From assembly GCF_002210095.1 (NCBI RefSeq), contig NZ_AQQR01000008.1, positions 1 to 64,000 of the forward strand: DNA of 64,000 nucleotides, written 5' to 3'. The stretch is from Marinibacterium profundimaris (GTDB lineage Bacteria; Pseudomonadota; Alphaproteobacteria; Rhodobacterales; Rhodobacteraceae). The number at the start of each line of letters is the position of its first letter. The first letter of the stretch is position 1. The notes beneath the pieces were generated by a model. It was given only the letters and a program-made list of their open reading frames with translations, made no database searches and was not told the origin of the DNA. Below, one piece after another: positions 1 through 64,000 of this stretch. Position numbers and translations under genes: made by a program.

Positions 1-38
1 AATTTACGCCAGATCTTGTCCAAGAGATGGGGAGTAGC

Positions 39-440
39 TCACAAGCTGCCTGCGGGCTGTCCCCCGGACCAGGCATGTCCCAGCCCTTCGATGACCCAAT
101 GTTCGACCGCTTCCATGCCGGCGCCGTCGCAGGTCGTGCTAAGCCGATAGGACCGGCTTCCCGCAACGCTGTCGGCTTCGGTCTGAAGGCTTTGCGCCGG
201 GCCGCCTTCGAGAGCCTGCCGGACGATTGCCACGCCGTTGGATGGGTGAACGGTAGAGTCGGCATCGCCATGAAATACGATGGTCCGCGTGGGGGCCCTG
301 CGTGGCGCGCTATCGGCCTCGCGACAGGCCATGGCCGAGAAGGCGGAAGGCACATCTTTTTTGCCGCCCCCGCGGGCAGACCCGAATGGGCGCCCACCGC
401 CCTGAACAGATCCGGCCCCGGACACGACCTTGGCATCCAC
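39..440 (-). pseudogene. Fragment of PHB depolymerase-like esterase
   Basis: The readable stretch carries motifs of the C-terminal part of the LpqC/poly(3-hydroxybutyrate) depolymerase esterase family: KDVPSAFSAM, TIVFHGDADSTVHPSNG (the acid-residue region) and VIEGLGHAWSGG (the catalytic-histidine region). The nucleophile GxSxG half is absent, and an in-frame TGA lies just upstream of the GTG at 440. At the other end the frame stops at GQPAGSL, where intact relatives continue for some 20-30 residues. I infer a decayed or truncated gene rather than a working esterase. The family call is from motif recognition only. Confidence 0.5.
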
Positions 441-700
441 CGGGGTTTCTGCGGCGACAGGTCAAAGCCGACATCCGCCAAGGGGCGTAATCTTCAAGCA
501 GTCAGCTGCCCTGTTCGGGGCCCGCTTTTCTGCCCTGCGCACAGGGAGCGCCAGTCGATTGCGGGCTGTCCGAACCGGAGGGAACACTGTGCCGGCAACC
601 GCGTTCAAATCAAATGGCAGTGTGTCACCCAAGGTTCAGCGCGGGCCGTTCCCTGACCGCTGCTTCCACAAAGGATCGACTGCCCTGCAGGAGACGATGG

Positions 701-1489
701 ATGAAAGGCGAATGGCCTGGCAGGCCGGAACGTGCGATTGCGAAGACAGGTTCGAAAGCCCGTGCAGGCGCACTGAAGGACCAGGACCGACGCGGCGCCG
801 TCCGGCGGCTGGATCCGGGCTCCTGGCGATTGCTGCGCACCGCCTGTTTCGAGATACGGCTGCTTGACGCACGCGAAATGCTGTCGAAAGCGGGCGAGAG
901 GCTGGACGTCAGTGCGCTGTTGCTGGACGGGTTGATGGCGCGCTATGTCCGCGGCTCAAAAAGGAGCGAGCCGCAAAGCGCGATCGTTGCCATCAGTGTG
1001 CCGGGGGATTTCGTAGACCTGCACGCCTTGCCGCTGAAACGTCTGGACCACGATATCGCTGCCCTGACGCGGGCGCGGATCGCGATCTTTCCGCACGCGG
1101 CGTTGAACGACATCATTGAACGGTCCTCCCATCATGCAAGGCAATTGTGGGGCTTGACCATGATCGATGCCTCGATCCACCGGCATTGGATTTTCCGTTC
1201 AAGCCGGTTGCGCGCGCTGGCGTCAGTGGCCGATTTCGTGAGCGAGATGGACCTGCGCCTTCAGGACGCCGGAGAGAGCACCGTCGACCGTCTTCCCTTG
1301 CCCCTTCTGCAGACCGATCTGGCCGAGATCGCCGGGCTGTCCCCGGTCCATGTCAGTCGCGTCTGCAGACAGCTTCGCGAGAGCGGAGCCTGCACGATCC
1401 GGGACGGATATGCCAAGATCCACGACAGGGCGCTCTTGCATCATCTGGCGCATTTCGATCCCTCCTACCTCTATCCACCCGAAGAGTGA
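701..1489 (+). CDS. Crp/Fnr-type transcriptional regulator
   Basis: This 262-residue protein has the plan of a Crp/Fnr regulator. A beta-rich effector domain lies at about residues 35-140 and a long dimerisation helix at about 150-190. A winged helix-turn-helix at about 198-242 includes LPLPLLQTDLAEIAGLSPVH, followed by VSRVCRQLRESG. No cysteine cluster of the FNR type is visible, so an oxygen-sensing FeS cluster is unlikely. The ligand is unknown; many short alphaproteobacterial relatives bind none. ATG 701 was chosen because GGAG lies 7 bases upstream. The gene converges on katE, so regulation of katE is possible but not shown. Confidence 0.8.
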   Translation: MKGEWPGRPERAIAKTGSKARAGALKDQDRRGAVRRLDPGSWRLLRTACFEIRLLDAREMLSKAGERLDVSALLLDGLMARYVRGSKRSEPQSAIVAISVPGDFVDLHALPLKRLDHDIAALTRARIAIFPHAALNDIIERSSHHARQLWGLTMIDASIHRHWIFRSSRLRALASVADFVSEMDLRLQDAGESTVDRLPLPLLQTDLAEIAGLSPVHVSRVCRQLRESGACTIRDGYAKIHDRALLHHLAHFDPSYLYPPEE

Positions 1490-1714
1490 GCGCCGTCCCG
1501 CCGTGCCCGCGAACCGGTCGCGGGCACGGGCAAAGGTCGCGTCGTCCGAGCCGTTGGCGACCACCCCCTATTCCACCGCGACCCTGCAAGGCCATGCGCG
1601 CGGCCTCGAGGCAGGGCACCGCTCCGCCTCGTTTCGCGCTGGGATGGTGATCGCCGCTGGCCAGGGCGCCCTTGGGCCGAACGCAAGGCTGCGCCCGGCT
1701 AGGGGGCCGGCGGC

Positions 1715-3766
1715 TCACGCCGCCCGTTCCCAAAAACGAAGGGCTTTGCAGGCAGCGATGAAGTCTTCCGGTACGCCGTCCAGAACGAAGACCCCGTCAT
1801 CGGCCTCGTCCGGGACGGCGGCGGACCAGAAGGCGGATTTGGCCTCTGCCGTCAGCGCGATGAACTTCATGTGCGCAAAGGCGTCGCCCAGGAAACTTCG
1901 TGCGCCGTGCATGCGCGCAAGCCGGGCTGCGCCATCGTCTGAGGCGAGGACGGCCACCGCGTCGAACAGGGCCGACGGCGCGCCATCGAGCTTTTCATCC
2001 GCGGCGATCGTCTTGCCACGCGCGGTGGTCACGCCGCCGACCTTCTCGGCGATGACCGTGACCTGCGCTCCGGCGCTCTCTGCCGCCGACTTGAGCGCCT
2101 CGAAGGCGCCGCCGTCGATGCCGTCGGTCACCAGCAAGCCCAGCTTGCGGCCGGCAAAGCTGTCGGGCGGGTTGGCGACGATGCTGAGCGCGGGCGAAAC
2201 ATCGGTCTTGATGACGTCGCGCGCGGGGTTGGCTGCACTTGGCATTCCTGCCAGACCCAGGCCATCGGCGACCGTTCTGGCAAGGTCGTCGTCGACGACC
2301 ATCAGGTGGCCGACCATGCGCTGCCGGATCGACAGGTGTTCGACCTTGGAAAGCTCGAAGACGAAGGCGTCGGCGATATGCCCTTTTTCGACATCGGTCT
2401 GGCTGAGGTAGAACTGGCGTGCCTGGCTGTAATGGTCGGCAAAGGTATCGGACCGGACGCGCTGTTTCGGCCCCGCCTCTTCGGCCGGGTAGGAGGTGAA
2501 CCCGCGGTCGGGATCCTCGCGCGGGCCCTCGCCAAAGCTGTTCGGCTCGTAGTTCGCCCGGCCCTTGGGATTGCGCATGGCCATGTGGCCGTCCTGTTGC
2601 AGGTGGGCAAAGGGGCACTTCGGCGCGTTGACCGGGATGTGGTTGAAGTTCGGCCCGCCCAGCCGCTTGAGCTGCGTGTCGAGGTAGGAGAAGTTCCGGC
2701 CCTGCAGCAGCGGGTCATTGGAATGGTCGATGCCGGGCACGACGTTGCCGGTCTGAAACGCGACCTGTTCGGTCTCGGCAAAGAAGTTGTCGACCATGCG
2801 GTTCAGCGTCAGCGTGCCGACGCGGCGCACCGGGAGGATTTCCTCGGGGATCAGCTTGGTGGCGTCCAGCACGTCGAAATCGAAGCTCTCGGCGAACGCG
2901 TCGTCAAAGACCTGAAGCCCCAGATCCCACTGCGGAAAGTCGCCCTTCTGGATCGCGTCCCAAAGGTCGCGGCGGTGAAAGTCCGGGTCCGCTCCGTTGA
3001 TCTTGACCGCCTCGTCCCAGAGAACGGATTGCATGCCCAGCCGGGGTTTCCAGTGGAACTTGACGAAACTCGACTTGCCCTCGGCGTTGACCAGCCGGAA
3101 GGTATGCACACCGAAACCTTCCATGAAGCGGAAGGATCGCGGGATGGTCCGGTCGGACATGATCCAAAGCGCCATGTGCATGGCTTCCGGCATCAGCGAG
3201 ATGAAGTCCCAGAAATTGTCATGCGCCGTCTGCGCCTGCGGAAAGCCGCGGTCGGGCTCCTGCTTGGCGGCATGGATCAGGTCCGGAAACTTCATCGCGT
3301 CCTGAATGAAGAACACGGGGATGTTGTTGCCGACGAGGTCCCAGTTGCCTTCCTTGGTATAGAACTTCACCGCAAAGCCGCGAACGTCACGGGCAAGGTC
3401 GGGGGACCCCTTGTTGCCGGCAACGGTGGAAAAGCGCACGAAGACCTCGGTCTTCTCGCCCACTTCGGTCAGCACCTTGGCGCGGGTAATGTCGGAAAGG
3501 TCCTCGGCCAGCTCGAAGGTGCCGTGGGCGCCATAGCCCCGGGCGTGGACGACCCGCTCGGGAATGCGCTCGTGGTCGAAATGAAACAACTTCTCGCGGA
3601 AGATCTGGTCTTCGATCAGGTGCGGTCCGCGCTGTCCCACCTTCAGCGCGTTCTGGTCGTCCGAGATCGGCATGCCGACCTGCGTCGTCATGGTCTCGTG
3701 GGTGTCGTCTGCGATCTGATGAGTCTCGCCGCCGTTGCCCTTGCGGGGGGAATTGTCGTCTTTCAT
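1715..3766 (-). CDS. katE: Large-subunit (clade II) catalase HPII
   Basis: This is a haem catalase that breaks down hydrogen peroxide in the cytoplasm. At 683 residues it belongs to the large clade II type (E. coli KatE has 753). The distal histidine lies in [11 protein letters not shown] (about His74), the distal asparagine in [14 protein letters not shown] (about Asn147), and the proximal haem tyrosine in [14 protein letters not shown] (about residue 360). The last ~150 residues (from [12 protein letters not shown]) form the flavodoxin/DJ-1-like C-terminal domain typical of this clade. The ATG at 3766 has GGAGAAG nine bases upstream, whereas the ATG at 3784 has no ribosome binding site. It is transcribed alone, away from the cytochrome gene. 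Confidence 0.95.
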
Positions 3767-3785
3767 GGTCAAATTCTTCTCCATT

Positions 3786-4145
3786 TCAGTCTTTCATGGC
3801 GTGGGTGCGGGGATGGCCGGCCGTGGCGGGATGAAGCAGGCACGATGACCTCGAACCACGGAAAGCCAACCTGTCGGGCGAAGGCGCGCAATGTGCGCGC
3901 GACGATGGCGGGAGGTTCGTCATGGGGCGCCAGATGCACGGAGAAATGCAGACGCCGTGGCGTCGTCGATCATGACGCCGCTTCGGTATGTCGGCACTTC
4001 CGGCCAAACCCGGCATGAAGGTTGAGCGCCCGAGAATGGCCTGGACCAGCATGGCCAGCGCGACCACCGGAACAGCCAGTGTCGGCACCAGTTTGGCAAG
4101 CGAAATCAGTCCCAGGAAGGCGCTGCGCCCATCGGGTCGTGACAT
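3786..4145 (-). CDS. Possible small membrane protein
   Basis: A 119-residue frame begins [20 protein letters not shown] and contains one or two hydrophobic segments (about residues 10-42) preceded by basic residues, as in a small inner-membrane protein. AAGGA sits 7 bases before the ATG at 4145. The second half is rich in Arg, Pro, Cys and Ser and does not look like conserved protein. The true product may be only about 50 residues long, or the frame may have shifted. I recognise no family. It lies just upstream of katE on the same strand. Confidence 0.3.
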
Positions 4146-4538
4146 GGTTCGGGTCCTTGTGAGGCGGGCCACCGCGGGCGGCGGCGCTGTAATGGGAACA
4201 GCGGGCGCGCCCCAAGGTTCCGGCAACATTTGTTATCCCGCCCAGCTCTGCCGGCCCCTTTCGGCGCGGGTAAAGTTCTTCCTGCGTTGCTGGCCCCAAC
4301 CGGTTTTCGGTGCCGTGAAATGCGCGCGCGACGTCCGTCCCGCGATGATTTCAACGGCGACACGGCCCTCAAGCGGGGTGCCGGGTGGGTTTCCGCAATT
4401 CGGGCGCCACGGCAACATTCCCGGTATGCCCGGCCCCAAGGGCCCGGAAATCCACGGCAAATCCCTGGGCAACCCATCCTTGCCAGGGCGGTCGGAACGC
4501 GACATCCTCGACGCAATTGTGCACTTGAAAGACCCGCC
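4146..4538. other. Intergenic region without recognised gene
   Basis: About 390 bases separate the small minus-strand frame from the cytochrome gene. It presumably holds the cytochrome promoter. Frames crossing it on both strands have an Arg/Pro/Ala-rich composition and no family motif. No clear hairpin, tRNA or repeat is visible. Confidence 0.5.
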
Positions 4539-7529
4539 ATGAATAACCGCCTCTTCGCCGGCATTCTCTGTTTCGTCTTCTCGTCGACCCCGGCACTGGC
4601 CCAATCGGATGCACAGGATCTGCCTCTTCCATCGGACCTGCCGCTGCTGGACTACCAGGCACAGCTTTACCCGTTCATCGCCAACCGGGACTTCGCCAAG
4701 GCCGGCTGGAGACGCGACAAGGCGTGGCGCGACACCGGGCCCTTTGTCCTGGGCACGTCTTACGGAACGCATCCCGCGGTGCGGATCTACTACTCGCCGC
4801 AGGTGATTGCCTGGCTGGAAGGCGGCCGCGAGGGTGCGATCCCGGACGGGGCGATCGTGGTCAAGGAAATGGCCACGCCGCCCGCCGCCCGTTACGTCGA
4901 ATACCGCCGGACGCTGGAATACCTCCACCCGGACGACCCGGCGAAGGTCGAAGACGAAATGTTGAAATTCCTGCGCGGGACCGGCGGGCTGAACTGGACG
5001 GTGATGGTCAAGGACAGCGCGGTCTCGCATGGCGGATGGTTCTTCGCCTCGGTCGGTCAATCCGCCGAGACCGACAGTTTCGAGCCGCCGTTCGCCCCGG
5101 CCTCGGGTCAGGCCGGCGATGGCATGTGCATGCGCTGCCATGCCTCTGCCGCCGAGGAGTTGATCTTTTCCGCCCTGGACAATGTCGAGGGCTATCCCGG
5201 CGAGCCGCTGATCTTCCGCGTCGATGAAAGCTGGCGAAACATGGACGGCTTTGCGCCGGGGCCGTTCAATCTGCCCGGCGTGCAGCGCCCGGCGATGGGC
5301 CTCAGCCAGTCAACGCTGATCCGCGATCTCTTTCACGACGATGCCGCCTTCGACCGATCGAATGCGCAGGCCGCGCCGTCGCCGACCGCCGCCAACCCGG
5401 ACTTTCTGCGCATGTTTCCCCCGCAAGGCGGGATCGACATCGGGCCCGAACAGCTGCAACGGCTTCCGTCCGAGTGGCTGGACAAGGTGCCGTCGCGCCC
5501 CGGGGATCCGCAGCATTTCCTGACCTCCGACAATTGCATCGGCTGTCATGGCGGCCTGGGCGGGCCGCCGTCGGGGACGACGATGTTCCTGCAGACCGGC
5601 CCGAATTACGGCGATGGCTACAACATATCCGAATATGGCGAATGGCGCTGGTCGCCCATGGGGCTGGCCGGGCGGGACCCGATCTTCTTCGCCCAGCTCG
5701 AAAGCGAATTCGCGCTTCTGGAACAGGCCGGGTCCGGCGACCTGGTCGCGAACCTGGGGACGACCTGCCTGTCCTGCCACGGCGCGATGGGACAACGGCA
5801 GCTGGCGATCGATGCCCACGCCGACCCCGACGCCGGGCGCGACCCGAACGATTTCAAGGTGGCCTACACCCTGCTGCACGCCCCGCTGACCGCAGCCGAG
5901 GAGCAGGCGCAGAAGGCCGACGGCACCTTTGCCTATCACCAGTACGGCAACCTCGCGCGCGAGGGGGTTTCCTGCGCGGTCTGCCATCACATCGCCCCGC
6001 CGGAACAGGCAGAGGGCCAGCCGGACTACAACAAGCTCGACACCTACCTGATGAACGGCACCACAGGTGTCTTCCGCCTGACCGACGCCGACCGGCTGAT
6101 CGGTCCCTTCGACGACGTCCGGCCGGTGCCGATGCAAAACGCCATGGGGATCAAGCCCGTGGGCGACCCCTATATCAAGGAGGCCGAGCTTTGCGGGGCC
6201 TGCCACACGATCAACCTGCCCAACGTGGATGCCGACCCGGACACCCCGCTGCCGGGCTATACGGCCGAGGATCAGGAGATCTTCAACCAGGCCGCGCGCA
6301 ATGGCGCGGCGTTGCAGAAGGCCACGACCGGCGTGACCTTCCCCGAGCCGCTGACCAAGTTCCAGCATTCGGTGGAACAGGCGACCTACCTTGAATGGTC
6401 CAACAGCCGGTTCAGCGAGGAGGGCACGAAACAAACCTGCCAGCAATGCCACATGAAGCCGGGCTTTCAGAGCGTGGACGGCACGCTGGACATTCCGCAG
6501 ATCACCACGCAGATCGCCACGATCCAGGACCGGACCCTGCCAGCGGTCGAGAACCTTCTTCCGCACGACGAGATCGACGTACCCTTCCGCAGCGACTACC
6601 GGCGGCACAATTTCGTCGGGCTCAATGCCTTCATGGTCGAGATGCTCAGCCAGTTCCGCGCCGAAATGGGGCTGAGCCACACCGACCCGATGACCTACGC
6701 CACGAACGGGGCGGAGCTGACGGTGGATACAATGGCCCTGCAGGCGGCCCACGAGACCGCCGACGTGACCCTGGATCTCAGCCCCGGCTACGGCGGGCTG
6801 GTCGCGCGGGTAGGCGTGACGAACAAGACCGGGCACCGCCTGCCGTCGGGTGTCGGGTTCCGCCGCGCATTTCTCGAGGTTCGGGCGGTGGACCAGGCCG
6901 GAAACACCCTGTGGTGTTCGGGCTGCACCAACGCGGTGGGCGTGATCGTCGACGGGACCGGCACGCCGCTGCGGACAGAGTTCCTGGATGTCGTGCCCGA
7001 GGGGGCCGACACGGCGCTCTATCAGCCGCATTACAGCGTGATCACCGACCAGACGCAGGTGCAGATCTACGAAGAGCTGACCCAGAACGCCGAGGGCGCC
7101 TTCACCACCAGCTTCGTACACCGGATCCACCACCCCAAGGACAACCGGCTGACGCCCATGGGCGCGCTGACACCGGGCACTCCGGCGTTCACGGAGAAGT
7201 TCGGCGACAGCGCCGTCACGGCGGCCTTCATGAAGGCCACGATCCCCGAAGGCCGCGCCGCCGAGGATCCCGGTTTCCGGCCCGGCTCACACCGGCTGGA
7301 GTACCGGATGGCCTTGCCCGCCGGCACCGATCCGGCGCGGGTCACCGTCACGGCCACGCTTTATTACCAGGCGATCCCGCCATACTACCTCAAGCAGCGG
7401 TTCGACACGGCGCCCGATGGGCCGGCGACGCAGCGCCTGTATTACCTGGCCAGCCGGCTGAAGACCGAGGGCACGCGGATCGAGGACTGGAAGCTTGCCA
7501 CGGCGCAGGCCTCGGCCTCGCTTCAATGA
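4539..7529 (+). CDS. Secreted six-haem cytochrome c with P460-like N-terminus
   Basis: This 996-residue protein starts with a Sec signal peptide (MNNRLFAGILCFVFSSTPAL, cleavage near ALAQ), so it acts in the periplasm. Residues about 35-205 contain YGTHPAVRIYYS, GAIPDGAIVVKEM and the first haem site CMRCH (197-201), a layout resembling cytochrome P460. Five further CxxCH sites follow: CIGCH (about 333), CLSCH (410), CAVCH (479), CGACH (552) and CQQCH (634). The last ~300 residues have no haem site and look beta-rich. The ATG at 4539 was chosen because it precedes the signal peptide; reading frames extending upstream lack protein character. No partner oxidoreductase is adjacent, so the electron donor and substrate are unknown. 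Confidence 0.85.
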   Translation: MNNRLFAGILCFVFSSTPALAQSDAQDLPLPSDLPLLDYQAQLYPFIANRDFAKAGWRRDKAWRDTGPFVLGTSYGTHPAVRIYYSPQVIAWLEGGREGAIPDGAIVVKEMATPPAARYVEYRRTLEYLHPDDPAKVEDEMLKFLRGTGGLNWTVMVKDSAVSHGGWFFASVGQSAETDSFEPPFAPASGQAGDGMCMRCHASAAEELIFSALDNVEGYPGEPLIFRVDESWRNMDGFAPGPFNLPGVQRPAMGLSQSTLIRDLFHDDAAFDRSNAQAAPSPTAANPDFLRMFPPQGGIDIGPEQLQRLPSEWLDKVPSRPGDPQHFLTSDNCIGCHGGLGGPPSGTTMFLQTGPNYGDGYNISEYGEWRWSPMGLAGRDPIFFAQLESEFALLEQAGSGDLVANLGTTCLSCHGAMGQRQLAIDAHADPDAGRDPNDFKVAYTLLHAPLTAAEEQAQKADGTFAYHQYGNLAREGVSCAVCHHIAPPEQAEGQPDYNKLDTYLMNGTTGVFRLTDADRLIGPFDDVRPVPMQNAMGIKPVGDPYIKEAELCGACHTINLPNVDADPDTPLPGYTAEDQEIFNQAARNGAALQKATTGVTFPEPLTKFQHSVEQATYLEWSNSRFSEEGTKQTCQQCHMKPGFQSVDGTLDIPQITTQIATIQDRTLPAVENLLPHDEIDVPFRSDYRRHNFVGLNAFMVEMLSQFRAEMGLSHTDPMTYATNGAELTVDTMALQAAHETADVTLDLSPGYGGLVARVGVTNKTGHRLPSGVGFRRAFLEVRAVDQAGNTLWCSGCTNAVGVIVDGTGTPLRTEFLDVVPEGADTALYQPHYSVITDQTQVQIYEELTQNAEGAFTTSFVHRIHHPKDNRLTPMGALTPGTPAFTEKFGDSAVTAAFMKATIPEGRAAEDPGFRPGSHRLEYRMALPAGTDPARVTVTATLYYQAIPPYYLKQRFDTAPDGPATQRLYYLASRLKTEGTRIEDWKLATAQASASLQ

Positions 7530-7671
7530 CACGGGCGGCTTTGTCCGCGCAGGCGCTGGTTCCGCGCCCCGTGTGCCGCTTTCTGCGCCTTGAGATCGCG
7601 TGATGCGCTTTGAGGGGGAGGGACATGGGCGCTGAACGGCAGATCTTCAGCCTGACGCACGGCGCTCGGGA

Positions 7672-8724
7672 TCACGCGGATTGTCGGCGGATGATCTCGA
7701 AGCCCAGGTCGATCGCAGTGTCCGGGGTCGACGACCCCTCGAAGCGACGCAGAAGCGCATCGGCGGCCGTTCTGCCGAAGGCTTCCAGGTCGACCTTGAT
7801 CGTCGTGATCGGAGGCTCGACATCGCCGGCAAATTCCTGGTCGCCGAAGCCAATGACGGCAATGTCGCCCGGTATGGCGAAGCCGCGCTTCGTGGCCTCG
7901 ATGATGGCGCCGTGGGCCAGCACGTCCGAACTGCAGAACACGATCCCCGACGTGAAGCCGTGATCGTCGATGAGGCGGGCCATGCCCTTGCGCCCACGCG
8001 CCACGGTCGCCATCTCGTCGAAGTCGATCTCCGCCACCGGGGTACCGGTGAGCCGGGTGAAATGCTCGCTGAATGCGGCCTTCCGTCTCCGGGCGCGTTC
8101 GTCCCCCGCAGAGATCGTGGCCGCGGCGGTGTCGCCACGTTCGACGGCAAATTCCGCGGCGGCGCGGCCGGTCTCGACGTGGCGGAAGCCGATGCAGATG
8201 TCGATGGGCGAGTCGGTGAAATCCCAGACCTCGACCACCGGGATGCCCGAGGCCAGCAGCATCCGCCGGGCCTGGGGAGAATGGTGAATCCCGGTCAACA
8301 GGATCGCGTCGGGCCGGCGCGACAGGTGGGTCGCGATCGTGCGCTCCTCCTCGGCGGGGTCAAAGCCGGTCTCGGAGAGCAGGATCTGGTAGCCGGCCTC
8401 GCGCATGCGCTGACTGAAGGCGCGGATCATTGCCGCGTAGACGATGTTGGTGATCGACGGCACCAGCGCGGTGATCAGCTTGCTGCGGGACGAGGCCAGG
8501 GCCCCGGCGATGGCATTGGGCACGAAGCCGGTGGCGGCGATCGCCTCGTTGATCTTGCGCAGGGTCGCGGCCGAGACCTTCGACGGGTCGCTGAGTGCCC
8601 GTGACACCGTGACCTGGCTGACACCGGCCATGCGGCCGACGGCCTCCATCGTGACCCCGCGAGATGCGCTTCGCGCGGGCTTTCGCTTCGTGGGTTTGGT
8701 GTCGCCTCCATCCATGGGGTGCAT
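7672..8724 (-). CDS. LacI-family transcriptional regulator
   Basis: A typical LacI/GalR repressor. The N-terminal helix-turn-helix and hinge read VTMEAVGRMAGVSQVTVSRA and ALSDPSKVSAATLRKINEAI, then a periplasmic-binding-protein-like effector domain follows (SKLITALVPSITN through PPITTIKVDLEAFGRTAADA). Length is about 350 residues, normal for the family. The start is uncertain: ATG 8724, ATG 8715 or an upstream TTG. It is the last gene on the tctCBA strand. Its likely targets are the two palindromes with a central CpG at 11880-12008, the operator type bound by this family. The ligand is probably a sugar acid or a degradation intermediate. Confidence 0.92.
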   Translation of the reverse strand: MHPMDGGDTKPTKRKPARSASRGVTMEAVGRMAGVSQVTVSRALSDPSKVSAATLRKINEAIAATGFVPNAIAGALASSRSKLITALVPSITNIVYAAMIRAFSQRMREAGYQILLSETGFDPAEEERTIATHLSRRPDAILLTGIHHSPQARRMLLASGIPVVEVWDFTDSPIDICIGFRHVETGRAAAEFAVERGDTAAATISAGDERARRRKAAFSEHFTRLTGTPVAEIDFDEMATVARGRKGMARLIDDHGFTSGIVFCSSDVLAHGAIIEATKRGFAIPGDIAVIGFGDQEFAGDVEPPITTIKVDLEAFGRTAADALLRRFEGSSTPDTAIDLGFEIIRRQSA

Positions 8725-8754
8725 ATTCCTGGCGTCGTCCCGGGAAGGCAAGGG

Positions 8755-10248
8755 TCACACCCCGTCCGGCTGGCCCTTTGCCCGCCGCGACAGGACGACC
8801 GAGCCCAGGATCGACCCGATGATCAGCACCCAGAGCACCATGGCGATCCAGCTCTTGGTGAAGAAGATGCTCAGCGTTCCGAAGGATTCGAGGCTTTTGA
8901 CAAAGTAGACTTCCGCCGACGGGCCGAGGATGAAGCCGATGATGAAGGGCGCCACTTCAAGCCGCAGCTTGACGAAAAGCCAGCCCCCGATGCCGAAGAT
9001 CAGCAGGGTCCAGACGTCGAACATGATGCCGTAGTTGATCGTGTAGGCGCCGATCACGCACATCATCAGGATGACCGGGAACAGGATGTGCTTGGGGATC
9101 GTCACCACCAGGGCAAAGTACCGGATCGCCACGTACATCATCACAAACATGGCGATGTTGGCGATCAGCATCGCGAAGATCATCGCGTTCCACGTGTCGG
9201 GATTGTTGCCGATGAAGAGCGGGCCGACCTGGATGCCCTGGAGGGTGAAGGCGCCGATCAGCAGGGCGGTGGTGGAATCGCCGGGGATGCCCAGCGACAG
9301 CAGCGGCACCAGCGCGCCACCGGTCAGCCCGTTGTTGCCGCTCTCGGAGGCGATGATGCCGGCCGGCTCGCCCTTGCCGAAGGTTTCGGGGTGCCTGGAA
9401 AATGTCTTGGCGTTGGAATAGGCCAGGATCGAGGCGGCCGACCCGCCCACGCCGGGCAGGATGCCGACAAAGGTGCCGATGCCCGAAGAGCGCACGAGGT
9501 TCACGATCTGGCCCCGGAACACCGAGAACGAGAAGGTCGATTTGCCGCCGACCTTTACCTCGTCCTTGTTGAAGCCGCGCGGCACGCCCAGTTCGGCCTG
9601 TTCCAGGATCGCCGCCAGCCCGAAAAGGCCGATGAGCACGGGCAGCAGGGAGAACCCGGTTTCCAGCCAGTACTCGGTCCCCGGCGGTATCAGGCGCATC
9701 TTGCCGTTGCCGCCCGACGAGATGTCGTAGGTCCCGATCAGGGCGATGAAGATGCCCAGCACGCCCGAGAAAATGCCGATCAGCATGTCCGAGCTGAGCG
9801 CGGCCATCACCGTGAGGGCGAAGAAGATGATCAGGAATTTCTCGACGTAGGAGAACTTGATCGCGAAATCCGCCAGCGTCGGCGCGAACAGCCAGAGCAC
9901 GAAGAGCGATACCAGCCCTCCGACAAAGGAGGCGACTATGCCGATGCGCAGGGCCTTTTCGCCTTCGCCCTTCTGGGCCAGAGGATAGCCGTCGAACGTG
10001 GTGGTGATCGAGCTTGGCGTGCCGGGAATGCCCAGCAGGATCGCGGGGACCAGCCCGCCCGAGATGCCGCCCACGTAAAGCCCCAGCAACAGCGCCAGGC
10101 CGTTTTCAAGGCCGAGGGAATAGGTGAGGGGCAGGCAGACGGCGACGGCCATCGTCGCCGTCATGCCCGGGATGGCGCCGAAAATGATCCCGATGAAGGT
10201 GCCGCCGACGATCAGCGACAGGAACAGGGGCGTGATGATCTCGAACAT
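8755..10248 (-). CDS. tctA: Tripartite tricarboxylate transporter, large membrane subunit
   Basis: The 497-residue product is a very hydrophobic protein with about a dozen transmembrane segments. It carries TctA signature stretches such as GAIPGMTATMAVAVCLPLTY, GGISGGLVPAILLGIPGTPS and GGALVPLLSLGIPGDSTTAL. It forms the channel of a TTT-type secondary importer in the inner membrane, with TctB and the periplasmic TctC. The gene starts 4 bases after the tctB stop, so the two are probably translationally coupled. The substrate class is carboxylates; the context points to a sugar acid. Confidence 0.95.
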   Translation of the reverse strand: MFEIITPLFLSLIVGGTFIGIIFGAIPGMTATMAVAVCLPLTYSLGLENGLALLLGLYVGGISGGLVPAILLGIPGTPSSITTTFDGYPLAQKGEGEKALRIGIVASFVGGLVSLFVLWLFAPTLADFAIKFSYVEKFLIIFFALTVMAALSSDMLIGIFSGVLGIFIALIGTYDISSGGNGKMRLIPPGTEYWLETGFSLLPVLIGLFGLAAILEQAELGVPRGFNKDEVKVGGKSTFSFSVFRGQIVNLVRSSGIGTFVGILPGVGGSAASILAYSNAKTFSRHPETFGKGEPAGIIASESGNNGLTGGALVPLLSLGIPGDSTTALLIGAFTLQGIQVGPLFIGNNPDTWNAMIFAMLIANIAMFVMMYVAIRYFALVVTIPKHILFPVILMMCVIGAYTINYGIMFDVWTLLIFGIGGWLFVKLRLEVAPFIIGFILGPSAEVYFVKSLESFGTLSIFFTKSWIAMVLWVLIIGSILGSVVLSRRAKGQPDGV

Positions 10249-10252
10249 GGGC

Positions 10253-10672
10253 TTACGGCAGCGTGAGGAAGAAGGGATAGGTGAAAAGCCACCAGACGAA
10301 GGTCGGGGCCACGACCGAGACGATTGCCAGCGGAGCGATCTGGCGCAGCGTCCTGTCGTGCATGAAGAGCAGGCCGGAGAGGAAGACGAAGGGGATCGAA
10401 CAGATCAGGAAGCCCATGCCGGTGTTGGGCCAGATGTCGCCCACCGGGACCATGAGCGAGAAATAGGCGAGCGTCAGGCCGAGTGTGCCGAAGAACCGCA
10501 TGCGATCCATCTGGGCAAAGGTGGTGCGCCAGTAGGCGCCGGACCCCGCGATGCGGCGCCGGTCCCGGATGAGGATGGCCAGGCCCAAAAGCCCCAGGAC
10601 AACGGCGATGATGGTCGGAAATACGAGATGTGACCGTTCGAAATCTATGGTCACCTCGGTCAAGTTGCCCAT
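10253..10672 (-). CDS. tctB: Tripartite tricarboxylate transporter, small membrane subunit
   Basis: A 139-residue membrane protein with four predicted transmembrane helices, for example VVLGLLGLAILIRDR and the C-terminal VAPTFVWWLFTYPFFLTLP. The size, topology and position between tctC and tctA identify it as TctB, whose sequence is poorly conserved. A strong GGGAGGGG precedes the ATG at 10672. It is the small membrane partner of TctA. Confidence 0.9.
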   Translation of the reverse strand: MGNLTEVTIDFERSHLVFPTIIAVVLGLLGLAILIRDRRRIAGSGAYWRTTFAQMDRMRFFGTLGLTLAYFSLMVPVGDIWPNTGMGFLICSIPFVFLSGLLFMHDRTLRQIAPLAIVSVVAPTFVWWLFTYPFFLTLP

Positions 10673-10700
10673 GAGCCCCTCCCGTCGTCATGGTGAATTG

Positions 10701-10723
10701 CCCGGGCGGGTGTCGCCCGGGCA
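10701..10723 (-). repeat. GC-rich intercistronic hairpin after tctC
   Basis: Perfect 9-bp stem (GCCCGGGCG / CGCCCGGGC) with loop GGTGT, lying between the tctC stop and tctB. No T-run follows, so it is more likely an mRNA 3' end protector or partial attenuator that favours tctC over tctBA than a full terminator. Confidence 0.6.
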
Positions 10724-10742
10724 AAGGTTTCGTCCAGGCTGC

Positions 10743-11792
10743 TCAGGACTCGCCCGAGATCTCGGCGATCACCTTGGAATAGGTGTCGCGCTTCTGCTCG
10801 AGATGCGCCTTGGCCTCGTCCGAAGGCAGGAAGTTCGGGATGAAGAACGACGCTTTCTGGCGGTCCTGGATCGCGCCCTCGGCGAAGATCTCGGTCAGGG
10901 CCGTGTCGATCTGGTCGATGATCGCCGGATCCATCTCCTTGTTGAACAGGAAAAAGAATTCCTTGTCGAAGGTGAAGTCCTCGCTGCCGTCCAGCGTGAC
11001 CGAGGTTTCCGGCGACGCATATTGCATCAGCGCCGCCCGGTCCGTGTCGCCCATGCCGGCCTCGGGCGCCTGTTCCAGCGTCGCGGGGCGCGCGGTGATC
11101 CAGACGAAGCGCATGCCCTTTTCATCGCCCTCTTCGAGCTGGGTGAACTGCTCGTTGGCCTGGATGGAGCCGTTGATCACGTCGGCCAGCCCGTCCCACA
11201 TCGCCTGGTTCTTGTCGGATTGCGAGCCGGTGTTGACGGCGACGATGTTCGCTTCGGACCCCGGGGACCGGACCGCCGCGGCGTTCTTCATGGCCGAGAA
11301 GCCGATTTCCGACACGCCGCCGGGCTGGATGGCCACGCGGACCTGCTCACCGTTTTCGGCGGCGGTCAGGATGTCCTCCATCGACTGGTAGGGGCTGTCG
11401 GCGGGCACGAGGTAGGCGTTGCCCGGGTTGATCGCGACGGTCGGACCAATGGCATAGGTGGCGAAGGGATCGTCGTATCCCTCGCGGCCATAGAGATGGC
11501 CCAGGTAGGACTGGTCGTGGAAGATCATGATCGTGGTTCCGCGGCTGTCCCGGTCCAGCGCCTTGAACGCGGCCGAGGCGCCGACGGCGTCGACCTTGAT
11601 GTTGATGCCCAGGTGTTCGGACAGGGCATCGGCGACGATGGCGGAGTTCTGGTAGGTGTCGCCGCCGGTCGATTTCGACCCGATGACCATCCGCACGTTG
11701 CGGGGCAGCTCCTGGGCGGCCGCGGCTATCGGCTGGGCCAGGATCGCTGCGGTACTGACGGCGGCAAGCAGGGTTCTGCGGGTGAAAGTCAT
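10743..11792 (-). CDS. tctC: TTT-family periplasmic substrate-binding protein
   Basis: This 349-residue protein has a signal peptide starting MTFTRRTLLAAVSTAAILAQ and ending near AAAAQ, then a Bug/TctC-type binding domain. It captures a carboxylate in the periplasm and passes it to TctAB. The ATG at 11792 was chosen because GGGAGGACATCC precedes it and the signal peptide begins there. Frames extending upstream would cross the operator region. It is the first gene of the tctCBA-lacI run, probably transcribed from the promoter at 11901-11929. Confidence 0.92.
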   Translation of the reverse strand: MTFTRRTLLAAVSTAAILAQPIAAAAQELPRNVRMVIGSKSTGGDTYQNSAIVADALSEHLGINIKVDAVGASAAFKALDRDSRGTTIMIFHDQSYLGHLYGREGYDDPFATYAIGPTVAINPGNAYLVPADSPYQSMEDILTAAENGEQVRVAIQPGGVSEIGFSAMKNAAAVRSPGSEANIVAVNTGSQSDKNQAMWDGLADVINGSIQANEQFTQLEEGDEKGMRFVWITARPATLEQAPEAGMGDTDRAALMQYASPETSVTLDGSEDFTFDKEFFFLFNKEMDPAIIDQIDTALTEIFAEGAIQDRQKASFFIPNFLPSDEAKAHLEQKRDTYSKVIAEISGES

Positions 11793-11879
11793 GGATGTCC
11801 TCCCATGGGGTCGCGGCGCGACCGGTTGATGTCCTTGTCTATGCATGTGCCGGTCACGCTCCTCCGCGTCCGACGGCAC

Positions 11880-11897
11880 AATGTATGCGCATACATG
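11880..11897. promoter_or_regulatory. Palindromic operator 1 (LacI-type)
   Basis: The 16-bp core ATGTATGCGCATACAT (11881-11896) is a perfect palindrome with a central CpG, the hallmark of LacI-family operators. It sits just downstream of the candidate tctC -10 region, where a bound repressor would block initiation. It matches operator 2 over the same 16-bp core. Confidence 0.75.
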
Positions 11898-11900
11898 TAT

Positions 11901-11929
11901 GTTCATCACGACTCGCCTGAACCTGTCAA
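11901..11929 (-). promoter_or_regulatory. Candidate promoter for tctCBA
   Basis: On the minus strand a perfect TTGACA (11929-11924) is followed after 17-18 bases by ATGAAC or TGAACA (about 11906-11900), a weak -10. Operator 1 begins immediately downstream. Confidence 0.5.
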
Positions 11930-11978
11930 GACAGCTTCTCGAATAAACACTTGAAGGCGTTTTGCCCACTTTTCTCCA

Positions 11979-12008
11979 TTGACCCAGAAGAATGTATGCG
12001 CATACATT
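11979..12008 (+). promoter_or_regulatory. Candidate promoter for the dehydratase operon
   Basis: TTGACC (11979-11984), 18-base spacer, TACATT (12003-12008). The spacer and -10 are covered by operator 2, so repressor and RNA polymerase would compete. Confidence 0.55.
11991..12008. promoter_or_regulatory. Palindromic operator 2 (LacI-type)
   Basis: AATGTATGCGCATACATT is a perfect 18-bp palindrome with a central CpG. Its centre lies 111 bp from that of operator 1, about 10.6 helical turns. That spacing could allow a tetrameric LacI-type repressor to loop the DNA. Confidence 0.8.
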
Positions 12009-12043
12009 TCCAGCGAAAGCCATCAGCGAGAGGGAGGTCGACC

Positions 12044-13786
<1,743 letters not shown>

Positions 13787-13796
13787 GGAGGCCGGC

Positions 13797-14696
13797 ATGG
13801 CTCATGACCTGGACAACGCGCTCGAGGGGATTTCGGGCATTCTCGTGACGCCCTACGACGCAGCGGGCGAGATCGCGCCCGCGAAGCTCTCACCGATTAT
13901 CGACCGGGCGCTGGGCGCGGGCGTGCACATGCCGGTGGTCAACGGCAACACCGGCGAATTCTATGCGCTGACCACCGACGAGGCCTGCACCATGGTGGCC
14001 GAGGTCTGCGCCATGGTCGGGGATCGGGCGCCGGTGCTGGCCGGGGTCGGGCGGGGCATTCGCGATGCCTGCCGCCTGGCCGAGGCGTCGGCGCGGGCAG
14101 GGGCGTCGGCGTTGATGATCCACCAGCCGCCGGATCCCTTCGTGGCGCCGCGCGGCACACTGGACTACGTGAAGGCCGTGGGCGACGCCTCGGGCGGGCT
14201 GCCGATCATGCTTTACCTGCGCAACGACGCGATCGGCACAGACGGGATCAAGGCGCTGTGCGACCTGCCCGGCGTGAAGGGCGTGAAATGGGCGACGCCC
14301 AACCCGCTGAAGCTTGCCGATGCCATTGCCGCCTGCGATCCGTCGATCACCTGGGTCGGCGGCCTGGCCGAGGTCTGGGCGCCGCCGCTCTACGCGGTGG
14401 GGGCGCGGGGGTTCACCTCGGGGCTGATCAACGTCTGGCCGGAACGGTCCATGGCCATCCACGCGGCGCTGCACGGCGGAGATTACAGCACCGCCAACCG
14501 GCTGATCGCCGGGATGCGCGCCTTCGAGGACATTCGCGCCGAAGAGCTCAACGGCACCAATGTGACCGGCGTCAAGGCGGCGCTGCAGGCGCTGGGCCAG
14601 GATTGCGGCCCGACGCGGCCGCCGTCGGCCTGGCCGCTGACCGGGCCGCAGCAGGTCAGGTTGCAGGACTTCCTGAAATCAAACGGCCTGATCTGA
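13797..14696 (+). CDS. DHDPS/N-acetylneuraminate lyase-family enzyme
   Basis: A 299-residue (beta/alpha)8 barrel of the dihydrodipicolinate synthase family. The GxxGE-type motif is NGNTGEF (about residues 50-55), the catalytic tyrosine lies in IMLYLRND (about Tyr140), and the Schiff-base lysine in GVKGVKWATP (about Lys164). Following a sugar-acid dehydratase, it is likely a 2-keto-3-deoxy-sugar-acid dehydratase or aldolase rather than a lysine-biosynthesis enzyme. The start codon is 10 bases after the dehydratase stop with GAGGAGG between them, so the two genes are in one operon. Confidence 0.85.
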   Translation: MAHDLDNALEGISGILVTPYDAAGEIAPAKLSPIIDRALGAGVHMPVVNGNTGEFYALTTDEACTMVAEVCAMVGDRAPVLAGVGRGIRDACRLAEASARAGASALMIHQPPDPFVAPRGTLDYVKAVGDASGGLPIMLYLRNDAIGTDGIKALCDLPGVKGVKWATPNPLKLADAIAACDPSITWVGGLAEVWAPPLYAVGARGFTSGLINVWPERSMAIHAALHGGDYSTANRLIAGMRAFEDIRAEELNGTNVTGVKAALQALGQDCGPTRPPSAWPLTGPQQVRLQDFLKSNGLI

Positions 14697-14900
14697 AAGC
14701 CCGACAGATGCCGGCATTTCGGGGTGGCAGGCCGCTGATCGCCATGAGGGGCATGGATGACCATGCCACCGGTGGCGCGCGCTTCAGCCGATGCGCGGTG
14801 GCCATCCTGCCGGTCCCCGCGTCCCGCGCCCGGATGGCCTGACCTGATATCACCGCCGGCGGCGATGCCCGCCGGTTCCATGAACGGAGGAGAGACGAGA

Positions 14901-15611
14901 ATGAACGAAGCGACCCGCGAAAAGCTGATGAGCGTTTCGGTGGCAACCCTGGCGACGGCGCTTTTCAAGCGCGGCCTGCGCAATCAGGTGATACAGGGCG
15001 TCGGCCCGATCGGCTGGAAGGGCAAGAACATGGTGGGCCCGGCCTTCACCCTGCGCTACATGCCAGCGCGCGAAGACCGCAACCAGCTGACTGAGTTCCG
15101 CAATCCCGAGCATCCCCAGCGCAAGGCGATCGAGACCTGCCCCGAGGGGCACGTGCTGGTCATGGACAGCCGCAAGCAGGCGAACGCGGCCTCGGCCGGT
15201 GACATCCTGATCACCCGCCTGATGATGCGGGGCGGGGCCGGCGTGGTGTCCGACGGCGGGTTCCGCGACGCGGCGGCCATCGCCAAGCTGGACATGCCGG
15301 CCTACCATACGCGGCCGACGTCGCCCACGAACCTGACCAACAACGAGGCGATCGAGATCAACGGTCCCATCGGATGCGGCGACGCGCCTGTCTTTCCGGG
15401 CGATGTCGTCGTGGGCGATGCCGATTGCGTCATCGTCATCCCGGCGCACCTGGCCGACGAGGTCGCCGACGAAGCCGTCGAAATGACCGCCTACGAGGAT
15501 TTCGTGTCCGAGCGGGTCAGGGAGGGTGCGTCGATCATCGGCCTCTATCCCGGAACGAAGGACGAGAACCTGGCGCTCTTCGCCGAATGGCGCAAGGCAA
15601 ACGGACGGTAA
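14901..15611 (+). CDS. RraA-family protein (HMG/CHA aldolase-like)
   Basis: The 236-residue product belongs to the RraA family, which covers class II pyruvate aldolases such as 4-hydroxy-4-methyl-2-oxoglutarate aldolase as well as the RNase E regulator RraA. Active-site-type motifs include GDILITRLMMRGGAGVVSDG followed by GFRD, and the C-terminal GDVVVGDADCVIVIP. GGAGGAGAG precedes the ATG at 14901. Being third in a sugar-acid operon, a metabolic aldolase or lyase role is more likely than RNase control. About 200 bases between the preceding stop and this start hold no recognisable gene. Confidence 0.82.
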   Translation: MNEATREKLMSVSVATLATALFKRGLRNQVIQGVGPIGWKGKNMVGPAFTLRYMPAREDRNQLTEFRNPEHPQRKAIETCPEGHVLVMDSRKQANAASAGDILITRLMMRGGAGVVSDGGFRDAAAIAKLDMPAYHTRPTSPTNLTNNEAIEINGPIGCGDAPVFPGDVVVGDADCVIVIPAHLADEVADEAVEMTAYEDFVSERVREGASIIGLYPGTKDENLALFAEWRKANGR

Positions 15612-15849
15612 GACCGGCGCGGCGGGGCCTGCCCGCCCCGTCTCGGGCCGGCGAGGTCAGATCTGGGCCGATCCCGGGGCCCGGCGCGGTCCCGCGAGAC
15701 GGGCGAGTTGGCCCGGGACTTCGCAATCCTCCGCGGGGGGGCACATCGCTGGTCCCCGACCGGACGCGGCGGCAAGAAGTTCCGGCACCTGCCGGACCGG
15801 ATCGACGATGACGCTGTCCGGCTCTGGCGTCCGGACCATGCAGGGGTTT

Positions 15850-15869
15850 CCCTCCGGCATGCCGGAGGG
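15850..15869. terminator. Hairpin between convergent operons
   Basis: CCCTCCGGCATGCCGGAGGG is a perfect 20-bp inverted repeat followed on the plus strand by TTCT. It lies between the stops of the convergent RraA-family and lrp-type genes, so it could end either transcript. The poor T-run makes intrinsic termination uncertain. Confidence 0.4.
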
Positions 15870-15902
15870 TTCTGCGCCCCGATGTCATTCAGTCGTCCCG
15901 GA

Positions 15903-16415
15903 TCAAAGGTGTTCGGTCGGGATGGCGGTCGTGAACTTCAGCTCTTCCATGGCCATCATCGAATTCACCTGGCTGAATTCTAGGCGGCGGATCATCGTCT
16001 TGTAGACGGCATCATAGGACGCCATGTCCGGCACCACGACCTTCAGGATGTAGTCCACCGTTCCGGTCAGCCTGTAGGCCTCGACGATCTCGGGGATCTC
16101 GTCGATCAGCTTGCGGAACTCCTCGAGCCAGTCGATGCCGTGGCGGGTCGTGCTGAGGCCGATGAAGACGGTGAGAGGCACATTCGCCCGCTGCTGATCG
16201 ACCAGCGCGACGCGCTTCTTGATCAGGCCAGCCTCTTCCATGCGTTTGATCCGGCGCCAGCAGGGGTTGGTGGACAGGCCGACCGTCTCCGAGATCACGT
16301 GCATCGGCGTATCGCTGTCCTCCTGGAGCATGTCGAGGATCCTCCGGTCGATATCGTCGAAGGATATGCTCTCGATCGGCTTGGAGCCTGTCTTGCGAGG
16401 ACGCCGTTCCGTCAT
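15903..16415 (-). CDS. Lrp/AsnC-family transcriptional regulator
   Basis: A 170-residue Lrp/AsnC regulator. The N-terminal helix-turn-helix reads ISFDDIDRRILDMLQEDSDT and then SETVGLSTNPCWRRIKRMEE. A C-terminal ligand-binding (RAM) domain follows, with VEAYRLTGTVDYILKVVVPD. Such proteins sense amino acids. The start ATG overlaps the stop of the upstream VOC gene (ATGA), so the two are co-translated. A role in controlling the divergent amino-acid/peptide uptake operon is plausible from position. Confidence 0.9.
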   Translation of the reverse strand: MTERRPRKTGSKPIESISFDDIDRRILDMLQEDSDTPMHVISETVGLSTNPCWRRIKRMEEAGLIKKRVALVDQQRANVPLTVFIGLSTTRHGIDWLEEFRKLIDEIPEIVEAYRLTGTVDYILKVVVPDMASYDAVYKTMIRRLEFSQVNSMMAMEELKFTTAIPTEHL

Positions 16416-17272
16416 CCTGCCACGAACTCCATCAGCACGCCGGCTGCGTGTTCCGGGCCCACGGCCAGCCCCTCGGCGGTCTCGACCGGGGTGATCCCCG
16501 CCGCGCTCAGGCAGCCCGTGACGGCGGACAGATCGGCAACCTTGACCCGAAGCGCGGTGAAGGCGCCGCGCGTGGTGCCCGCAAGGTCGAGGCCCTCGTA
16601 ATAGGCGCCAAGCCTGTCCGGGCCGGCCAGGATCAGGGGGGCGGAATTTTCGCCGGTGTGGACGGTGCTGAAGCCGTCTTCGGTGCTGACCGTTCCAGCG
16701 GCCCACAGTCGGGCGAACCGTTCGGCCTCATCCTCGGGGGCGTCCGAAAGGGCCAGTATCGCGCCAAGCCCCGTAGCCGTGTTCGGATGGGACAGAAGCT
16801 CGCGGACCCAGACGGTTTCGGGCGTCTTGTGTTCGCACATGAAGACGGTGCCGCGCGGCGTCTCGTCGGGTGTGAAGGCCACGGTAGAGAAGGCAGCGAT
16901 CCCCTCTGTCCCGTCGGGAAGCGGCACGGGGCGCGAGAAACTGCCCAGCCCCTGGGTCGCGATGCCCAGCTCCTCCAGCTCGCGGGCCGCGTCTTCGGCT
17001 GTGCCGATCCGGCAGGCAATGGCGTGGAGCCCCTGTTTCATCGTGGCCAGCATCTCACGCCGCGGGGCGTTAAGCTCTGTCGGTTGAAGGATTCCCAGCA
17101 GCTCGAAATAATCTTCTGGAAACATGATCGTGTAGTTCGCGGTGCCCTTCGATGCCGAATGCAGGCCGCGCGGCGACAGGGTAAAGCCAAGCGCCCGGTA
17201 CTGGGAGGCTGCGGTGTCGAGATTGTCGACCAGCGCGAAGCAATGGTCGATGCCTTTCACGGGATGCGGCAT
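16412..17272 (-). CDS. VOC (glyoxalase-like) family protein
   Basis: A 286-residue protein beginning MPHPVKGIDHCFALVDNLDT, the metal-binding start of a vicinal-oxygen-chelate domain of the glyoxalase_3-like type. A second module is suggested by the C-terminal half. Candidate metal ligands are His in GIDHCFAL and the glutamate in FPEDYFELLGIL. The reaction is unknown; relatives are often labelled only VOC family protein. It sits between the SDR and the Lrp regulator on the same strand and overlaps the latter by 4 bases. Confidence 0.8.
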   Translation of the reverse strand: MPHPVKGIDHCFALVDNLDTAASQYRALGFTLSPRGLHSASKGTANYTIMFPEDYFELLGILQPTELNAPRREMLATMKQGLHAIACRIGTAEDAARELEELGIATQGLGSFSRPVPLPDGTEGIAAFSTVAFTPDETPRGTVFMCEHKTPETVWVRELLSHPNTATGLGAILALSDAPEDEAERFARLWAAGTVSTEDGFSTVHTGENSAPLILAGPDRLGAYYEGLDLAGTTRGAFTALRVKVADLSAVTGCLSAAGITPVETAEGLAVGPEHAAGVLMEFVAG

Positions 17273-17298
17273 GGGGTGGTCTCCGGTGTGTTGAGGTG

Positions 17299-18009
17299 TC
17301 AGCGGCGCACGGGCGCGAGCAGGATTTCCGGGAGGGAAATTCCCGGCTGCATCTGCGCCACGAAAAGCGCGGTCTTGGCCATGTCTTCGGGTTGGATCAT
17401 CGCGGCCAGTTTCGAGGTGTCGAACCCGGGCCGCCTGGACAGCAGCGGTGTCGCGACCTCGGCCGGGCAAAGCGCGGTGGAGCGAATGCCGTTCACGCCT
17501 TCCTCGTCGTTCAGGCTGAGCGAGATGTCCGACAACGCATGTTTCGAGGCGCCGTAGGCAACACCGCCGACATCGGAATGGAACCGTCCTGCCCAGCTGG
17601 AGGTGTGGATCATCACGCCGTCCTGCTGCGCGCGCATGATGGGCAGGCACGCGGCGATCACGTTAAGCGCGCCGGTCAGGTTCACGTCGATCACCCTGTC
17701 CCAGCTGTCCCAGTCCAGGTCGGCCCATCTGCGCCTGGGAATGTTCAGGCCGGCATTGTTGCACAGCACGTCGAGCCGGCCGCCCCAGTCCCGGATGTCC
17801 CCTGCCGCCCCGGCCATGCCGTCGCGATCCGTCACATCGCCGGGAAGAACCAGAACCTCGTCCCGGTCCGGCAGGGCCTCGGCCACCTGTTCCAGCGTCT
17901 CGGCCCGGCGCGCGGTCAGCGCGACCCTGTAGCCGGCCTGGGCAAATGCCGTGGCCATAGCGGCGCCTATGCCCGATCCGGCGCCTGTGATCCATACAAC
18001 CTTGCGCAA
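17299..18009 (-). CDS. Short-chain dehydrogenase/reductase
   Basis: A 236-residue classical SDR. The nucleotide-binding motif is TGAGSGIGAAMA at residues 8-19, then CNNAG, and the catalytic Ser/Tyr/Lys in IHTSSWAG and YGASKHA. An arginine-rich stretch after beta-2 (ALTARRAE) suggests NADP preference. The start is TTG at 18009, preceded by GGAGGGAG at proper spacing; no ATG fits. The substrate is unknown. It is the first gene of the SDR-VOC-lrp run, divergent from the peptide importer operon. Confidence 0.85.
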   Translation of the reverse strand: MRKVVWITGAGSGIGAAMATAFAQAGYRVALTARRAETLEQVAEALPDRDEVLVLPGDVTDRDGMAGAAGDIRDWGGRLDVLCNNAGLNIPRRRWADLDWDSWDRVIDVNLTGALNVIAACLPIMRAQQDGVMIHTSSWAGRFHSDVGGVAYGASKHALSDISLSLNDEEGVNGIRSTALCPAEVATPLLSRRPGFDTSKLAAMIQPEDMAKTALFVAQMQPGISLPEILLAPVRR

Positions 18010-18022
18010 GGGCTCCCTCCGA

Positions 18023-18043
18023 TTGACCGCTTTGGTCGGTTAA
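18023..18043. promoter_or_regulatory. Candidate operator: TTGACCG-N7-CGGTTAA
   Basis: Inverted repeat with 7-base arms (one mismatch) and a 7-base spacer, 14 bases before the SDR start in the divergent SDR/importer region. It resembles a dimeric-repressor site. Which regulator binds it cannot be said; the adjacent Lrp is one candidate. Confidence 0.4.
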
Positions 18044-18221
18044 TTTAATACCAAGCTATGGGATCTTTGTAGATGTTTTTACCACTAGAGTTGTGTTTTC
18101 TGGTTTTTCTGTTGACCGAGCTGCGGGAAGAGCCTCAGATTAAGCCATGTTGGCCGGGGGTGCGACGTCTGGCCCGCCAAAAAGCAGAGCAAATCGAATC
18201 CCAACTTGGAGAAGCTTGAAG

Positions 18222-19817
18222 ATGACGGTCAAATTAAGAAAGGCAGGTCTGATGCTTGCCGCGGCCGGGGCGTTCAGTTCCGCCGCGTTCAGCGTCGCGG
18301 CCCAGGACGAGGTCCAGAAGGGCGGCACTGCCATCATTCACATGAATTCCGAGCAGCGCATCCTGAACCCTGCGCTGAGAGCGTCGACCGGGGTCTACAA
18401 CATCTCGGGCAAGATCATGGAACCCCTGATCGACAAGAGCTACGACGGCTACGAGCCGGTGCTGGCCACCGAATGGTCCGGCTCCGAGGATGGCAGCCAG
18501 ATCACCGTCAAGCTGCGCGAAGGCGTGAAATGGCATGACGGCGAGGATTTCACCTGTGAAGATGTCGCCTTCTCGGCGATGGAAATGTGGAAGGAGCTGC
18601 TGAACTACTCCTCCGCGCTGCAGGCCAACCTGGAAAGCGTCGACTGCCCCGATCCGCATACGGCCGTGTTCAACTATTCCAAGCCGATGCCGCTGGAACT
18701 CTTCGTGGCCGCGATGCCGGATCTCGGCCACCCGGTGCCCAAGCACCTTTACGAAGGCACCGACCTTCTGAAAAACGAATACAACAACGCGCCCGTCGGC
18801 ACGGGCCCCTTCAAGTTCGTCGAATACCAGCGCGGCCAGTACGTGATGGCCGAGAAAAACGAGGACTACTGGCGTGACGGGTATCCGTATCTCGACCGGA
18901 TCGTCTGGCGCTTCATCAAGGACAAGTCCGCTGCCGCCGCCGCTCTCGAGGCCGGCGAGGTGCATGAATCCGGGTTCATCGGGGTCTCCATGGCGGATGT
19001 CGAGCGTCTGGCCGAGGACGACCGTTTCGATGTCGGGACCAAGGGGTACGAGAACAACGTTGCCCACTCGACCGTCGAGTTCAATCACCGCAACCCGATC
19101 CTGGCCGATCTGAAGGTGCGTCAGGCCATCTATCACGGCCTGGATATCGACTATGCGATCGACACGATCATGCGCGGCTTCGCCAAGCCGGGCCGCGGCC
19201 CCGTGCCCAGTGCCGGCGGGATCAACTATACCGACGACGTGCCGACCTATCCCTACGATCCCGAGCTTGCCAAGCAGATGCTGGACGAGGCGGGCTACCC
19301 GGTCCAGGACGACGGCTTCCGGTTCAAGCTGCGCCACCGTCCCGCGCCCTGGGGCGAATACACCCAGCTCTGGGCCGAGTATTTCGCCCAGGCCATGAAG
19401 GAGATCGACATCGACGTCGAGCTGCTGACCAATGACGCGCCGGGCTTCCTGAGCGGGGTCTATCGCGACCACGATTTCGACACGGCGAACGGCTGGCACC
19501 AGTTCCGGTCGGACCCGGCCGTCTCGACGATGGTCTGGCTTCGGTCGGGTCAGCCCAACGGCACGCCCTGGACCAACCAGTTCGGCTGGAAGAGCGAAGA
19601 GATCGACACCATGATCGACGAGGCCGCATCCGAGCTGGATGTCGAGAAACGCGCCGAGATGTATCACCAGATCCAGGTGCGCGCGATGGAAGAGCTGCCG
19701 GTGATCTTCGCGATCGAGCATCCCTTCATCTCGGTCACCTCCAAGAAGCTGAAGAACCATCACAATACCCCGCGCTGGACGTCCTCCAGCTGGTATGACC
19801 TCTGGCTCGAACAGTAA
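18222..19817 (+). CDS. Peptide-type ABC transporter substrate-binding protein (SBP family 5)
   Basis: A 531-residue periplasmic binding protein of SBP family 5 (DppA/OppA type), with a signal peptide ending near FSVAAQ. Family-typical stretches are LREGVKWHDGEDFTCEDVAF, GTGPFKFVEYQRGQYVMAEK and the C-terminal EELPVIFAIEHPF. It delivers a peptide-like ligand to the permeases encoded next. ATG 18222 has GGAG ten bases upstream. It is the first gene of an operon reaching to 28006. The ligand may be a modified peptide or amino-acid derivative, judged from the enzymes downstream. Confidence 0.92.
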   Translation: MTVKLRKAGLMLAAAGAFSSAAFSVAAQDEVQKGGTAIIHMNSEQRILNPALRASTGVYNISGKIMEPLIDKSYDGYEPVLATEWSGSEDGSQITVKLREGVKWHDGEDFTCEDVAFSAMEMWKELLNYSSALQANLESVDCPDPHTAVFNYSKPMPLELFVAAMPDLGHPVPKHLYEGTDLLKNEYNNAPVGTGPFKFVEYQRGQYVMAEKNEDYWRDGYPYLDRIVWRFIKDKSAAAAALEAGEVHESGFIGVSMADVERLAEDDRFDVGTKGYENNVAHSTVEFNHRNPILADLKVRQAIYHGLDIDYAIDTIMRGFAKPGRGPVPSAGGINYTDDVPTYPYDPELAKQMLDEAGYPVQDDGFRFKLRHRPAPWGEYTQLWAEYFAQAMKEIDIDVELLTNDAPGFLSGVYRDHDFDTANGWHQFRSDPAVSTMVWLRSGQPNGTPWTNQFGWKSEEIDTMIDEAASELDVEKRAEMYHQIQVRAMEELPVIFAIEHPFISVTSKKLKNHHNTPRWTSSSWYDLWLEQ

Positions 19818-19825
19818 CCTGAACA

Positions 19826-19857
19826 GGGGACGGGCGCGAAAGGCCGCGCCCGTCTCC
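19826..19857 (+). repeat. GC-rich intercistronic hairpin after the SBP gene
   Basis: A 10-bp perfect stem (GACGGGCGCG / CGCGCCCGTC, 19829-19838 with 19845-19854), extendable to 13 bp with one G-U pair. It lies between the SBP stop and the first permease. No T-run follows, which fits an mRNA-stabilising or partial-termination element giving excess binding protein. Confidence 0.6.
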
Positions 19858-19883
19858 ACCCTCCCGACAGCATTCCCCTGAAC

Positions 19884-20873
19884 ATGGCCGTACACATGCC
19901 CCCAATATTGATCTACGCCCTTCGCCGATTGCTGCAGGCCGTGCCGGTCGTCATCCTGATCATGATCACCACGTTCCTGCTGCTCAAGCTGGCGCCCGGT
20001 GATACGGTGGATGCGCTGGTGGGCGACATGGGCGGGGCGGACGCGGACTTCATCGCACGGCTGCGCGCCGAATACGGGCTGGATCAACCCGTCCTTGTCC
20101 AGCTCTGGCGGTACATGGTGAAGCTCGCCTCGTTCGATTTCGGATGGTCCTTCGTCTATGAACAGCCCGTCTCAACCGTCCTGATGGAGCGGCTGGGCAC
20201 CACGCTGCTGCTGATGGCGACCTCGCTGAGCATTGCCTTCACCCTTGGCATCGTCCTGGGCGCGATTGCGGCGCGGCGGGCCTATTCTCTGACCGACAAC
20301 GTCATCTCGGTCCTGGGGCTCGTCTTCTACGCGACGCCCTCGTTCTTCCTGTCTCTGATGCTGATCCTGGTGTTCTCGGTCCATCTGGGCTGGCTGCCGG
20401 TCGGCGGGATAAAGACCATCGCCGCCTTCTACACAGGCTGGGATCATGTCTGGGACGTGGCCCGCCATCTCATCATGCCGACCGCCGCGCTGTCGTTGAT
20501 CTACCTTGCCTTCTACCTGCGCCTGATGCGGGCCTCGGTGATCGAGGTCGCCGACCTGGATTATGTCCGGACCGCGCGGGCCAAGGGCGCGAAGGAAGGG
20601 CGGCTCATGATCCATCACATCATGCGCAACGCCCTGCTGCCGGTGGTCACGCTTCTGGGGCTTCAGTTCTCCACCGTGCTCGGCGGCTCGATCGTGGTGG
20701 AAACCATATTCACGCTGCCGGGTCTCGGGCAGCTTGCCTACCAGTCCGTCGTGCAACGCGACATGAACACGCTGATGGGGATCATCTTCCTCTGCTCGAT
20801 CATCGTCGTCGTCGTAAACTTCCTCACCGACCTGCTTTATGCTCGTCTGGACAGCCGGATCGAACTTGTATGA
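19884..20873 (+). CDS. Peptide-type ABC transporter permease (DppB type)
   Basis: A 329-residue inner-membrane permease with six predicted helices, starting IYALRRLLQAVPVVILIMIT. The EAA loop that contacts the ATPase is DYVRTARAKGAKEGRLMIHH. The C-terminus ends in the typical DLLYARLDSRI. It pairs with the next permease to form the channel. The stop overlaps the next start (ATGA), so the two subunits are co-translated. Confidence 0.93.
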   Translation: MAVHMPPILIYALRRLLQAVPVVILIMITTFLLLKLAPGDTVDALVGDMGGADADFIARLRAEYGLDQPVLVQLWRYMVKLASFDFGWSFVYEQPVSTVLMERLGTTLLLMATSLSIAFTLGIVLGAIAARRAYSLTDNVISVLGLVFYATPSFFLSLMLILVFSVHLGWLPVGGIKTIAAFYTGWDHVWDVARHLIMPTAALSLIYLAFYLRLMRASVIEVADLDYVRTARAKGAKEGRLMIHHIMRNALLPVVTLLGLQFSTVLGGSIVVETIFTLPGLGQLAYQSVVQRDMNTLMGIIFLCSIIVVVVNFLTDLLYARLDSRIELV

Positions 20874-21751
20874 CACTCGCCGATTCACAACAGATCGCTC
20901 CGCCGGAACCGCCGCGCTACATCGTCTTCTGGCGCCGGTACCGCCGCAACCGGGCGGCCTTGCTGGGGCTGTTCCTTTTCGTCCTCGTCGTCCTCATGGC
21001 GCTTTCGGCCGGGCTGGTCGATCCCGAGGATCCGCTTCGCCGCGCCGGCCCGCCGCTGACGCCGCCCTTCACCAGCTGGGAGACACCGCTGGGCACCGAC
21101 CAGCTGGGCCGCGATGTCCTGTCGGGCGTCTTCTACGGCGCGCGGATCTCGCTGATGATCGGCGTGGTCGCCACGCTGGTCGCGATCTCCATCGGGGTCG
21201 TCATCGGTGCGCTGGCGGGGTATTTCGGCGGCTGGGTCGACGATGTGCTGATGCGCATCACCGAAGCGTTCCAGACCATTCCGAACTTTGTGCTTCTGCT
21301 GGCGCTGGTGGCGATCATGGGGTCCAAGATCGAATGGATCACGCTGGCCATCGGCATCGTCAGCTGGACGGCGCCGGCCCGCATGGTGCGCGCCGAATTC
21401 ATGTCGCTCAGGCACCGCGAATTCGTCGATGCGGCGCGCAACCTGGGCGTATCGAACACCGCCATCATCTTCCGCGAGATCCTGCCCAACGCGATGCCGC
21501 CGATCGTCGTCTATGCCTCGGTCATCATGGCTCTGTCGATCCTCATGGAAAGCGCGCTGGCCTTCCTTTCGCTGGGCGATCCCAACTATGCCAGCTGGGG
21601 CAACATGATCGGGCAGGGGCGCGCCGTGCTGCGCTCGGCGCCCTATTGCTCCGTGATCCCCGGCATCGCGATCATCCTGACCGTGCTCTCGTTTTCGCTG
21701 CTGGGCGAAGGCCTGAACGATGCGCTCAACCCGAGGCAGAAGAAGACATGA
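20870..21751 (+). CDS. Peptide-type ABC transporter permease (DppC type)
   Basis: A 293-residue permease with an N-terminal cytoplasmic stretch (FWRRYRRNRAALLGLFLFVL) and the DppC-type LGTDQLGRDVLSGVFYGARI. The EAA loop is EFVDAARNLGVSNTAIIFRE. It overlaps the preceding gene and the following ATPase gene by four bases each. It is the second half of the transmembrane channel. Confidence 0.93.
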   Translation: MTLADSQQIAPPEPPRYIVFWRRYRRNRAALLGLFLFVLVVLMALSAGLVDPEDPLRRAGPPLTPPFTSWETPLGTDQLGRDVLSGVFYGARISLMIGVVATLVAISIGVVIGALAGYFGGWVDDVLMRITEAFQTIPNFVLLLALVAIMGSKIEWITLAIGIVSWTAPARMVRAEFMSLRHREFVDAARNLGVSNTAIIFREILPNAMPPIVVYASVIMALSILMESALAFLSLGDPNYASWGNMIGQGRAVLRSAPYCSVIPGIAIILTVLSFSLLGEGLNDALNPRQKKT

Positions 21752-23391
21752 CCGGCTCCCATCCGATCCTCGAACTGCGCAACCTGCAGATCTCGCTTCC
21801 CAAGGGGGCCGACCGCCCGCTGGCCCTTGAGGGGCTGGACCTGACCATCGAGCCGGGCGAGATCGTCTGCCTCGTCGGAGAAAGCGGGTCGGGCAAATCG
21901 CTCTGCGCCGGCGCCATCATGGGCCTGCTGCCCGAACCGCATGTGCGTGTGACCGGCGGTGAGATCCGCTTCATGGGCGAGGACCTGCGCGGCCGGTCCG
22001 ACAGCATGATGCGCAAGCTGCGCGGCGCCGACATCGCGATGATCTTCCAGGAGCCGATGACGGCGCTCAATCCGCAGAAGACGGTGGGCTGGCAGCTGGA
22101 CGAGGTCCTTCGCCTGCATACGGACATGAACCGGGCGCAACGTCGGGCGCGCACGCTGGAGATGCTGGAGCGCGTCCACATCCCGGATCCGCAATCGGCT
22201 TACAATGCCTACCCGCACCAGATCTCGGGCGGGCAGCGCCAGCGCGTGATGATCGCGATGGCCCTGTCGTTGTCTCCGAAGCTTATCATCGCCGACGAGC
22301 CGACGACCGCGCTGGACGTGACGACCCAGCTGCAGATCCTCAAGCTGATCCGCGAGCTGCAACAGGACGAAGGCGCGGGCATCCTTTTCATCACCCACGA
22401 TTTCGGCGTCGTCGCCGAGGTCGCGAACAAGGTCGCGGTCCTGTGCCGGGGGGAGCTGGTCGAGGCCGGTACGACGGACGAGGTGCTCAACAATCCCCAG
22501 CATGCCTATACCCGGGCGCTGATCGCCGCGGTGCCTGCGCTGACCCCGCCGCCGGTCAAGGCCGTCAACACCCTGCCCGTGGTGCTCAGGGGCACCGGGC
22601 TGAAGAAAACCTTCGCCGCGCGGGGCGGCCTGCTCTCCGGCCGGCGCAAGGCGGTCACGGCGGTGAGCGATCTAAGCTTCGAGCTGCACCAGGGCGAGAC
22701 CCTGGGCGTGGTGGGCGAAAGCGGATCGGGCAAGACCACGGTGTCGCGGATCGTCACCCGGTTGCTGGAATGTGACGCGGGCAGTGTCGAGGTGGACGGC
22801 AAGGATCTGCTCGCCTGTTCGCCCAGAGAACTGCGCGCGATGCGCAAGCACATCCAGATGGTCTTTCAGGATCCCATGGCGTCGCTCAATCCGCGCAAGC
22901 GTGTCGTGGACCTGATCGCCCAGGGGCCGATCGTGCATGGAACGGATCCCGCGCTGGCCCGCGAGAATGCCAAGAAACTCCTTGAACTCGTGGAACTGTC
23001 GCCCTCCGCGGCGAACCGCTTCCCGCACGAGTTCTCGGGCGGGCAGCGCCAGCGGATCGGGATCGCCCGTGCCCTGGCGCTGGAGCCCAAGGTCATTGTC
23101 GCCGACGAACCGGTCTCGGCGCTCGATGTCTCGGTGCAGGCGCAGGTGCTCAAACTGCTGGCGGACCTGCGCGAGCGGCTGAACCTGTCGCTGCTGTTCG
23201 TGACCCACGATCTGCGCGTGGCCGCGCATCTGTGCGACCGGGTCATGGTCATGCAGAAGGGCGAAGTCGTGGAACACGGACCCACCGCCGAGATCTTCGC
23301 GGATCCGCAGCACCCCTACACCCAGAGCCTGCTCTCTTCCATCCCGGGCCGCGACTGGACCCCACCGTCGCGGCACACGGATGCCGCCTGA
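21748..23391 (+). CDS. Double ABC ATPase (fused DppD-DppF type)
   Basis: A 547-residue protein with two complete ATP-binding domains, as in GsiA/YejF. Domain 1 has Walker A GESGSGKS (about residue 45), signature SGGQRQR and Walker [13 protein letters not shown]. Domain 2 (from about residue 275) has [17 protein letters not shown] and [12 protein letters not shown]. It powers the importer from the cytoplasmic side. The four transport genes are contiguous and overlapping, apart from the hairpin-bearing gap after the SBP gene. Confidence 0.95.
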
Positions 23392-23400
23392 GGAAATACG

Positions 23401-25020
23401 ATGTCACTTGAATTCAAAGACATACGCCGCGCCATGATCGGAGAGGGGACGGCGATCTCCGGCCCCTTCGGACCCCGCGCGCTGCTATACGCCGATTACG
23501 TCGCCTCGGGGCGCGCGCTGGCTTTTATCGAAGACGCGATACGGACCCATGTCCTGCCCTATTACGGCAATACCCACACAGAAACCTCGTTCGTCGGCCG
23601 CCGCACCACCGAGCTGCGCGAGATGGCCCGCGAGGCCGTGCGCACCGCCGTGGGCGCGGATGACCGGCATGCGGTCATCTTCACCGGCGCCGGGGCGACC
23701 GGCGCGGTGGACAAGCTGACCCGTGCCATGGCTATGCAGGGATTGTCCGAGGGCGTGGTCTTTGTCGGCCCGTACGAGCATCATTCCAACGACCTGCCGT
23801 GGCGGGAATGCGGGGCCAGGCTGATCCGCATTCCGCTGAACGAGGCGGGCACCATCTGCCTTGAGACCCTGAAGACCCAGCTGCTGGCCAATGCCGGCGC
23901 CGCCATCAAGGTTGGCGCCTTCTCGGCCGCGTCGAACGTCACCGGCGTGCTGACCGATCTGCGCGGCATCGCCCGGCTGATGCATGAGCATGGCGGGATC
24001 TGCGTGGCCGATTTCGCCGCCGCCGCGCCCTATATCCCCGTCCGGCTGGCCGAAACCGGCCCTGGCGCGGATGACAGGATCGACGCCGCCGTACTGTCGC
24101 CGCACAAGTATCCCGGCGGGCCCGGGGCCTCGGGCGTGCTGATCGCGGACCACGGGCTGCTCGCCACCGCGCGGCCCACGGTCTCCGGCGGCGGCACCGT
24201 CAGCTACGTGACCGCGTCCGGACACAGCTATATCAGCAGCACGGAAGACCGCGAAGAGGGCGGCACCCCCGCGATCGTCGACAACATCCGTGCCGGCATG
24301 GTCATGCAGCTGAAGTGCGACATGGACGAGGCGCGCATCGAGGCGCGGGAAACCGTGCTGACCCGCCGGATGGAAGGCGCGCTGCGGGCGATTCCGGGGC
24401 TTGAACTGCTCGGGCCGACCAACATGCCGCGGCTGGGCATCTTCTCGTTCAACCTGCGGGTCGGTGACAGGCTTCTGCATCACAACTATGTCGTCGCGCT
24501 GCTCAACGACCTGTTCGGCATCCAGGCCCGTGGCGGCTGTTCCTGTGCGGGGCCATATGGCCACGCGCTGCTGGACATCGACGAGGCCACCAGCGCCCGC
24601 CACGAGGCCGCCGTGCAGCGCGGCCTGTCGATCTTCCGCCCCGGCTGGGCGCGGTTCGGCGTGAACTGGTTCTTCGACGAGGACGACGTGGACAGGATCG
24701 CCGCCGCGATCGGCTTCATCGCGGAAAAGGGGCTCGACCTCATGCCGCATTACGAGCTGGACGCGGTGCACGGGATCTGGCGCGCCAAAAGCCCGGTCCG
24801 GGACACCACGCCGGAGAACCTGTCGGCGCTGTGGCAGGGCGCGGCATCCGATCCCGAGACCGTGCCCGATTTTGCCACCTGCCTGAGCGAGGCACGGCGG
24901 CTGGCCGACACGTGCCCCGGGCCCGACCGGCAGGAACGACAGGACTTTTCCCCGGAAGAGGAATCGCTGCGCTGGTTCTGGTTGCCGCATGAAGCAAGCC
25001 GCAAGAAGGAAACCGCCTGA
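23401..25020 (+). CDS. Class V aminotransferase, cysteine-desulfurase-like, with C-terminal extension
   Basis: The 539-residue product is a PLP enzyme of the aminotransferase class V (NifS/SufS/CsdA) fold. The N-terminal YADYVASGRALAFIEDAI, the cofactor contact FTGAGATGAVDKL and the PLP lysine in LSPHKYPGG (about Lys236) are clear. At the position of the desulfurase persulfide cysteine there is RGGCSCAGP (Cys380, Cys382). The protein is over 100 residues longer than usual, with an extra C-terminal part from about residue 440. It may remove sulfur from cysteine or a related beta-substituted amino acid, or be a lyase. It starts 9 bases after the ATPase gene and its stop overlaps the next start (TGATG). 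Confidence 0.82.
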   Translation: MSLEFKDIRRAMIGEGTAISGPFGPRALLYADYVASGRALAFIEDAIRTHVLPYYGNTHTETSFVGRRTTELREMAREAVRTAVGADDRHAVIFTGAGATGAVDKLTRAMAMQGLSEGVVFVGPYEHHSNDLPWRECGARLIRIPLNEAGTICLETLKTQLLANAGAAIKVGAFSAASNVTGVLTDLRGIARLMHEHGGICVADFAAAAPYIPVRLAETGPGADDRIDAAVLSPHKYPGGPGASGVLIADHGLLATARPTVSGGGTVSYVTASGHSYISSTEDREEGGTPAIVDNIRAGMVMQLKCDMDEARIEARETVLTRRMEGALRAIPGLELLGPTNMPRLGIFSFNLRVGDRLLHHNYVVALLNDLFGIQARGGCSCAGPYGHALLDIDEATSARHEAAVQRGLSIFRPGWARFGVNWFFDEDDVDRIAAAIGFIAEKGLDLMPHYELDAVHGIWRAKSPVRDTTPENLSALWQGAASDPETVPDFATCLSEARRLADTCPGPDRQERQDFSPEEESLRWFWLPHEASRKKETA

Positions 25021-26318
25021 TGGGAGCCGCCTTTCCCAATTCGCTCTGGGCCGCGACCGCGCCCGACCGCGTGCCCTCGGCCCCGCTGAAAGGGGCTGCG
25101 GAAACCGACGTTGCCATCATCGGCGCGGGCTTCACCGGCCTTTCCGCCGCGATCGAGGCACGGCGCCGGGGGCACGAGGTGACGGTGGTCGAAGCCAATG
25201 CCGCCGGCTGGGGCGCCTCGGGGCGCAACAACGGGCAGGTCATTCCCATTCTGACCTCGGCCGAACCCGATGTCTGGGTCGCCCGCTACGGCGATGCCGG
25301 CCGCCGCATGGTGGACCTGATCGGCAATTCGGCGGACGTCCTGTTCGACCTCGTGCGGGACTTCGACATGCAGGCCGAGGCCGAGCAAAGCGGCTGGTTC
25401 CAGCCCGCGCACAGCCCGGGCCGCGTGGCGCTCTCGCGCAAACGCGTGGACGCCTGGCAGCGCTTCGGTTTCCCGGCAGAGCTGAAGACCGCCGAGGAAA
25501 CCGCCGAGATACTCGGCAGCAGCTTCTGGTACGGCGGCATGTACAATCCGACCGGCGGGCATATCAATCCGCTGGCCCTCGCCCGCGAGATGGCCCGCGT
25601 GGCCGAAGACCTCGGCGCAACCCTGCACGAGGACAGCCCGGTGACGTCCTTCGACCGGGTCGGCCAGGACTGGGTGATCCGCACCGCGCAGGGCACGCTG
25701 AAGGCGCGCGCCCTGATCCTGGCGACCAACGCCTATACCGGGCAGATCGCACCGCGGCTTGCACCCCGGATCGCGCGCTCTGTCGTGCCGGTCCTCAGCT
25801 GGCAGATGGCGACGAAGCCCGTTGGCGACAACCTGCTCGCAAAGCTTCTGCCCGGCCGGCAGGCCGTGTCGGATACGCGCGGCGATCTTAGGTTCTTCCG
25901 CTACGACGCCCGCAACCGGCTGATTACCGGCGGCGCGGTGATGGGGAATGTCGATGTCGAGAACCGGGTGCGACGCAAGGCGGCGAACAGTCTGGCCGAG
26001 GCCTTCCCCGAACTTGGCGTGCCCGAGATGACCCATGTGTGGTCCGGCTACATCGGCATGAACTGGGACCGTTTCCCGCGTGTCCACAAGATCGGCCCCG
26101 ATGGCTGGGCCTGGGTGGGCTGCAACGGACGCGGCGTGGCGCTTGGCACGTCGCTGGGCCGCGAACTGGCCCGTGCCGCCACCGGCCAGCCAGAAGACGA
26201 ACTGGCGCTGCCGGTCACCGAACCCTGGGCCTTCCCGGCGCATGCCATCGTCCGGCGCGTGGCGCCCGCTTACCTGACCTGGCTGAAACGACAGGACAAG
26301 AAGGAGATCAACCTTTGA
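25020..26318 (+). CDS. FAD-dependent amine/amino-acid oxidoreductase (DAO family)
   Basis: A 432-residue flavoprotein of the DAO family. The FAD-binding Rossmann motif is VAIIGAGFTGLSAAIEARRR (about residue 30), followed by GWGASGRNNGQ as in gamma-glutamylputrescine oxidase-like proteins. The C-terminal FAD contact region is GWAWVGCNGRGVALGTSLGR. It probably oxidises a secondary or primary amine of the imported compound. Its start overlaps the preceding stop, and its stop overlaps the TTG start of the next gene. Confidence 0.85.
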   Translation: MGAAFPNSLWAATAPDRVPSAPLKGAAETDVAIIGAGFTGLSAAIEARRRGHEVTVVEANAAGWGASGRNNGQVIPILTSAEPDVWVARYGDAGRRMVDLIGNSADVLFDLVRDFDMQAEAEQSGWFQPAHSPGRVALSRKRVDAWQRFGFPAELKTAEETAEILGSSFWYGGMYNPTGGHINPLALAREMARVAEDLGATLHEDSPVTSFDRVGQDWVIRTAQGTLKARALILATNAYTGQIAPRLAPRIARSVVPVLSWQMATKPVGDNLLAKLLPGRQAVSDTRGDLRFFRYDARNRLITGGAVMGNVDVENRVRRKAANSLAEAFPELGVPEMTHVWSGYIGMNWDRFPRVHKIGPDGWAWVGCNGRGVALGTSLGRELARAATGQPEDELALPVTEPWAFPAHAIVRRVAPAYLTWLKRQDKKEINL

Positions 26319-26839
26319 CCGATACCCAGATCCCGGGCGATGAGGACACCGCACGGACAGGCATGGACCTCAACGACATTCCCATCCTCCTGCGTCGCCG
26401 CATCGAGGCGATGATGCTCAAGCACGTGCTGGACGTGATCACCGAACGCTCGGGCCGCGAAGAGGCCGAGGCCGTGATCGGCGCCGCCTGCTCCAAGTCC
26501 GCGATCGAGCAGGGGCAGATGCTGGCAGAAGAGCTGGGCCGCGCGCCCGACCTGACCGATTTCGCCGCGATCCAGCCCAACTGGACGCGCGAGGATGCGC
26601 TGCGGATCGAGCCGGTCGAGATGTCCGAAGAGAAGATGGACTTCAACGTCGTCAAATGCCGCTACGCGGAAATGTACCGCGACATGGGGCTGGGCGACAT
26701 CGGGCACCTGCTGTCCTGCAACCGGGATGGGGATTTCTGCATCGGCTACAATCCCGATATCGAGATGACCCGCACGCAGACCATCATGAAGGGCGCGAGC
26801 CATTGTGATTTTCGTTACCGCATGAAGAAGGGGGCCTGA
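26315..26839 (+). CDS. L-2-amino-thiazoline-4-carboxylate hydrolase family protein
   Basis: This 174-residue protein resembles the ATC hydrolase family, whose founder (AtcB of Pseudomonas) opens the ring of L-2-amino-Delta2-thiazoline-4-carboxylate. Recognisable stretches are KMDFNVVKCRYAEMYRDMGL and DIGHLLSCNRDGDFCIGYNP, with conserved Cys, His and Asp residues. The start is probably TTG 26315, which has AAGGAG eight bases upstream and overlaps the previous stop. An in-frame ATG at 26363 is the alternative. The next gene follows directly. The true substrate may differ from ATC; many family members are uncharacterised. Confidence 0.75.
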   Translation: MTDTQIPGDEDTARTGMDLNDIPILLRRRIEAMMLKHVLDVITERSGREEAEAVIGAACSKSAIEQGQMLAEELGRAPDLTDFAAIQPNWTREDALRIEPVEMSEEKMDFNVVKCRYAEMYRDMGLGDIGHLLSCNRDGDFCIGYNPDIEMTRTQTIMKGASHCDFRYRMKKGA

Positions 26840-28006
26840 ATGGCTGTCGAAAACTGGGTGGCCAAGCTGGCCGGCGAGCTGACAGAGTTTCGCCGCGACC
26901 TGCACATGAATCCCGAACTGCTTTACGACGTCGACCGGACCGCGGCCAAGGTGGCCGAGGCGCTGCGCGAGGCGGGCGTGGACGAGGTGCACGAAGGCAT
27001 CGGACGCACCGGCGTCGTCGGTGTCATCCACGGCCAGAGCAACACGTCCGGCCGGATGATCGGCCTGCGCTCGGACATGGACGCACTCCCGATCGAGGAG
27101 GCCACCGGCAAGCCCTGGGCCTCGCAGGTGCCGGGCAAGATGCATGCCTGCGGTCATGACGGCCACACCGCGATGCTGCTGGGCGCGGCGCGTCACCTGG
27201 CCGACAGCCGGGCCTTCGACGGGACGGTCATCGTCATCTTCCAGCCCGCGGAGGAAGGCGGCGCCGGGGCCCGTGCCATGATCGAGGACGGGCTGTTCAC
27301 CCGCTGGCCGTGCAACGAGGTCTATTCGATGCACAACCGCCCGAACCTGCCCGTCGGGCAGTTCACGATCAACTCGGGGCCGATCATGGGCTCTGTCGAC
27401 GAGATGAAGATCACCATCACCGGTCGCGGCGGCCATGCGGCCCGCCCGGACGAGACGATAGACCCGCTGCCGATCGCGGGGGCCCTGTTGCAGGCCGTGC
27501 AGACCCTGACGTCCCGCAACCTGGATCCGATCGATTCCGCCGTGATCTCGCTCTGCACGATCCACGCCGGCAACGCCTTCAACGTCATTCCGCAGGACGT
27601 GACGCTGACAGGGACCGTGCGCACGTTGCGAGAAGAGGCGCGCGACATGATCGAAGAGAGGCTTGGCGCGATGGTCGAGAACATCGCGGCGGCCTTCGGC
27701 GCGCAAGGCAGGCTGGAGTACACGCGGCACTACCCGGTCACCGTCAACCACGAAAGAGAAACAGAGCTGGCCGCCCGGGCCGCGCAGGAGGTGGCAGGCG
27801 TCGAGAATGTTCACCTCGACATGCCGCAGACGCTGGGCGGTGAGGACTTTTCCTTCATGCTCAACGAAGTGCCGGGCGCGCTGATCAATGTCGGCAACGG
27901 GCCGTCGGCGGCACTGCATCACCCCGAATACGATTTCAACGACGATGTGATCGCATGGGGCTGCTCTTACTGGACGACGCTCGCGCGGCAGCGCCTGCCG
28001 CTCTGA
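26840..28006 (+). CDS. M20-family amidohydrolase
   Basis: A 388-residue metallo-amidohydrolase of the M20 aminoacylase/hippurate-hydrolase subgroup. Metal-site motifs are MHACGHDGHTAML (Cys104, His106, His109), FQPAEEGGAG, and a C-terminal TLGGEDFSFML with a late histidine in LHHPEYDFND. It removes an acyl or carbamoyl group from an amino acid. It starts immediately after the ATC-hydrolase-like gene. In the Pseudomonas ATC pathway, ring opening is likewise followed by an amidohydrolase acting on N-carbamoyl-cysteine, which makes this pairing suggestive. It is the last gene of the operon. Confidence 0.9.
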   Translation: MAVENWVAKLAGELTEFRRDLHMNPELLYDVDRTAAKVAEALREAGVDEVHEGIGRTGVVGVIHGQSNTSGRMIGLRSDMDALPIEEATGKPWASQVPGKMHACGHDGHTAMLLGAARHLADSRAFDGTVIVIFQPAEEGGAGARAMIEDGLFTRWPCNEVYSMHNRPNLPVGQFTINSGPIMGSVDEMKITITGRGGHAARPDETIDPLPIAGALLQAVQTLTSRNLDPIDSAVISLCTIHAGNAFNVIPQDVTLTGTVRTLREEARDMIEERLGAMVENIAAAFGAQGRLEYTRHYPVTVNHERETELAARAAQEVAGVENVHLDMPQTLGGEDFSFMLNEVPGALINVGNGPSAALHHPEYDFNDDVIAWGCSYWTTLARQRLPL

Positions 28007-28195
28007 GACGGTGGTCGGATGAGGCGGGACAGATCCGCCTCACCCGTGACGCCCGCTTTGCGATGGCGCGGCGGCTTCATCTCATTGCGCCTGTTCACGT
28101 CCAGTGGCCCGCCGTGGTCTGCCCCCGGGTCACGCGCGCGTGACGCGCTCGACCGGGGAAGGGTTGCGGGCAATGGTCCGGGACAGGACCCGATA

Positions 28196-29308
28196 TCAGG
28201 ACCAGGGCGTGACGAGGTACTTCTCGCCCGTCTTCATCGCCCGATAATCGGTCACGGCATCCTTGGTGAGCATCTCGTCGAGATTGACGCGCGTCTTGTA
28301 GTGGCTGGCAAAGGTGGTCGTCAGATTGTCGAGCACGCGTTTGCGCATGCGGGCGACGGTTTCGGCCCCGGCGGCCTGGAGGAAGGGAAACAGCAGCCAG
28401 CCTGACAGGGTCCAGCCAAAGCCGTAGCTGGGCGACAGGGTCGTCACGCCGGTGTCGAGGCGCCCGTAGATGAACATCCGTTTCGGCTGGTTCGAACCAT
28501 AGCGAGAGAATTCGGTCATCCGGCTCACCGCGACCCGTTCCATAGCCTTGAAGGCGTTGTCGACCGACTTGCCGCCCCCGATCGGATCGAAGCCGTAGAA
28601 GGCGCCGGTGTCGTCGATCGCGGCGCTCAGCTGCTCCATGAAGTCGTCGTTCGAAGAATTGACCACATGGGTGGACCCGATCTTCTTGAGCAGATCGACC
28701 TGGCTGTCTTTGCGCACGATGTTGACCAGGCCGATGCCGTCTGCCTTGCAGATGCGGGTCAGCATCTGGCCCAGGTTCGAGGCGCCGACCGTGTGCAGGA
28801 TCGCGTCCTGCCCGTCCATCCTGGCATTCTCGGCGAAACCCAGGGCGGTCATGGGATTGACGAAGGCGCTTGCGCCGTCCTCGGCCGTATGATCGCCCAG
28901 CGGCAGGCACATGGACGCATCGGCGATGCAGTACTGGCTGTAGGCATTGCCCGGAACACAGGAGACGCGTTGCCCCATCAGCGCCTTGGCCGTGTCACTG
29001 TCGCCTGTGGCGACAACCGTGCCGGCGCCTTCGTTCCCGGCCGGCAGCTTCAGCCCGTGCCGGGCCTTGGACCCGGTGTTGAACGGCTCGGGCACCTTCG
29101 CGACGAACTTGCCCGGCTCGAAGCTGGCGCTTTCCAGATCGGCCGCGCCGACCAGGATGGCAAGGTCCGACGGGTTGATCGGCGCCGCTTCCATCTTCAC
29201 GAGAACCTGGTTGCCGGTCGGATCGGGTACGGTCACGTCCTCGATCGCGACGGTCAGCGTCCCGTCTGCGTCCAGGGTGGTGAACAGTTGCTTGCCGGTG
29301 GTGGCCAT
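28196..29308 (-). CDS. MDR-family zinc-type alcohol dehydrogenase-like oxidoreductase
   Basis: A 370-residue medium-chain dehydrogenase/reductase. The GroES-like N-terminal part includes MEAAPINPSDLAILVG and KLPAGNEGAGTVVATGDS. The nucleotide-binding part includes AILHTVGASNLGQMLTRICK, where the usual GxGxxG is altered to VGASNLG. No structural or catalytic zinc cysteine cluster is visible, so it is closer to quinone oxidoreductase-type MDRs. GGAG lies 8 bases before the ATG at 29308. It is transcribed alone, convergent with the amidohydrolase operon. The substrate is unknown. Confidence 0.85.
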   Translation of the reverse strand: MATTGKQLFTTLDADGTLTVAIEDVTVPDPTGNQVLVKMEAAPINPSDLAILVGAADLESASFEPGKFVAKVPEPFNTGSKARHGLKLPAGNEGAGTVVATGDSDTAKALMGQRVSCVPGNAYSQYCIADASMCLPLGDHTAEDGASAFVNPMTALGFAENARMDGQDAILHTVGASNLGQMLTRICKADGIGLVNIVRKDSQVDLLKKIGSTHVVNSSNDDFMEQLSAAIDDTGAFYGFDPIGGGKSVDNAFKAMERVAVSRMTEFSRYGSNQPKRMFIYGRLDTGVTTLSPSYGFGWTLSGWLLFPFLQAAGAETVARMRKRVLDNLTTTFASHYKTRVNLDEMLTKDAVTDYRAMKTGEKYLVTPWS

Positions 29309-29615
29309 TGTTGGATCTCCACGTTCGAGTTTCGGGATGCCCGGGCGCAATCGGTCCGCGGGACTGACCCGGAGAGGACCTTGGCGGGCAGGGTCGTCGC
29401 ACGCACGGATAGCGCCGTCCGTGCCGCTTGCAAAGGTCGCTCTCTGCGCGGACCGGCGTCGCCCACCGGACAGGATCGGCGTACAGGAATGCCAAGCCGT
29501 GGCGGTTCCCTCGTGATACACTGTTCCCTGTCCGGACCGGCGATCCTGCCAAACGCGGCGCCATATTGCCTCGATCCCGCGTGATCCGGAGCGGGTTCGT
29601 GAAAGGGAACGCGAA
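29309..29615. other. Divergent promoter region without recognised gene
   Basis: About 300 bases between the divergent MDR gene and the beta-barrel-like gene. Both promoters should lie here. No convincing -35/-10 pair, operator palindrome or small gene was recognised. Confidence 0.5.
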
Positions 29616-30365
29616 ATGACCACCTTGAAACAGATGACCACGGCCGCCTGCATCGCTCTTGCGACCGGTGCGGCACAGCCCGCCTCGGCCCAGTCGACGG
29701 GCTGGAGCTACGAGGGCACACTCTACCTGTTCATGCCCCGGACTGACACCACGATCGGGACCGCGGCGGGGCCGATCGAAAGCTCGCTCAGTTTCAGCGA
29801 TGCCCTGGACAACCTGGACATGGCCTTCATGGGCGGCTTCGCGGCCACCAACGGCAAGTGGAGCTTCCTGCTCGACTACATGTACTATGACCTGGGCTTC
29901 AATTCGGCTGTCGCGGACCCGGCCTATTCCGGCCTCGACACCTCGGTGAAGACGCAGATCATGAACGGCTACGTGGCCTATCGTGTCTACGAGGACCCCA
30001 GCGCCGCCATCGACCTTGCCGGCGGCTTCCGCTGGTTCGATACCGATACAACGCTGCGCCTGCAGCCCGGAACATCCCCGGGGCGGTCCGCCTCCAGCGA
30101 CGACAGCTGGGTCGATCCGGTCATCGGCCTGCGCGCCCGTGTCAGGCTGGCCGACCGGTGGACGGGAACCGGTTTTTTCGACTACGGCGGCTTCAGCGAT
30201 GACAGCGAAACCTGGCAGGCCCTTGTCACCGTCGACTACGCGCTGACCGACAACTGGCTCCTGCGCGGCGGATATCGCTACATCTCGGTCGATCACACGA
30301 CCGATGGCAGCCGGTTCCAGTTCAGCCAGTCCGGCCCGATCCTCGGGGCGGCCTACAGGTTCTGA
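29616..30365 (+). CDS. Outer-membrane beta-barrel-like protein of unknown function
   Basis: A 249-residue protein with a signal peptide (start MTTLKQMTTAACIALATGAA, cleavage near ASAQ). The mature part shows alternating aromatic/polar beta-strands, for example GKWSFLLDYMYYDLGF, GYVAYRVYEDPS and NWLLRGGYRYISVDHTT. It ends in an aromatic residue (GAAYRF), the signature of an outer-membrane barrel. Relatives are often called hypothetical outer-membrane proteins; no ligand can be named. GAAAGGGAA precedes the ATG. It appears monocistronic. Confidence 0.75.
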   Translation: MTTLKQMTTAACIALATGAAQPASAQSTGWSYEGTLYLFMPRTDTTIGTAAGPIESSLSFSDALDNLDMAFMGGFAATNGKWSFLLDYMYYDLGFNSAVADPAYSGLDTSVKTQIMNGYVAYRVYEDPSAAIDLAGGFRWFDTDTTLRLQPGTSPGRSASSDDSWVDPVIGLRARVRLADRWTGTGFFDYGGFSDDSETWQALVTVDYALTDNWLLRGGYRYISVDHTTDGSRFQFSQSGPILGAAYRF

Positions 30366-30530
30366 GCGCGGACAACGCGCAGCCTACCCCGGCGGGGCGG
30401 GTGGCGTGCCATTGGTGACGGGTGCCCGCCGTAACGCCCCGGGGCGATTTTGCGCATGACCGGCCCGGCCCGCGCCGCCGGGCATCCATGGCAGTGCGGG
30501 GCCGAGACGCCGAGGACCTGCGCTTCGCGG

Positions 30531-31637
30531 TCAGACCGGCGGGCTCAGCCTCTCCGGGGCCAGCGCCGTTCTCACGCTGTCGGGCAATCCGGGCGCGAGC
30601 CCCGCGCAGCAAGCCGCGCAGAACTCGGACAGGGCCGGGGCGGTCTGGACGCCATAGCCGCCCTGTCCGGCCAGCCAGAAGAAGCCGTCGAGCAGGGGAT
30701 CGAACCCCGCGACCGGGGTGCGGTCGGCGGTGAAGGTGCGCAGGCCGGCCCACGAGGTCTCGACCCGCGTGACGGGCACGGTGACGGCCTGTTCGTACCG
30801 GTGCAGCCCCTCGGCCAGAACCATGTCGTCGGGCCAGGCGTCGTGGGGGTCGACCGGGTCCTCGTCGGCGGGGCTGACCATCAGCTTGCCGGCCTCGGGC
30901 TTGGCATACCAGCTTTCGGAGGCCGAGGCGAAGAGCGGCCAGTCGCGGACGTCGTGCCCCTCGGGCGCGGGTAGTATCGCGGCCGAGCGGCGCAGGGGCG
31001 TCAGGGTGATCGGGATGGCGCCGGCCATAGCGCCGATCTCGCCCGCCCAGGCGCCGGCGGCGTTCACGATCATCGGGGCGCTGTAGGTGCCGGTGCCGGT
31101 GCGGACCTGCCATGTGCCGTCCTGCCGGGCCAGGCCGGTGACCGGCGCCCCGGTCACGATCTGCCCGCCGCGCGCCTTCAGCAGGCGGGTGTAGCCGGAC
31201 AGCATCCGGTCCACGTCGATGTCCCGGGCGGACCATTCGATAGCGGCTGCGGCGATGGGCTCGCGCCGCAGGATCGGCACCAGCTCCACCGCCTGCTCCG
31301 GGGTCAGCTGCTCCATCCCCTCCGCCTCGGCGGCATACGCGGCCAGTTCGTCCAGCTCGGCCTCGGTGGCCAGCAGCATCTCGCCGCGCGGGGACAGCAG
31401 GGAGGTGTCCGAGACGCCCTCGGGCGCGTCGAAGAAGGGTTCCGAGGCGGCGTTCAGGGCGCGCAGGGTCGCGTTGCCGTAGTTGCGGATGTAGATCGCG
31501 GCGGACCGGCCCGTGGAATGGTAGCCAAGCTGCGGCTCGGCCTCCAGGAGCAGGACCGACATGTGCTCGGCCAGCCGTGCGCCGGCGCTGATCCCGGCGA
31601 TGCCGCCGCCGATGACGATGATGTCGGCCCGGGTCAC
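30531..31637 (-). CDS. FAD-dependent oxidoreductase (DAO family)
   Basis: A 368-residue DAO-fold flavoprotein with the FAD motif IIVIGGGIAGISAGARLAEH at the N-terminus and GLRTFTADRTPVAGFDPLLD near the C-terminus. It resembles D-amino-acid dehydrogenase or glycine-oxidase-like proteins and probably oxidises an amine or amino acid made by the preceding enzymes. It is the last gene of the polyamine-type operon. Its start overlaps the stop of the deacetylase gene (ATGA). Confidence 0.88.
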   Translation of the reverse strand: MTRADIIVIGGGIAGISAGARLAEHMSVLLLEAEPQLGYHSTGRSAAIYIRNYGNATLRALNAASEPFFDAPEGVSDTSLLSPRGEMLLATEAELDELAAYAAEAEGMEQLTPEQAVELVPILRREPIAAAAIEWSARDIDVDRMLSGYTRLLKARGGQIVTGAPVTGLARQDGTWQVRTGTGTYSAPMIVNAAGAWAGEIGAMAGAIPITLTPLRRSAAILPAPEGHDVRDWPLFASASESWYAKPEAGKLMVSPADEDPVDPHDAWPDDMVLAEGLHRYEQAVTVPVTRVETSWAGLRTFTADRTPVAGFDPLLDGFFWLAGQGGYGVQTAPALSEFCAACCAGLAPGLPDSVRTALAPERLSPPV

Positions 31638-32659
31638 GCGGCCTCCTGAAAGCCGCCCAGCACGCGCGTCAGGTTGGCGCCGAGCGTATCAGAGACATAG
31701 CCGCCCTCCTGCACGAAAAGCACGGGAAGGCCGGTCTCGGCGAAGGCGGCGCCGATGCGGGCAAAGCCCTCCTGCGTGACGGCGAGGCCCTGGAACGGGT
31801 CGTCGATGGACGCGTCGAGGCCGAGCGCCACGACGATCACGTCGGTGCCGAAGCTGCGGACCCGCTGCAGGGCGGTGTCGAGCGTGGCCATATAATCGTC
31901 GTCGCCGGTCTTGCGGGGCAGGGGCAGGTTGAGGTTGAAGCCCAGACCCCGGCCCTCGCCACGCTCCTGCGCGTGGCCCCAGAAGAACGGGTAGAAGCGG
32001 GCCGGGTCGGCGTGGATCGACACGGTCAGCACGTCGTCGCGGTCGTAGAAGATGCCCTGCGTGCCGTTGCCGTGATGCACGTCGACATCGACAATGGCCG
32101 GACGCAGGCCGGCGGCGCGCAGCCGCTCGGCGGCGATCCCGGAATTGTTGAGAAAGCAGAAGCCCCCGGCGAGATCCCCGAAGGCATGGTGCCCCGGCGG
32201 GCGCGACAGGGCATAGACGGCGCGCTCTCCGCCCCTGATCAGATCGGCGGCGGTGATGGCGGTCTGGGCGGACCAGTAGGCGGCCTCCCACGTGCCGGCG
32301 GCGATGGGGCAGGCGGTGTCGGCCTGGTGGAACCCGGCCTGTCCCACGGCGGATTTCGGGTAGCTGTCGGTGCGGCTTGCGGGGTGGATATTCGGGATGA
32401 CCTCGGCGCCCGCACCTTCGATCCGCTGCCAGCGGGGGTAGATGGTTTCGAGGAAGGTCAGGTACTCCGGCGAATGCAGCGCGGCGATGGGGCCCAGGCC
32501 GGCGTCATCGGGGGCCCGGAAGGTACAGCCGGCGGCTTCGGCTCCGGCCGTCAGGATCTCGATCCGCCGGGGCTGTTCGGGGTTGGGCTGCAACGCCCCG
32601 TTGGCCATGAAATGCTGCGGGTCGTGGACCCATTGGCGGTCGTCGAAAACGGCTTTCAT
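31634..32659 (-). CDS. Histone-deacetylase-family amidohydrolase (acetylpolyamine type)
   Basis: A 341-residue zinc amidohydrolase of the HDAC/AcuC/AphA family. Conserved motifs are RPPGHHAFGDLAGGFCFLNN and AIVDVDVHHGNGTQGIFYDR (zinc-binding Asp and His), plus the later GLDASIDDPFQGLAVT and a glycine-rich EGGYVSDTLG. Bacterial members next to polyamine transporters remove acetyl groups from acetylpolyamines. The gene overlaps both neighbours by 4 bases, so it is part of the same translation-coupled operon. Confidence 0.9.
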   Translation of the reverse strand: MKAVFDDRQWVHDPQHFMANGALQPNPEQPRRIEILTAGAEAAGCTFRAPDDAGLGPIAALHSPEYLTFLETIYPRWQRIEGAGAEVIPNIHPASRTDSYPKSAVGQAGFHQADTACPIAAGTWEAAYWSAQTAITAADLIRGGERAVYALSRPPGHHAFGDLAGGFCFLNNSGIAAERLRAAGLRPAIVDVDVHHGNGTQGIFYDRDDVLTVSIHADPARFYPFFWGHAQERGEGRGLGFNLNLPLPRKTGDDDYMATLDTALQRVRSFGTDVIVVALGLDASIDDPFQGLAVTQEGFARIGAAFAETGLPVLFVQEGGYVSDTLGANLTRVLGGFQEAA

Positions 32660-33135
32660 ATGGTGCCTTTCAGGGCCGTGCAGGCGGCCTCGTCCAGTAT
32701 CATCTTGGTCGCGTGGTCGGCCGGGCGGAAGCCCAGCCGGTCATAGAAGCGCCGGGCGTCCGGGCTGGTGTGATAGACGTCGAGCTTCAGGAACCGCGCG
32801 CCCCATGTGGCCTCTCCGTCCTTCAGCGTTGCGGCCAGCAGGCGGGGGCCAAGGCCCTGGCCGCGCATCTTCTCCGCGCTCCAGAGGTCCGAGACATAGA
32901 TCCCCGAGGCGCCGAAGACGGTGGAGACGTAGGGCGAATAGAACGACACGCCGACCACCATGTCGCCCTCCAGCGCCAGCATCGCCCGGAAGGTCGGATG
33001 GGGCCCCCAGCCCAGGCGGCGCAGGTCGTCAGGGGTCGCCCGGTGCACATCGCCCAGATCGGTGGAAAGCTGGCGCAGCGCCTCGTTCAGCGCTTCCGCA
33101 TCCGCCTGTTCCGCCAGCCGCAGTGTCACATCCAT
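32656..33135 (-). CDS. GNAT-family N-acetyltransferase
   Basis: A 159-residue GNAT protein. The acetyl-CoA binding motif A is seen as DLWSAEKMRGQGLGPRLLAA, followed by FLKLDVYHTSPDARRFYDRL and GF. It transfers an acetyl group to an amine; the operon suggests a polyamine or amino-acid derivative. The coexistence of an acetylase and a deacetylase in one operon is notable. It overlaps the HDAC-like gene by 4 bases and the BKACE gene by one base. Confidence 0.9.
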   Translation of the reverse strand: MDVTLRLAEQADAEALNEALRQLSTDLGDVHRATPDDLRRLGWGPHPTFRAMLALEGDMVVGVSFYSPYVSTVFGASGIYVSDLWSAEKMRGQGLGPRLLAATLKDGEATWGARFLKLDVYHTSPDARRFYDRLGFRPADHATKMILDEAACTALKGTI

Positions 33136-34061
33136 CAGATCGCTGTCCTGTCCGCACCCTTCAGGTCCAGCATCTCGCGCGCCTCGGCCGGGCTTGCAAC
33201 CTCGCGGCCGAGGTCCTCGACGATGCGGCGGATCTTGGCGACCTGTTCGGCGTTGGTCTTCGCCAGTTGCCCGCGCGCGATCATCAGGCTGTCCTCCAGC
33301 CCCACGCGCACGTGCCCGCCCATCGCCGCCGACATGGTGACGAAGGGGATCTGGTGCCGCCCGGCGGCCAGAACCGAGAACTGGTAGTCATCCCCGAAAA
33401 GCTTGTCGGCGATGCGCTTCATGTGATCGAGGTTCTCCGGGTCAGGCCCGATCCCGCCGAGGACGCCAAAGACGAACTGGATGAAGAACGGCGCCTGCAC
33501 CAGCCCGCGATCGACGAAATGGCGCAGCATGTAGAGATGGCTGACGTCGTAGCATTCGAATTCGAACCGTGCACCACGCTCGGTGCCCATTTCGGTCAGG
33601 ATGCGGGCGATGTCGCGGGGGGTGTTCTTGAACACCAGATCGTCGGAGCCTTCGAGGAACGGCTTTTCCCAGTCGTGCTTCCAGTCGGTGATCCGCGCGG
33701 CGGCGGGATAAAGCGCGAAGTTCATCGTCCCCATGTTCAGCGAACACATCTCGGGCTCGGCCTGCTTCGGCGCCGCCAGCCGGTCGTCCAGTGTCATCAC
33801 CGCGCTGCCGCCGGTGGTGATGTTCAGGACGGCATCGCTGGCCTGCTTGATGCGCGGCAGGAAGGCCATGAAATCCTCGGGCCGCGCCGAGGGCTGGCCC
33901 GTCTGCGGATCGCGCGCGTGCAGGTGCAGGATCGACGCCCCGGCCTCGGCGGCCTCCACGGCCTGTGCGGTGATCTGGTCCGGGGTGACGGGCAGGTGCG
34001 GCGACATCGAGGGCGTGTGGATCGACCCGGTGACAGCGCAGGTGATGAGGATCTTCGACAT
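33135..34061 (-). CDS. BKACE family beta-keto acid cleavage enzyme
   Basis: A 308-residue member of the beta-keto acid cleavage enzyme family (formerly DUF849). Its founder, Kce, cleaves 3-keto-5-aminohexanoate with acetyl-CoA. The zinc-ligand motif is SILHLHARDPQTGQP near residue 46, and GGHVRVGLEDSLMI near the C-terminus is also diagnostic. It would split a beta-keto acid, perhaps formed by the neighbouring aminotransferase, into acetoacetate and a CoA ester. Only three bases separate it from the aminotransferase gene. Confidence 0.92.
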   Translation of the reverse strand: MSKILITCAVTGSIHTPSMSPHLPVTPDQITAQAVEAAEAGASILHLHARDPQTGQPSARPEDFMAFLPRIKQASDAVLNITTGGSAVMTLDDRLAAPKQAEPEMCSLNMGTMNFALYPAAARITDWKHDWEKPFLEGSDDLVFKNTPRDIARILTEMGTERGARFEFECYDVSHLYMLRHFVDRGLVQAPFFIQFVFGVLGGIGPDPENLDHMKRIADKLFGDDYQFSVLAAGRHQIPFVTMSAAMGGHVRVGLEDSLMIARGQLAKTNAEQVAKIRRIVEDLGREVASPAEAREMLDLKGADRTAI

Positions 34062-34064
34062 GGG

Positions 34065-35396
34065 TCAGGCCAGTTGCGGCGCGATCTCGGCCGCGAATTG
34101 ATCGAGCGAGGCGTCGAGCCCGTCGATGATTTCGTCCAGGTGATCTTCGGTCGCGATGAGCGGCGGGCAGACCAGGATGTGATCGCCGGAATAACCGTCA
34201 TGGGTGCGCCGGGAATAGACGATCAGGCCGCGCTGGTAGGCGATATCGACGAAGCGCTGGTAGGCGTTCAGCTCACGCGGCAGGGGCGTCTTGGCATCGC
34301 GGTCCGACATGAATTCGAAAGCGGTCAGCAGGCCCTTGCCGCGCACGTCGCCGATGATCTCGTGCTTCTGCATCAGCCCGTGCAGGCGGGCGATCAGCGT
34401 GCCGCCCATGGTGGCGGCATTGGCGCAGAGACCCTTGTTCTCGATCACGTCCACCACGGCGAGGCCCGCGGCGCAGGCCAGAGGGTTGCCGGCATAGGTG
34501 AAACCATGGGCGAAACCCCCGGCATCCAGCACCGGCTCGACCAGCCGTTCGTCCACGATCATCGCGCCCAGCGGCACGTAGCCCGCGCCAAGACCCTTGG
34601 ACATCACGACGATGTCGGGGCGCAGGTCCCAGTGCTCGGCCCCCAGAAAGGTGCCGGTGCGGCCGGCGCCGGTCATCACCTCGTCGAGGATCAGCAGCAC
34701 GCCGTGGCGGTCGCAGATCTCGCGGATCCTCTCCATGTAGCCCTTCGGCGGGACCAGCGCGCCGGTCGATGCACCCCCGACGGGCTCGAGGATGAAGGCC
34801 AGCACGGTCTCCGGCCCTTCCTCCAGGATCCGCTGTTCCAGCATGTCGGCATAGTGGTGGCCCGTCGCCTCGTCATCGGGGTCCAGCCCGTCGAGATAGG
34901 CGCGGGGCGCGGGTACGCGGGGCATCATGCGCATCATCGGCTCGAACGGGTCGGTCAGCGCGGCATAGCCCGTGACCGCCAGCGCGCCCAGCGTGCAGCC
35001 GTGATAGCTGGGCTGGCGCGAGATCACCTTCCAGCGGCTGCCCTGCCCGGTGGCCAGCGCGTGCTGCCGGGCCATCTTCATCCCGCTTTCCACCGCCTCG
35101 GACCCGCCCGAGACGAAGAACACCCGCGTCAGGTGCTCGGGCATCAGGCCGGCCAGGCGCGCGGCCAGTTTCTCGGACGCTTCGGTTTCGAAATGCAGCC
35201 GGTAGCCGAAGGTGGATTTCTCCATCTGCCGCCGCATCGCGGCCAGCACGTCGGGGTCGGAATGGCCGATGTTGCAGACCATCGCGCCCGACGATCCGTC
35301 GAGATAGCGCTTGCCGTCGGTGTCCCACATGTAAAGGCCCCGGGCCTGGTCCAGCACCGGTTTGCGCCCGCGTCCCTGGTAGAAGAGGTTGCTCAT
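34065..35396 (-). CDS. Class III aminotransferase
   Basis: A 443-residue PLP aminotransferase of class III (omega-amino acid/polyamine type). Landmarks are SSGAMVCNIGHSDPDVLAAM, VFFVSGGSEAVESGMKMARQ, VLLILDEVMTGAGRTG and the PLP lysine in DIVVMSKGLGAGYVPLGA. It moves an amino group from a diamine, omega-amino acid or beta-amino acid. Position directly upstream of the BKACE gene suggests that it makes the keto acid that BKACE cleaves. Confidence 0.93.
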   Translation of the reverse strand: MSNLFYQGRGRKPVLDQARGLYMWDTDGKRYLDGSSGAMVCNIGHSDPDVLAAMRRQMEKSTFGYRLHFETEASEKLAARLAGLMPEHLTRVFFVSGGSEAVESGMKMARQHALATGQGSRWKVISRQPSYHGCTLGALAVTGYAALTDPFEPMMRMMPRVPAPRAYLDGLDPDDEATGHHYADMLEQRILEEGPETVLAFILEPVGGASTGALVPPKGYMERIREICDRHGVLLILDEVMTGAGRTGTFLGAEHWDLRPDIVVMSKGLGAGYVPLGAMIVDERLVEPVLDAGGFAHGFTYAGNPLACAAGLAVVDVIENKGLCANAATMGGTLIARLHGLMQKHEIIGDVRGKGLLTAFEFMSDRDAKTPLPRELNAYQRFVDIAYQRGLIVYSRRTHDGYSGDHILVCPPLIATEDHLDEIIDGLDASLDQFAAEIAPQLA

Positions 35397-35408
35397 CTCA
35401 TGTCTTTC

Positions 35409-36485
35409 TCAAGCGCCGGGCAGCGCCGCGCAATCCTTGGCGCGGAAGGCGGCGGTGACGGTGGCGCCCTGCGGGAAGGGGCGTTCGTCGATCAGGTTGA
35501 TGGCCTGCAACTGGTGCTCACCGACCCGCAGGAAGTAGCGGACGGTCTGGCCCTGGTAGTCGACCGTCTCGATGGTGGCGGGGGCCGAGATCATGCCGGA
35601 TGTGTCGGCCGAAGTGTCCATCAGCGTAAGCTTCTCGGCCCGCAGGACCAGCTTGGCGGGGCCGTTGGCGACGCCGCCGGCCTTGGCCGAGGGCACGTCG
35701 ACGGGGCCGAAGACCGGGGTCTCCACCCGGATCGCGTCCGGCCCGGCGGCGGCGCACTGGCCTTTCATGATGTTCGACGCGCCCAGGAAATTGGCCACGA
35801 ATTCCGAGGCCGGGGTGTTGTAGACCTCCTCCGGCGTGCCGACCTGCTCGATCCGGCCGGCGCTCATGACGACGATCTGGTCTGACATGGCCAGCGCCTC
35901 GGACTGGTCGTGGGTGACGAAGACGGTGGTGACGCCGATCTGGTCCTGGATGCGCTTCAGCTCCACGCGCATGTCCTCGCGCAGGTTGGCATCCAGCGCC
36001 GAGAGCGGTTCGTCCAGCAAAAGCACGTCGGGTTCGATGACGATGGCGCGCGCCAGCGCGATGCGCTGCTGCTGCCCGCCTGACAGCGCCTTGGGATAGC
36101 GGTCGCCCACGTTGGGCAGCTGCACCAGGTCCAGCGCGGCCTGCACGCGTTTGGGCACCTCGGATTTCGGCACGTCGCGGTATTTCAGCCCGAAGGCCAC
36201 GTTCTCGGCCACGGTCTTGTGCGGGAACAGCGCGTAGTTCTGGAAGACGATGCCAAGGTTGCGCTTGTGGATCGGGATGTCGTTGACCCGCCTGCCGCCG
36301 ATCAGGATCTCGCCCTCGGTCGGATCCAGCAGCCCGGCGATCATCCGCAGGTTCGTCGTCTTGCCGCAGCCCGACGGGCCCAGCAGCGTGACAAAGGCGC
36401 CCTCGGGGATCTCGAGGTTGGCCTTGTGGACGGCCGTGAAGGTGCCGAACTGCTTCACGATGTTTCGGAGGGAAACGGAGCTCAT
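35409..36485 (-). CDS. Polyamine-type ABC transporter ATPase (PotA-like)
   Basis: A 358-residue ATPase with Walker A GPSGCGKTTN, signature LSGGQQQR and Walker B LLLDEPLSALD, followed by the C-terminal regulatory TOBE domain (from about residue 275). It belongs to the CUT1/Pot-type importer ATPases. It lies in the middle of the operon, between the binding-protein gene and the catabolic genes. Only 12 bases separate it from the aminotransferase start. Confidence 0.93.
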   Translation of the reverse strand: MSSVSLRNIVKQFGTFTAVHKANLEIPEGAFVTLLGPSGCGKTTNLRMIAGLLDPTEGEILIGGRRVNDIPIHKRNLGIVFQNYALFPHKTVAENVAFGLKYRDVPKSEVPKRVQAALDLVQLPNVGDRYPKALSGGQQQRIALARAIVIEPDVLLLDEPLSALDANLREDMRVELKRIQDQIGVTTVFVTHDQSEALAMSDQIVVMSAGRIEQVGTPEEVYNTPASEFVANFLGASNIMKGQCAAAGPDAIRVETPVFGPVDVPSAKAGGVANGPAKLVLRAEKLTLMDTSADTSGMISAPATIETVDYQGQTVRYFLRVGEHQLQAINLIDERPFPQGATVTAAFRAKDCAALPGA

Positions 36486-36524
36486 CTGGCTTTTGTCCTG
36501 GAGATCAACGGGTGGAATGAAACG

Positions 36525-36549
36525 GGGCGGGGGCGCGATGCCCCCGCCC
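36525..36549 (-). repeat. GC-rich intercistronic hairpin after the SBP gene
   Basis: Perfect 10-bp stem (GGGCGGGGGC / GCCCCCGCCC) with loop GCGAT, directly after the stop of the PotD-like gene and before the ATPase gene. It is the same arrangement as at 10701 and 19826. No T-run follows. Confidence 0.65.
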
Positions 36550-36557
36550 GCAGGCCC

Positions 36558-37709
36558 TTAGTAGCCCTTCTGGACGCGGCCGAAGGTCTTGGACCAGTCG
36601 GCCTCGTGCCCGTTCCAGTAGGTCGGGTTGGCGAAGGTCAGGCCCGACAGCGTGCCGGTCGGATCGAAGGCGGGCAGGGTCGGGATCTTTTCGCCCAGGT
36701 CGACCTTGTTGGGATCAAGCGCGGGCGGATAATTCTGCCCCTCGGCCACCGCGATCGAGGTCTCGGGCGCCAGCATGAAGTTCAGCAGCTCCTCGCAGGC
36801 CTCCATGGGCGAGCCCTTGATGACAAAGAGACATTCCTGCCAGCCGTAGCCGTTGGGCGGATCCATGTAGCCGATGTCGTGGCCCTGCTCCTGCAGCGCA
36901 TAGATCCGGCCTGACCAGCCCTCGGTGACATAGATCTCTTCCTCGGCCAGCAGGCTCATCAGCTCGGCGCCCGAGGTCCAGTATTTCAGCGACAGGTCGC
37001 GATGGGTGCGGATCGCGTCCCAGACGGCGTCCATGTCCTCGGCGTCGTTCGGGTCCTGCCCGGTCTGAAGCGCGCCGAACCAGATGCGCGTGCGCCAGTC
37101 GCTCCAGCCCGAGATCTTGCCCTTGTAGGCCTCGTCGATGAGGATCCTGGCGCCCTTCTCCTGCATCTCCTCGTCCGAGATGTACTTGCGGTTATAGGCG
37201 ATGCCCGTGGTGCCGTAGTCGTAAGGCACGCAGGAGATCTTGCCGTCGGTGATCGGGCGGTAGACGTCGACCAGCTTCGGAATGACGTATTCGAGGTTCG
37301 GGATATTCGCCTCGTTCAGCTCGGACGCAAAGCCCAGCCCGGCGTAGCGCGCATAGTCGAAGACACCGGAGAGGTGCGCGATGTTGTACTCGCCCGGCTG
37401 GCTGGCCTTCACGCGCGACAGGTATTCGTCGCCACCGCCAAATGTGCCGTCGACCACGGCGATGCCGGTCTTGGCGGTGAAGGGATCGAAGGCGTATTGC
37501 CGGAAGGCTTCGGACACGACACCGCCCCAGCCGTCGAAGCGCACCTGGTCGGTGGCGGCCAGCGCGTGACGGGCGAAGGGCGTCTGCACGCCATAGGCCA
37601 GGCCCGCCGCGCCGATCAGGCCGAGAAAGCTGCGCCGGTCGATATCGCCGTTGCGATAACGGTCCAGAAGGCGTTCGTATCGGGTGGTGTTGTCCATCTT
37701 CTTGGTCAT
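36558..37709 (-). CDS. Polyamine-type ABC transporter substrate-binding protein (PotD-like)
   Basis: A 383-residue binding protein with a likely Tat signal (DRRSFLGLIGAAGLAYG, twin Arg at 25-26). The mature domain is of the PotD/spermidine-putrescine type: VRFDGWGGVVSEAFRQYAF, YDYGTTGIAYNRKYI and ACEELLNFMLAPETS. It should bind a polyamine or related cation in the periplasm. ATG 37709 has GGAG upstream and starts the signal peptide. It follows the two permease genes in the operon. Confidence 0.9.
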   Translation of the reverse strand: MTKKMDNTTRYERLLDRYRNGDIDRRSFLGLIGAAGLAYGVQTPFARHALAATDQVRFDGWGGVVSEAFRQYAFDPFTAKTGIAVVDGTFGGGDEYLSRVKASQPGEYNIAHLSGVFDYARYAGLGFASELNEANIPNLEYVIPKLVDVYRPITDGKISCVPYDYGTTGIAYNRKYISDEEMQEKGARILIDEAYKGKISGWSDWRTRIWFGALQTGQDPNDAEDMDAVWDAIRTHRDLSLKYWTSGAELMSLLAEEEIYVTEGWSGRIYALQEQGHDIGYMDPPNGYGWQECLFVIKGSPMEACEELLNFMLAPETSIAVAEGQNYPPALDPNKVDLGEKIPTLPAFDPTGTLSGLTFANPTYWNGHEADWSKTFGRVQKGY

Positions 37710-37747
37710 TCTTTCACTCCTTGTCGGATCTGTCGGGGGATGCGGTT

Positions 37748-38533
37748 CTAGGTGCCGCTGGTTGTTGAAATCCTGCGGGCGATGGCCGCGCCAAGCAGCG
37801 GCAGGCCCACGGTCATGACGATCATCACCGTGCCGAGCGCGTTGATCTCGGGGCTGATCGAATTGCGCAGCATCGCGAAGATCTGGGTCGGCACGGTTTC
37901 CACCCCGCCGGGCTTCCAGAAGAGCGTGCCGGTGATGTCGTCGAAGCTGATGGTGAAGGCAAAGAGCCCGCCGGCCAGAACCGCCGGCAGCATCAGCGGC
38001 AGGGTGATCTGGAAGAACGTCTCCATCGGGCTGGCGCCGAGGCTCATCGCCGCCTCTTCCACGTCGCGCCGGATCGAGACCAGGCGCGCCTGCACCACGA
38101 GAATCACGAAGGGCAGGGTAAAGATCACGTGGCCGAAGAGCAGCAGCGTGAAGCTCTTGTTGATGCCGAGAAAGTTGAGGAACAGCAGGAGCGCCACGGC
38201 CAGTACGACCTCGGGCACAAGGATTGGCGCGATCAGCAGGGTCGAGATCGCGTTGGTCCCGGGCACCGTGTAACGCACCAGCGCCAGGCTCGCGAGCACG
38301 CCCAGCGTGGTCGAGATCAGCGCCGTCAGCAGCCCGAGGATCAGCGAGGTGCGGAAGGCGCGCAGGATGGCGTCGTTGTTGGCCAGTTCCACGAACCAGC
38401 GGAACGAGAAGCCGGTCATCGGAAAGCTGCCGAACTGCGAGGCGTTGAAGCTGAGCAGCACGACCACCGCCACCGGCAGGAACATGAAGATATAGACCAG
38501 GATCGCCCAGCCGCGGATCAGTGCCCAACCCAT
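37748..38533 (-). CDS. Polyamine-type ABC transporter permease (PotC-like)
   Basis: A 261-residue permease with about six helices. It begins MGWALIRGWAILVYIFMFLP and has the EAA loop EEAAMSLGASPMETFFQITL. ATG 38533 overlaps the stop of the PotB-like gene. It forms the channel together with that protein. Confidence 0.92.
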   Translation of the reverse strand: MGWALIRGWAILVYIFMFLPVAVVVLLSFNASQFGSFPMTGFSFRWFVELANNDAILRAFRTSLILGLLTALISTTLGVLASLALVRYTVPGTNAISTLLIAPILVPEVVLAVALLLFLNFLGINKSFTLLLFGHVIFTLPFVILVVQARLVSIRRDVEEAAMSLGASPMETFFQITLPLMLPAVLAGGLFAFTISFDDITGTLFWKPGGVETVPTQIFAMLRNSISPEINALGTVMIVMTVGLPLLGAAIARRISTTSGT

Positions 38534-39399
38534 CAGCCCAGCCCCTTCATCAGCTGGGCCATGCCCAGGTAGCGGTTGTAGATCATCACCAGCACGCCCA
38601 GCACCGCCAGCAGCATCAGGCTCAGCGCCGAGCCCAGCGGCCAGTTCAGCTGCGTGATGATCGCCTCGAAGACGAGGTTGGCGAACATCGCATCCGTCGG
38701 CCCGCCCAGCACCAGCGGGGTGATGTAGGTCCCGGCCGCCAGCACGAAGCACAGTAGCCCTCCGGCGGCGAGGCCGGGCAGCGAGAGCGGCAATGTCACC
38801 TGCAGGAAGCTCTCCCACCGGGTCGCGCCCAGCGAATTGGCGGCGTCCTCGAGGTTGGTGTCGATCCCGTCGAGCGACACGAAGACGTTCAGCACCATGA
38901 AGGGCAGCAGGAAATGCACCAGGCCCAGGATCACGGTGGTCTGATTGTAGAGCATCTGGACCGGCTCTCCGATCACGCCGGTCCAAAGCAGAAAGGTGTT
39001 GAGCGCGCCCGAGACGCCCAGGATGTTGATCCAGGACATCGTGCGGATGATGTAGCTGATCCAGAACGGCAGCATCAGGAGCAGCAGCAGGATCGCCTTG
39101 TTGCCCCGCGCCCGGGCGATGAAATAGGCCGCCGGATAGCCCATCAGCGCGCAGACGATCGTCGTGATCGCCGAAATCTTGAGCGTGTTCAGCAGGATGT
39201 CGCGATAGAACCGGTCGGTCAGCGCCTCCTGCCAGTTGTCCAGGTGGAACCCGGCGATATCCGCCCCCGTCGCCGTGCGCAGCCAGAAGCTGTAGACCAG
39301 GATGAAGATCAGCGGCACCACCAGCAGCAAGAGGATCGCGGTCAGCGCGGGGCTGAGCAGGATCCAGGGCTGTCGGGCTTCGCGGGCTTCTACGGACAT
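38533..39399 (-). CDS. Polyamine-type ABC transporter permease (PotB-like)
   Basis: A 288-residue permease with an N-terminal anchor helix (ALTAILLLLVVPLIFILVYS) and the EAA loop LEDAANSLGATRWESFLQVT. It is the first gene of the nine-gene operon running down to 30531 and is read divergently from the LysR regulator. Confidence 0.92.
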   Translation of the reverse strand: MSVEAREARQPWILLSPALTAILLLLVVPLIFILVYSFWLRTATGADIAGFHLDNWQEALTDRFYRDILLNTLKISAITTIVCALMGYPAAYFIARARGNKAILLLLLMLPFWISYIIRTMSWINILGVSGALNTFLLWTGVIGEPVQMLYNQTTVILGLVHFLLPFMVLNVFVSLDGIDTNLEDAANSLGATRWESFLQVTLPLSLPGLAAGGLLCFVLAAGTYITPLVLGGPTDAMFANLVFEAIITQLNWPLGSALSLMLLAVLGVLVMIYNRYLGMAQLMKGLG

Positions 39400-39495
39400 C
39401 GGCGACTCGGGTTGGGTGCTGTGCTGCGAAAAGCTTGCGAAGGCCCGGGATATAGATCAAATAGATACCAGAAATGGTGAATATAGGTGACGTTG
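39400..39495. promoter_or_regulatory. Divergent promoter region between potB-like and lysR
   Basis: A short region containing an AT-rich patch (39449-39486) unusual for this GC-rich window. It includes TATAGATCAAATAGATA, which has the T-N11-A character of LysR sites. It should hold both promoters and the regulator's binding site. Confidence 0.45.
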
Positions 39496-40476
39496 ATGGC
39501 TGGCCGGATTCCACCGGACGATCCCCGCTACCTGGCCGAACGGATGGCCCGCACGCTGGACTGGAACCTGCTGCGGACCTTCGTCGTCCTGGCCGAAAGC
39601 CATTCCATCACCGAGGCCGCCCAGAGGCTGAGCCTGAAACAGCCGTCGGTCTCCATGGCCTTGAAAAGGCTGGAAGATCGGATGGGGCGAAAGCTGATTG
39701 ACCGCTCGCCCGGGGAATACGAGCTGACCGATGCCGGCCGGCTGCTGCACCGCGAGGCGGTGGAGATCAACGGCTCGGTCCTGCGGCTGTCGACGCTGAT
39801 GCGCGAGCTGACCGACCACGTGCAGGGCCATGTGCGTCTGACCATGGCCTCGCATGTGGTCTGCCCGTTATTTGATCGCGTTCTCAGCGAATTCCACGCC
39901 GACCACCCCCATGCGACCCTCGCGATGGAGGTTCATTCCAGCGCCGACGCCATTGCCGAGGTCGCGGCCAAGCGGGCTTCGTTCGCTGTCTGCCTGGTGC
40001 GTGAGCGCGACCCGGCGATGGAATACCGGCGGCTCTACCGCGAGTTCTTCGGCCTGTTCTGCGGCCCGCCGCATCCGCTTTTCGGGCGCGAGAACCTGCA
40101 ACGGGCGGACCTGGCGGGGCATTCCTCGGTCAGTTTCGAAACCGACCGGCTGCAGGATGCGCTGAAACCGGTGACGCTGATGCGGGCCGAGGCCGAGCTG
40201 GGCCAGCGCATCACCGGCCTGTCGAGCCACCTTGAAGAGGTCCGCCGCATGATCGTCGCGGGGCTGGGGGTCGGGCCGTTGCCGGTGCACGTGGCGGCCC
40301 GCGACGTTTCCGACGGGCAGCTTTGGCAGGTGCCGCCCTACGAGAACCTGCCGGCCATCGACGTGCACGTGGTCTGGAACCCGCGGGCCGTCAAGAACCG
40401 CGCCGAAGAGCTGCTGCTCGGCCGGCTTCTCGAGACCATCGAAGTCACGCCGATCGAGGACCGTACCTACGCATGA
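39496..40476 (+). CDS. LysR-family transcriptional regulator
   Basis: A 326-residue LysR regulator. The N-terminal winged helix-turn-helix reads WNLLRTFVVLAESHSITEAA and then LSLKQPSVSMALKRLEDRMG. A co-inducer domain follows (HVRLTMASHVVCPLFDRVLS to about residue 310). ATG 39496 is preferred because AGGTGA lies 6 bases upstream; a GTG at 39487 is possible. Its divergent position makes it the likely regulator of the polyamine-type operon. Confidence 0.92.
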   Translation: MAGRIPPDDPRYLAERMARTLDWNLLRTFVVLAESHSITEAAQRLSLKQPSVSMALKRLEDRMGRKLIDRSPGEYELTDAGRLLHREAVEINGSVLRLSTLMRELTDHVQGHVRLTMASHVVCPLFDRVLSEFHADHPHATLAMEVHSSADAIAEVAAKRASFAVCLVRERDPAMEYRRLYREFFGLFCGPPHPLFGRENLQRADLAGHSSVSFETDRLQDALKPVTLMRAEAELGQRITGLSSHLEEVRRMIVAGLGVGPLPVHVAARDVSDGQLWQVPPYENLPAIDVHVVWNPRAVKNRAEELLLGRLLETIEVTPIEDRTYA

Positions 40477-40812
40477 GGCTGCGTCCGGCGCGGCGCGTCC
40501 CGTGGCACCCAGTGTCTCAGGACGCGGGACGCCTGTCCCCTCCGGCTCAGGATTTCAGCCCGTGCAAGCCGCGGTCCCTGCGGCCTGTGCCGCAGTGTCA
40601 CCTGGCCCGGTCGGCCTGCGCGCGGGTCTTTCCCTGCGTTCTGGACGGCGTCTGAATGGCCAGGATCATACCCGAAATCCAGGGGCGCACAGATTCCTGA
40701 TAGAAATAGAAGGTTTTTTCTTCCGGATCGGTGAACGGTCTTGTATGTCGTCCGGGACAGGTAAGCCGCCGCCATAAATCCTGTTCAACACCAGGTTGTT
40801 AAGGAGAAAATC
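40477..40812. other. Intergenic region before the Hint-domain gene
   Basis: About 335 bases with no recognised gene. The last 150 bases are AT-richer and should carry the Hint gene's promoter. A strong ribosome binding site AAGGAG (40801-40806) lies six bases before its ATG. Confidence 0.55.
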
Positions 40813-41712
40813 ATGCCTAACGCATCCACGACCGAATACATCTCGCTTGCCAGTCCCACGGTCACTGGCGGCGGCACCGTGACCTTCGATGAGGCTGTCA
40901 ATGTCACCGATTACGACGGCACGTTCTTTGATGCCGACAACTCGGGCACGGCGACGCCGGGCGATTACTGGATCTACAACGGGTTCACCTACTCGGGCTA
41001 TACCGTCAACGTGAACGGCGAGGACTACGCGGCCTTCGAATACACCTACACCGACGCGCTATACATCCCGCATAACGGTGAGCTGTCGGCGGATGACTTC
41101 ACCTCGGGCATGGCCATCACCCAGGACGCAGACGCGGAGGTGGCCAACTGCTTCCTCACCGACACCCGGATCGCCACGCCCGAGGGCGAGGTCGCGGTGC
41201 AGGACCTGAAGATCGGCGACATGATCCGGACCGAGTCCGGGCGCGAGATCGCGGTGAAATGGGTCGGCCGCCAGACGGTGTCGACGCGCTTTGGCGCGGC
41301 CGAGCGCCTGATGCCGGTCCGCTTCGCCGCCGGTTCGCTGGGCGGGGGCCTGCCGCAGTCCGATCTGACGGTCACCGCCGACCACGCGATGCTTGTGGGC
41401 GGCGTGCTCTGCCATGCCGGCGCGCTGGTCAATGGCAGCTCGATCATCCAGGTGCCGCTGGCCGAGATGGGCGATCGCTACACCGTCTACCATGTCGAGA
41501 CCGAAGAGCATGAGATCCTCTTCGCCAACGGTGCGATGGCCGAGACCTTCATCGACAACGTCAGCCGCCGGGTCTTCGACAACTACGCCGAGTTCGAAGC
41601 GCTTTACGGCGACGTGCCCGAAATGGTCGAACTGCCGCTGCCGCGCGCGATGAGCGCCCGGCAGGTGCCGGCGGCGATCAAGGCACAGCTGGCCGGCAAG
41701 ATCGCGGCCTGA
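40813..41712 (+). CDS. Hint-domain protein
   Basis: A 299-residue protein. Residues 1-105 are rich in Thr, Gly, Asp and Tyr with no signal peptide and look like a beta-rich secreted domain. From Cys113 (NCFLTDTRIATPEGEVAVQD) a Hint (hedgehog/intein) domain follows, with TVTADHAML (Thr188, His191) as the block B motif. The nucleophile Cys and the TxxH pair are intact, so self-cleavage chemistry is possible. A C-terminal His-Asn intein end is not apparent. Such stand-alone Hint_2 proteins are frequent in Rhodobacteraceae; their role is unknown. Confidence 0.82.
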   Translation: MPNASTTEYISLASPTVTGGGTVTFDEAVNVTDYDGTFFDADNSGTATPGDYWIYNGFTYSGYTVNVNGEDYAAFEYTYTDALYIPHNGELSADDFTSGMAITQDADAEVANCFLTDTRIATPEGEVAVQDLKIGDMIRTESGREIAVKWVGRQTVSTRFGAAERLMPVRFAAGSLGGGLPQSDLTVTADHAMLVGGVLCHAGALVNGSSIIQVPLAEMGDRYTVYHVETEEHEILFANGAMAETFIDNVSRRVFDNYAEFEALYGDVPEMVELPLPRAMSARQVPAAIKAQLAGKIAA

Positions 41713-41729
41713 GCCCGCCCCTGACAAAA

Positions 41730-41761
41730 GGTCCGGCCCGCTGCATCAGGCGGGCCGGACC
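41730..41761 (-). terminator. Strong hairpin between convergent genes
   Basis: Perfect 12-bp stem (GGTCCGGCCCGC / GCGGGCCGGACC) with an 8-base loop. On the minus strand it is followed by TTTTG, so it probably ends the glycosyltransferase transcript, whose stop codon (41746-41748) lies in the loop. It may also protect the 3' end of the Hint mRNA. Confidence 0.7.
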
Positions 41762-44145
41762 CGGTGCCTGTCCGGGCCGGCCGGGGGACGCCGCCGCGAC
41801 GCGTCCTCGCCCGGGATCTGGCGGTTCTGTGCGATCCAGTGATCGGTGGATCCCTTGTAGGACAGCACGATATGCGGTGCCAGGATCTGCCGCAGGCGCG
41901 GCATCGGCGGCAGCCAGATCCCCGGCGCCAGCGTCCCGTCCGTCCCGACCCCGAACCGGGCCATGGCCCGCGTCATCGCGCCCGGGCCCGTGGCCAGCCA
42001 GATGGATTCCCCCATCGACGCGTTGAACGCCCCGGCCGCATCGTCCAGCGCGGCCCGGATGATCGGATCGCCGGGGCGCACGGCGATGAAGTTGTTGCCG
42101 ACGCTCATCCATTCCTCCAGCACCGCGGCCAGGCGCAGGCCGGCCGGCAGGACCTTGGACAGCGGCGCGATGCAGAGATCGTCGGCATCCATGTAGACCC
42201 CGCCTTCGTGCCACAGCAGCGCCAGCCGCAGAAGGTCGGCCTGAGCCGCCGGATGCGGCGACAGGCGGAAGCCGCGCAGGGCCTCGGTCTCGCCCTTCTC
42301 GAAAAGATAGGCCATGGCCGAGGCGCGGTCGAAGCGGCGGTATTCGAAATCCGGGTTCAGCGCCGCGTTGCGCTGAAACAAGGCCTCGACCTGGGCCGGC
42401 GCCTCGGGCTTGTCCCAGTACTGCCAAAGCTTGCGGGGAATGGCGGCGTCCGGCGCACCGGCGGAAGGCTGGTCCGGGATCCGCCCTGCGCGGAACATGG
42501 CCGAGAACAGGCAGATGCCCAGCGGCGTCGCGGCGGGGTTGGCATCGACCCGGTCCTTGAAATGGCGGATCGCCGCGTCCTGTGGCGCCCCGGCTTCGCA
42601 GAGAGCCAGGTCTTCACCGATCAGCTGCAGGCGGTATTCGTTCACCAGCTGTCCGTGCAGGCTCTGCTGCGTCTTGTTCAGGCGGTTGCCGGTCAGGTCG
42701 CCGTGCTGGCCGGCCCGGGTGGCGGTCCGGTGACTTTCCCAGGCGTCCTCTGTCCGGCCCAGCAGCAGCGCATAGCGGGTCCGCAGGTTCAAGGCGCCTT
42801 CGTTGTCGGGCGTGGCGGCGATGGCGCGCAGGATTGCGTCATGGGCGGCCCCGGGGCGGCCGTCCTCGGCCTCGATCTGGCTGCGGATCATGTGCAGCCG
42901 GGCCAGCCGCATGCTTTCATGCAGCGCCCCCTCCAGCCCGTCGAGATAGCCGCGCGCCGCGTCAAGCCGGCCGAGGCGGACGCAGACCTGCGCCGCGGTG
43001 AGCCGGGCGTTGAGGTTTTCCTTCGGTGGCTGTGTCAGGTCGTGCAGCCGCGCGATCGCATCCGGCAGCGCGTCGGTCATCGCCTCGGCCTGAGCCAGCT
43101 TGAACTGCAACTGCTCGCGCGCGCGCAGGTCAGGGGGCAGGCCGTCCAGCATGGCGCGGGCGCCAAAGGCATCCTTGCGCGTCATCATTACCTCGGCCCG
43201 GGCGACCAGCACGCCTGTATTCTCAGGCGCGAGCGCCATGCAGCGGTCGAGCATGGCATCCACGGCCGTGTCGGCGCCAAGCCGGTTCAGCAAATGCACG
43301 GCCTCGGTCTGGGCCCGGATGTTGCCGGTGTTCGCCTCGGCAAAGGCCATGGCGGCGTCGATGGCGTCGTCCCGCGCCCCGGTCAGCGCCAGCAGCCGCC
43401 AGTGCAGCACGTGCAGTTGCAGATGCCCCGGAAAATCGAGGATCCCCTGGCTTGAAAGCGCCAGCGCGCGGTCCAGTTCGCCGTCGTCCTCGCAGGCGCG
43501 GGCGCCGTAATAGGCGGGCAGCGGCAGGCCCGAGAGCCGCGGGGCGTGATCGCGCAGCAGCTTGTGCACCTGCGCCGTCTGTCCGGAACCAAGCGCCTGG
43601 CGCAGAATGCTCTGCAACAGCGTTACGTCGGGCTCCCGGTCCAGCATGTCGGTCAAAAGGTCGAGCGCGGCCTTCGGCTGACCCATCGACAGCAGGATCT
43701 GTGCCTCTTCCCGCAGCAGCTGCGGCGGCCCCTGATCGCCGCGCATCCGGCGGCAGGCCGCCAGACCTTCGGCCAGCCCGTGGCGACGCGAAATCAGCCG
43801 CACCCGGCCCAAAAGGTAGCCGGGCATGGTGCGGACCTCGGGCTGCGCGCGGTTGAACAGCGCCTCGGCCTCGTCCAGCCGCCCGAAATCGGACAGCAGC
43901 GCGGCAACGAGGTGCAGCACCTTGCCGGTCCGGATCTCCTCCGGCAGGGCTTCGGCGAAGGCAAGCGCGTCGTCGTCCCGCCCCATCTGCCGCAGAATGG
44001 TCAGCCGTTGCGCTATCAGGCGCGGATGGCGCGGGTGGTGCCGCAGGGCCGCCACGTTCAGCGTCAGTGCGTCCTGAAGCTCGGACCGGTCCAGGCGGCT
44101 CTGGATCGCCCGGATCCGTTCGGGGGCGGTCGGCTGCTCAGGCAT
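41746..44145 (-). CDS. Repeat-containing glycosyltransferase (DXD sugar-binding type)
   Basis: A 799-residue protein in two parts. The first ~560 residues are helical repeats of TPR character, such as DALTLNVAALRHHPRHPRLI, GRLDEAEALFNRAQPEVRT and EGALNLRTRYALLLGRTEDA. The rest is a glycosyltransferase of the OCH1/capsular-type DXD family. It starts with IPRKLWQYWDKPEAPAQVEA and carries SPHPAAQADLLRLALLWHEG with GGVYMDADD (DXD near residues 652-654). The enzyme probably transfers a sugar from a nucleotide sugar to a polysaccharide or protein. It converges with the Hint gene and appears monocistronic. Confidence 0.82.
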   Translation of the reverse strand: MPEQPTAPERIRAIQSRLDRSELQDALTLNVAALRHHPRHPRLIAQRLTILRQMGRDDDALAFAEALPEEIRTGKVLHLVAALLSDFGRLDEAEALFNRAQPEVRTMPGYLLGRVRLISRRHGLAEGLAACRRMRGDQGPPQLLREEAQILLSMGQPKAALDLLTDMLDREPDVTLLQSILRQALGSGQTAQVHKLLRDHAPRLSGLPLPAYYGARACEDDGELDRALALSSQGILDFPGHLQLHVLHWRLLALTGARDDAIDAAMAFAEANTGNIRAQTEAVHLLNRLGADTAVDAMLDRCMALAPENTGVLVARAEVMMTRKDAFGARAMLDGLPPDLRAREQLQFKLAQAEAMTDALPDAIARLHDLTQPPKENLNARLTAAQVCVRLGRLDAARGYLDGLEGALHESMRLARLHMIRSQIEAEDGRPGAAHDAILRAIAATPDNEGALNLRTRYALLLGRTEDAWESHRTATRAGQHGDLTGNRLNKTQQSLHGQLVNEYRLQLIGEDLALCEAGAPQDAAIRHFKDRVDANPAATPLGICLFSAMFRAGRIPDQPSAGAPDAAIPRKLWQYWDKPEAPAQVEALFQRNAALNPDFEYRRFDRASAMAYLFEKGETEALRGFRLSPHPAAQADLLRLALLWHEGGVYMDADDLCIAPLSKVLPAGLRLAAVLEEWMSVGNNFIAVRPGDPIIRAALDDAAGAFNASMGESIWLATGPGAMTRAMARFGVGTDGTLAPGIWLPPMPRLRQILAPHIVLSYKGSTDHWIAQNRQIPGEDASRRRPPAGPDRHRVRPA

Positions 44146-44611
44146 CGCGATGACCTCTCTGTCCCGCCGTCTTGCATGGCGGGTGCTGTCTTGTGCGGTT
44201 GGAGGACTCTGCTGGGTAAGCCGGGCCCGTCGTCGGATGACTAGGGGGCGCGCGGGATGCCTTGGCGGTCGGGAAAGGGGGCCTGGCGCATCGGGGCCGG
44301 GCCACCCGGATCCCGGTCCGGGTGGTTACAGGCCAGGGTTCTAGATCATCTTCCGCCGGTGGTACAGGTGAATGCATTCCGGTGAACGGAGCAGCGGCGT
44401 CGGATGGCGCGGGCGTGTCCCGATGCGCCTTCCACGGTGGAGGCCAACGCCGCGCAGCGTATCCGCTGGGCCGGGCCGCCAGTCGTTGTTGTGGGCAATC
44501 CACCGGGTGAATGCGCCCCGGTCGGGCCACGGCCCGACGCGGCCAGATCGCCCAGGCGCATCGAACCTGCGCCTGCCCTGCAATCGCACCGCCTCATGCC
44601 CTGGCCGGATG
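44146..44611. other. Gene-free spacer upstream of the glycosyltransferase
   Basis: About 470 bases. Frames on both strands lack protein character and family motifs. The glycosyltransferase promoter should be near 44146-44250. No repeat or RNA structure is clear apart from the terminator that borders the region. Confidence 0.5.
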
Positions 44612-44644
44612 AAAAAAGCCCCGACGAAGGATCCTTCGTCGGGG
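44612..44644 (-). terminator. Intrinsic terminator of the fds operon
   Basis: Perfect inverted repeat at 44619-44644 (arms CCCCGACGAAGGA / TCCTTCGTCGGGG) followed on the minus strand by C and six T residues (44617-44612). It lies 31 bases after the fdsD stop. Confidence 0.9.
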
Positions 44645-44675
44645 CGCGATGTCTTGTGTGCCGGGTATGGCCGGA

Positions 44676-44897
44676 TCAGCCGGCCGGCGGGTGGACCGTG
44701 TCAGCGGCTTCGAGGACAAGGTCGTGCAGGCCCGTGCCGCCATCCGTGGCGATCTTCTCGGTCAGCTGCCGCCGCATCGTGGGGGGCCAGAAATCGTTGA
44801 TGTGGGCGGCCACGCGCTTTGCGCGGTCGTCGCCCGGCTGGGTCGCGAAGAAGGTCGCGATCTGGTTGGCCATGTAGGTAAGTTTGTCAGGCGACAT
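44676..44897 (-). CDS. fdsD: Formate dehydrogenase delta subunit
   Basis: A 73-residue protein beginning MSPDKLTYMANQIATFFATQ, with HINDFWPPTMRRQL. This is the small FdsD subunit needed for assembly or stability of NAD-dependent molybdenum formate dehydrogenase. ATG 44897 has GGAG nine bases upstream and overlaps the fdhD stop by 11 bases. It is the last gene of the operon. Confidence 0.9.
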   Translation of the reverse strand: MSPDKLTYMANQIATFFATQPGDDRAKRVAAHINDFWPPTMRRQLTEKIATDGGTGLHDLVLEAADTVHPPAG

Positions 44898-45714
44898 GAA
44901 GCCCGTCTCCGTCCTTGATCCGCTCCGGATGGGTGAAAGTGTCAAAGCCGTCGTCCCGCGTGCGGGCGATCAGCGTGAGGCCGGCCTCCCCGGCCTGGCG
45001 CACGGCCAGCGCGGTGGGGGCCGAGACCGCGATCAGCACCGAGGCCCCGGCGATGGCGCATTTCTGCACCATTTCCACCGACACGCGGCTGGTGATCACG
45101 AAGGCGCCGGCGGTGGCATCGGTGCCGCCGGCCGCCAGCGCGCCGATCAGCTTGTCGAGCGCGTTGTGCCGGCCCACGTCTTCGCGGACCAGCGTCACGC
45201 CATGCCCCGGCTGCAGGAACCCCGCGCCATGAACCGCGCGGGTCCTGTCGCGCAGGGGCTGCATTGACGACAGCTCGGCCACCGCCCGCGTCACCTCGGC
45301 CCGCTTCAGCTGCAGCCCGTCGCGGACCCGGGGCAGGGGGCGCGTCGCCTCCTCCAGGCTGTCGATGCCGCACAGGCCGCAGCCCACGGGCCCCGACATC
45401 ATCCGCCGCCGCCGCGCCAGCGCCGCGGCGCGCCCGGGCGAGAGCCACATGCGGATCTCGATCCCGGTGCTGTGCGGCAGGACCTCAAGGTCGCGGATCT
45501 GGGCGGCTTCGGTCACGATGCCTTCGGTCAGCGAGAAGCCCAGGGCGAAATCCGCCAGGTCATGCGGCGTGGCCATCATGACCGCCTGGGTGGAGCCGTT
45601 GTAGACCAGGGCCACCGGCACTTCCTCGGGGATGGGCCGGTGGACGGGGGCCGAAGCCCCGTCGCGCATGGCGGTGCCCCGCATCATGTGCTCGCCCCGG
45701 GCCATCACCGTCAT
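44887..45714 (-). CDS. fdhD: Formate dehydrogenase accessory sulfurtransferase FdhD/FdsC
   Basis: A 275-residue FdhD-family protein. FdhD passes sulfur from a cysteine desulfurase to the molybdenum cofactor before it enters formate dehydrogenase. The catalytic cysteine pair lies in PVGCGLCGIDSLEEA, and RAVHGAGFLQPG and REDVGRHNALDKLIG are also diagnostic. In the R. capsulatus-type operon the gene is called fdsC. Its start overlaps the fdsA stop (ATGA). Confidence 0.95.
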   Translation of the reverse strand: MTVMARGEHMMRGTAMRDGASAPVHRPIPEEVPVALVYNGSTQAVMMATPHDLADFALGFSLTEGIVTEAAQIRDLEVLPHSTGIEIRMWLSPGRAAALARRRRMMSGPVGCGLCGIDSLEEATRPLPRVRDGLQLKRAEVTRAVAELSSMQPLRDRTRAVHGAGFLQPGHGVTLVREDVGRHNALDKLIGALAAGGTDATAGAFVITSRVSVEMVQKCAIAGASVLIAVSAPTALAVRQAGEAGLTLIARTRDDGFDTFTHPERIKDGDGLHVA

Positions 45715-48635
45715 TCCGCCGCCGGCAGGATGCGGCGCGATTGCGCGGCCTGGGCTGCGTAATCCTCCTGCCAGTCGCTCGGCCCGTTGGACAGGCTGAC
45801 CTGAACCGCCGTCACCTTGTATTCCGGGCAGTTGGTGGCCCAGTCGGAATAATCCGTGGTGATCACGTTGGCCTGCGTGTCCGGGTGGTGGAAGGTGGTA
45901 TAGACCACGCCCGGCGACATCCGCTCGCTGATCTTCGCGCGCAGCGTCGTCTCGCCCGAGCGCGAGGCCAGCTTCAGCCAGTCGTTGTCCTTGATCCCGC
46001 GCAGCTCGGCGTCGTGGGGATGGATTTCCAGCACGTCCTCGGGGTGCCAGACGGAATTGTCCGTCCGCCGGGTCTGGGCGCCGACGTTGTACTGCGACAG
46101 GATCCGCCCCGTCGTCAGCAGCAGCGGGAAGCGCGGGCCGGTCTTTTCATCGGTGGCCACGTATTCGGTCACGATGAACTTCCCCTTGCCGCGCATGAAG
46201 CCGTCGACATGCATCATCGGCGTGCCGTCGGGATGGTCCTCGTTGCAGGGCCATTGCACCGATCCGACACGCTCCAGCAGCTCATAGCTCACCCCGGAGA
46301 AGCTGGGCGTCGTGGCCGCGATCTCGTCCATGATCTGGGTCGGGTGGGTGTAATGCCAGCCCGCGCCCATGGCATTGGCGAGCAGCTGCGTGATCTCCCA
46401 GTCGGCATAGCCGTTGCGCGGCGCCATCACCTTGCGGACGCGGTTGATCCGGCGCTCGGCGTTGGTGAAGGTGCCGTCCTTTTCCAGGAAGGAAGAGCCG
46501 GGCAGGAAGACATGAGCGTAATTCGCCGTCTCGTTCAGGAAGAGGTCATGCACGATGACGCATTCCATCGCCGCGAGGCCGGCGGCCACGTGTTTCGTGT
46601 CGGGATCCGACTGCAGGATGTCCTCGCCCTGGCAGTAAAGCCCCTTGAAGGTGCCCTCGACGGCGGCATCCAGCATGTTGGGGATGCGCAGCCCCGGCTC
46701 GGGGTCGATCGGCACGCCCCAGACCTCGGCGAACAGGTCGCGGACCTCGGCGTTCTTGACGTGGCGATAGCCCGGCAGTTCATGCGGGAACGAGCCCATG
46801 TCGCACGAGCCCTGCACGTTGTTCTGGCCGCGCAGCGGGTTCACGCCCACGCCCTCGCGCCCGATGTTGCCGGTCATCATGGCAAGGTTGGCGATGCCGA
46901 TCACTGTGGTGGAGCCCTGCGAATGCTCGGTCACGCCCAGCCCGTAGTAGATCGCGCCGTTGCCGCCGGTGGCATAAAGCCGGGCGGCCTCGCGCAGGGT
47001 CTGCGGGTCGACACCGGTCAGCAGCGCGGTCGCCTCGGGCGAATGGCGCGGGTCGCTGACGAATTCCATGTATTCCTTGAACTCGGCCCAGTCGCAGCGT
47101 TCGTGGATGAAGGTCTCGTCGTAAAGCCCCTCGGTCACGATCACATGGGCCAGCGCGGTGACGACGGCCACGTTGGTGCCGGGGCGCAGCGGCAGGTGGT
47201 GTTCGGCCGCGATATGCGCCGATTTCACCAGGTCGATCCGGCGCGGATCGACGACGATCAGCTTCGCCCCCTGCCGCAGCCGCTTTTTCAGCCGCGAGGC
47301 AAAGACCGGGTGGCCGTCGGTCGGGTTGGCGCCGATCACCATCACCACGTCGGATTGCTCAACCGAGTCGAAATCCTGCGTGCCGGCGCTGGTGCCATAG
47401 GTCTGGCCCAGCCCATAGCCGGTGGGCGAATGGCAGACGCGGGCGCAGGTGTCGGTGTTGTTGTTGCCGAAGACCGCGCGGGTCAGCTTCTGGACCAGGT
47501 AGGTCTCTTCGTTGGTGCAGCGGCTGGAGGTGATGACCCCGATCGACTGCTGGCCATATTTCTCCTGCAGGCCGCGCATGCGGCTGGCGGCGAAGCTCAG
47601 CGCCTCGTCCCATTCGACCTCCTGCCAGGGCTGGTCGATGCTGTCGCGGATCATCGGCTTCAGGATGCGGTCGCCGTGGTTGGCGTAGCCATAGGCAAAC
47701 CGCCCCTTCACGCAGCTGTGGCCCCGGTTCGCCTTGCCGTGCTTGTAGGGGACCATGCGGACCAGCTCGTCGCCGTTCAGCTCGGCCTTGAAGGAGCAGC
47801 CGACGCCACAATAGGCGCAGGTGGTGATGACCGAACGTTCCGGCGTGCCGAGCTCGGCGATGGATTTCTCCTGCAGCGTGGCGGTGGGGCAGGCCTGCAC
47901 GCAAGCGCCGCAGCTGACGCAGTCGGAGGACAGGAAATCGTCCTGCGGGGTGCCGGCCGAAACCCGGCTGTCGAAACCGCGCCCCTCGATCGTCAGGGCG
48001 AAGGTGCCCTGGACCTCTTCACAGGCGCGGACGCAGCGGTTGCAGACGATGCACTTGGAGGGATCGTAGCTGAAATAGGGGTTGGAATCGTCCTTGGGGA
48101 TGTAAAGCGGGTTGCCCAGATCGCCCTCGGCCGCCCGGGCGCGCGCGTCGCCCTGGGCCAGGATCCCGGCGCCGGACTTGTCATAGTGATTGGCGCCGCT
48201 TTCATAGCGCATGTCGCGCAGGCCCACGGCGCCGGCCATGTCCTGCAGTTCGCAATCGCCATTGGCCGAGCAGGTCAGGCAGTCCAGCGGGTGGTCGGAG
48301 ATATACAGCTCCATCACGCCCTTGCGGATCTTCTTGACCTTGCTCGACTGGGTGTGAACCACCATGCCCTCGGTCACCGGCGTGGTGCAGGAGGCCGGCG
48401 TGCCGCGCCGGCCCTCGATCTCGACCACGCAAAGCCGGCAGGAGCCGAAGGCCTCCAGGCTGTCGGTGGCGCAAAGCTTCGGGATGTCGAGCCCGGCCTC
48501 GGCCGCCGCGCGCATGACGCTGGTGCCTTGCGGGACGGTGACGGGGAAGCCGTCGATGCTCAGTGTAACCTTGGTGGCGGACCGGGACGCGGGTGTGCCC
48601 ATGTCGCGGTCATCGGGGATGATGAAGTCTTTCAT
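45711..48635 (-). CDS. fdsA: NAD-dependent formate dehydrogenase alpha subunit (Mo, FeS)
   Basis: The 974-residue catalytic subunit oxidises formate to carbon dioxide at a molybdenum bis-MGD centre in the cytoplasm. The N-terminal [2Fe-2S] ligands are Cys55, Cys66, Cys69 and Cys83. A His/Cys-ligated cluster lies in HPLDCLTCSANGDC. Two [4Fe-4S] sites follow (CIVCNRCVRAC and CVSCGACVQAC), then CAYCGVGCSF. The Mo ligand Cys and adjacent His lie in TDTCARVCHSPTGYGL. The C-terminal molybdopterin-binding domain includes LLLTTGRILSQYNVGAQTRR. GAGGAGG precedes the ATG. Length and clusters match Fds-type enzymes. Confidence 0.97.
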   Translation of the reverse strand: MKDFIIPDDRDMGTPASRSATKVTLSIDGFPVTVPQGTSVMRAAAEAGLDIPKLCATDSLEAFGSCRLCVVEIEGRRGTPASCTTPVTEGMVVHTQSSKVKKIRKGVMELYISDHPLDCLTCSANGDCELQDMAGAVGLRDMRYESGANHYDKSGAGILAQGDARARAAEGDLGNPLYIPKDDSNPYFSYDPSKCIVCNRCVRACEEVQGTFALTIEGRGFDSRVSAGTPQDDFLSSDCVSCGACVQACPTATLQEKSIAELGTPERSVITTCAYCGVGCSFKAELNGDELVRMVPYKHGKANRGHSCVKGRFAYGYANHGDRILKPMIRDSIDQPWQEVEWDEALSFAASRMRGLQEKYGQQSIGVITSSRCTNEETYLVQKLTRAVFGNNNTDTCARVCHSPTGYGLGQTYGTSAGTQDFDSVEQSDVVMVIGANPTDGHPVFASRLKKRLRQGAKLIVVDPRRIDLVKSAHIAAEHHLPLRPGTNVAVVTALAHVIVTEGLYDETFIHERCDWAEFKEYMEFVSDPRHSPEATALLTGVDPQTLREAARLYATGGNGAIYYGLGVTEHSQGSTTVIGIANLAMMTGNIGREGVGVNPLRGQNNVQGSCDMGSFPHELPGYRHVKNAEVRDLFAEVWGVPIDPEPGLRIPNMLDAAVEGTFKGLYCQGEDILQSDPDTKHVAAGLAAMECVIVHDLFLNETANYAHVFLPGSSFLEKDGTFTNAERRINRVRKVMAPRNGYADWEITQLLANAMGAGWHYTHPTQIMDEIAATTPSFSGVSYELLERVGSVQWPCNEDHPDGTPMMHVDGFMRGKGKFIVTEYVATDEKTGPRFPLLLTTGRILSQYNVGAQTRRTDNSVWHPEDVLEIHPHDAELRGIKDNDWLKLASRSGETTLRAKISERMSPGVVYTTFHHPDTQANVITTDYSDWATNCPEYKVTAVQVSLSNGPSDWQEDYAAQAAQSRRILPAAE

Positions 48636-48726
48636 GGCCGTGCCTCCTCGTTGGCTCGGAAAAATGGGGAAATCGCCCGGGGTGGCCTTGGCGGCGCGCC
48701 CCGGACGTCTTGACGTCGGTCCGGGA

Positions 48727-50265
48727 TCACTCCGCCGCGACTTTGCGCGAGACAGAGAACTCCTCGGGGAAGTGGCGCAGCGCGCTCATCACCGGGTAGG
48801 GGGTGAAGCCGCCGAGCGCGCAGAGCGAACCGTCGGTCATCGTGTCGCAAAGGTCGGTCAGGATCTCGACGGCGCCGCCGTCGCCCCGGCCGATGCGGTC
48901 CAGCGTTTCGACGCCGCGCACCGCGCCGATGCGGCAGGGCGTGCACTTGCCGCAGCTTTCGATGGCGCAGAATTCCATGGCGAAGCGCGCCATGGCGAGC
49001 ATGTCGGCGGTGTCGTCGAAGACCACCAGCCCGGCATGGCCGATCAGCGCCTTCTGGCCGTCGAATTCCTCGTAGCCGAAGGGCGTGTCGAACTGGTGCA
49101 CCGGCAGGTAGGCGCCCAGCGGGCCGCCGACCTGTACCGCCTTCACCGGCCGGCCCGAGGCGGTGCCGCCGCCGATCTCCTCGACGATCTCGCCCAGCGG
49201 CATGCCGAAGGCGGTCTCAAAGAGCCCGCCGTATTTCACGTTGCCGGCGATCTGCAGAGGGATCGTCCCGCGCGACCGGCCCAGGCCGAAATCGCGGTAG
49301 TGTTCGGCGCCCTTCTCGAAGATCACCGGCACGGTCGCCAGAGAGATCACGTTGTTCACCACCGTCGGGCGGCCCAGGAACCCTTCGAGCGCCGGCAGCG
49401 GCGGCTTGGCCCGAACGATGCCGCGTTTGCCTTCGAGCGAGTTCAGCAGGCTGGTTTCCTCGCCGCAGACATAGGCGCCCGCGCCCGAGCGGATTTCCAT
49501 GTCGAAGGCGTGGGCCGACCCCAGGACGCTGTCGCCCAGCAGGCCGAAGACCCTTGCGCGGCGAACGGCCTCGGTCATCACGCGGATCGCGTCGGGATAT
49601 TCCGACCGCAGGTAGACATAGCCCTTCGTGGCCCCCACGCCGAGGCCCGCGATGGCCATGCCCTCGATCAGGGTGAAGGGGTCGCCTTCCATGATCATGC
49701 GGTCGGCGAAGGTGCCGCTGTCGCCCTCGTCGGCATTGCAGACTATGTATTTCTGCGGCGCTTCGGCGTCCTTGACGGTGTTCCACTTGATGCCGGTGGG
49801 GAAACCCGCGCCGCCGCGACCGCGCAGGCCGCTGTCGGTCACCTCCTGCACGATGCCATCGCGGTCCATGTCCAGCGCGCGGCGCAGGCCGGACAGCCCG
49901 CCGTGGGCCTCGTAATCCTCCAGCGACAGCGGGTCGATCAGCCCGCAGCGGGCGAAGGTCAGGCGGGTCTGTTTCGCGAAGTACGGGATCTGCTCCACCG
50001 GGCCGAGCGCCAGCGCGTGGTCCCCGAAGGCCGCGTCGAACAGCGCCGGGACATCCTCGGCGGTCACCGGGCCGAAGCCGGTGCGGCCGGTCTCCGTCTC
50101 GACCTCCAGCAGCGGTTCCAGCCAGATCATCCCGCGCGTGCCGTTGCGCACCAGCGTCACATCGAGCCCGCGCGCCTTCGCCTCGGCCGTCACGGCGGCG
50201 GCGACCGCGTCGGCGCCCAATGCGCGGGCGGCGGCATCGGCGGGGACGTAGATCTTCATGCTCAT
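48727..50265 (-). CDS. fdsB: NAD-dependent formate dehydrogenase beta subunit (NADH/FMN)
   Basis: A 512-residue NuoF-like subunit that binds FMN and NAD and passes electrons from FdsA to NAD. The first ~110 residues form a thioredoxin-like domain. FMN/NAD motifs are SGLRGRGGAGFPTGIKW and NADEGDSGTFADRMIM. The [4Fe-4S] ligands lie in ESCGKCTPCRIG plus the later Cys in SLCALGGFTPYP. Its start overlaps the fdsG stop (ATGA). A 91-base gap with a small hairpin (48700-48725) separates it from fdsA, which lies on its 3' coordinate side but is transcribed after... see orientation: fdsA starts at 48635, downstream of fdsB. Confidence 0.96.
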   Translation of the reverse strand: MSMKIYVPADAAARALGADAVAAAVTAEAKARGLDVTLVRNGTRGMIWLEPLLEVETETGRTGFGPVTAEDVPALFDAAFGDHALALGPVEQIPYFAKQTRLTFARCGLIDPLSLEDYEAHGGLSGLRRALDMDRDGIVQEVTDSGLRGRGGAGFPTGIKWNTVKDAEAPQKYIVCNADEGDSGTFADRMIMEGDPFTLIEGMAIAGLGVGATKGYVYLRSEYPDAIRVMTEAVRRARVFGLLGDSVLGSAHAFDMEIRSGAGAYVCGEETSLLNSLEGKRGIVRAKPPLPALEGFLGRPTVVNNVISLATVPVIFEKGAEHYRDFGLGRSRGTIPLQIAGNVKYGGLFETAFGMPLGEIVEEIGGGTASGRPVKAVQVGGPLGAYLPVHQFDTPFGYEEFDGQKALIGHAGLVVFDDTADMLAMARFAMEFCAIESCGKCTPCRIGAVRGVETLDRIGRGDGGAVEILTDLCDTMTDGSLCALGGFTPYPVMSALRHFPEEFSVSRKVAAE

Positions 50266-50738
50266 GACCGGGCCTCCGCGAGAATCTTGTCCAGCCGCGC
50301 CTCGTTCAGCCTTGCGTGCAGCTTGTCGCCCACCATCGCCGCCGGGGCGCAGGCGCACAGGCCAAGGCAATAGACCGGCTCCACCGTCACCCGCCCGTCG
50401 GGCGAGGTGGCGTGCCAGTCAAGCCCGGCCTTCTCAAGCGCGCGGGCGGCCAGCGCCTCGGATCCCATGGACTGGCAGGCCTCGGCCCGGCAGATCTTGA
50501 CCACATGTCGGCCGGGGGGCGCCTTGCGGAAATCGTGGTAGAACGACATCACGCCGTGAACTTCGGCGCGGGTCAGGTTCAAGGCATCCGCGATCGGGGC
50601 CAGCGCCGCCTCGGGGACGTGGTCGAACTCTTCCTGCAGGGCATGGAAGATCGGCAGCATCGGGCCTTCGAGGTGCCGGTGTTCGGCGATGATTTCTTCG
50701 ATGCGCGCGGTCGGCGCCTCGGATGTGCTGGGTGACAT
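50262..50738 (-). CDS. fdsG: NAD-dependent formate dehydrogenase gamma subunit
   Basis: A 158-residue NuoE-like subunit with one [2Fe-2S] cluster held by the cysteines in KICRAEACQSMG and VYCLGLCACAPAAM. It relays electrons in the FdsABG complex. ATG 50738 was chosen as the start of the conserved part (MSPSTSEAPTARIEEIIAEH). It is the first gene of the operon, 88 bases after the LysR gene on the same strand. Confidence 0.95.
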   Translation of the reverse strand: MSPSTSEAPTARIEEIIAEHRHLEGPMLPIFHALQEEFDHVPEAALAPIADALNLTRAEVHGVMSFYHDFRKAPPGRHVVKICRAEACQSMGSEALAARALEKAGLDWHATSPDGRVTVEPVYCLGLCACAPAAMVGDKLHARLNEARLDKILAEARS

Positions 50739-50813
50739 GGTATTCCTCGCTTCCCTTTGCGAAGAAGGATCGGTCACCGGGGGCCATTCGATCAATAATG
50801 GCGTTCCGTGGCC

Positions 50814-50832
50814 CGATAGGGGTTCTCTATCG
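50814..50832. promoter_or_regulatory. Candidate LysR-type binding site upstream of fdsG
   Basis: CGATAGGGGTTCTCTATCG has 6-bp perfect arms and a 7-base spacer, giving ATAG-N7-CTAT, the layout of a LysR-type box. It overlaps the stop codon of the upstream lysR gene and lies about 75 bases before the fdsG start, a typical distance for an activator. Confidence 0.6.
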
Positions 50833-51768
50833 TGCCGTGCCGGCGGGGATCCCGGGGCCGTGCGCAGCCGTCGGCGGGGTGCCCGGGTCGGCATCGGCCA
50901 GCCGCCGCGCGCGGCGCAGAAGCGCCTCCAGGATAGGGGTGTGCGGCTCTCGGTAGGGGGCGATGAGACCCACGGAATACCCCTGCCGCGCCTGCCGGAT
51001 CGGGATCGTCCGCAGGTCGCGCCCGCGTGCAAGAAACCGTGCCAGGTTCAGCGGCAGGATCGTCGACCAGCCGTTGTCCACATGTGCCATCAGCGCCACC
51101 GTCGAATTCGATTCGATGCGGGGATTGGCGTCGATGCCCACCGCGTGACAGTTCTGGTTGATGATCCGCCGGTTCTGCATGTCCGGCGTCAGCAGGCAGA
51201 GGTTGCCAGGGTCGACCTCGTCCCAGCCGACCTCGTCCCGGTCGGCCAGGGGCGCGTCGGGCCCGCAGACCAGCGCGTAGCGTTCCATGTAAAGCGGCAC
51301 GGCGGTCAGCCGGCCCAGTGGTTCGTTGTCGAGATAGGTGATCCCGGCGTCGGCTTCGAGGTTCTCGATCATCGCGAGGATCTCGGCCGAGGTCCGCGAG
51401 GTGAGCGTGACGTTCACGTTGGGATTGTCGCGGCAGAAATCTGCCGTCAGCTGCGAGGCGACGGCCAGCGAGGTGGGGATCACCGCCAGCCGGACGGTGC
51501 CGGACAGACCGTTGCGCACCGCGCGCATCTCGTCGCGCATGGTCCGGGCGTCGCCGACGATCTGGCGCGACCAGACCAGCACCCGCTGGCCTTCCGGCGT
51601 CAGCCCGCGAAACCGCGAGCCGCGCCACACAAGCTGGACGCCCAGCTGGGCCTCCAGCTGCTTGATCCCGGCCGACAGGGTGGGCTGCGCAAGGCCAAGG
51701 CTTTCAGCCGCGCGGCCGAAATGCTCTTCCTGCGCGAGGGCGAGAAACATCTCGAGTTTGTCGATCAT
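50827..51768 (-). CDS. LysR-family transcriptional regulator, probably of the fds operon
   Basis: A 313-residue LysR regulator with the N-terminal helix-turn-helix MIDKLEMFLALAQEEHFGRA and SLGLAQPTLSAGIKQLEAQL. The effector domain starts near residue 90 (GTVRLAVIPTSLAVASQLTA). It lies directly upstream of fdsG on the same strand, as in other alphaproteobacterial fds loci where a LysR-type activator precedes the structural genes. Control of fds in response to formate is inferred. Confidence 0.9.
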   Translation of the reverse strand: MIDKLEMFLALAQEEHFGRAAESLGLAQPTLSAGIKQLEAQLGVQLVWRGSRFRGLTPEGQRVLVWSRQIVGDARTMRDEMRAVRNGLSGTVRLAVIPTSLAVASQLTADFCRDNPNVNVTLTSRTSAEILAMIENLEADAGITYLDNEPLGRLTAVPLYMERYALVCGPDAPLADRDEVGWDEVDPGNLCLLTPDMQNRRIINQNCHAVGIDANPRIESNSTVALMAHVDNGWSTILPLNLARFLARGRDLRTIPIRQARQGYSVGLIAPYREPHTPILEALLRRARRLADADPGTPPTAAHGPGIPAGTAR

Positions 51769-51929
51769 GCCGGGCGTCCCTTCGGGCCGTGGTGCTGGGC
51801 GGGGGTTTTGTCGTTTTGTGTTTTTATGTGTCGTTCTCTTCGAAAGATCGTCCCTTCCCGGCGGTTTGGCAAGAGCTCTCTGCTGAAGGGACCCGGAGGC
51901 GACGCTCCGTCTGCAGGGCCGCGCGACGC

Positions 51930-51960
51930 AAAAAAGCCCCGGCGAGGGATCTCGCCGGGG
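51930..51960 (-). terminator. Intrinsic terminator downstream of the ACR3 gene
   Basis: Stem CCCCGGCGAG / CTCGCCGGGG with a 4-base loop (51937-51960), followed on the minus strand by C and six T residues (51935-51930). It lies about 30 bases after the permease stop. Confidence 0.9.
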
Positions 51961-51989
51961 TCATGTCGATCCTGATTGTGAATCGCAGC

Positions 51990-53006
51990 CTAGGCCGGTT
52001 CGGGGAACCGTGCCCGCGTCCGGTTGGCGATGGCCACGAGCGACAGCATCACCGGCACCTCGACCAGCACGCCCACCACTGTCGCCAGAGCGGCGCCGGA
52101 GTTCAGGCCGAAGAGGCTGATCGCCACGGCGACGGCCAGTTCGAAGAAGTTCGACGTTCCGATCAGCGCGCAGGGGGCGGCGATCCGGTGCGGCACCTTC
52201 AGGGCGAAGGCGGCGGCATAGGCCAGGGCGAAGATCCCGTAGCTTTGGATGACGATCGGAACCGCGATCAGAAGGATGACGAAGGGATTGGCCAGGATCG
52301 TCTCGCCCTGCAGACCGAAGAGGATCGCCACCGTTGCGATCAGACCGACCATCGACCAGGGCTTCACCCGGGCCGAGAACGCGTTGATCGCCTCCTTGGA
52401 GCCAAGCCGGCGCCGTGTGATCAGCCCGGCGATCAGCGGCAGCACGACGTAAAGCACGGTGGCCAGCACCAGCGTCTGCCAGGGGACGGAAATGTCGGTC
52501 ACGCCCAGCAGAAAGGCCACGATGGGGGCGAAGGCCACCACCATGATCAGGTCGTTCACCGAGACCTGCACCAGCGTGTAGGTCGCATCGCCCTTCGTCA
52601 GCTGCGACCAGACGAAGACCATCGCGGTACAGGGCGCGGCGCCCAGCAGGATCAGCCCGGCGATGTATTGCGCGGCATCCTCGGGCGAGATCAGCGGCGC
52701 GAAGATGTAGTCGAAGAACAGCACTGCCAGGAACGCCATGGTGAAGGGCTTGATCAGCCAGTTGACCGCCAGCGTCACCAGCAGCCCCTTGGGTTGCCGC
52801 GCGACGCCAGCCACGGCGCCGAAATCCACACCGACCATCATCGGATAGACCATGGCCCAGATCAGCACCGCGACCACAAGGTTGACCGAGGCGACCTCGG
52901 TCGCGGCGATGGCCTGCACCAGGCCGGGCAGGGCGATCCCGATGCCGATCCCCGCGATCATGGCCAGCCCGACCCAGACGGTCAGATAGCGTTCGAAGAT
53001 GCTCAT
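51990..53006 (-). CDS. acr3: ACR3-family arsenite efflux permease
   Basis: A 338-residue membrane protein with ten predicted helices. It belongs to the ACR3/ArsB group of the bile acid:sodium symporter superfamily. Diagnostic stretches are [37 protein letters not shown] (conserved Cys) and [20 protein letters not shown]. It exports arsenite or antimonite across the inner membrane using the proton gradient. AGAGG lies 8 bases before the ATG. No arsR, arsC or arsH gene is adjacent, and it has its own terminator. Confidence 0.92.
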
Positions 53007-53424
53007 GCGGTTGCCTCTTGTCTGTCGTCGCGGTTCGCCCAGGGCATAGCGCGGCCCGGCAGGGGACGCGAAGCCTGGAATGGGCCTGCCTGGCGGTGAT
53101 CTACGACAAGACCCGGTTCGCCGCTACCCCGGGCACGCGGTTGGACCGAAGGGAAAGGACCGCTGTTGATACGGTCGCGCGCAACCTGTGCGTGTGTTTT
53201 TGTGACCGCAAAAGCCTCAGACGTGCCCGGAACCGGGGTTTTCGAGACTGTACCCCTTTGCGCAGTGTCTCGGCGCTTGCCCGGCGCGACGGCTTCGGCG
53301 CAAGCTGGGTTTCAATGCGGCGGGGGACGCGGGGCGCGCGACGGGGGCCCGGCAGAATCCCGGCAGGGCGCGGCCGGTCGGTCACGCCCGTCCGGGGCCG
53401 CGACGGACACCATGGGAGGGCCGG
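53007..53424. other. Divergent intergenic region without recognised gene
   Basis: About 420 bases between the divergent ACR3 and SMP-30 genes. No frame has protein character. A weak inverted repeat (CGAGAC near 53240 and GTCTCG near 53266) is the only structure noted; no ArsR-type operator was recognised. Confidence 0.5.
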
Positions 53425-54474
53425 ATGACATACGATCTGCAACTGGACGCGATCGCGGGGGATTTCGGCTTTCCCGAAGGCCCCGTGGCCATGAATGACG
53501 GAACCCTGCTGTTCGTGGATATCGAGGGCAAGAAGCTGGTCCGGATCAACGACCAGGGCGAGTGTCTGCTGGAGATCGACCTGCCCGGCGGACCGAATGG
53601 CGTGGCGATCGGGCCGGACGGGGCAGCCTATGTCTGCAACAACGGGGGGATCTATTCCTTCGTGCATTACCCGCCGGGCACCGACATGTTCAAGGTGCCC
53701 TTCCCGGATCGGTCCAGCTACCTGGGCGGCCGGATCCAGCGGGTCGATCTTGAGACGAAAGAGGTCACCGATCTCTATACCTCGCCCGCCGATCTGTCGG
53801 ATCCGGCGCCGCACGGCGTTCATCTTCTGGCTCCGGACGATATCGTCTTCGACAGCCAGGGGGGCTTCTGGTTCACGGATTCCGGGTTCGAGGACAGTTA
53901 CCAGCCGGCGGATGCCAAGAAAGGCACGCCCGAGCGGCCGGCCATGCACCACTACGGCGCCCTGTTCTACGCAACGATCGACGGCCAGAGCCTGACACGG
54001 ATCGCGACCGTGCCGATGGCGAACGGGGTCGGCCTCTCTCCGGACGAATCGAAACTCTATGTGTCCGATACCCTGGCCGGCCGGCTGTGGGAGATGGATA
54101 TCGAAGCGCCCGGCAAGGTGAAAGCCAGGGACGACGGTGCGCCCGGCCGTCTCGTGCTGTCCTTGCCGCCGGTCGCGGGGCGGCCGCAATGGCTTGACAG
54201 CCTGAAGGTCGAGGCCTCCGGCAAGGTCTGCATCGGCACGCTTTTCAACGGCGGGGTCACCGTCGTCGATCCTGCGGATGGCAGTTACGAACATGTCCCG
54301 GTGCCAAGCGCCTATTCGGACGAGAAGGGAACCCCGATCCCCGAGCTGTTCGTGACGAACCTCTGTTTCGGCGGCGAGGACATGATGGACGTGTGGATCA
54401 CCGCGTCGAGCGCGGGAAAGATCTTCAAGGGGGGATGGCCCCGGAGGGGGCTGAAGCTGGCCTTCACGGCCTGA
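53425..54474 (+). CDS. SMP-30/gluconolactonase-family protein
   Basis: A 349-residue six-bladed beta-propeller of the SMP-30/gluconolaconase/LRE family. Recognisable parts are FGFPEGPVAMNDGTLLFVDI (metal-binding Glu in PEGP), GGPNGVAIGPDGAAYVCNNG, GGFWFTDSGF and PMANGVGLSPDESKLYVSDT with the metal-binding Asn and Asp. Such enzymes hydrolyse lactones with a divalent metal. The substrate is unknown. GGGAGGG precedes the ATG. It is followed 158 bases later by the cyclase gene on the same strand. Confidence 0.88.
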   Translation: MTYDLQLDAIAGDFGFPEGPVAMNDGTLLFVDIEGKKLVRINDQGECLLEIDLPGGPNGVAIGPDGAAYVCNNGGIYSFVHYPPGTDMFKVPFPDRSSYLGGRIQRVDLETKEVTDLYTSPADLSDPAPHGVHLLAPDDIVFDSQGGFWFTDSGFEDSYQPADAKKGTPERPAMHHYGALFYATIDGQSLTRIATVPMANGVGLSPDESKLYVSDTLAGRLWEMDIEAPGKVKARDDGAPGRLVLSLPPVAGRPQWLDSLKVEASGKVCIGTLFNGGVTVVDPADGSYEHVPVPSAYSDEKGTPIPELFVTNLCFGGEDMMDVWITASSAGKIFKGGWPRRGLKLAFTA

Positions 54475-54632
54475 GGCCGGCGCGAAGGCAGGTGCCCTGA
54501 AAGGCGCCATTGGACCGGGCCGGGCAGGCGCCCGGGCCGGGGTGGGTGACGGACGATTGGCAAGGCGGGGGTAAGCCGTTAACCTTTTCCAAGGCTGTGC
54601 CAGGCGGGGGCAATGGCATTAACTCAAGCTCG

Positions 54633-57600
54633 ATGACACATGTGGGAGAACGTCGCCAGGTGTCCGTGCTGTTCGCGGACATGGTGGGCTTCACGGCCGC
54701 TGTAGAGCGGCTGGGAGAGGACGCGACCCTGTCCTTCGCCCAGATGATCTATCAGATGATGACCGAAACGGTCGCCGGGCACGGCGGCTCGGTCCGCAGC
54801 TATGCGGGCGACAGCGTCATGGCGATCTTCGGCCTGCCCGAGGCGCAGGAAGACGGCGCGCTGCGGGCCTGCCGCGCGGCGCTGGCCATCCACGAGGTCT
54901 TTCGCCAGGCCGCCGACGAAATCGAGGCGCAATACGGCATCCGCCCCCAGATGCGCGCCGGGGTCAGTTCGGGCTCGGCCATGCTGGCGCAGATCGAGGG
55001 CGAAGGCGCGCCGGTGACGGCGGTGGGCAACACGGTGAACCTGGCCTCGCGCATCCAGACCCTGTCGCCCGCCGGCGGCTGCCTGATCTGCGACACCACG
55101 CGGCGGCAGGTCGAATGGCAGGTCGATCTGAACTTCGAGGGCGAATACGACATCAAGGGCCTGTCGAAGTCCCGCAAGCTTTGGCGGCTGCTGTCGATCC
55201 GCGATGCCGCGACCCGGTTCGACGCGTCGGTCGCGCGCGGGCTGAGCGCCTATGTCGGGCGCGACGCGGAACGCGCCAGCATGGTTGCCGCGCTCGACAC
55301 GGCGCGGGCCGGGGGCTTTGCCGCCGTCGATCTGGCGGGAGAGGCGGGCCTGGGCAAGACCCGGCTGGTCTTCGAATTCCTGCAGGGCATCGATCCTGAG
55401 GGCATGCGCATCTACCGCGGCTATTGCGCCGCCGACGGGCAGCAGGTGCCCTTCTATCCCTTCCTCGAGGTGATGCGCAGCGCCTTCCGCGTCCGGTCCG
55501 AGGACGAACCGGCCGAGCAGGCGCGCAAGCTTCAGGCCGGGCTGCGCCAGCTGGGGATGGAAAGCACCGAGAACCTGGGCCTGCTTCTGAACCTGCTGGG
55601 CAGCGCCCCGCCCGAGGGCGCGCTGGAAGGGCTGGACGGCGTGCTGATCGGCCTGCGCACCCGTGACCTGTTGCGGGCGATGCTGACCGTGCAGGCCGCG
55701 GCACATCCGGTGATCCTGCTGATCGAGGACATCCACTGGATCGACGGCGCATCGGCCGAGTTCCTGGGCCGGCTGATCGAGGAGGGCGAGATCGGCAACC
55801 TGCTGATCATCCACACGCGAAGACCCAGCTACGTGCCCGGCTGGCTGGGCAGCCCGCATCTCACCAGCCTGCCGCTGAAGCCGCTTTCGGATGACGACAT
55901 CGGCCACCTGGTCCGCACCCGGCTGGGAGTCGAGAACCTGCCCCGGGGCCTGGTCGCGCGGGTAAGCGAACGCGCCGGAGGCAACCCGCTCTTCGGCGAG
56001 GAGATCCTGGGCTACCTGCTGGGCCACGGCGCGCTGCGGGTCAGCGACGGGCGGGCCGAGTTCGACGCCGACCTCGCCGCGCGCGGCCTGCCCGAGAGCA
56101 TGCAGAGCCTCTTTACCGCGCGACTCGACCGGCTGGAGCCGGGGGACAAGGCGTTGCTGCAGGCGGCCTCGGTCATCGGGCGGCGGTTCGACCCGGGTCT
56201 GCTGTCGGCGGTGGCGCGGCCGGACATCCCGGTGGGCGAGGCGCTGCGGCGGCTGCAGGCGAAGGACCTGGTGCGCCGCGAAGCCGGGTCGTCGGACTAC
56301 GCCTTCAAGCACGTCCTGCTGCGCGACACGGTCTACCAGGGGCTGCTGGCCGACCAGCGCGCCGCGCTTCACCTGGCCATCGCCACCGTGTTGGAACATC
56401 GCAACCGCGACCGCCTGGTCGAGGTCGCGGGCGCCCTGGCGCATCACTATGCCCTGACCGACCGGAGCGATCTGGCCTTCACGTACAACGTGCTGGCCGG
56501 GACCAAGGGCCTCGGCGTCTACTCGCTGGGAGAGGCGAACCAGTATTTCGAAACCGCGCTGGCGCTTTACGAGAGCGATCCGGCCTGCGCCAGCGACGCG
56601 GATTTCGCCGCCTTCCTGGCGGCCTATGCCTCCTGCGCGAACATCTCGCTGCGGATCACCACGCTGATCGACCTCGGCCCCCAGGTGCAGCCGATCCTCG
56701 CGCGGCTGGGCGACAGCTATCACCACGCGGTCTACCTGCATCACTACGTGTCCTGCCTGATCTACAACGGCCGCTACATCGACGCCTTCGAGCGGCAGCA
56801 AAGCCTGACCGCCATGGCCGAACGGCTGGGCACGCCCGAGGCGGCGGCCTATGCGCTGGTCAGCGAGCTGTCGGTCTCGTGCTATTGCGGGCACCTCACC
56901 TCGGAGGCCTTCGAGGCCAGGCGGCGCGAGGCCGAGGTGGCCATGGCCAGCGTCGAGGATGCCTACCTGCAGAACTTCTTCATGGCGATCCTGGCCTGGA
57001 ACGAGACAAGCCGCGGCCGGTTCGCGCAGGCCTACGAGGCCGTCGACCGGATGATGGTCCTGAGCGAGACGATGAAGGATCCGCGCGCCACCGGCTATGC
57101 CATGGCGCTGAAATCCCTGATCGCCATGCTAAGCGACGATCCGGCCCGCGCGCTCGAGATCTCGGACCGGGCGCTGGCCCTGTCGCAGGCCGAATTCGAA
57201 CGCGCCTCGGCCCAGGCGGCGCGGGCGGCCGCCCTGGTGCCGCTGAAGGGCGCCGCGGCGCTGCCCGAGGTGCAGTCCTTCGTCGACCGCTGCGAGGCGG
57301 CGGGCTGGGTCATGTTCATGTCGGGGCCGCACATGATGCAGGGGATCGCGATGACGATGGACGGGCGCATCGGCGACGGGCTGCATCATATCCAGGATGC
57401 CATCGTCCGGCGCGAAAGCGAAGGCTACGGCATCTCGGCCGACTGGTACCGGCTGTTCCTGGCCGAAGTCTACCTGGGCATCCTGACGGGCGAGGGCGAG
57501 GCCCCGCTGGGGGTGGTGCTGCGCAACGCGCGGTCGCTGATCACGGTGTTCCTGTTCGGGCCAGGGCGGATCGAGCGGCTGATCGGTAAGGCCTGCGCCA

Positions 57601-57800
57601 ATCCGCAGTTCGACCGCAACGGATTCTACTATGCGCGGGGCGAGATGATCCTCGGCCTGCTCTGCATGCACCGGAAGAAGCGGGAGAAGGCCATCGACCA
57701 CCTGCGCGAGGCACGCCGGATCGTCACCCAGATTGGCCCCTCGCCCTTCCTCGCCCGCATCGACAGCGCGCTTGAGACCCTGGGCGCGCGCAAGGTCTAG
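54633..57800 (+). CDS. Class III nucleotide cyclase fused to STAND-type ATPase and TPR-like repeats
   Basis: A 1055-residue multidomain protein. Residues 1-185 are a class III adenylate/guanylate cyclase domain with all core residues: metal-binding Asp16 (FADMVGF) and Asp60 (YAGDSVMAIFG), and transition-state Asn136 and Arg140 (VGNTVNLASR). Residues about 205-480 are a STAND/AAA ATPase with Walker A GEAGLGKT (236-243) and Walker B VILLIEDIHWID (about 359). The rest is helical and TPR-like. It is probably a soluble signalling hub making a cyclic nucleotide in response to a bound ligand or partner. ATG 54633 starts the conserved domain. Confidence 0.9.
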   Translation: MTHVGERRQVSVLFADMVGFTAAVERLGEDATLSFAQMIYQMMTETVAGHGGSVRSYAGDSVMAIFGLPEAQEDGALRACRAALAIHEVFRQAADEIEAQYGIRPQMRAGVSSGSAMLAQIEGEGAPVTAVGNTVNLASRIQTLSPAGGCLICDTTRRQVEWQVDLNFEGEYDIKGLSKSRKLWRLLSIRDAATRFDASVARGLSAYVGRDAERASMVAALDTARAGGFAAVDLAGEAGLGKTRLVFEFLQGIDPEGMRIYRGYCAADGQQVPFYPFLEVMRSAFRVRSEDEPAEQARKLQAGLRQLGMESTENLGLLLNLLGSAPPEGALEGLDGVLIGLRTRDLLRAMLTVQAAAHPVILLIEDIHWIDGASAEFLGRLIEEGEIGNLLIIHTRRPSYVPGWLGSPHLTSLPLKPLSDDDIGHLVRTRLGVENLPRGLVARVSERAGGNPLFGEEILGYLLGHGALRVSDGRAEFDADLAARGLPESMQSLFTARLDRLEPGDKALLQAASVIGRRFDPGLLSAVARPDIPVGEALRRLQAKDLVRREAGSSDYAFKHVLLRDTVYQGLLADQRAALHLAIATVLEHRNRDRLVEVAGALAHHYALTDRSDLAFTYNVLAGTKGLGVYSLGEANQYFETALALYESDPACASDADFAAFLAAYASCANISLRITTLIDLGPQVQPILARLGDSYHHAVYLHHYVSCLIYNGRYIDAFERQQSLTAMAERLGTPEAAAYALVSELSVSCYCGHLTSEAFEARRREAEVAMASVEDAYLQNFFMAILAWNETSRGRFAQAYEAVDRMMVLSETMKDPRATGYAMALKSLIAMLSDDPARALEISDRALALSQAEFERASAQAARAAALVPLKGAAALPEVQSFVDRCEAAGWVMFMSGPHMMQGIAMTMDGRIGDGLHHIQDAIVRRESEGYGISADWYRLFLAEVYLGILTGEGEAPLGVVLRNARSLITVFLFGPGRIERLIGKACANPQFDRNGFYYARGEMILGLLCMHRKKREKAIDHLREARRIVTQIGPSPFLARIDSALETLGARKV

Positions 57801-57831
57801 GGCCGGTGCGCCGCGCCGCCTCCCCGGGCGC

Positions 57832-59250
57832 TCAGCTTTGCAGCTTCGACAGGTGGTCCAGCGCCGTCATGCTTGGCAGGAAGGTATAGGCCCCGCCCCG
57901 CGTGGTGATGAATCGCGGGAAGCCGCGCAGCCGGATCGTGCCGCCATCCTTCAGGGCCAGGTCGAACCAGCTGGTCTCGGGCACATTTGCGCCCAGGATG
58001 GGATCGTTGGCGCCGGTGATGTCGGGGTCCTGCAGGCCAAGGTTGATCCAGTCGCACATGACGGCCTCGAACTGCGCCCCGAGATTGGCACAGAGGAAAT
58101 TGCCCAGCAGACCGCGTTCGGCGTCCTTGTCGTTCTCCGGGTTGGCCGGGTCGAAATCCGGCCCGTAGGACATCCCCCGCCGCACGATCCGGCGCGAGTA
58201 ATGCGCCATGCGCTGCACGATCGGCCCGTTGCGCGGATTGGCCCGCCGGGTATGCGCGCCGGCCGGGCAGAGCGAGCGTTCGGTATAGTCGAAATTGGTC
58301 AGATGGCCCGGCGCGGGAGTCTCGGGATCGGTGGAATAGGGAGAGGTCTCGTACGGGGTGCCATTGCGCCAGCGCCCGCACATCTGGGCGGCCACGACCT
58401 CGCGCAGGGCGGCATGGCGGTCGAGCCCGCCGAACACGGTCTTCTCGGCCCCCTGCGGCAGCAGGTCGTCGACCCTGGGATGCCCCATAAGATAGGTCGC
58501 GGCCCTGGTCAGGTAGTCTTCGAAGGCGACCACGTCCTGCTTCAGCACCCGGAAGGCGTTGAAGGCGCCGTTCCGGCCCAGTTTGGCGGGCGATGGCACG
58601 CGGTAGCGGATCCCCTCGTAGCGGGTGTGATGGCCCAGCAGGATCGTGCCCAGCGGGTTCTCGGGTTCCCTGTCGTCGTCGCGCAGGGGGTTCAGCACGT
58701 GTTCGAACCGGGGCTGCGAGATGCTGTCGCGATAGCCGAAGAAGACCTTGTCCTCTGCCAGGTTGCGCCCGTCGCGCGCGGCGAGCACCCCGAAGGCCTG
58801 TCCGACCTGCGCCTGCACCCGGTCCAGATGGGCGGTATCGTTGGCATAGGTCGAGGCCACGAGGTGGACGCGGTCGGGCGTGTCGAAGGGCGGCGCCCAT
58901 TTGATCGGGGCGCTGTCGCCGAAATCCTTCAGCTTCTGCGCGCGCTTCGTCATGCCCTCGCGGAACTCGGTCGGGAAGCTCTGCAGGTCCGCCGCCGGCA
59001 CCCCAAGCGCCCGGAGCCCGGCATGGGTGATGCCGATGTTGAAGCAGAGGTCGGGCTTCTCCGACCATTTTTCAGAGCTTTCGCGGGTGATCTGCGGGGC
59101 CGTGTCGCTGTCGCCCGAGAGCGCGGCGGCAAGGAAGGCGCGGGCCTTGCGGCGGTCCGTGACCTCGAGCACCAGATGGCGCACCTGGCCCATGCGGTAG
59201 CCGCGCAGGATGTTGCCCTGGATGTCGGTAATGTCGAATTCGTCGTTCAC
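57832..59250 (-). CDS. DyP-type haem peroxidase
   Basis: A 472-residue protein of the dye-decolourising peroxidase superfamily. The distal motif is GYRDSISQPRFEH: the catalytic Asp is kept, but the second Gly of the usual GxxDG is Ser. The proximal haem histidine is probably in CPAGAHTRRANPRN. No signal peptide is seen, so it is cytoplasmic or encapsulated. Start GTG 59250 overlaps the preceding stop (GTGA), coupling it to the gene upstream. It is the third gene of an operon with a catalase-related protein. Its natural substrate is unknown. Confidence 0.85.
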   Translation of the reverse strand: MNDEFDITDIQGNILRGYRMGQVRHLVLEVTDRRKARAFLAAALSGDSDTAPQITRESSEKWSEKPDLCFNIGITHAGLRALGVPAADLQSFPTEFREGMTKRAQKLKDFGDSAPIKWAPPFDTPDRVHLVASTYANDTAHLDRVQAQVGQAFGVLAARDGRNLAEDKVFFGYRDSISQPRFEHVLNPLRDDDREPENPLGTILLGHHTRYEGIRYRVPSPAKLGRNGAFNAFRVLKQDVVAFEDYLTRAATYLMGHPRVDDLLPQGAEKTVFGGLDRHAALREVVAAQMCGRWRNGTPYETSPYSTDPETPAPGHLTNFDYTERSLCPAGAHTRRANPRNGPIVQRMAHYSRRIVRRGMSYGPDFDPANPENDKDAERGLLGNFLCANLGAQFEAVMCDWINLGLQDPDITGANDPILGANVPETSWFDLALKDGGTIRLRGFPRFITTRGGAYTFLPSMTALDHLSKLQS

Positions 59251-59966
59251 CAGCCCACTCCGAACTTGCTGCGCACCTGGGCCGCGGAATAGCCCGGGTA
59301 GGCGCGATAGCCGCCGCCCAGCGAAATGTTGGGATTCGCATGCAGCATCAGGATCAGGTCGCGCGGCAGGGTCTTGAGGTCATGCGGCTTGATGTCTTGC
59401 GGTGCGATGCCCCGTGCCTCGTCCATCAGGGTGAAGAGATCGGTGGGGAAATCCGGCGCCTGGAACAGGTCGTGATCGTGCACCCAGTCGATGAAGGCCT
59501 CGACGTTGTGGGCTGTCGGGATCAGCTTGTCTCCGCCCTCGACCACCGTCATCACCTCGTCGAAGACGCTGCCGATGGTGAAGATGAAGTCGCGGATGTA
59601 GTTGCTGAAATCCCCGTCGTAGACCGAGATCATGCAGATCTTGTCGTCCAGCAGCAGGAACCGCGCGAAATGCACCGTGCCGACATTGTCGAGCCCGGCG
59701 AAGATCTCGTCCACGTTCTGGGCAATGGCCAGCGCCGCCTCGGCCCGGCCGATGGCCGAGCTGTCCTTAAGCGGCATGATCAGGTTCATCATGCGCTGCA
59801 CGCTTTCGGTGGTCTGGGGCGTCTCTCGCGGGCCGCCGGGCATCTTCGGCGCCGGGGTGCGGGCAGCCCAATAGGGCAGGACCACGCGGCGCGACAGGAA
59901 CTTGAACCAGCCGCGCTGTGGCAGCGTGTCGACGTAGCGATCGAACCAGCCTGGGGTGTCGGCCAT
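59247..59966 (-). CDS. Uncharacterised protein, DyP-like ferredoxin-fold half
   Basis: A 239-residue protein that I do not recognise by name. Its centre, VGTVHFARFLLLDDKICMIS followed by VYDGDFSNYIRDF, reads like the ferredoxin-like beta-alpha-beta unit found in the DyP/chlorite-dismutase superfamily. A haem-binding GxxDG or proximal His motif is lacking. It begins 5 bases after the catalase-related gene and overlaps the DyP gene by 4 bases, so it is probably a partner or structural subunit of these haem proteins. No signal peptide or membrane helix is seen. Confidence 0.7.
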   Translation of the reverse strand: MADTPGWFDRYVDTLPQRGWFKFLSRRVVLPYWAARTPAPKMPGGPRETPQTTESVQRMMNLIMPLKDSSAIGRAEAALAIAQNVDEIFAGLDNVGTVHFARFLLLDDKICMISVYDGDFSNYIRDFIFTIGSVFDEVMTVVEGGDKLIPTAHNVEAFIDWVHDHDLFQAPDFPTDLFTLMDEARGIAPQDIKPHDLKTLPRDLILMLHANPNISLGGGYRAYPGYSAAQVRSKFGVGW

Positions 59967-59971
59967 GGGCT

Positions 59972-61054
59972 TCAGTCCTTCGCGAAGGGGCAGGGGGTGG
60001 CGTGGCGGTTCTCGCTGGAGGCCCGGTAGGCATCCCGCCGCGCCTTCAGGATCGGATCGCCCGACGGCGCGATCCCCGGGGTCAGCAGCCAGGGGTTGAA
60101 GCTGAGCTTCTCGCTGTCGGCCTCCTGGTCCTCTGCCACGTCGGTGATGGTGAGCGTGCCCATCATGATCCGCACCCGGTGCGGTGGCCAGGGGCGCGAG
60201 CAATCGTCGAAATCGTCGCCGATATCGCCAAGCTGCATCATCAGCGAGAACTCGGCCTTGCCGTCGCCGGCGAGGCGCTCGCGCAGTTCGTCCTGCAGGA
60301 AGGCGTCACGCGGAGGGTCGTTGTCATGCGCGGGCTGCACGCCCGAGACCGGTTGCCAGGTGAAACGGACATAGCGGTCCACGTCGTCGGAGCCTGTGAC
60401 GACGAAGGTATGGACGGCGTGATAGGCGGCGCGGGCATAGCTGGCCGGGGCGCCGATGGTTGCAGCGCCGAACGTCGGCAGCTGCGCAAAGAGGTTCTTG
60501 TTGGCGTATTCGAATCCGCCCTTGTCGGCATTCGTCGTCTCGCCGGGATAGGGGTTCCGCCTGGGCAGCATCATCTGAAGATAGTCCTTCACCTTGTCCC
60601 AGGCGCCTTCCCGGTCATAGGGTTCCTGGTGGGCGGCATTGATGAAATCCCACGCGCTCCGGGGCTCGGGCGCGAAGAAGGCGGGCAGGGTCATGGCGAG
60701 CAGGTCGGTGGATCTGGCCTCGGTCCCCCCGGTCAGATGAAAGCGGATGGCAAGGCCGCGCACGTCGGTCCAGCCGTCATGCAGCCTGTCGGCACCGGAC
60801 CCGTTCGAGAAACGCCCCGTCACTTCGATCCTGTCCCCGCCGAAATGCTCTGCCACGCAGTAGGAGCGGGCGACGGGTGAGGCGATGAAATGGCCCCTCA
60901 CCCCGATGCCGTTGGTGTGGACGGGCCGTCGTTGCGCGTTTCCATCTTCCCGCCAGAGGGCCTCGAACAGGGCCTCGCCCTGCGCCTTCTCCCCGTCCGG
61001 CCACACGGAAAACTTGCGCTCCATGTCGGGCGCCTCGGTCCTTCGATCGTCCAT
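59972..61054 (-). CDS. Catalase-related haem peroxidase
   Basis: A 360-residue protein of the short catalase-related family. The distal histidine is in RRPVHTNGIGVRGHF (His46). The distal asparagine of true catalases is replaced (LLAMTLPAFFAPEP where catalases have [12 protein letters not shown]). The C-terminal SGDPILKARRDAYRASS supplies the proximal tyrosine (about Tyr343). It lacks the catalase C-terminal half. Some relatives, such as the mycobacterial MfcaP and coral allene oxide synthase, act on fatty-acid hydroperoxides. ATG 61054 is the likely start; ATG 61024 is possible. It is the first gene of the operon, divergent from a patatin gene. Confidence 0.82.
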   Translation of the reverse strand: MDDRRTEAPDMERKFSVWPDGEKAQGEALFEALWREDGNAQRRPVHTNGIGVRGHFIASPVARSYCVAEHFGGDRIEVTGRFSNGSGADRLHDGWTDVRGLAIRFHLTGGTEARSTDLLAMTLPAFFAPEPRSAWDFINAAHQEPYDREGAWDKVKDYLQMMLPRRNPYPGETTNADKGGFEYANKNLFAQLPTFGAATIGAPASYARAAYHAVHTFVVTGSDDVDRYVRFTWQPVSGVQPAHDNDPPRDAFLQDELRERLAGDGKAEFSLMMQLGDIGDDFDDCSRPWPPHRVRIMMGTLTITDVAEDQEADSEKLSFNPWLLTPGIAPSGDPILKARRDAYRASSENRHATPCPFAKD

Positions 61055-61106
61055 TTTCCACCCCACCGAATCCGGAAGTCCCAAAAACGTAACATGGACT
61101 CGGCCC

Positions 61107-61150
61107 CCGGAAGGGTTCGAATTTTCGATAATTCCGGATTGTACCCGGAA
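61107..61150. promoter_or_regulatory. Candidate operator: three CCGGAA half-sites
   Basis: TTCCGGATTGTACCCGGAA (61132-61150) is an inverted repeat with 6-bp perfect arms and a 7-base spacer. A third half-site CCGGAA lies at 61107-61112. All are in the divergent catalase-related/patatin promoter region. The minus-strand TACAAT (61143-61138), a good -10, lies in the spacer. Confidence 0.45.
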
Positions 61151-61279
61151 AAGTCCTGACCTGAGTGACGTAACGGCAGGCACTGGGCCCTGCGCGGCCT
61201 GCGACGGGTCCGCCAAAGGTCTTTGAGAACGCCGCCCCGGGACGTACCATCCCCGGGCGTGGCAATCCGGATTGGCGTT

Positions 61280-62329
61280 ATGGCGTTCAAGGTTCTGTCC
61301 TGTGACGGCGGCGGGATCCGCGGATACCTGACCTGCCTCATTCTCAAGGCCCTGCAAGACGAGACCGGGTTTCTCGACAAGGTGGACGGGTTCTTCGGCA
61401 CCTCGACCGGCGGGCTGATTGCCGTTGCACTGGCCGACGGCCGGTCTCAGGGGCGCGACATGAGCGCGCTGCTGGACGAGATCACCGCGATCTACCGGCA
61501 CAGGGGAGACATGATCTTTCGCGAGGCCGAACGCGGGCGGATCCGCCGGTTGCTGCATGCGCTGATCGAACGGTCCGGGCGGGACAGCGGCCCGGGGCTG
61601 GTGAGTTCGCATTTCACCTCGCGCGGGCTGGCCGAGATCGGCGCGACGCTGGTGGCGGACCGGACGCTGGGCTCGATCCTGCCAGAGATCGTGCTCGCCG
61701 TACCGGCGGTCTGCCTCTACGCCGATGACGACACCGGCTGGGCGCCCTACAGCCTGACCAATCAGGAACTGCGGCGCGACGGCTTCTTCGACATGAGCGA
61801 TGTGCCGCTGCTGGACATCGCCCTGGCGACCTCGGCCGCGCAGACCTTCTTTCCGCCGCATCGCATCGTCACGCCCAGGCGCGATTTCGGCTATTTCACC
61901 GATGGTGGCGTCTTTGCCAACAACCCGGTGCTGAACGGGATCAACGTGGCCATCGCCGCCGGACGGGCGCAGGGCCTTGGCGATATCGAGGCGATGTCGG
62001 TAGGCACCGGCCTGCAGCCAAGCTCCATCTCCGAGGAGATGGTCAAGAACCCCGACGACTGGGGGCTGCTGAAATGGTTCGGGCTGACCTCGGGCGCGCC
62101 GCTGGGCGCGCTGCTGGATCTCGGGCTGACGACCTCGGCCGAAAATCAGTACTGGATCGCGCATCTTGTGCTGGATGACCGGCTGGTCCGGGTGAACCCG
62201 CCGCTGCCCCGGACCGTGGGCCTGACCTCGCGCGATCCCGAGGCCTACGCGATGATGGAACACGCCTGCCGAACCGCGATGGAAAGCCGCTCGTGGCAGC
62301 AGGCGCTGGACATGCTGCGCGGCTGGTAG
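61280..62329 (+). CDS. Patatin-like phospholipase
   Basis: A 349-residue patatin-family lipid acyl hydrolase. The oxyanion loop is CDGGGIRGYL (residues 8-17), the nucleophile motif GTSTGG (Ser42), and the catalytic Asp lies in FTDGGVFANNP (about Asp208). All catalytic parts are present. It should release fatty acids from membrane phospholipids. No signal peptide is visible, so it acts from the cytoplasmic side or is secreted by another route. ATG 61280 begins the conserved fold. It shares its promoter region with the haem-peroxidase operon. Confidence 0.92.
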   Translation: MAFKVLSCDGGGIRGYLTCLILKALQDETGFLDKVDGFFGTSTGGLIAVALADGRSQGRDMSALLDEITAIYRHRGDMIFREAERGRIRRLLHALIERSGRDSGPGLVSSHFTSRGLAEIGATLVADRTLGSILPEIVLAVPAVCLYADDDTGWAPYSLTNQELRRDGFFDMSDVPLLDIALATSAAQTFFPPHRIVTPRRDFGYFTDGGVFANNPVLNGINVAIAAGRAQGLGDIEAMSVGTGLQPSSISEEMVKNPDDWGLLKWFGLTSGAPLGALLDLGLTTSAENQYWIAHLVLDDRLVRVNPPLPRTVGLTSRDPEAYAMMEHACRTAMESRSWQQALDMLRGW

Positions 62330-62708
62330 GCCGGGTCATCGCGGCGGCTGTCGCGGGTCCGGCGCTTGACGCGACCCTGCCTTGGCGGAAACCCGCGCGG
62401 TGTCCCGTGACATGCCCCTTTGCACCCGGATGCGGAAAACCGGTCGCGGCCCCCCGCCGGGCTGGTGCGAAAAAACACTGTCGTCCCAAGGGAAAGCCCG
62501 ACCCGGACCGCTGCGGCCCGAATGGGGCGCCGGATGCCGGTGCTCCGGATTTCGAAACATTTTTGGGCGTCCGGACCGGCGGCAGGCGCCTGACCTGGAC
62601 GACGCGGACTGTAACGTTGCCATGACAAGGTCCGACCGACAGACTGGATGACGTCGGGGCAACCAAGGGCGTCCCGTCTCGGCGAAACCAGAACAGGGAA
62701 AGCCAAAT
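62330..62708. other. Intergenic region before the stress-protein gene
   Basis: About 380 bases with no recognised gene. It should include the end of the patatin transcript and the promoter of the universal stress gene. No clear intrinsic terminator or operator palindrome was found. Confidence 0.5.
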
Positions 62709-63143
62709 ATGCCGGAAGAACTCTATGTCGTGGCCTATGAGGGCGACGAAAGACACCACGTTCTCGACTATGCCACAGCGCAGGCGGCGAAGTCCGGGGC
62801 GAAGCTTCATATCCTGCATGTGCTGGAATGGTCCCCCTATTCCTTCCTGACCCCGCAGGAGCTTGAACAGCGCCACGTTCAGCGCCGGACCGAGATGGAG
62901 CGCGCGCAGGAGCTGATCCTGGATCCCGCGGTCGAGCGGACCGTCGCGGCGGGCGTCTCCGCCGCGGGCGAGATCAGGTATGGCTCGGTCGTCGAGGTGG
63001 TGACCGAGACCGCCGAGAAACTGGGCGCGACGATGATCTTCGTCGGCCGCGCCGGCGGCAATTCCATCGGATCGCGCATCTTCGGCTCGGTTCCGCTGGG
63101 CCTCGCCCAGATCGCCTCCGTTCCCACCGTCATCGTCCCCTGA
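62709..63143 (+). CDS. Universal stress protein (UspA family)
   Basis: A 144-residue single-domain Usp protein. The ATP-binding signature is FVGRAGGNSIGSRIFGSVPL near the C-terminus, so it is probably of the nucleotide-binding class. These cytoplasmic proteins help cells survive starvation and other stress. AGGGAAAG precedes the ATG. The symporter gene follows after 9 bases, so the two are co-transcribed. It may regulate the transporter, as proposed for other Usp-transporter pairs. Confidence 0.92.
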   Translation: MPEELYVVAYEGDERHHVLDYATAQAAKSGAKLHILHVLEWSPYSFLTPQELEQRHVQRRTEMERAQELILDPAVERTVAAGVSAAGEIRYGSVVEVVTETAEKLGATMIFVGRAGGNSIGSRIFGSVPLGLAQIASVPTVIVP

Positions 63144-63152
63144 GGAGCCACC

Positions 63153-64000
63153 ATGTATCGAGTACCCTTTCTCGCGGCCCTCGTGGCCTTCCTGTTCTCG
63201 GCCCTGCCGGCCGCCGCGCAGACCTTCGATGACACCATCAACCGCATCTTCGCCGATTACACCGGCTGGTACGTCGGCTTCATCTTTGCGCCGATCCCGG
63301 GCACCAGTTTCTCGTGGATCGCCATGTGGCTGGTGATCGGCGCGCTGATCTTCACCTTCTACTTCGGCTTCATCCAGCTGAAGGGCTTCTGGCATTCGAT
63401 CCAGCTGGTGAAGGGCGATTACTCCGACCCCAATGACGCCGGCGAGGTCAGCCACTTCCAGGCGCTCGCCACCGCGCTTTCGGGCACCGTCGGCCTCGGC
63501 AACATCGCCGGCGTGGCGGTTGCCGTCTCGATCGGGGGGCCGGGCGCGACGTTCTGGATGGTCGTCGCCGGGCTGTTCGGCATGGCCACCAAGTTCACCG
63601 AATGCACGCTGGGCGTGAAATACCGCAACGAATACCCCGACGGCACCGTGTCGGGCGGGCCGATGTACTACATCACCAAGGGGTTCAAGGAGCGCGGTCT
63701 TCCGGGCGGTCCGATCCTGGCTGTGCTGTTCTGCATCTTCACCATCCTCGGCGCGCTGGGCGGCGGCAACATGTTCCAGGCCAACCAGGCCCATGCCCAG
63801 ATCTCGGGCGTGCTGGGCGATTACCCGGGCTGGATCACCGGCATCCTGCTGGCCGGCGTGGCCTTTGCCGTGATCGTCGGCGGCCTGAAATCCATCGCCA
63901 GCGTGACCGAAAAGGTCGTGCCCTTCATGGGGGTCTTCTATGTCGTCGTGTCGCTGATCATCCTGCTGATGAATTTCGACATGATCGGCTGGGCCTTCGG
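63153..64000 (+). CDS. AGCS-family sodium:alanine/glycine symporter (partial, runs off the end)
   Basis: The first 282 residues of a membrane transporter cut off by the window end. A signal-like N-terminus (VPFLAALVAFLFSALPAAAQ) is followed by GTVGLGNIAGVAVAVSIGGP, ATKFTECTLGVKYRNEYPDG and GGPMYYITKG, which are hallmarks of the AGCS (AlsT/DagA) family. It imports alanine, glycine or a similar amino acid with sodium. GAGGAG lies just before the ATG at 63153. At least six helices are visible before the sequence stops. Confidence 0.93.
   Translation, partial: MYRVPFLAALVAFLFSALPAAAQTFDDTINRIFADYTGWYVGFIFAPIPGTSFSWIAMWLVIGALIFTFYFGFIQLKGFWHSIQLVKGDYSDPNDAGEVSHFQALATALSGTVGLGNIAGVAVAVSIGGPGATFWMVVAGLFGMATKFTECTLGVKYRNEYPDGTVSGGPMYYITKGFKERGLPGGPILAVLFCIFTILGALGGGNMFQANQAHAQISGVLGDYPGWITGILLAGVAFAVIVGGLKSIASVTEKVVPFMGVFYVVVSLIILLMNFDMIGWAF

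Follow-up and report, generated by a model that had tools for sequence, protein, structure and literature searches.

What might a phospholipase and two haem proteins be doing in one gene neighbourhood? The question is raised by a 64,000-nucleotide stretch of the Marinibacterium profundimaris genome (hereafter the window), near the end of which genes for a catalase-related protein, a partner protein and a DyP-type peroxidase lie beside a patatin gene (Table 1).

Gene layout and co-occurrence

Table 1. Features of the locus, numbered from the first nucleotide of the window
Feature	Position	Strand	Evidence
SMP-30/gluconolactonase-like beta-propeller protein, possible lactonase	53425-54474	+	Pfam SGL 6.2e-34
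Class III nucleotide cyclase + AAA_16 (STAND-like) + TPR protein	54510-57800	+	Guanylate_cyc 2.8e-15, AAA_16 5.3e-21
DyP-type peroxidase	57832-59250	-	Pfam DyP_N 6.7e-10
Partner protein	59247-59966	-	Pfam/NCBIfam: no match
Catalase-related haem protein, 360 aa	59972-61054	-	Pfam Catalase 8.8e-27
Intergenic, between divergent catalase-related and patatin genes, 225 bases	61055-61279	.	Sequence
Patatin-like phospholipase, Ser-Asp dyad intact	61280-62329	+	Pfam Patatin 4.1e-21

As first annotated, the catalase-related, partner and DyP genes form a tightly packed minus-strand set with the patatin gene divergent to them. The partner and DyP genes overlap by 4 bases and the catalase-related and partner genes are 5 bases apart, so that translational coupling is plausible. 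The promoter that the two directions were proposed to share is not shown, because a scan of the 225-base gap gave a single weak sigma-70-like match, on the patatin (plus) strand, and none on the catalase-related strand. The cyclase-AAA-TPR gene probably starts nearer 54630; this gene and the SMP-30-like gene had been overlooked as members of the unit.

Is this gene set kept together elsewhere? In an order-level sample of 292 genomes, orthologs of the catalase-related protein, the partner, the DyP and the cyclase-AAA-TPR protein occur in an identical set of 14, and on this strict co-occurrence we reject a chance neighbourhood. Excluded from the ortholog counts were matches at no more than 44% identity for the DyP (11 of 25 genomes), partial-length matches at 36-38% for the partner (2 of 16), matches at no more than 33% for the cyclase (39 of 53, two candidates being scored per genome) and matches at no more than 42% for the patatin (9 of 17). 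In the 13 other genomes with the module, the cyclase-AAA-TPR ortholog is 45-56% identical, the next best match reaching at most 33%, and an SMP-30-like homolog is present in the fetched stretch of 15 of 16 other module loci. The conserved unit is thus larger than the four-gene set first described, including the cyclase-AAA-TPR and SMP-30-like genes. The expectation that the four genes travel together holds for the three minus-strand genes and not for the patatin, which is found in 8 of the 14 genomes. Distribution among the 292 genomes is patchy, the flanks differ between genomes, and pairwise identities correlate across the module families (r 0.81-0.98). A transferable module is the best explanation of the gene set as a whole, and one in which we place moderate confidence. 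A plasmid search with the catalase-related protein as query gave no match at 1e-20; the plasmid records examined were 8 of 67, chosen for variety, and both of the 2 in another set.

The minus-strand families also form a wider triad among more distant relatives: catalase-related, partner and DyP genes keep the same order and strand in all 80 fetched loci (the best 80 of 296 relatives).

The haem proteins and their partner

The catalase-related protein is a small catalase-core protein with its haem ligands, and its best PDB match is 3e4w (4.5e-28), which we take to be mycobacterial MAP-2744c; MfcaP, a relative named in the initial annotation, could not be traced by that name. The window protein retains the distal His46 and the proximal Arg339 and Tyr343, and the distal His and Ser and proximal Arg/Tyr are retained in 12 of 12 module rows; these rows represent 12 of 14 module catalases, L032 and L034 having been left out because the right ORF was not picked up. 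The residue preceding the distal His, which is Val in catalases, is Val45 here and Val in all 12 rows; in the wider triad it is Ala in 78 of 78 rows with a letter at this position (best 80 of 296 relatives). The distal Asn of true, H2O2-removing catalases is absent, as had been noted, its place being taken by Thr122. Thr occupies this position in 11 of the 12 rows (the window protein and 11 others were aligned) and Asn in one (L023); in the wider triad Asn is retained in 79 of 79 rows (best 80 of 296 relatives), and the D. radiodurans relative has Thr.

The missing Asn had been offered as a sign of oxylipin chemistry. That argument fails: in the accessible part of PMC5617202, the distal residues of coral allene oxide synthase (cAOS) are T66, H67 and N137, described as identical to catalase, and the wider triad has Asn too. 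Known catalase-related enzymes of fatty-acid hydroperoxides (coral cAOS/cHPL-LOX, cyanobacterial fusions of catalase with LOX or with haem dioxygenase, and Fusarium Fg-cat) do resemble the module in catalase core and haem-site residues, to judge from excerpts of PMC5617202 and PMC11719350. The module differs from them in its Thr at the Asn position, in Val rather than the Thr of coral T66-H67 before the distal His, and in its constant partner and DyP genes.

In the DyP-type peroxidase, the distal Asp175 and Arg357 and the proximal His333 are retained, with Asp, His and Arg in 14 of 14 module rows, and the GXXDG motif reads GYRDS. The protein scores 39.8 against Pfam DyP_N (cut-off 27.5) and 73.2 against NCBIfam TIGR01413, under the cut-off of 100.5; Pfam Dyp_perox_C has no match anywhere in the source genome. 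Its top PDB relatives are 8re3 (1.3e-45) and 8re2 (1.1e-44), which we infer to be D. radiodurans DrDyP, the nearest solved relative, because they show a Met/Gly difference at the motif position mutated in the DrDyP study (PMC10820274). The fifth GXXDG residue is changed in both DrDyP and the window DyP. The abstract of that study describes DrDyP as low-spin, inactive at pH 7.5 and of doubtful substrate, and calls the physiological substrate of DyP peroxidases an open question; the words "catalase", "operon" and "lipid" do not occur in its main text.

Could the two haem proteins simply remove H2O2 in a general oxidative-stress defence, with the other genes along for the ride? By profile they belong to the Catalase and DyP families, a haem peroxidase gene (PF00141, 776 aa) adjoins the module in L025, and katG lies near the DyP gene of Granulicella. 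DR_A0146, by its gene number presumably the D. radiodurans catalase-family relative, is listed in the consulted part of PMC7143949 among three catalases of that species, but is said there to scavenge H2O2 less efficiently than KatE1, and the inactivity of DrDyP at pH 7.5 (PMC10820274, in part) points the same way. Moreover, the source genome has an ordinary full-length large catalase at 1715-3784 of the window, which already provides for simple removal of H2O2, and defence against H2O2 leaves the lipase, thioesterase and oleate hydratase neighbours described below unexplained. We regard this explanation as unlikely.

The partner protein carries the signature T-x-H-x2-R, then YDGD-x3-Y-x2-DF (alignments A1, A3 and A6), and gave no match in the PDB search, Pfam or NCBIfam. 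Its AF2 model (mean pLDDT 61; about 65-85 in the core) suggests that it may be a ferredoxin-like barrel with its core at residues about 57-165, and the Foldseek list includes ABM-type barrels, with no E-value below 1e-3. The antibiotic-biosynthesis-monooxygenase and polyketide-cyclase folds in that list would suit a small-molecule biosynthetic cluster, with a modified polyketide or a furan lipid as possible products and the partner as a cofactor-free oxygenase or cyclase, and an oxygenase role for the DyP is conceivable. However, these E-values are not significant, the top rows are unrelated large enzymes, and no conserved synthase, ligase or transporter is seen in the module; we hold such a cluster to be very improbable.

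Acyl hydrolases and the nucleotide cyclase

The patatin was correctly described as catalytically complete: GGG, GxSxG and DG(G/A) are intact in the window protein, as they are in all 7 of the other patatins from module genomes. Over 17 module genomes, the acyl hydrolase is patatin in 8 and an unrelated class 3 lipase (Lipase_3) in 2, G109 and one further congener, where it replaces patatin; neither was found in 7, the class 3 lipase being sought within the fetched stretches and one of the seven, L159, lying at a contig edge. The patatin or Lipase_3 gene adjoins the catalase-related gene. Patatin is, then, an exchangeable acyl hydrolase of the module.

Class III nucleotide cyclases use a metal-binding Asp pair, an Asn...Arg pattern and a Lys for adenine. 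By pattern match, the metal-binding Asp, the Asn and the Arg are present in the cyclase domain, and the Lys position is Ser in the window protein (P0005); among its orthologs, of which the pattern matched 11 of 12, this position is Asp (5), Ser (1) or Gly (5).

A cyclase and a patatin in one unit recall anti-phage signalling of the CBASS or Pycsar style, in which a cyclic nucleotide would activate the patatin to destroy the membrane; Pycsar pairs a pyrimidine cyclase with a TIR or membrane effector. The module patatin shares family and dyad with the CBASS phospholipase CapV, its best curated-family resemblance (NCBIfam CBASS_lipase, 4.3e-33; PADLOC CBASS effector profile, 2.6e-42), the cyclase matches Pycsar PycC profiles generically (5.1e-16), and patchy distribution with variable flanks is also in keeping with defence. 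Yet the patatin scores 114.9 bits against an NCBIfam cut-off of 200 and is replaced by an unrelated lipase in two strains, no CD-NTase adjoins it or was found among five proteins scanned, and eight further window proteins had no PADLOC match. We rejected CBASS/Pycsar as the best reading on the grounds of score, CD-NTase and PADLOC. The cyclase and the three minus-strand families, moreover, remain where patatin is missing (6 of 14 genomes), and the wider triad (best 80 of 296 relatives) lacks both cyclase and patatin. An anti-phage role thus seems distinctly unlikely. The eight further proteins without a PADLOC match comprise the SMP-30-like protein and seven others; the partner, catalase-related and DyP proteins gave no match either.

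Fatty-acid neighbours and the predicted chemistry

What do the neighbours of the distant relatives suggest? Among the best 80 of 296 relatives, an acyl thioesterase lies near 38 of 80 triad loci and an oleate hydratase near 19, against none for either in far flanks of equal length; the near zone was 5 kb before and 3 kb after the core, and both zone and counted families were picked after inspection of the data. In the same best 80 of 296, the thioesterase link spans 4 of 13 lineages and the oleate hydratase link 3 of 13, and no patatin, cyclase, LOX or COX homolog was found in the loci. Neighbours within one transferred cassette are non-independent counts. A Novosphingobium/Sphingobium cassette (oleate hydratase, 3-hydroxyacyl-CoA dehydrogenase, thioesterase, TetR, catalase-related, partner, DyP) has the three-gene core in the order of the module, but TetR in place of the cyclase and a thioesterase in place of the patatin or lipase. 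At the D. radiodurans DR_A0145 (DrDyP) locus, L056, the three families are adjacent as in the module, but the catalase-family gene is downstream, the genes lie beside a 3-hydroxyacyl-CoA dehydrogenase, and no patatin, cyclase or SMP-30-like gene is annotated in 16 kb. The distant relatives and their fatty-acid neighbour genes favour a lipid theme. The open-licence literature yielded nothing on DyP, catalase-related protein and patatin together, on oleate hydratase with DyP or on DyP-type enzymes with fatty acid hydroperoxides, and nothing relevant on DyP-type enzymes with catalase family proteins.

Lipid-hydroperoxide chemistry is the best reading of the predicted function, and we give about even weight to the proposal that the module frees and converts oxidised (or oxidisable) fatty acids. 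This partly upholds the initial annotation, supported by the three-gene co-occurrence and the fatty-acid neighbours and weakened by the patatin count (8 of 14) and the failed Asn argument. What is observed is which genes are present, how strictly they co-occur, that the catalytic residues are intact, that one lipase type can stand in for another and that fatty-acid genes lie by the wider triad; from this we infer the substrate, the order of steps, the link between cyclic nucleotide and enzymes, and any signalling product. The cyclase-AAA-TPR protein would sense stress or a ligand and make a cyclic nucleotide; the patatin, or the class 3 lipase in some strains, would detach acyl chains from the membrane lipids. 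Fatty acids and their hydroperoxides might then be handled in turn by the DyP, which the ferredoxin-like partner would hold or assist, and by the catalase-related protein, the peroxide being reduced or rearranged, and the SMP-30-like protein could open a lactone or handle a late product.

The module may hint at the natural role of dye-decolorizing peroxidases: a fixed three-gene core beside lipases, thioesterases and oleate hydratases offers the DyP a concrete substrate class and a co-expression partner, making the substrate question testable. A bolder version, which we think rather improbable, is an oxylipin relay without lipoxygenase under cyclic-nucleotide control, in which the lipase or patatin would free the chains, the DyP and its barrel partner would oxygenate fatty acids or act as the hydroperoxidase, rearrangement of the hydroperoxide would fall to the catalase-related protein and an SMP-30-like lactonase would finish the signal. 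If true, it would be a bacterial phospholipase-to-oxylipin-like pathway under such control, and this branch of the DyPs, from Deinococcus to Alphaproteobacteria, would have its native setting in the three-gene core.

Where could a peroxide come from? Catalase-lipoxygenase and catalase-haem dioxygenase fusions and fungal Fg-cat perform fatty-acid hydroperoxide chemistry (PMC11719350, in the part available). In contrast to such systems, the module has no lipoxygenase or haem dioxygenase, and a profile search found no lipoxygenase (PF00305) or animal haem peroxidase (PF03098) match in the source genome. The lipid-oxidising gene setting is shared by one cousin cluster, L041, in which a lipoxygenase (2e-13) and an animal-type haem peroxidase (4e-67) are encoded between the DyP and cyclase genes, on the strand opposite to the DyP. 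L041, a single genome, has no catalase-related gene within 20 kb, and support for the partner-like ORF there is weak, at an hhalign probability of 53%. Its lipoxygenase is the sole lipoxygenase match in 34 genomes searched and gave two weak matches in a plasmid search. Elsewhere, animal-type haem peroxidases are not associated with the module, occurring in 6 of 14 module genomes and 7 of 19 others, besides G042.

The conserved unit and its genes

The conserved unit is larger than the four genes (patatin, catalase-related, partner and DyP) that the initial annotation had placed correctly. When each protein was searched against 292 genomes of the order, orthologs of the partner (at least 68% identity), the catalase-related protein (at least 52%), DyP (at least 58%) and the cyclase-AAA-TPR protein (at least 45%) were all found in the same 14 genomes. 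The co-occurrence proposed for the original four genes therefore holds for the three-gene core and only in part for the patatin, orthologs of which occur in 8 of the 14. The core genes are adjacent and constant in order in all 13 module genomes other than the source; the cyclase adjoins them in 12 of these 13, and the SMP-30-like gene lies inside the fetched stretch in 12. The exception for the cyclase is G076, in which the core (locus L023) and the cyclase (L055) are on separate contigs, indicating that adjacency of the cyclase is not obligatory. The flanks are variable: among ORFs of at least 90 residues outside the module families, neighbour families are common to at most two loci, except for ABC ATPases, assigned by reading the sequence, in four. 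Pairwise identities are correlated between module families (r 0.81-0.98), as expected for families travelling together, although host relatedness alone could account for part of this.

Locations of the module genes and of other features discussed
Feature	Sequence	Position	Strand
SMP-30-like	window	53425-54474	+
Cyclase-AAA-TPR	window	54510-57800	+
DyP	window	57832-59250	-
Partner	window	59247-59966	-
Catalase-related	window	59972-61054	-
Patatin	window	61280-62329	+
Full-length catalase	window	1715-3784	-
Molybdopterin oxidoreductase and NuoF-like partner	window	45711-50370	-
Cousin cluster	L041 (G042)	6920-18488	
Patatin without module	L054 (G077)	9684-10793	-

In the window, the partner gene runs 4 bases into the DyP gene and lies 5 bases from the catalase-related gene. 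The DyP_N, Catalase and Patatin profiles each score above cut-off for their respective proteins, and the partner matches no Pfam or NCBIfam family profile. The catalase-related protein keeps the distal His, the Ser and the proximal Arg/Tyr, with Thr at the position of the distal Asn of true catalases. Both the oxyanion loop and the Ser-Asp dyad of the patatin are intact. The initial annotation was right that this Asn is lacking and that the patatin is catalytically complete. The promoter that it assigned jointly to the divergent catalase-related and patatin genes did not appear in our scan.

Confidence in the structure model of the partner is low overall, at a mean pLDDT of 61, and reaches about 65-85 in a beta-alpha-beta-beta-alpha core. 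The partner's Foldseek matches all have E of 0.001 or above. Among them are dimeric ferredoxin-like barrels of the antibiotic-monooxygenase type, with a TM of about 0.6 by target; the top rows are unrelated large enzymes with low TM. Across 34 aligned members the signature residues show no variation, but some of the more distant sequences in another alignment (A3) depart from them. DyP is itself composed of ferredoxin-like domains (PMC10820274). The partner may be a subunit or lid for it.

The acyl hydrolase slot

The patatin is divergent in the window and co-directional with the catalase-related gene in seven other genomes. In G109, a class 3 lipase (1.9e-18) occupies its slot, and a homolog of this lipase (46%) lies in a divergent layout between the catalase-related and SMP-30-like genes of a further congener, G664. 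Across 17 module genomes (the 14 and three more), we counted a patatin in eight, a class 3 lipase, sought within the fetched stretches, in two, and neither in seven. One of these seven loci (L159) is at a contig edge, so that the slot is not fully visible, and another (L032) has a beta-lactamase-family hydrolase upstream. Separately, L054 has no module but a patatin of 42% identity, with a PADLOC effector score (7.6e-49) stronger than that of the window patatin.

The three-gene core in other lineages

Partner homologs detected by profile lie next to DyP in four of nine loci fetched for a DyP match and in five of six fetched for a weak partner match. Catalase-family, unknown and DyP genes occur together in five of ten named plasmid records examined, including those of D. 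radiodurans and Novosphingobium; one gene is interposed among them in a Terrarubrum plasmid, and the Novosphingobium trio adjoins oleate hydratase, 3-hydroxyacyl-CoA dehydrogenase and thioesterase genes. Scanning the genome collection yielded 296 relatives. The loci of the best 80 all carry the triad in one order and on one strand (80 of 80), two being cut at a contig edge. For zones and families picked only after inspection of the data, the counts near these 80 triads versus a far flank of equal length were 38 versus 0 for acyl thioesterase, 19 versus 0 for oleate hydratase, 19 versus 1 for 3-hydroxyacyl-CoA dehydrogenase and 40 versus 4 for TetR; collapsed at 80% DyP identity into 13 lineages, they become 4, 3, 2 and 6, respectively. 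These 80 loci yielded no homolog of a cyclase, patatin, lipoxygenase or cyclooxygenase-like protein. A layout in which the thioesterase, oleate hydratase, dehydrogenase and TetR genes accompany the core recurs in several genera (L074, L079, L080, L082, L085, L086, L089-L091, L094, L096, L098, L100, L101, L105, L108 and L137) and is apparently a transferred fatty-acid cassette.

Predicted function and its alternatives

What might the module do? We give roughly even odds to the release and conversion of fatty acids and their hydroperoxides by the predicted enzyme activities, which a cyclase-STAND sensor would control. At the position occupied by Lys in adenylate cyclases, the window cyclase has Ser and its relatives Asp, Ser or Gly, which makes the cyclic nucleotide produced uncertain. 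A defence module in the style of CBASS or Pycsar, kept in view because the patatin is CapV-like, seems quite improbable, given that, of the CBASS hallmarks, no CD-NTase turned up among the window proteins scanned and the patatin scores below the effector cut-off. Plain removal of H2O2 by the haem proteins is rather unlikely: a full-length large-subunit catalase near the module (Catalase 1.5e-180, with Catalase-rel and Catalase_C) already encodes this function, and two papers describe DrDyP as inactive at neutral pH (PMC10820274) and DR_A0146 as a lesser H2O2 scavenger (PMC7143949).

Catalase-related proteins working with a lipoxygenase or haem dioxygenase are already known (PMC11719350); our literature searches found no fixed core that joins such a protein to DyP and an unnamed partner, in company with a cyclase and exchangeable lipases. 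The source genome matched neither the lipoxygenase family nor the animal-type haem peroxidases. The latter were matched in 6 of the 14 module genomes versus 7 of 19 others and thus show no tie to the module; a lipoxygenase match was confined to G042 among these 33 genomes and G042 itself (34 in all). There, a single-genome cousin cluster holds DyP, a weakly supported barrel-like ORF, an animal-type haem peroxidase (4e-67) and a lipoxygenase (2e-13) together with a cyclase-AAA-TPR gene at 31% identity, all within 12 kb, and no catalase-related gene was found in the fetched stretch. The bacterial lipoxygenase and cyclooxygenase-like genes neighbour each other in this cluster. Beside the module in the window, the formate-dehydrogenase-like molybdopterin oxidoreductase and its NuoF-like partner look unrelated to it.
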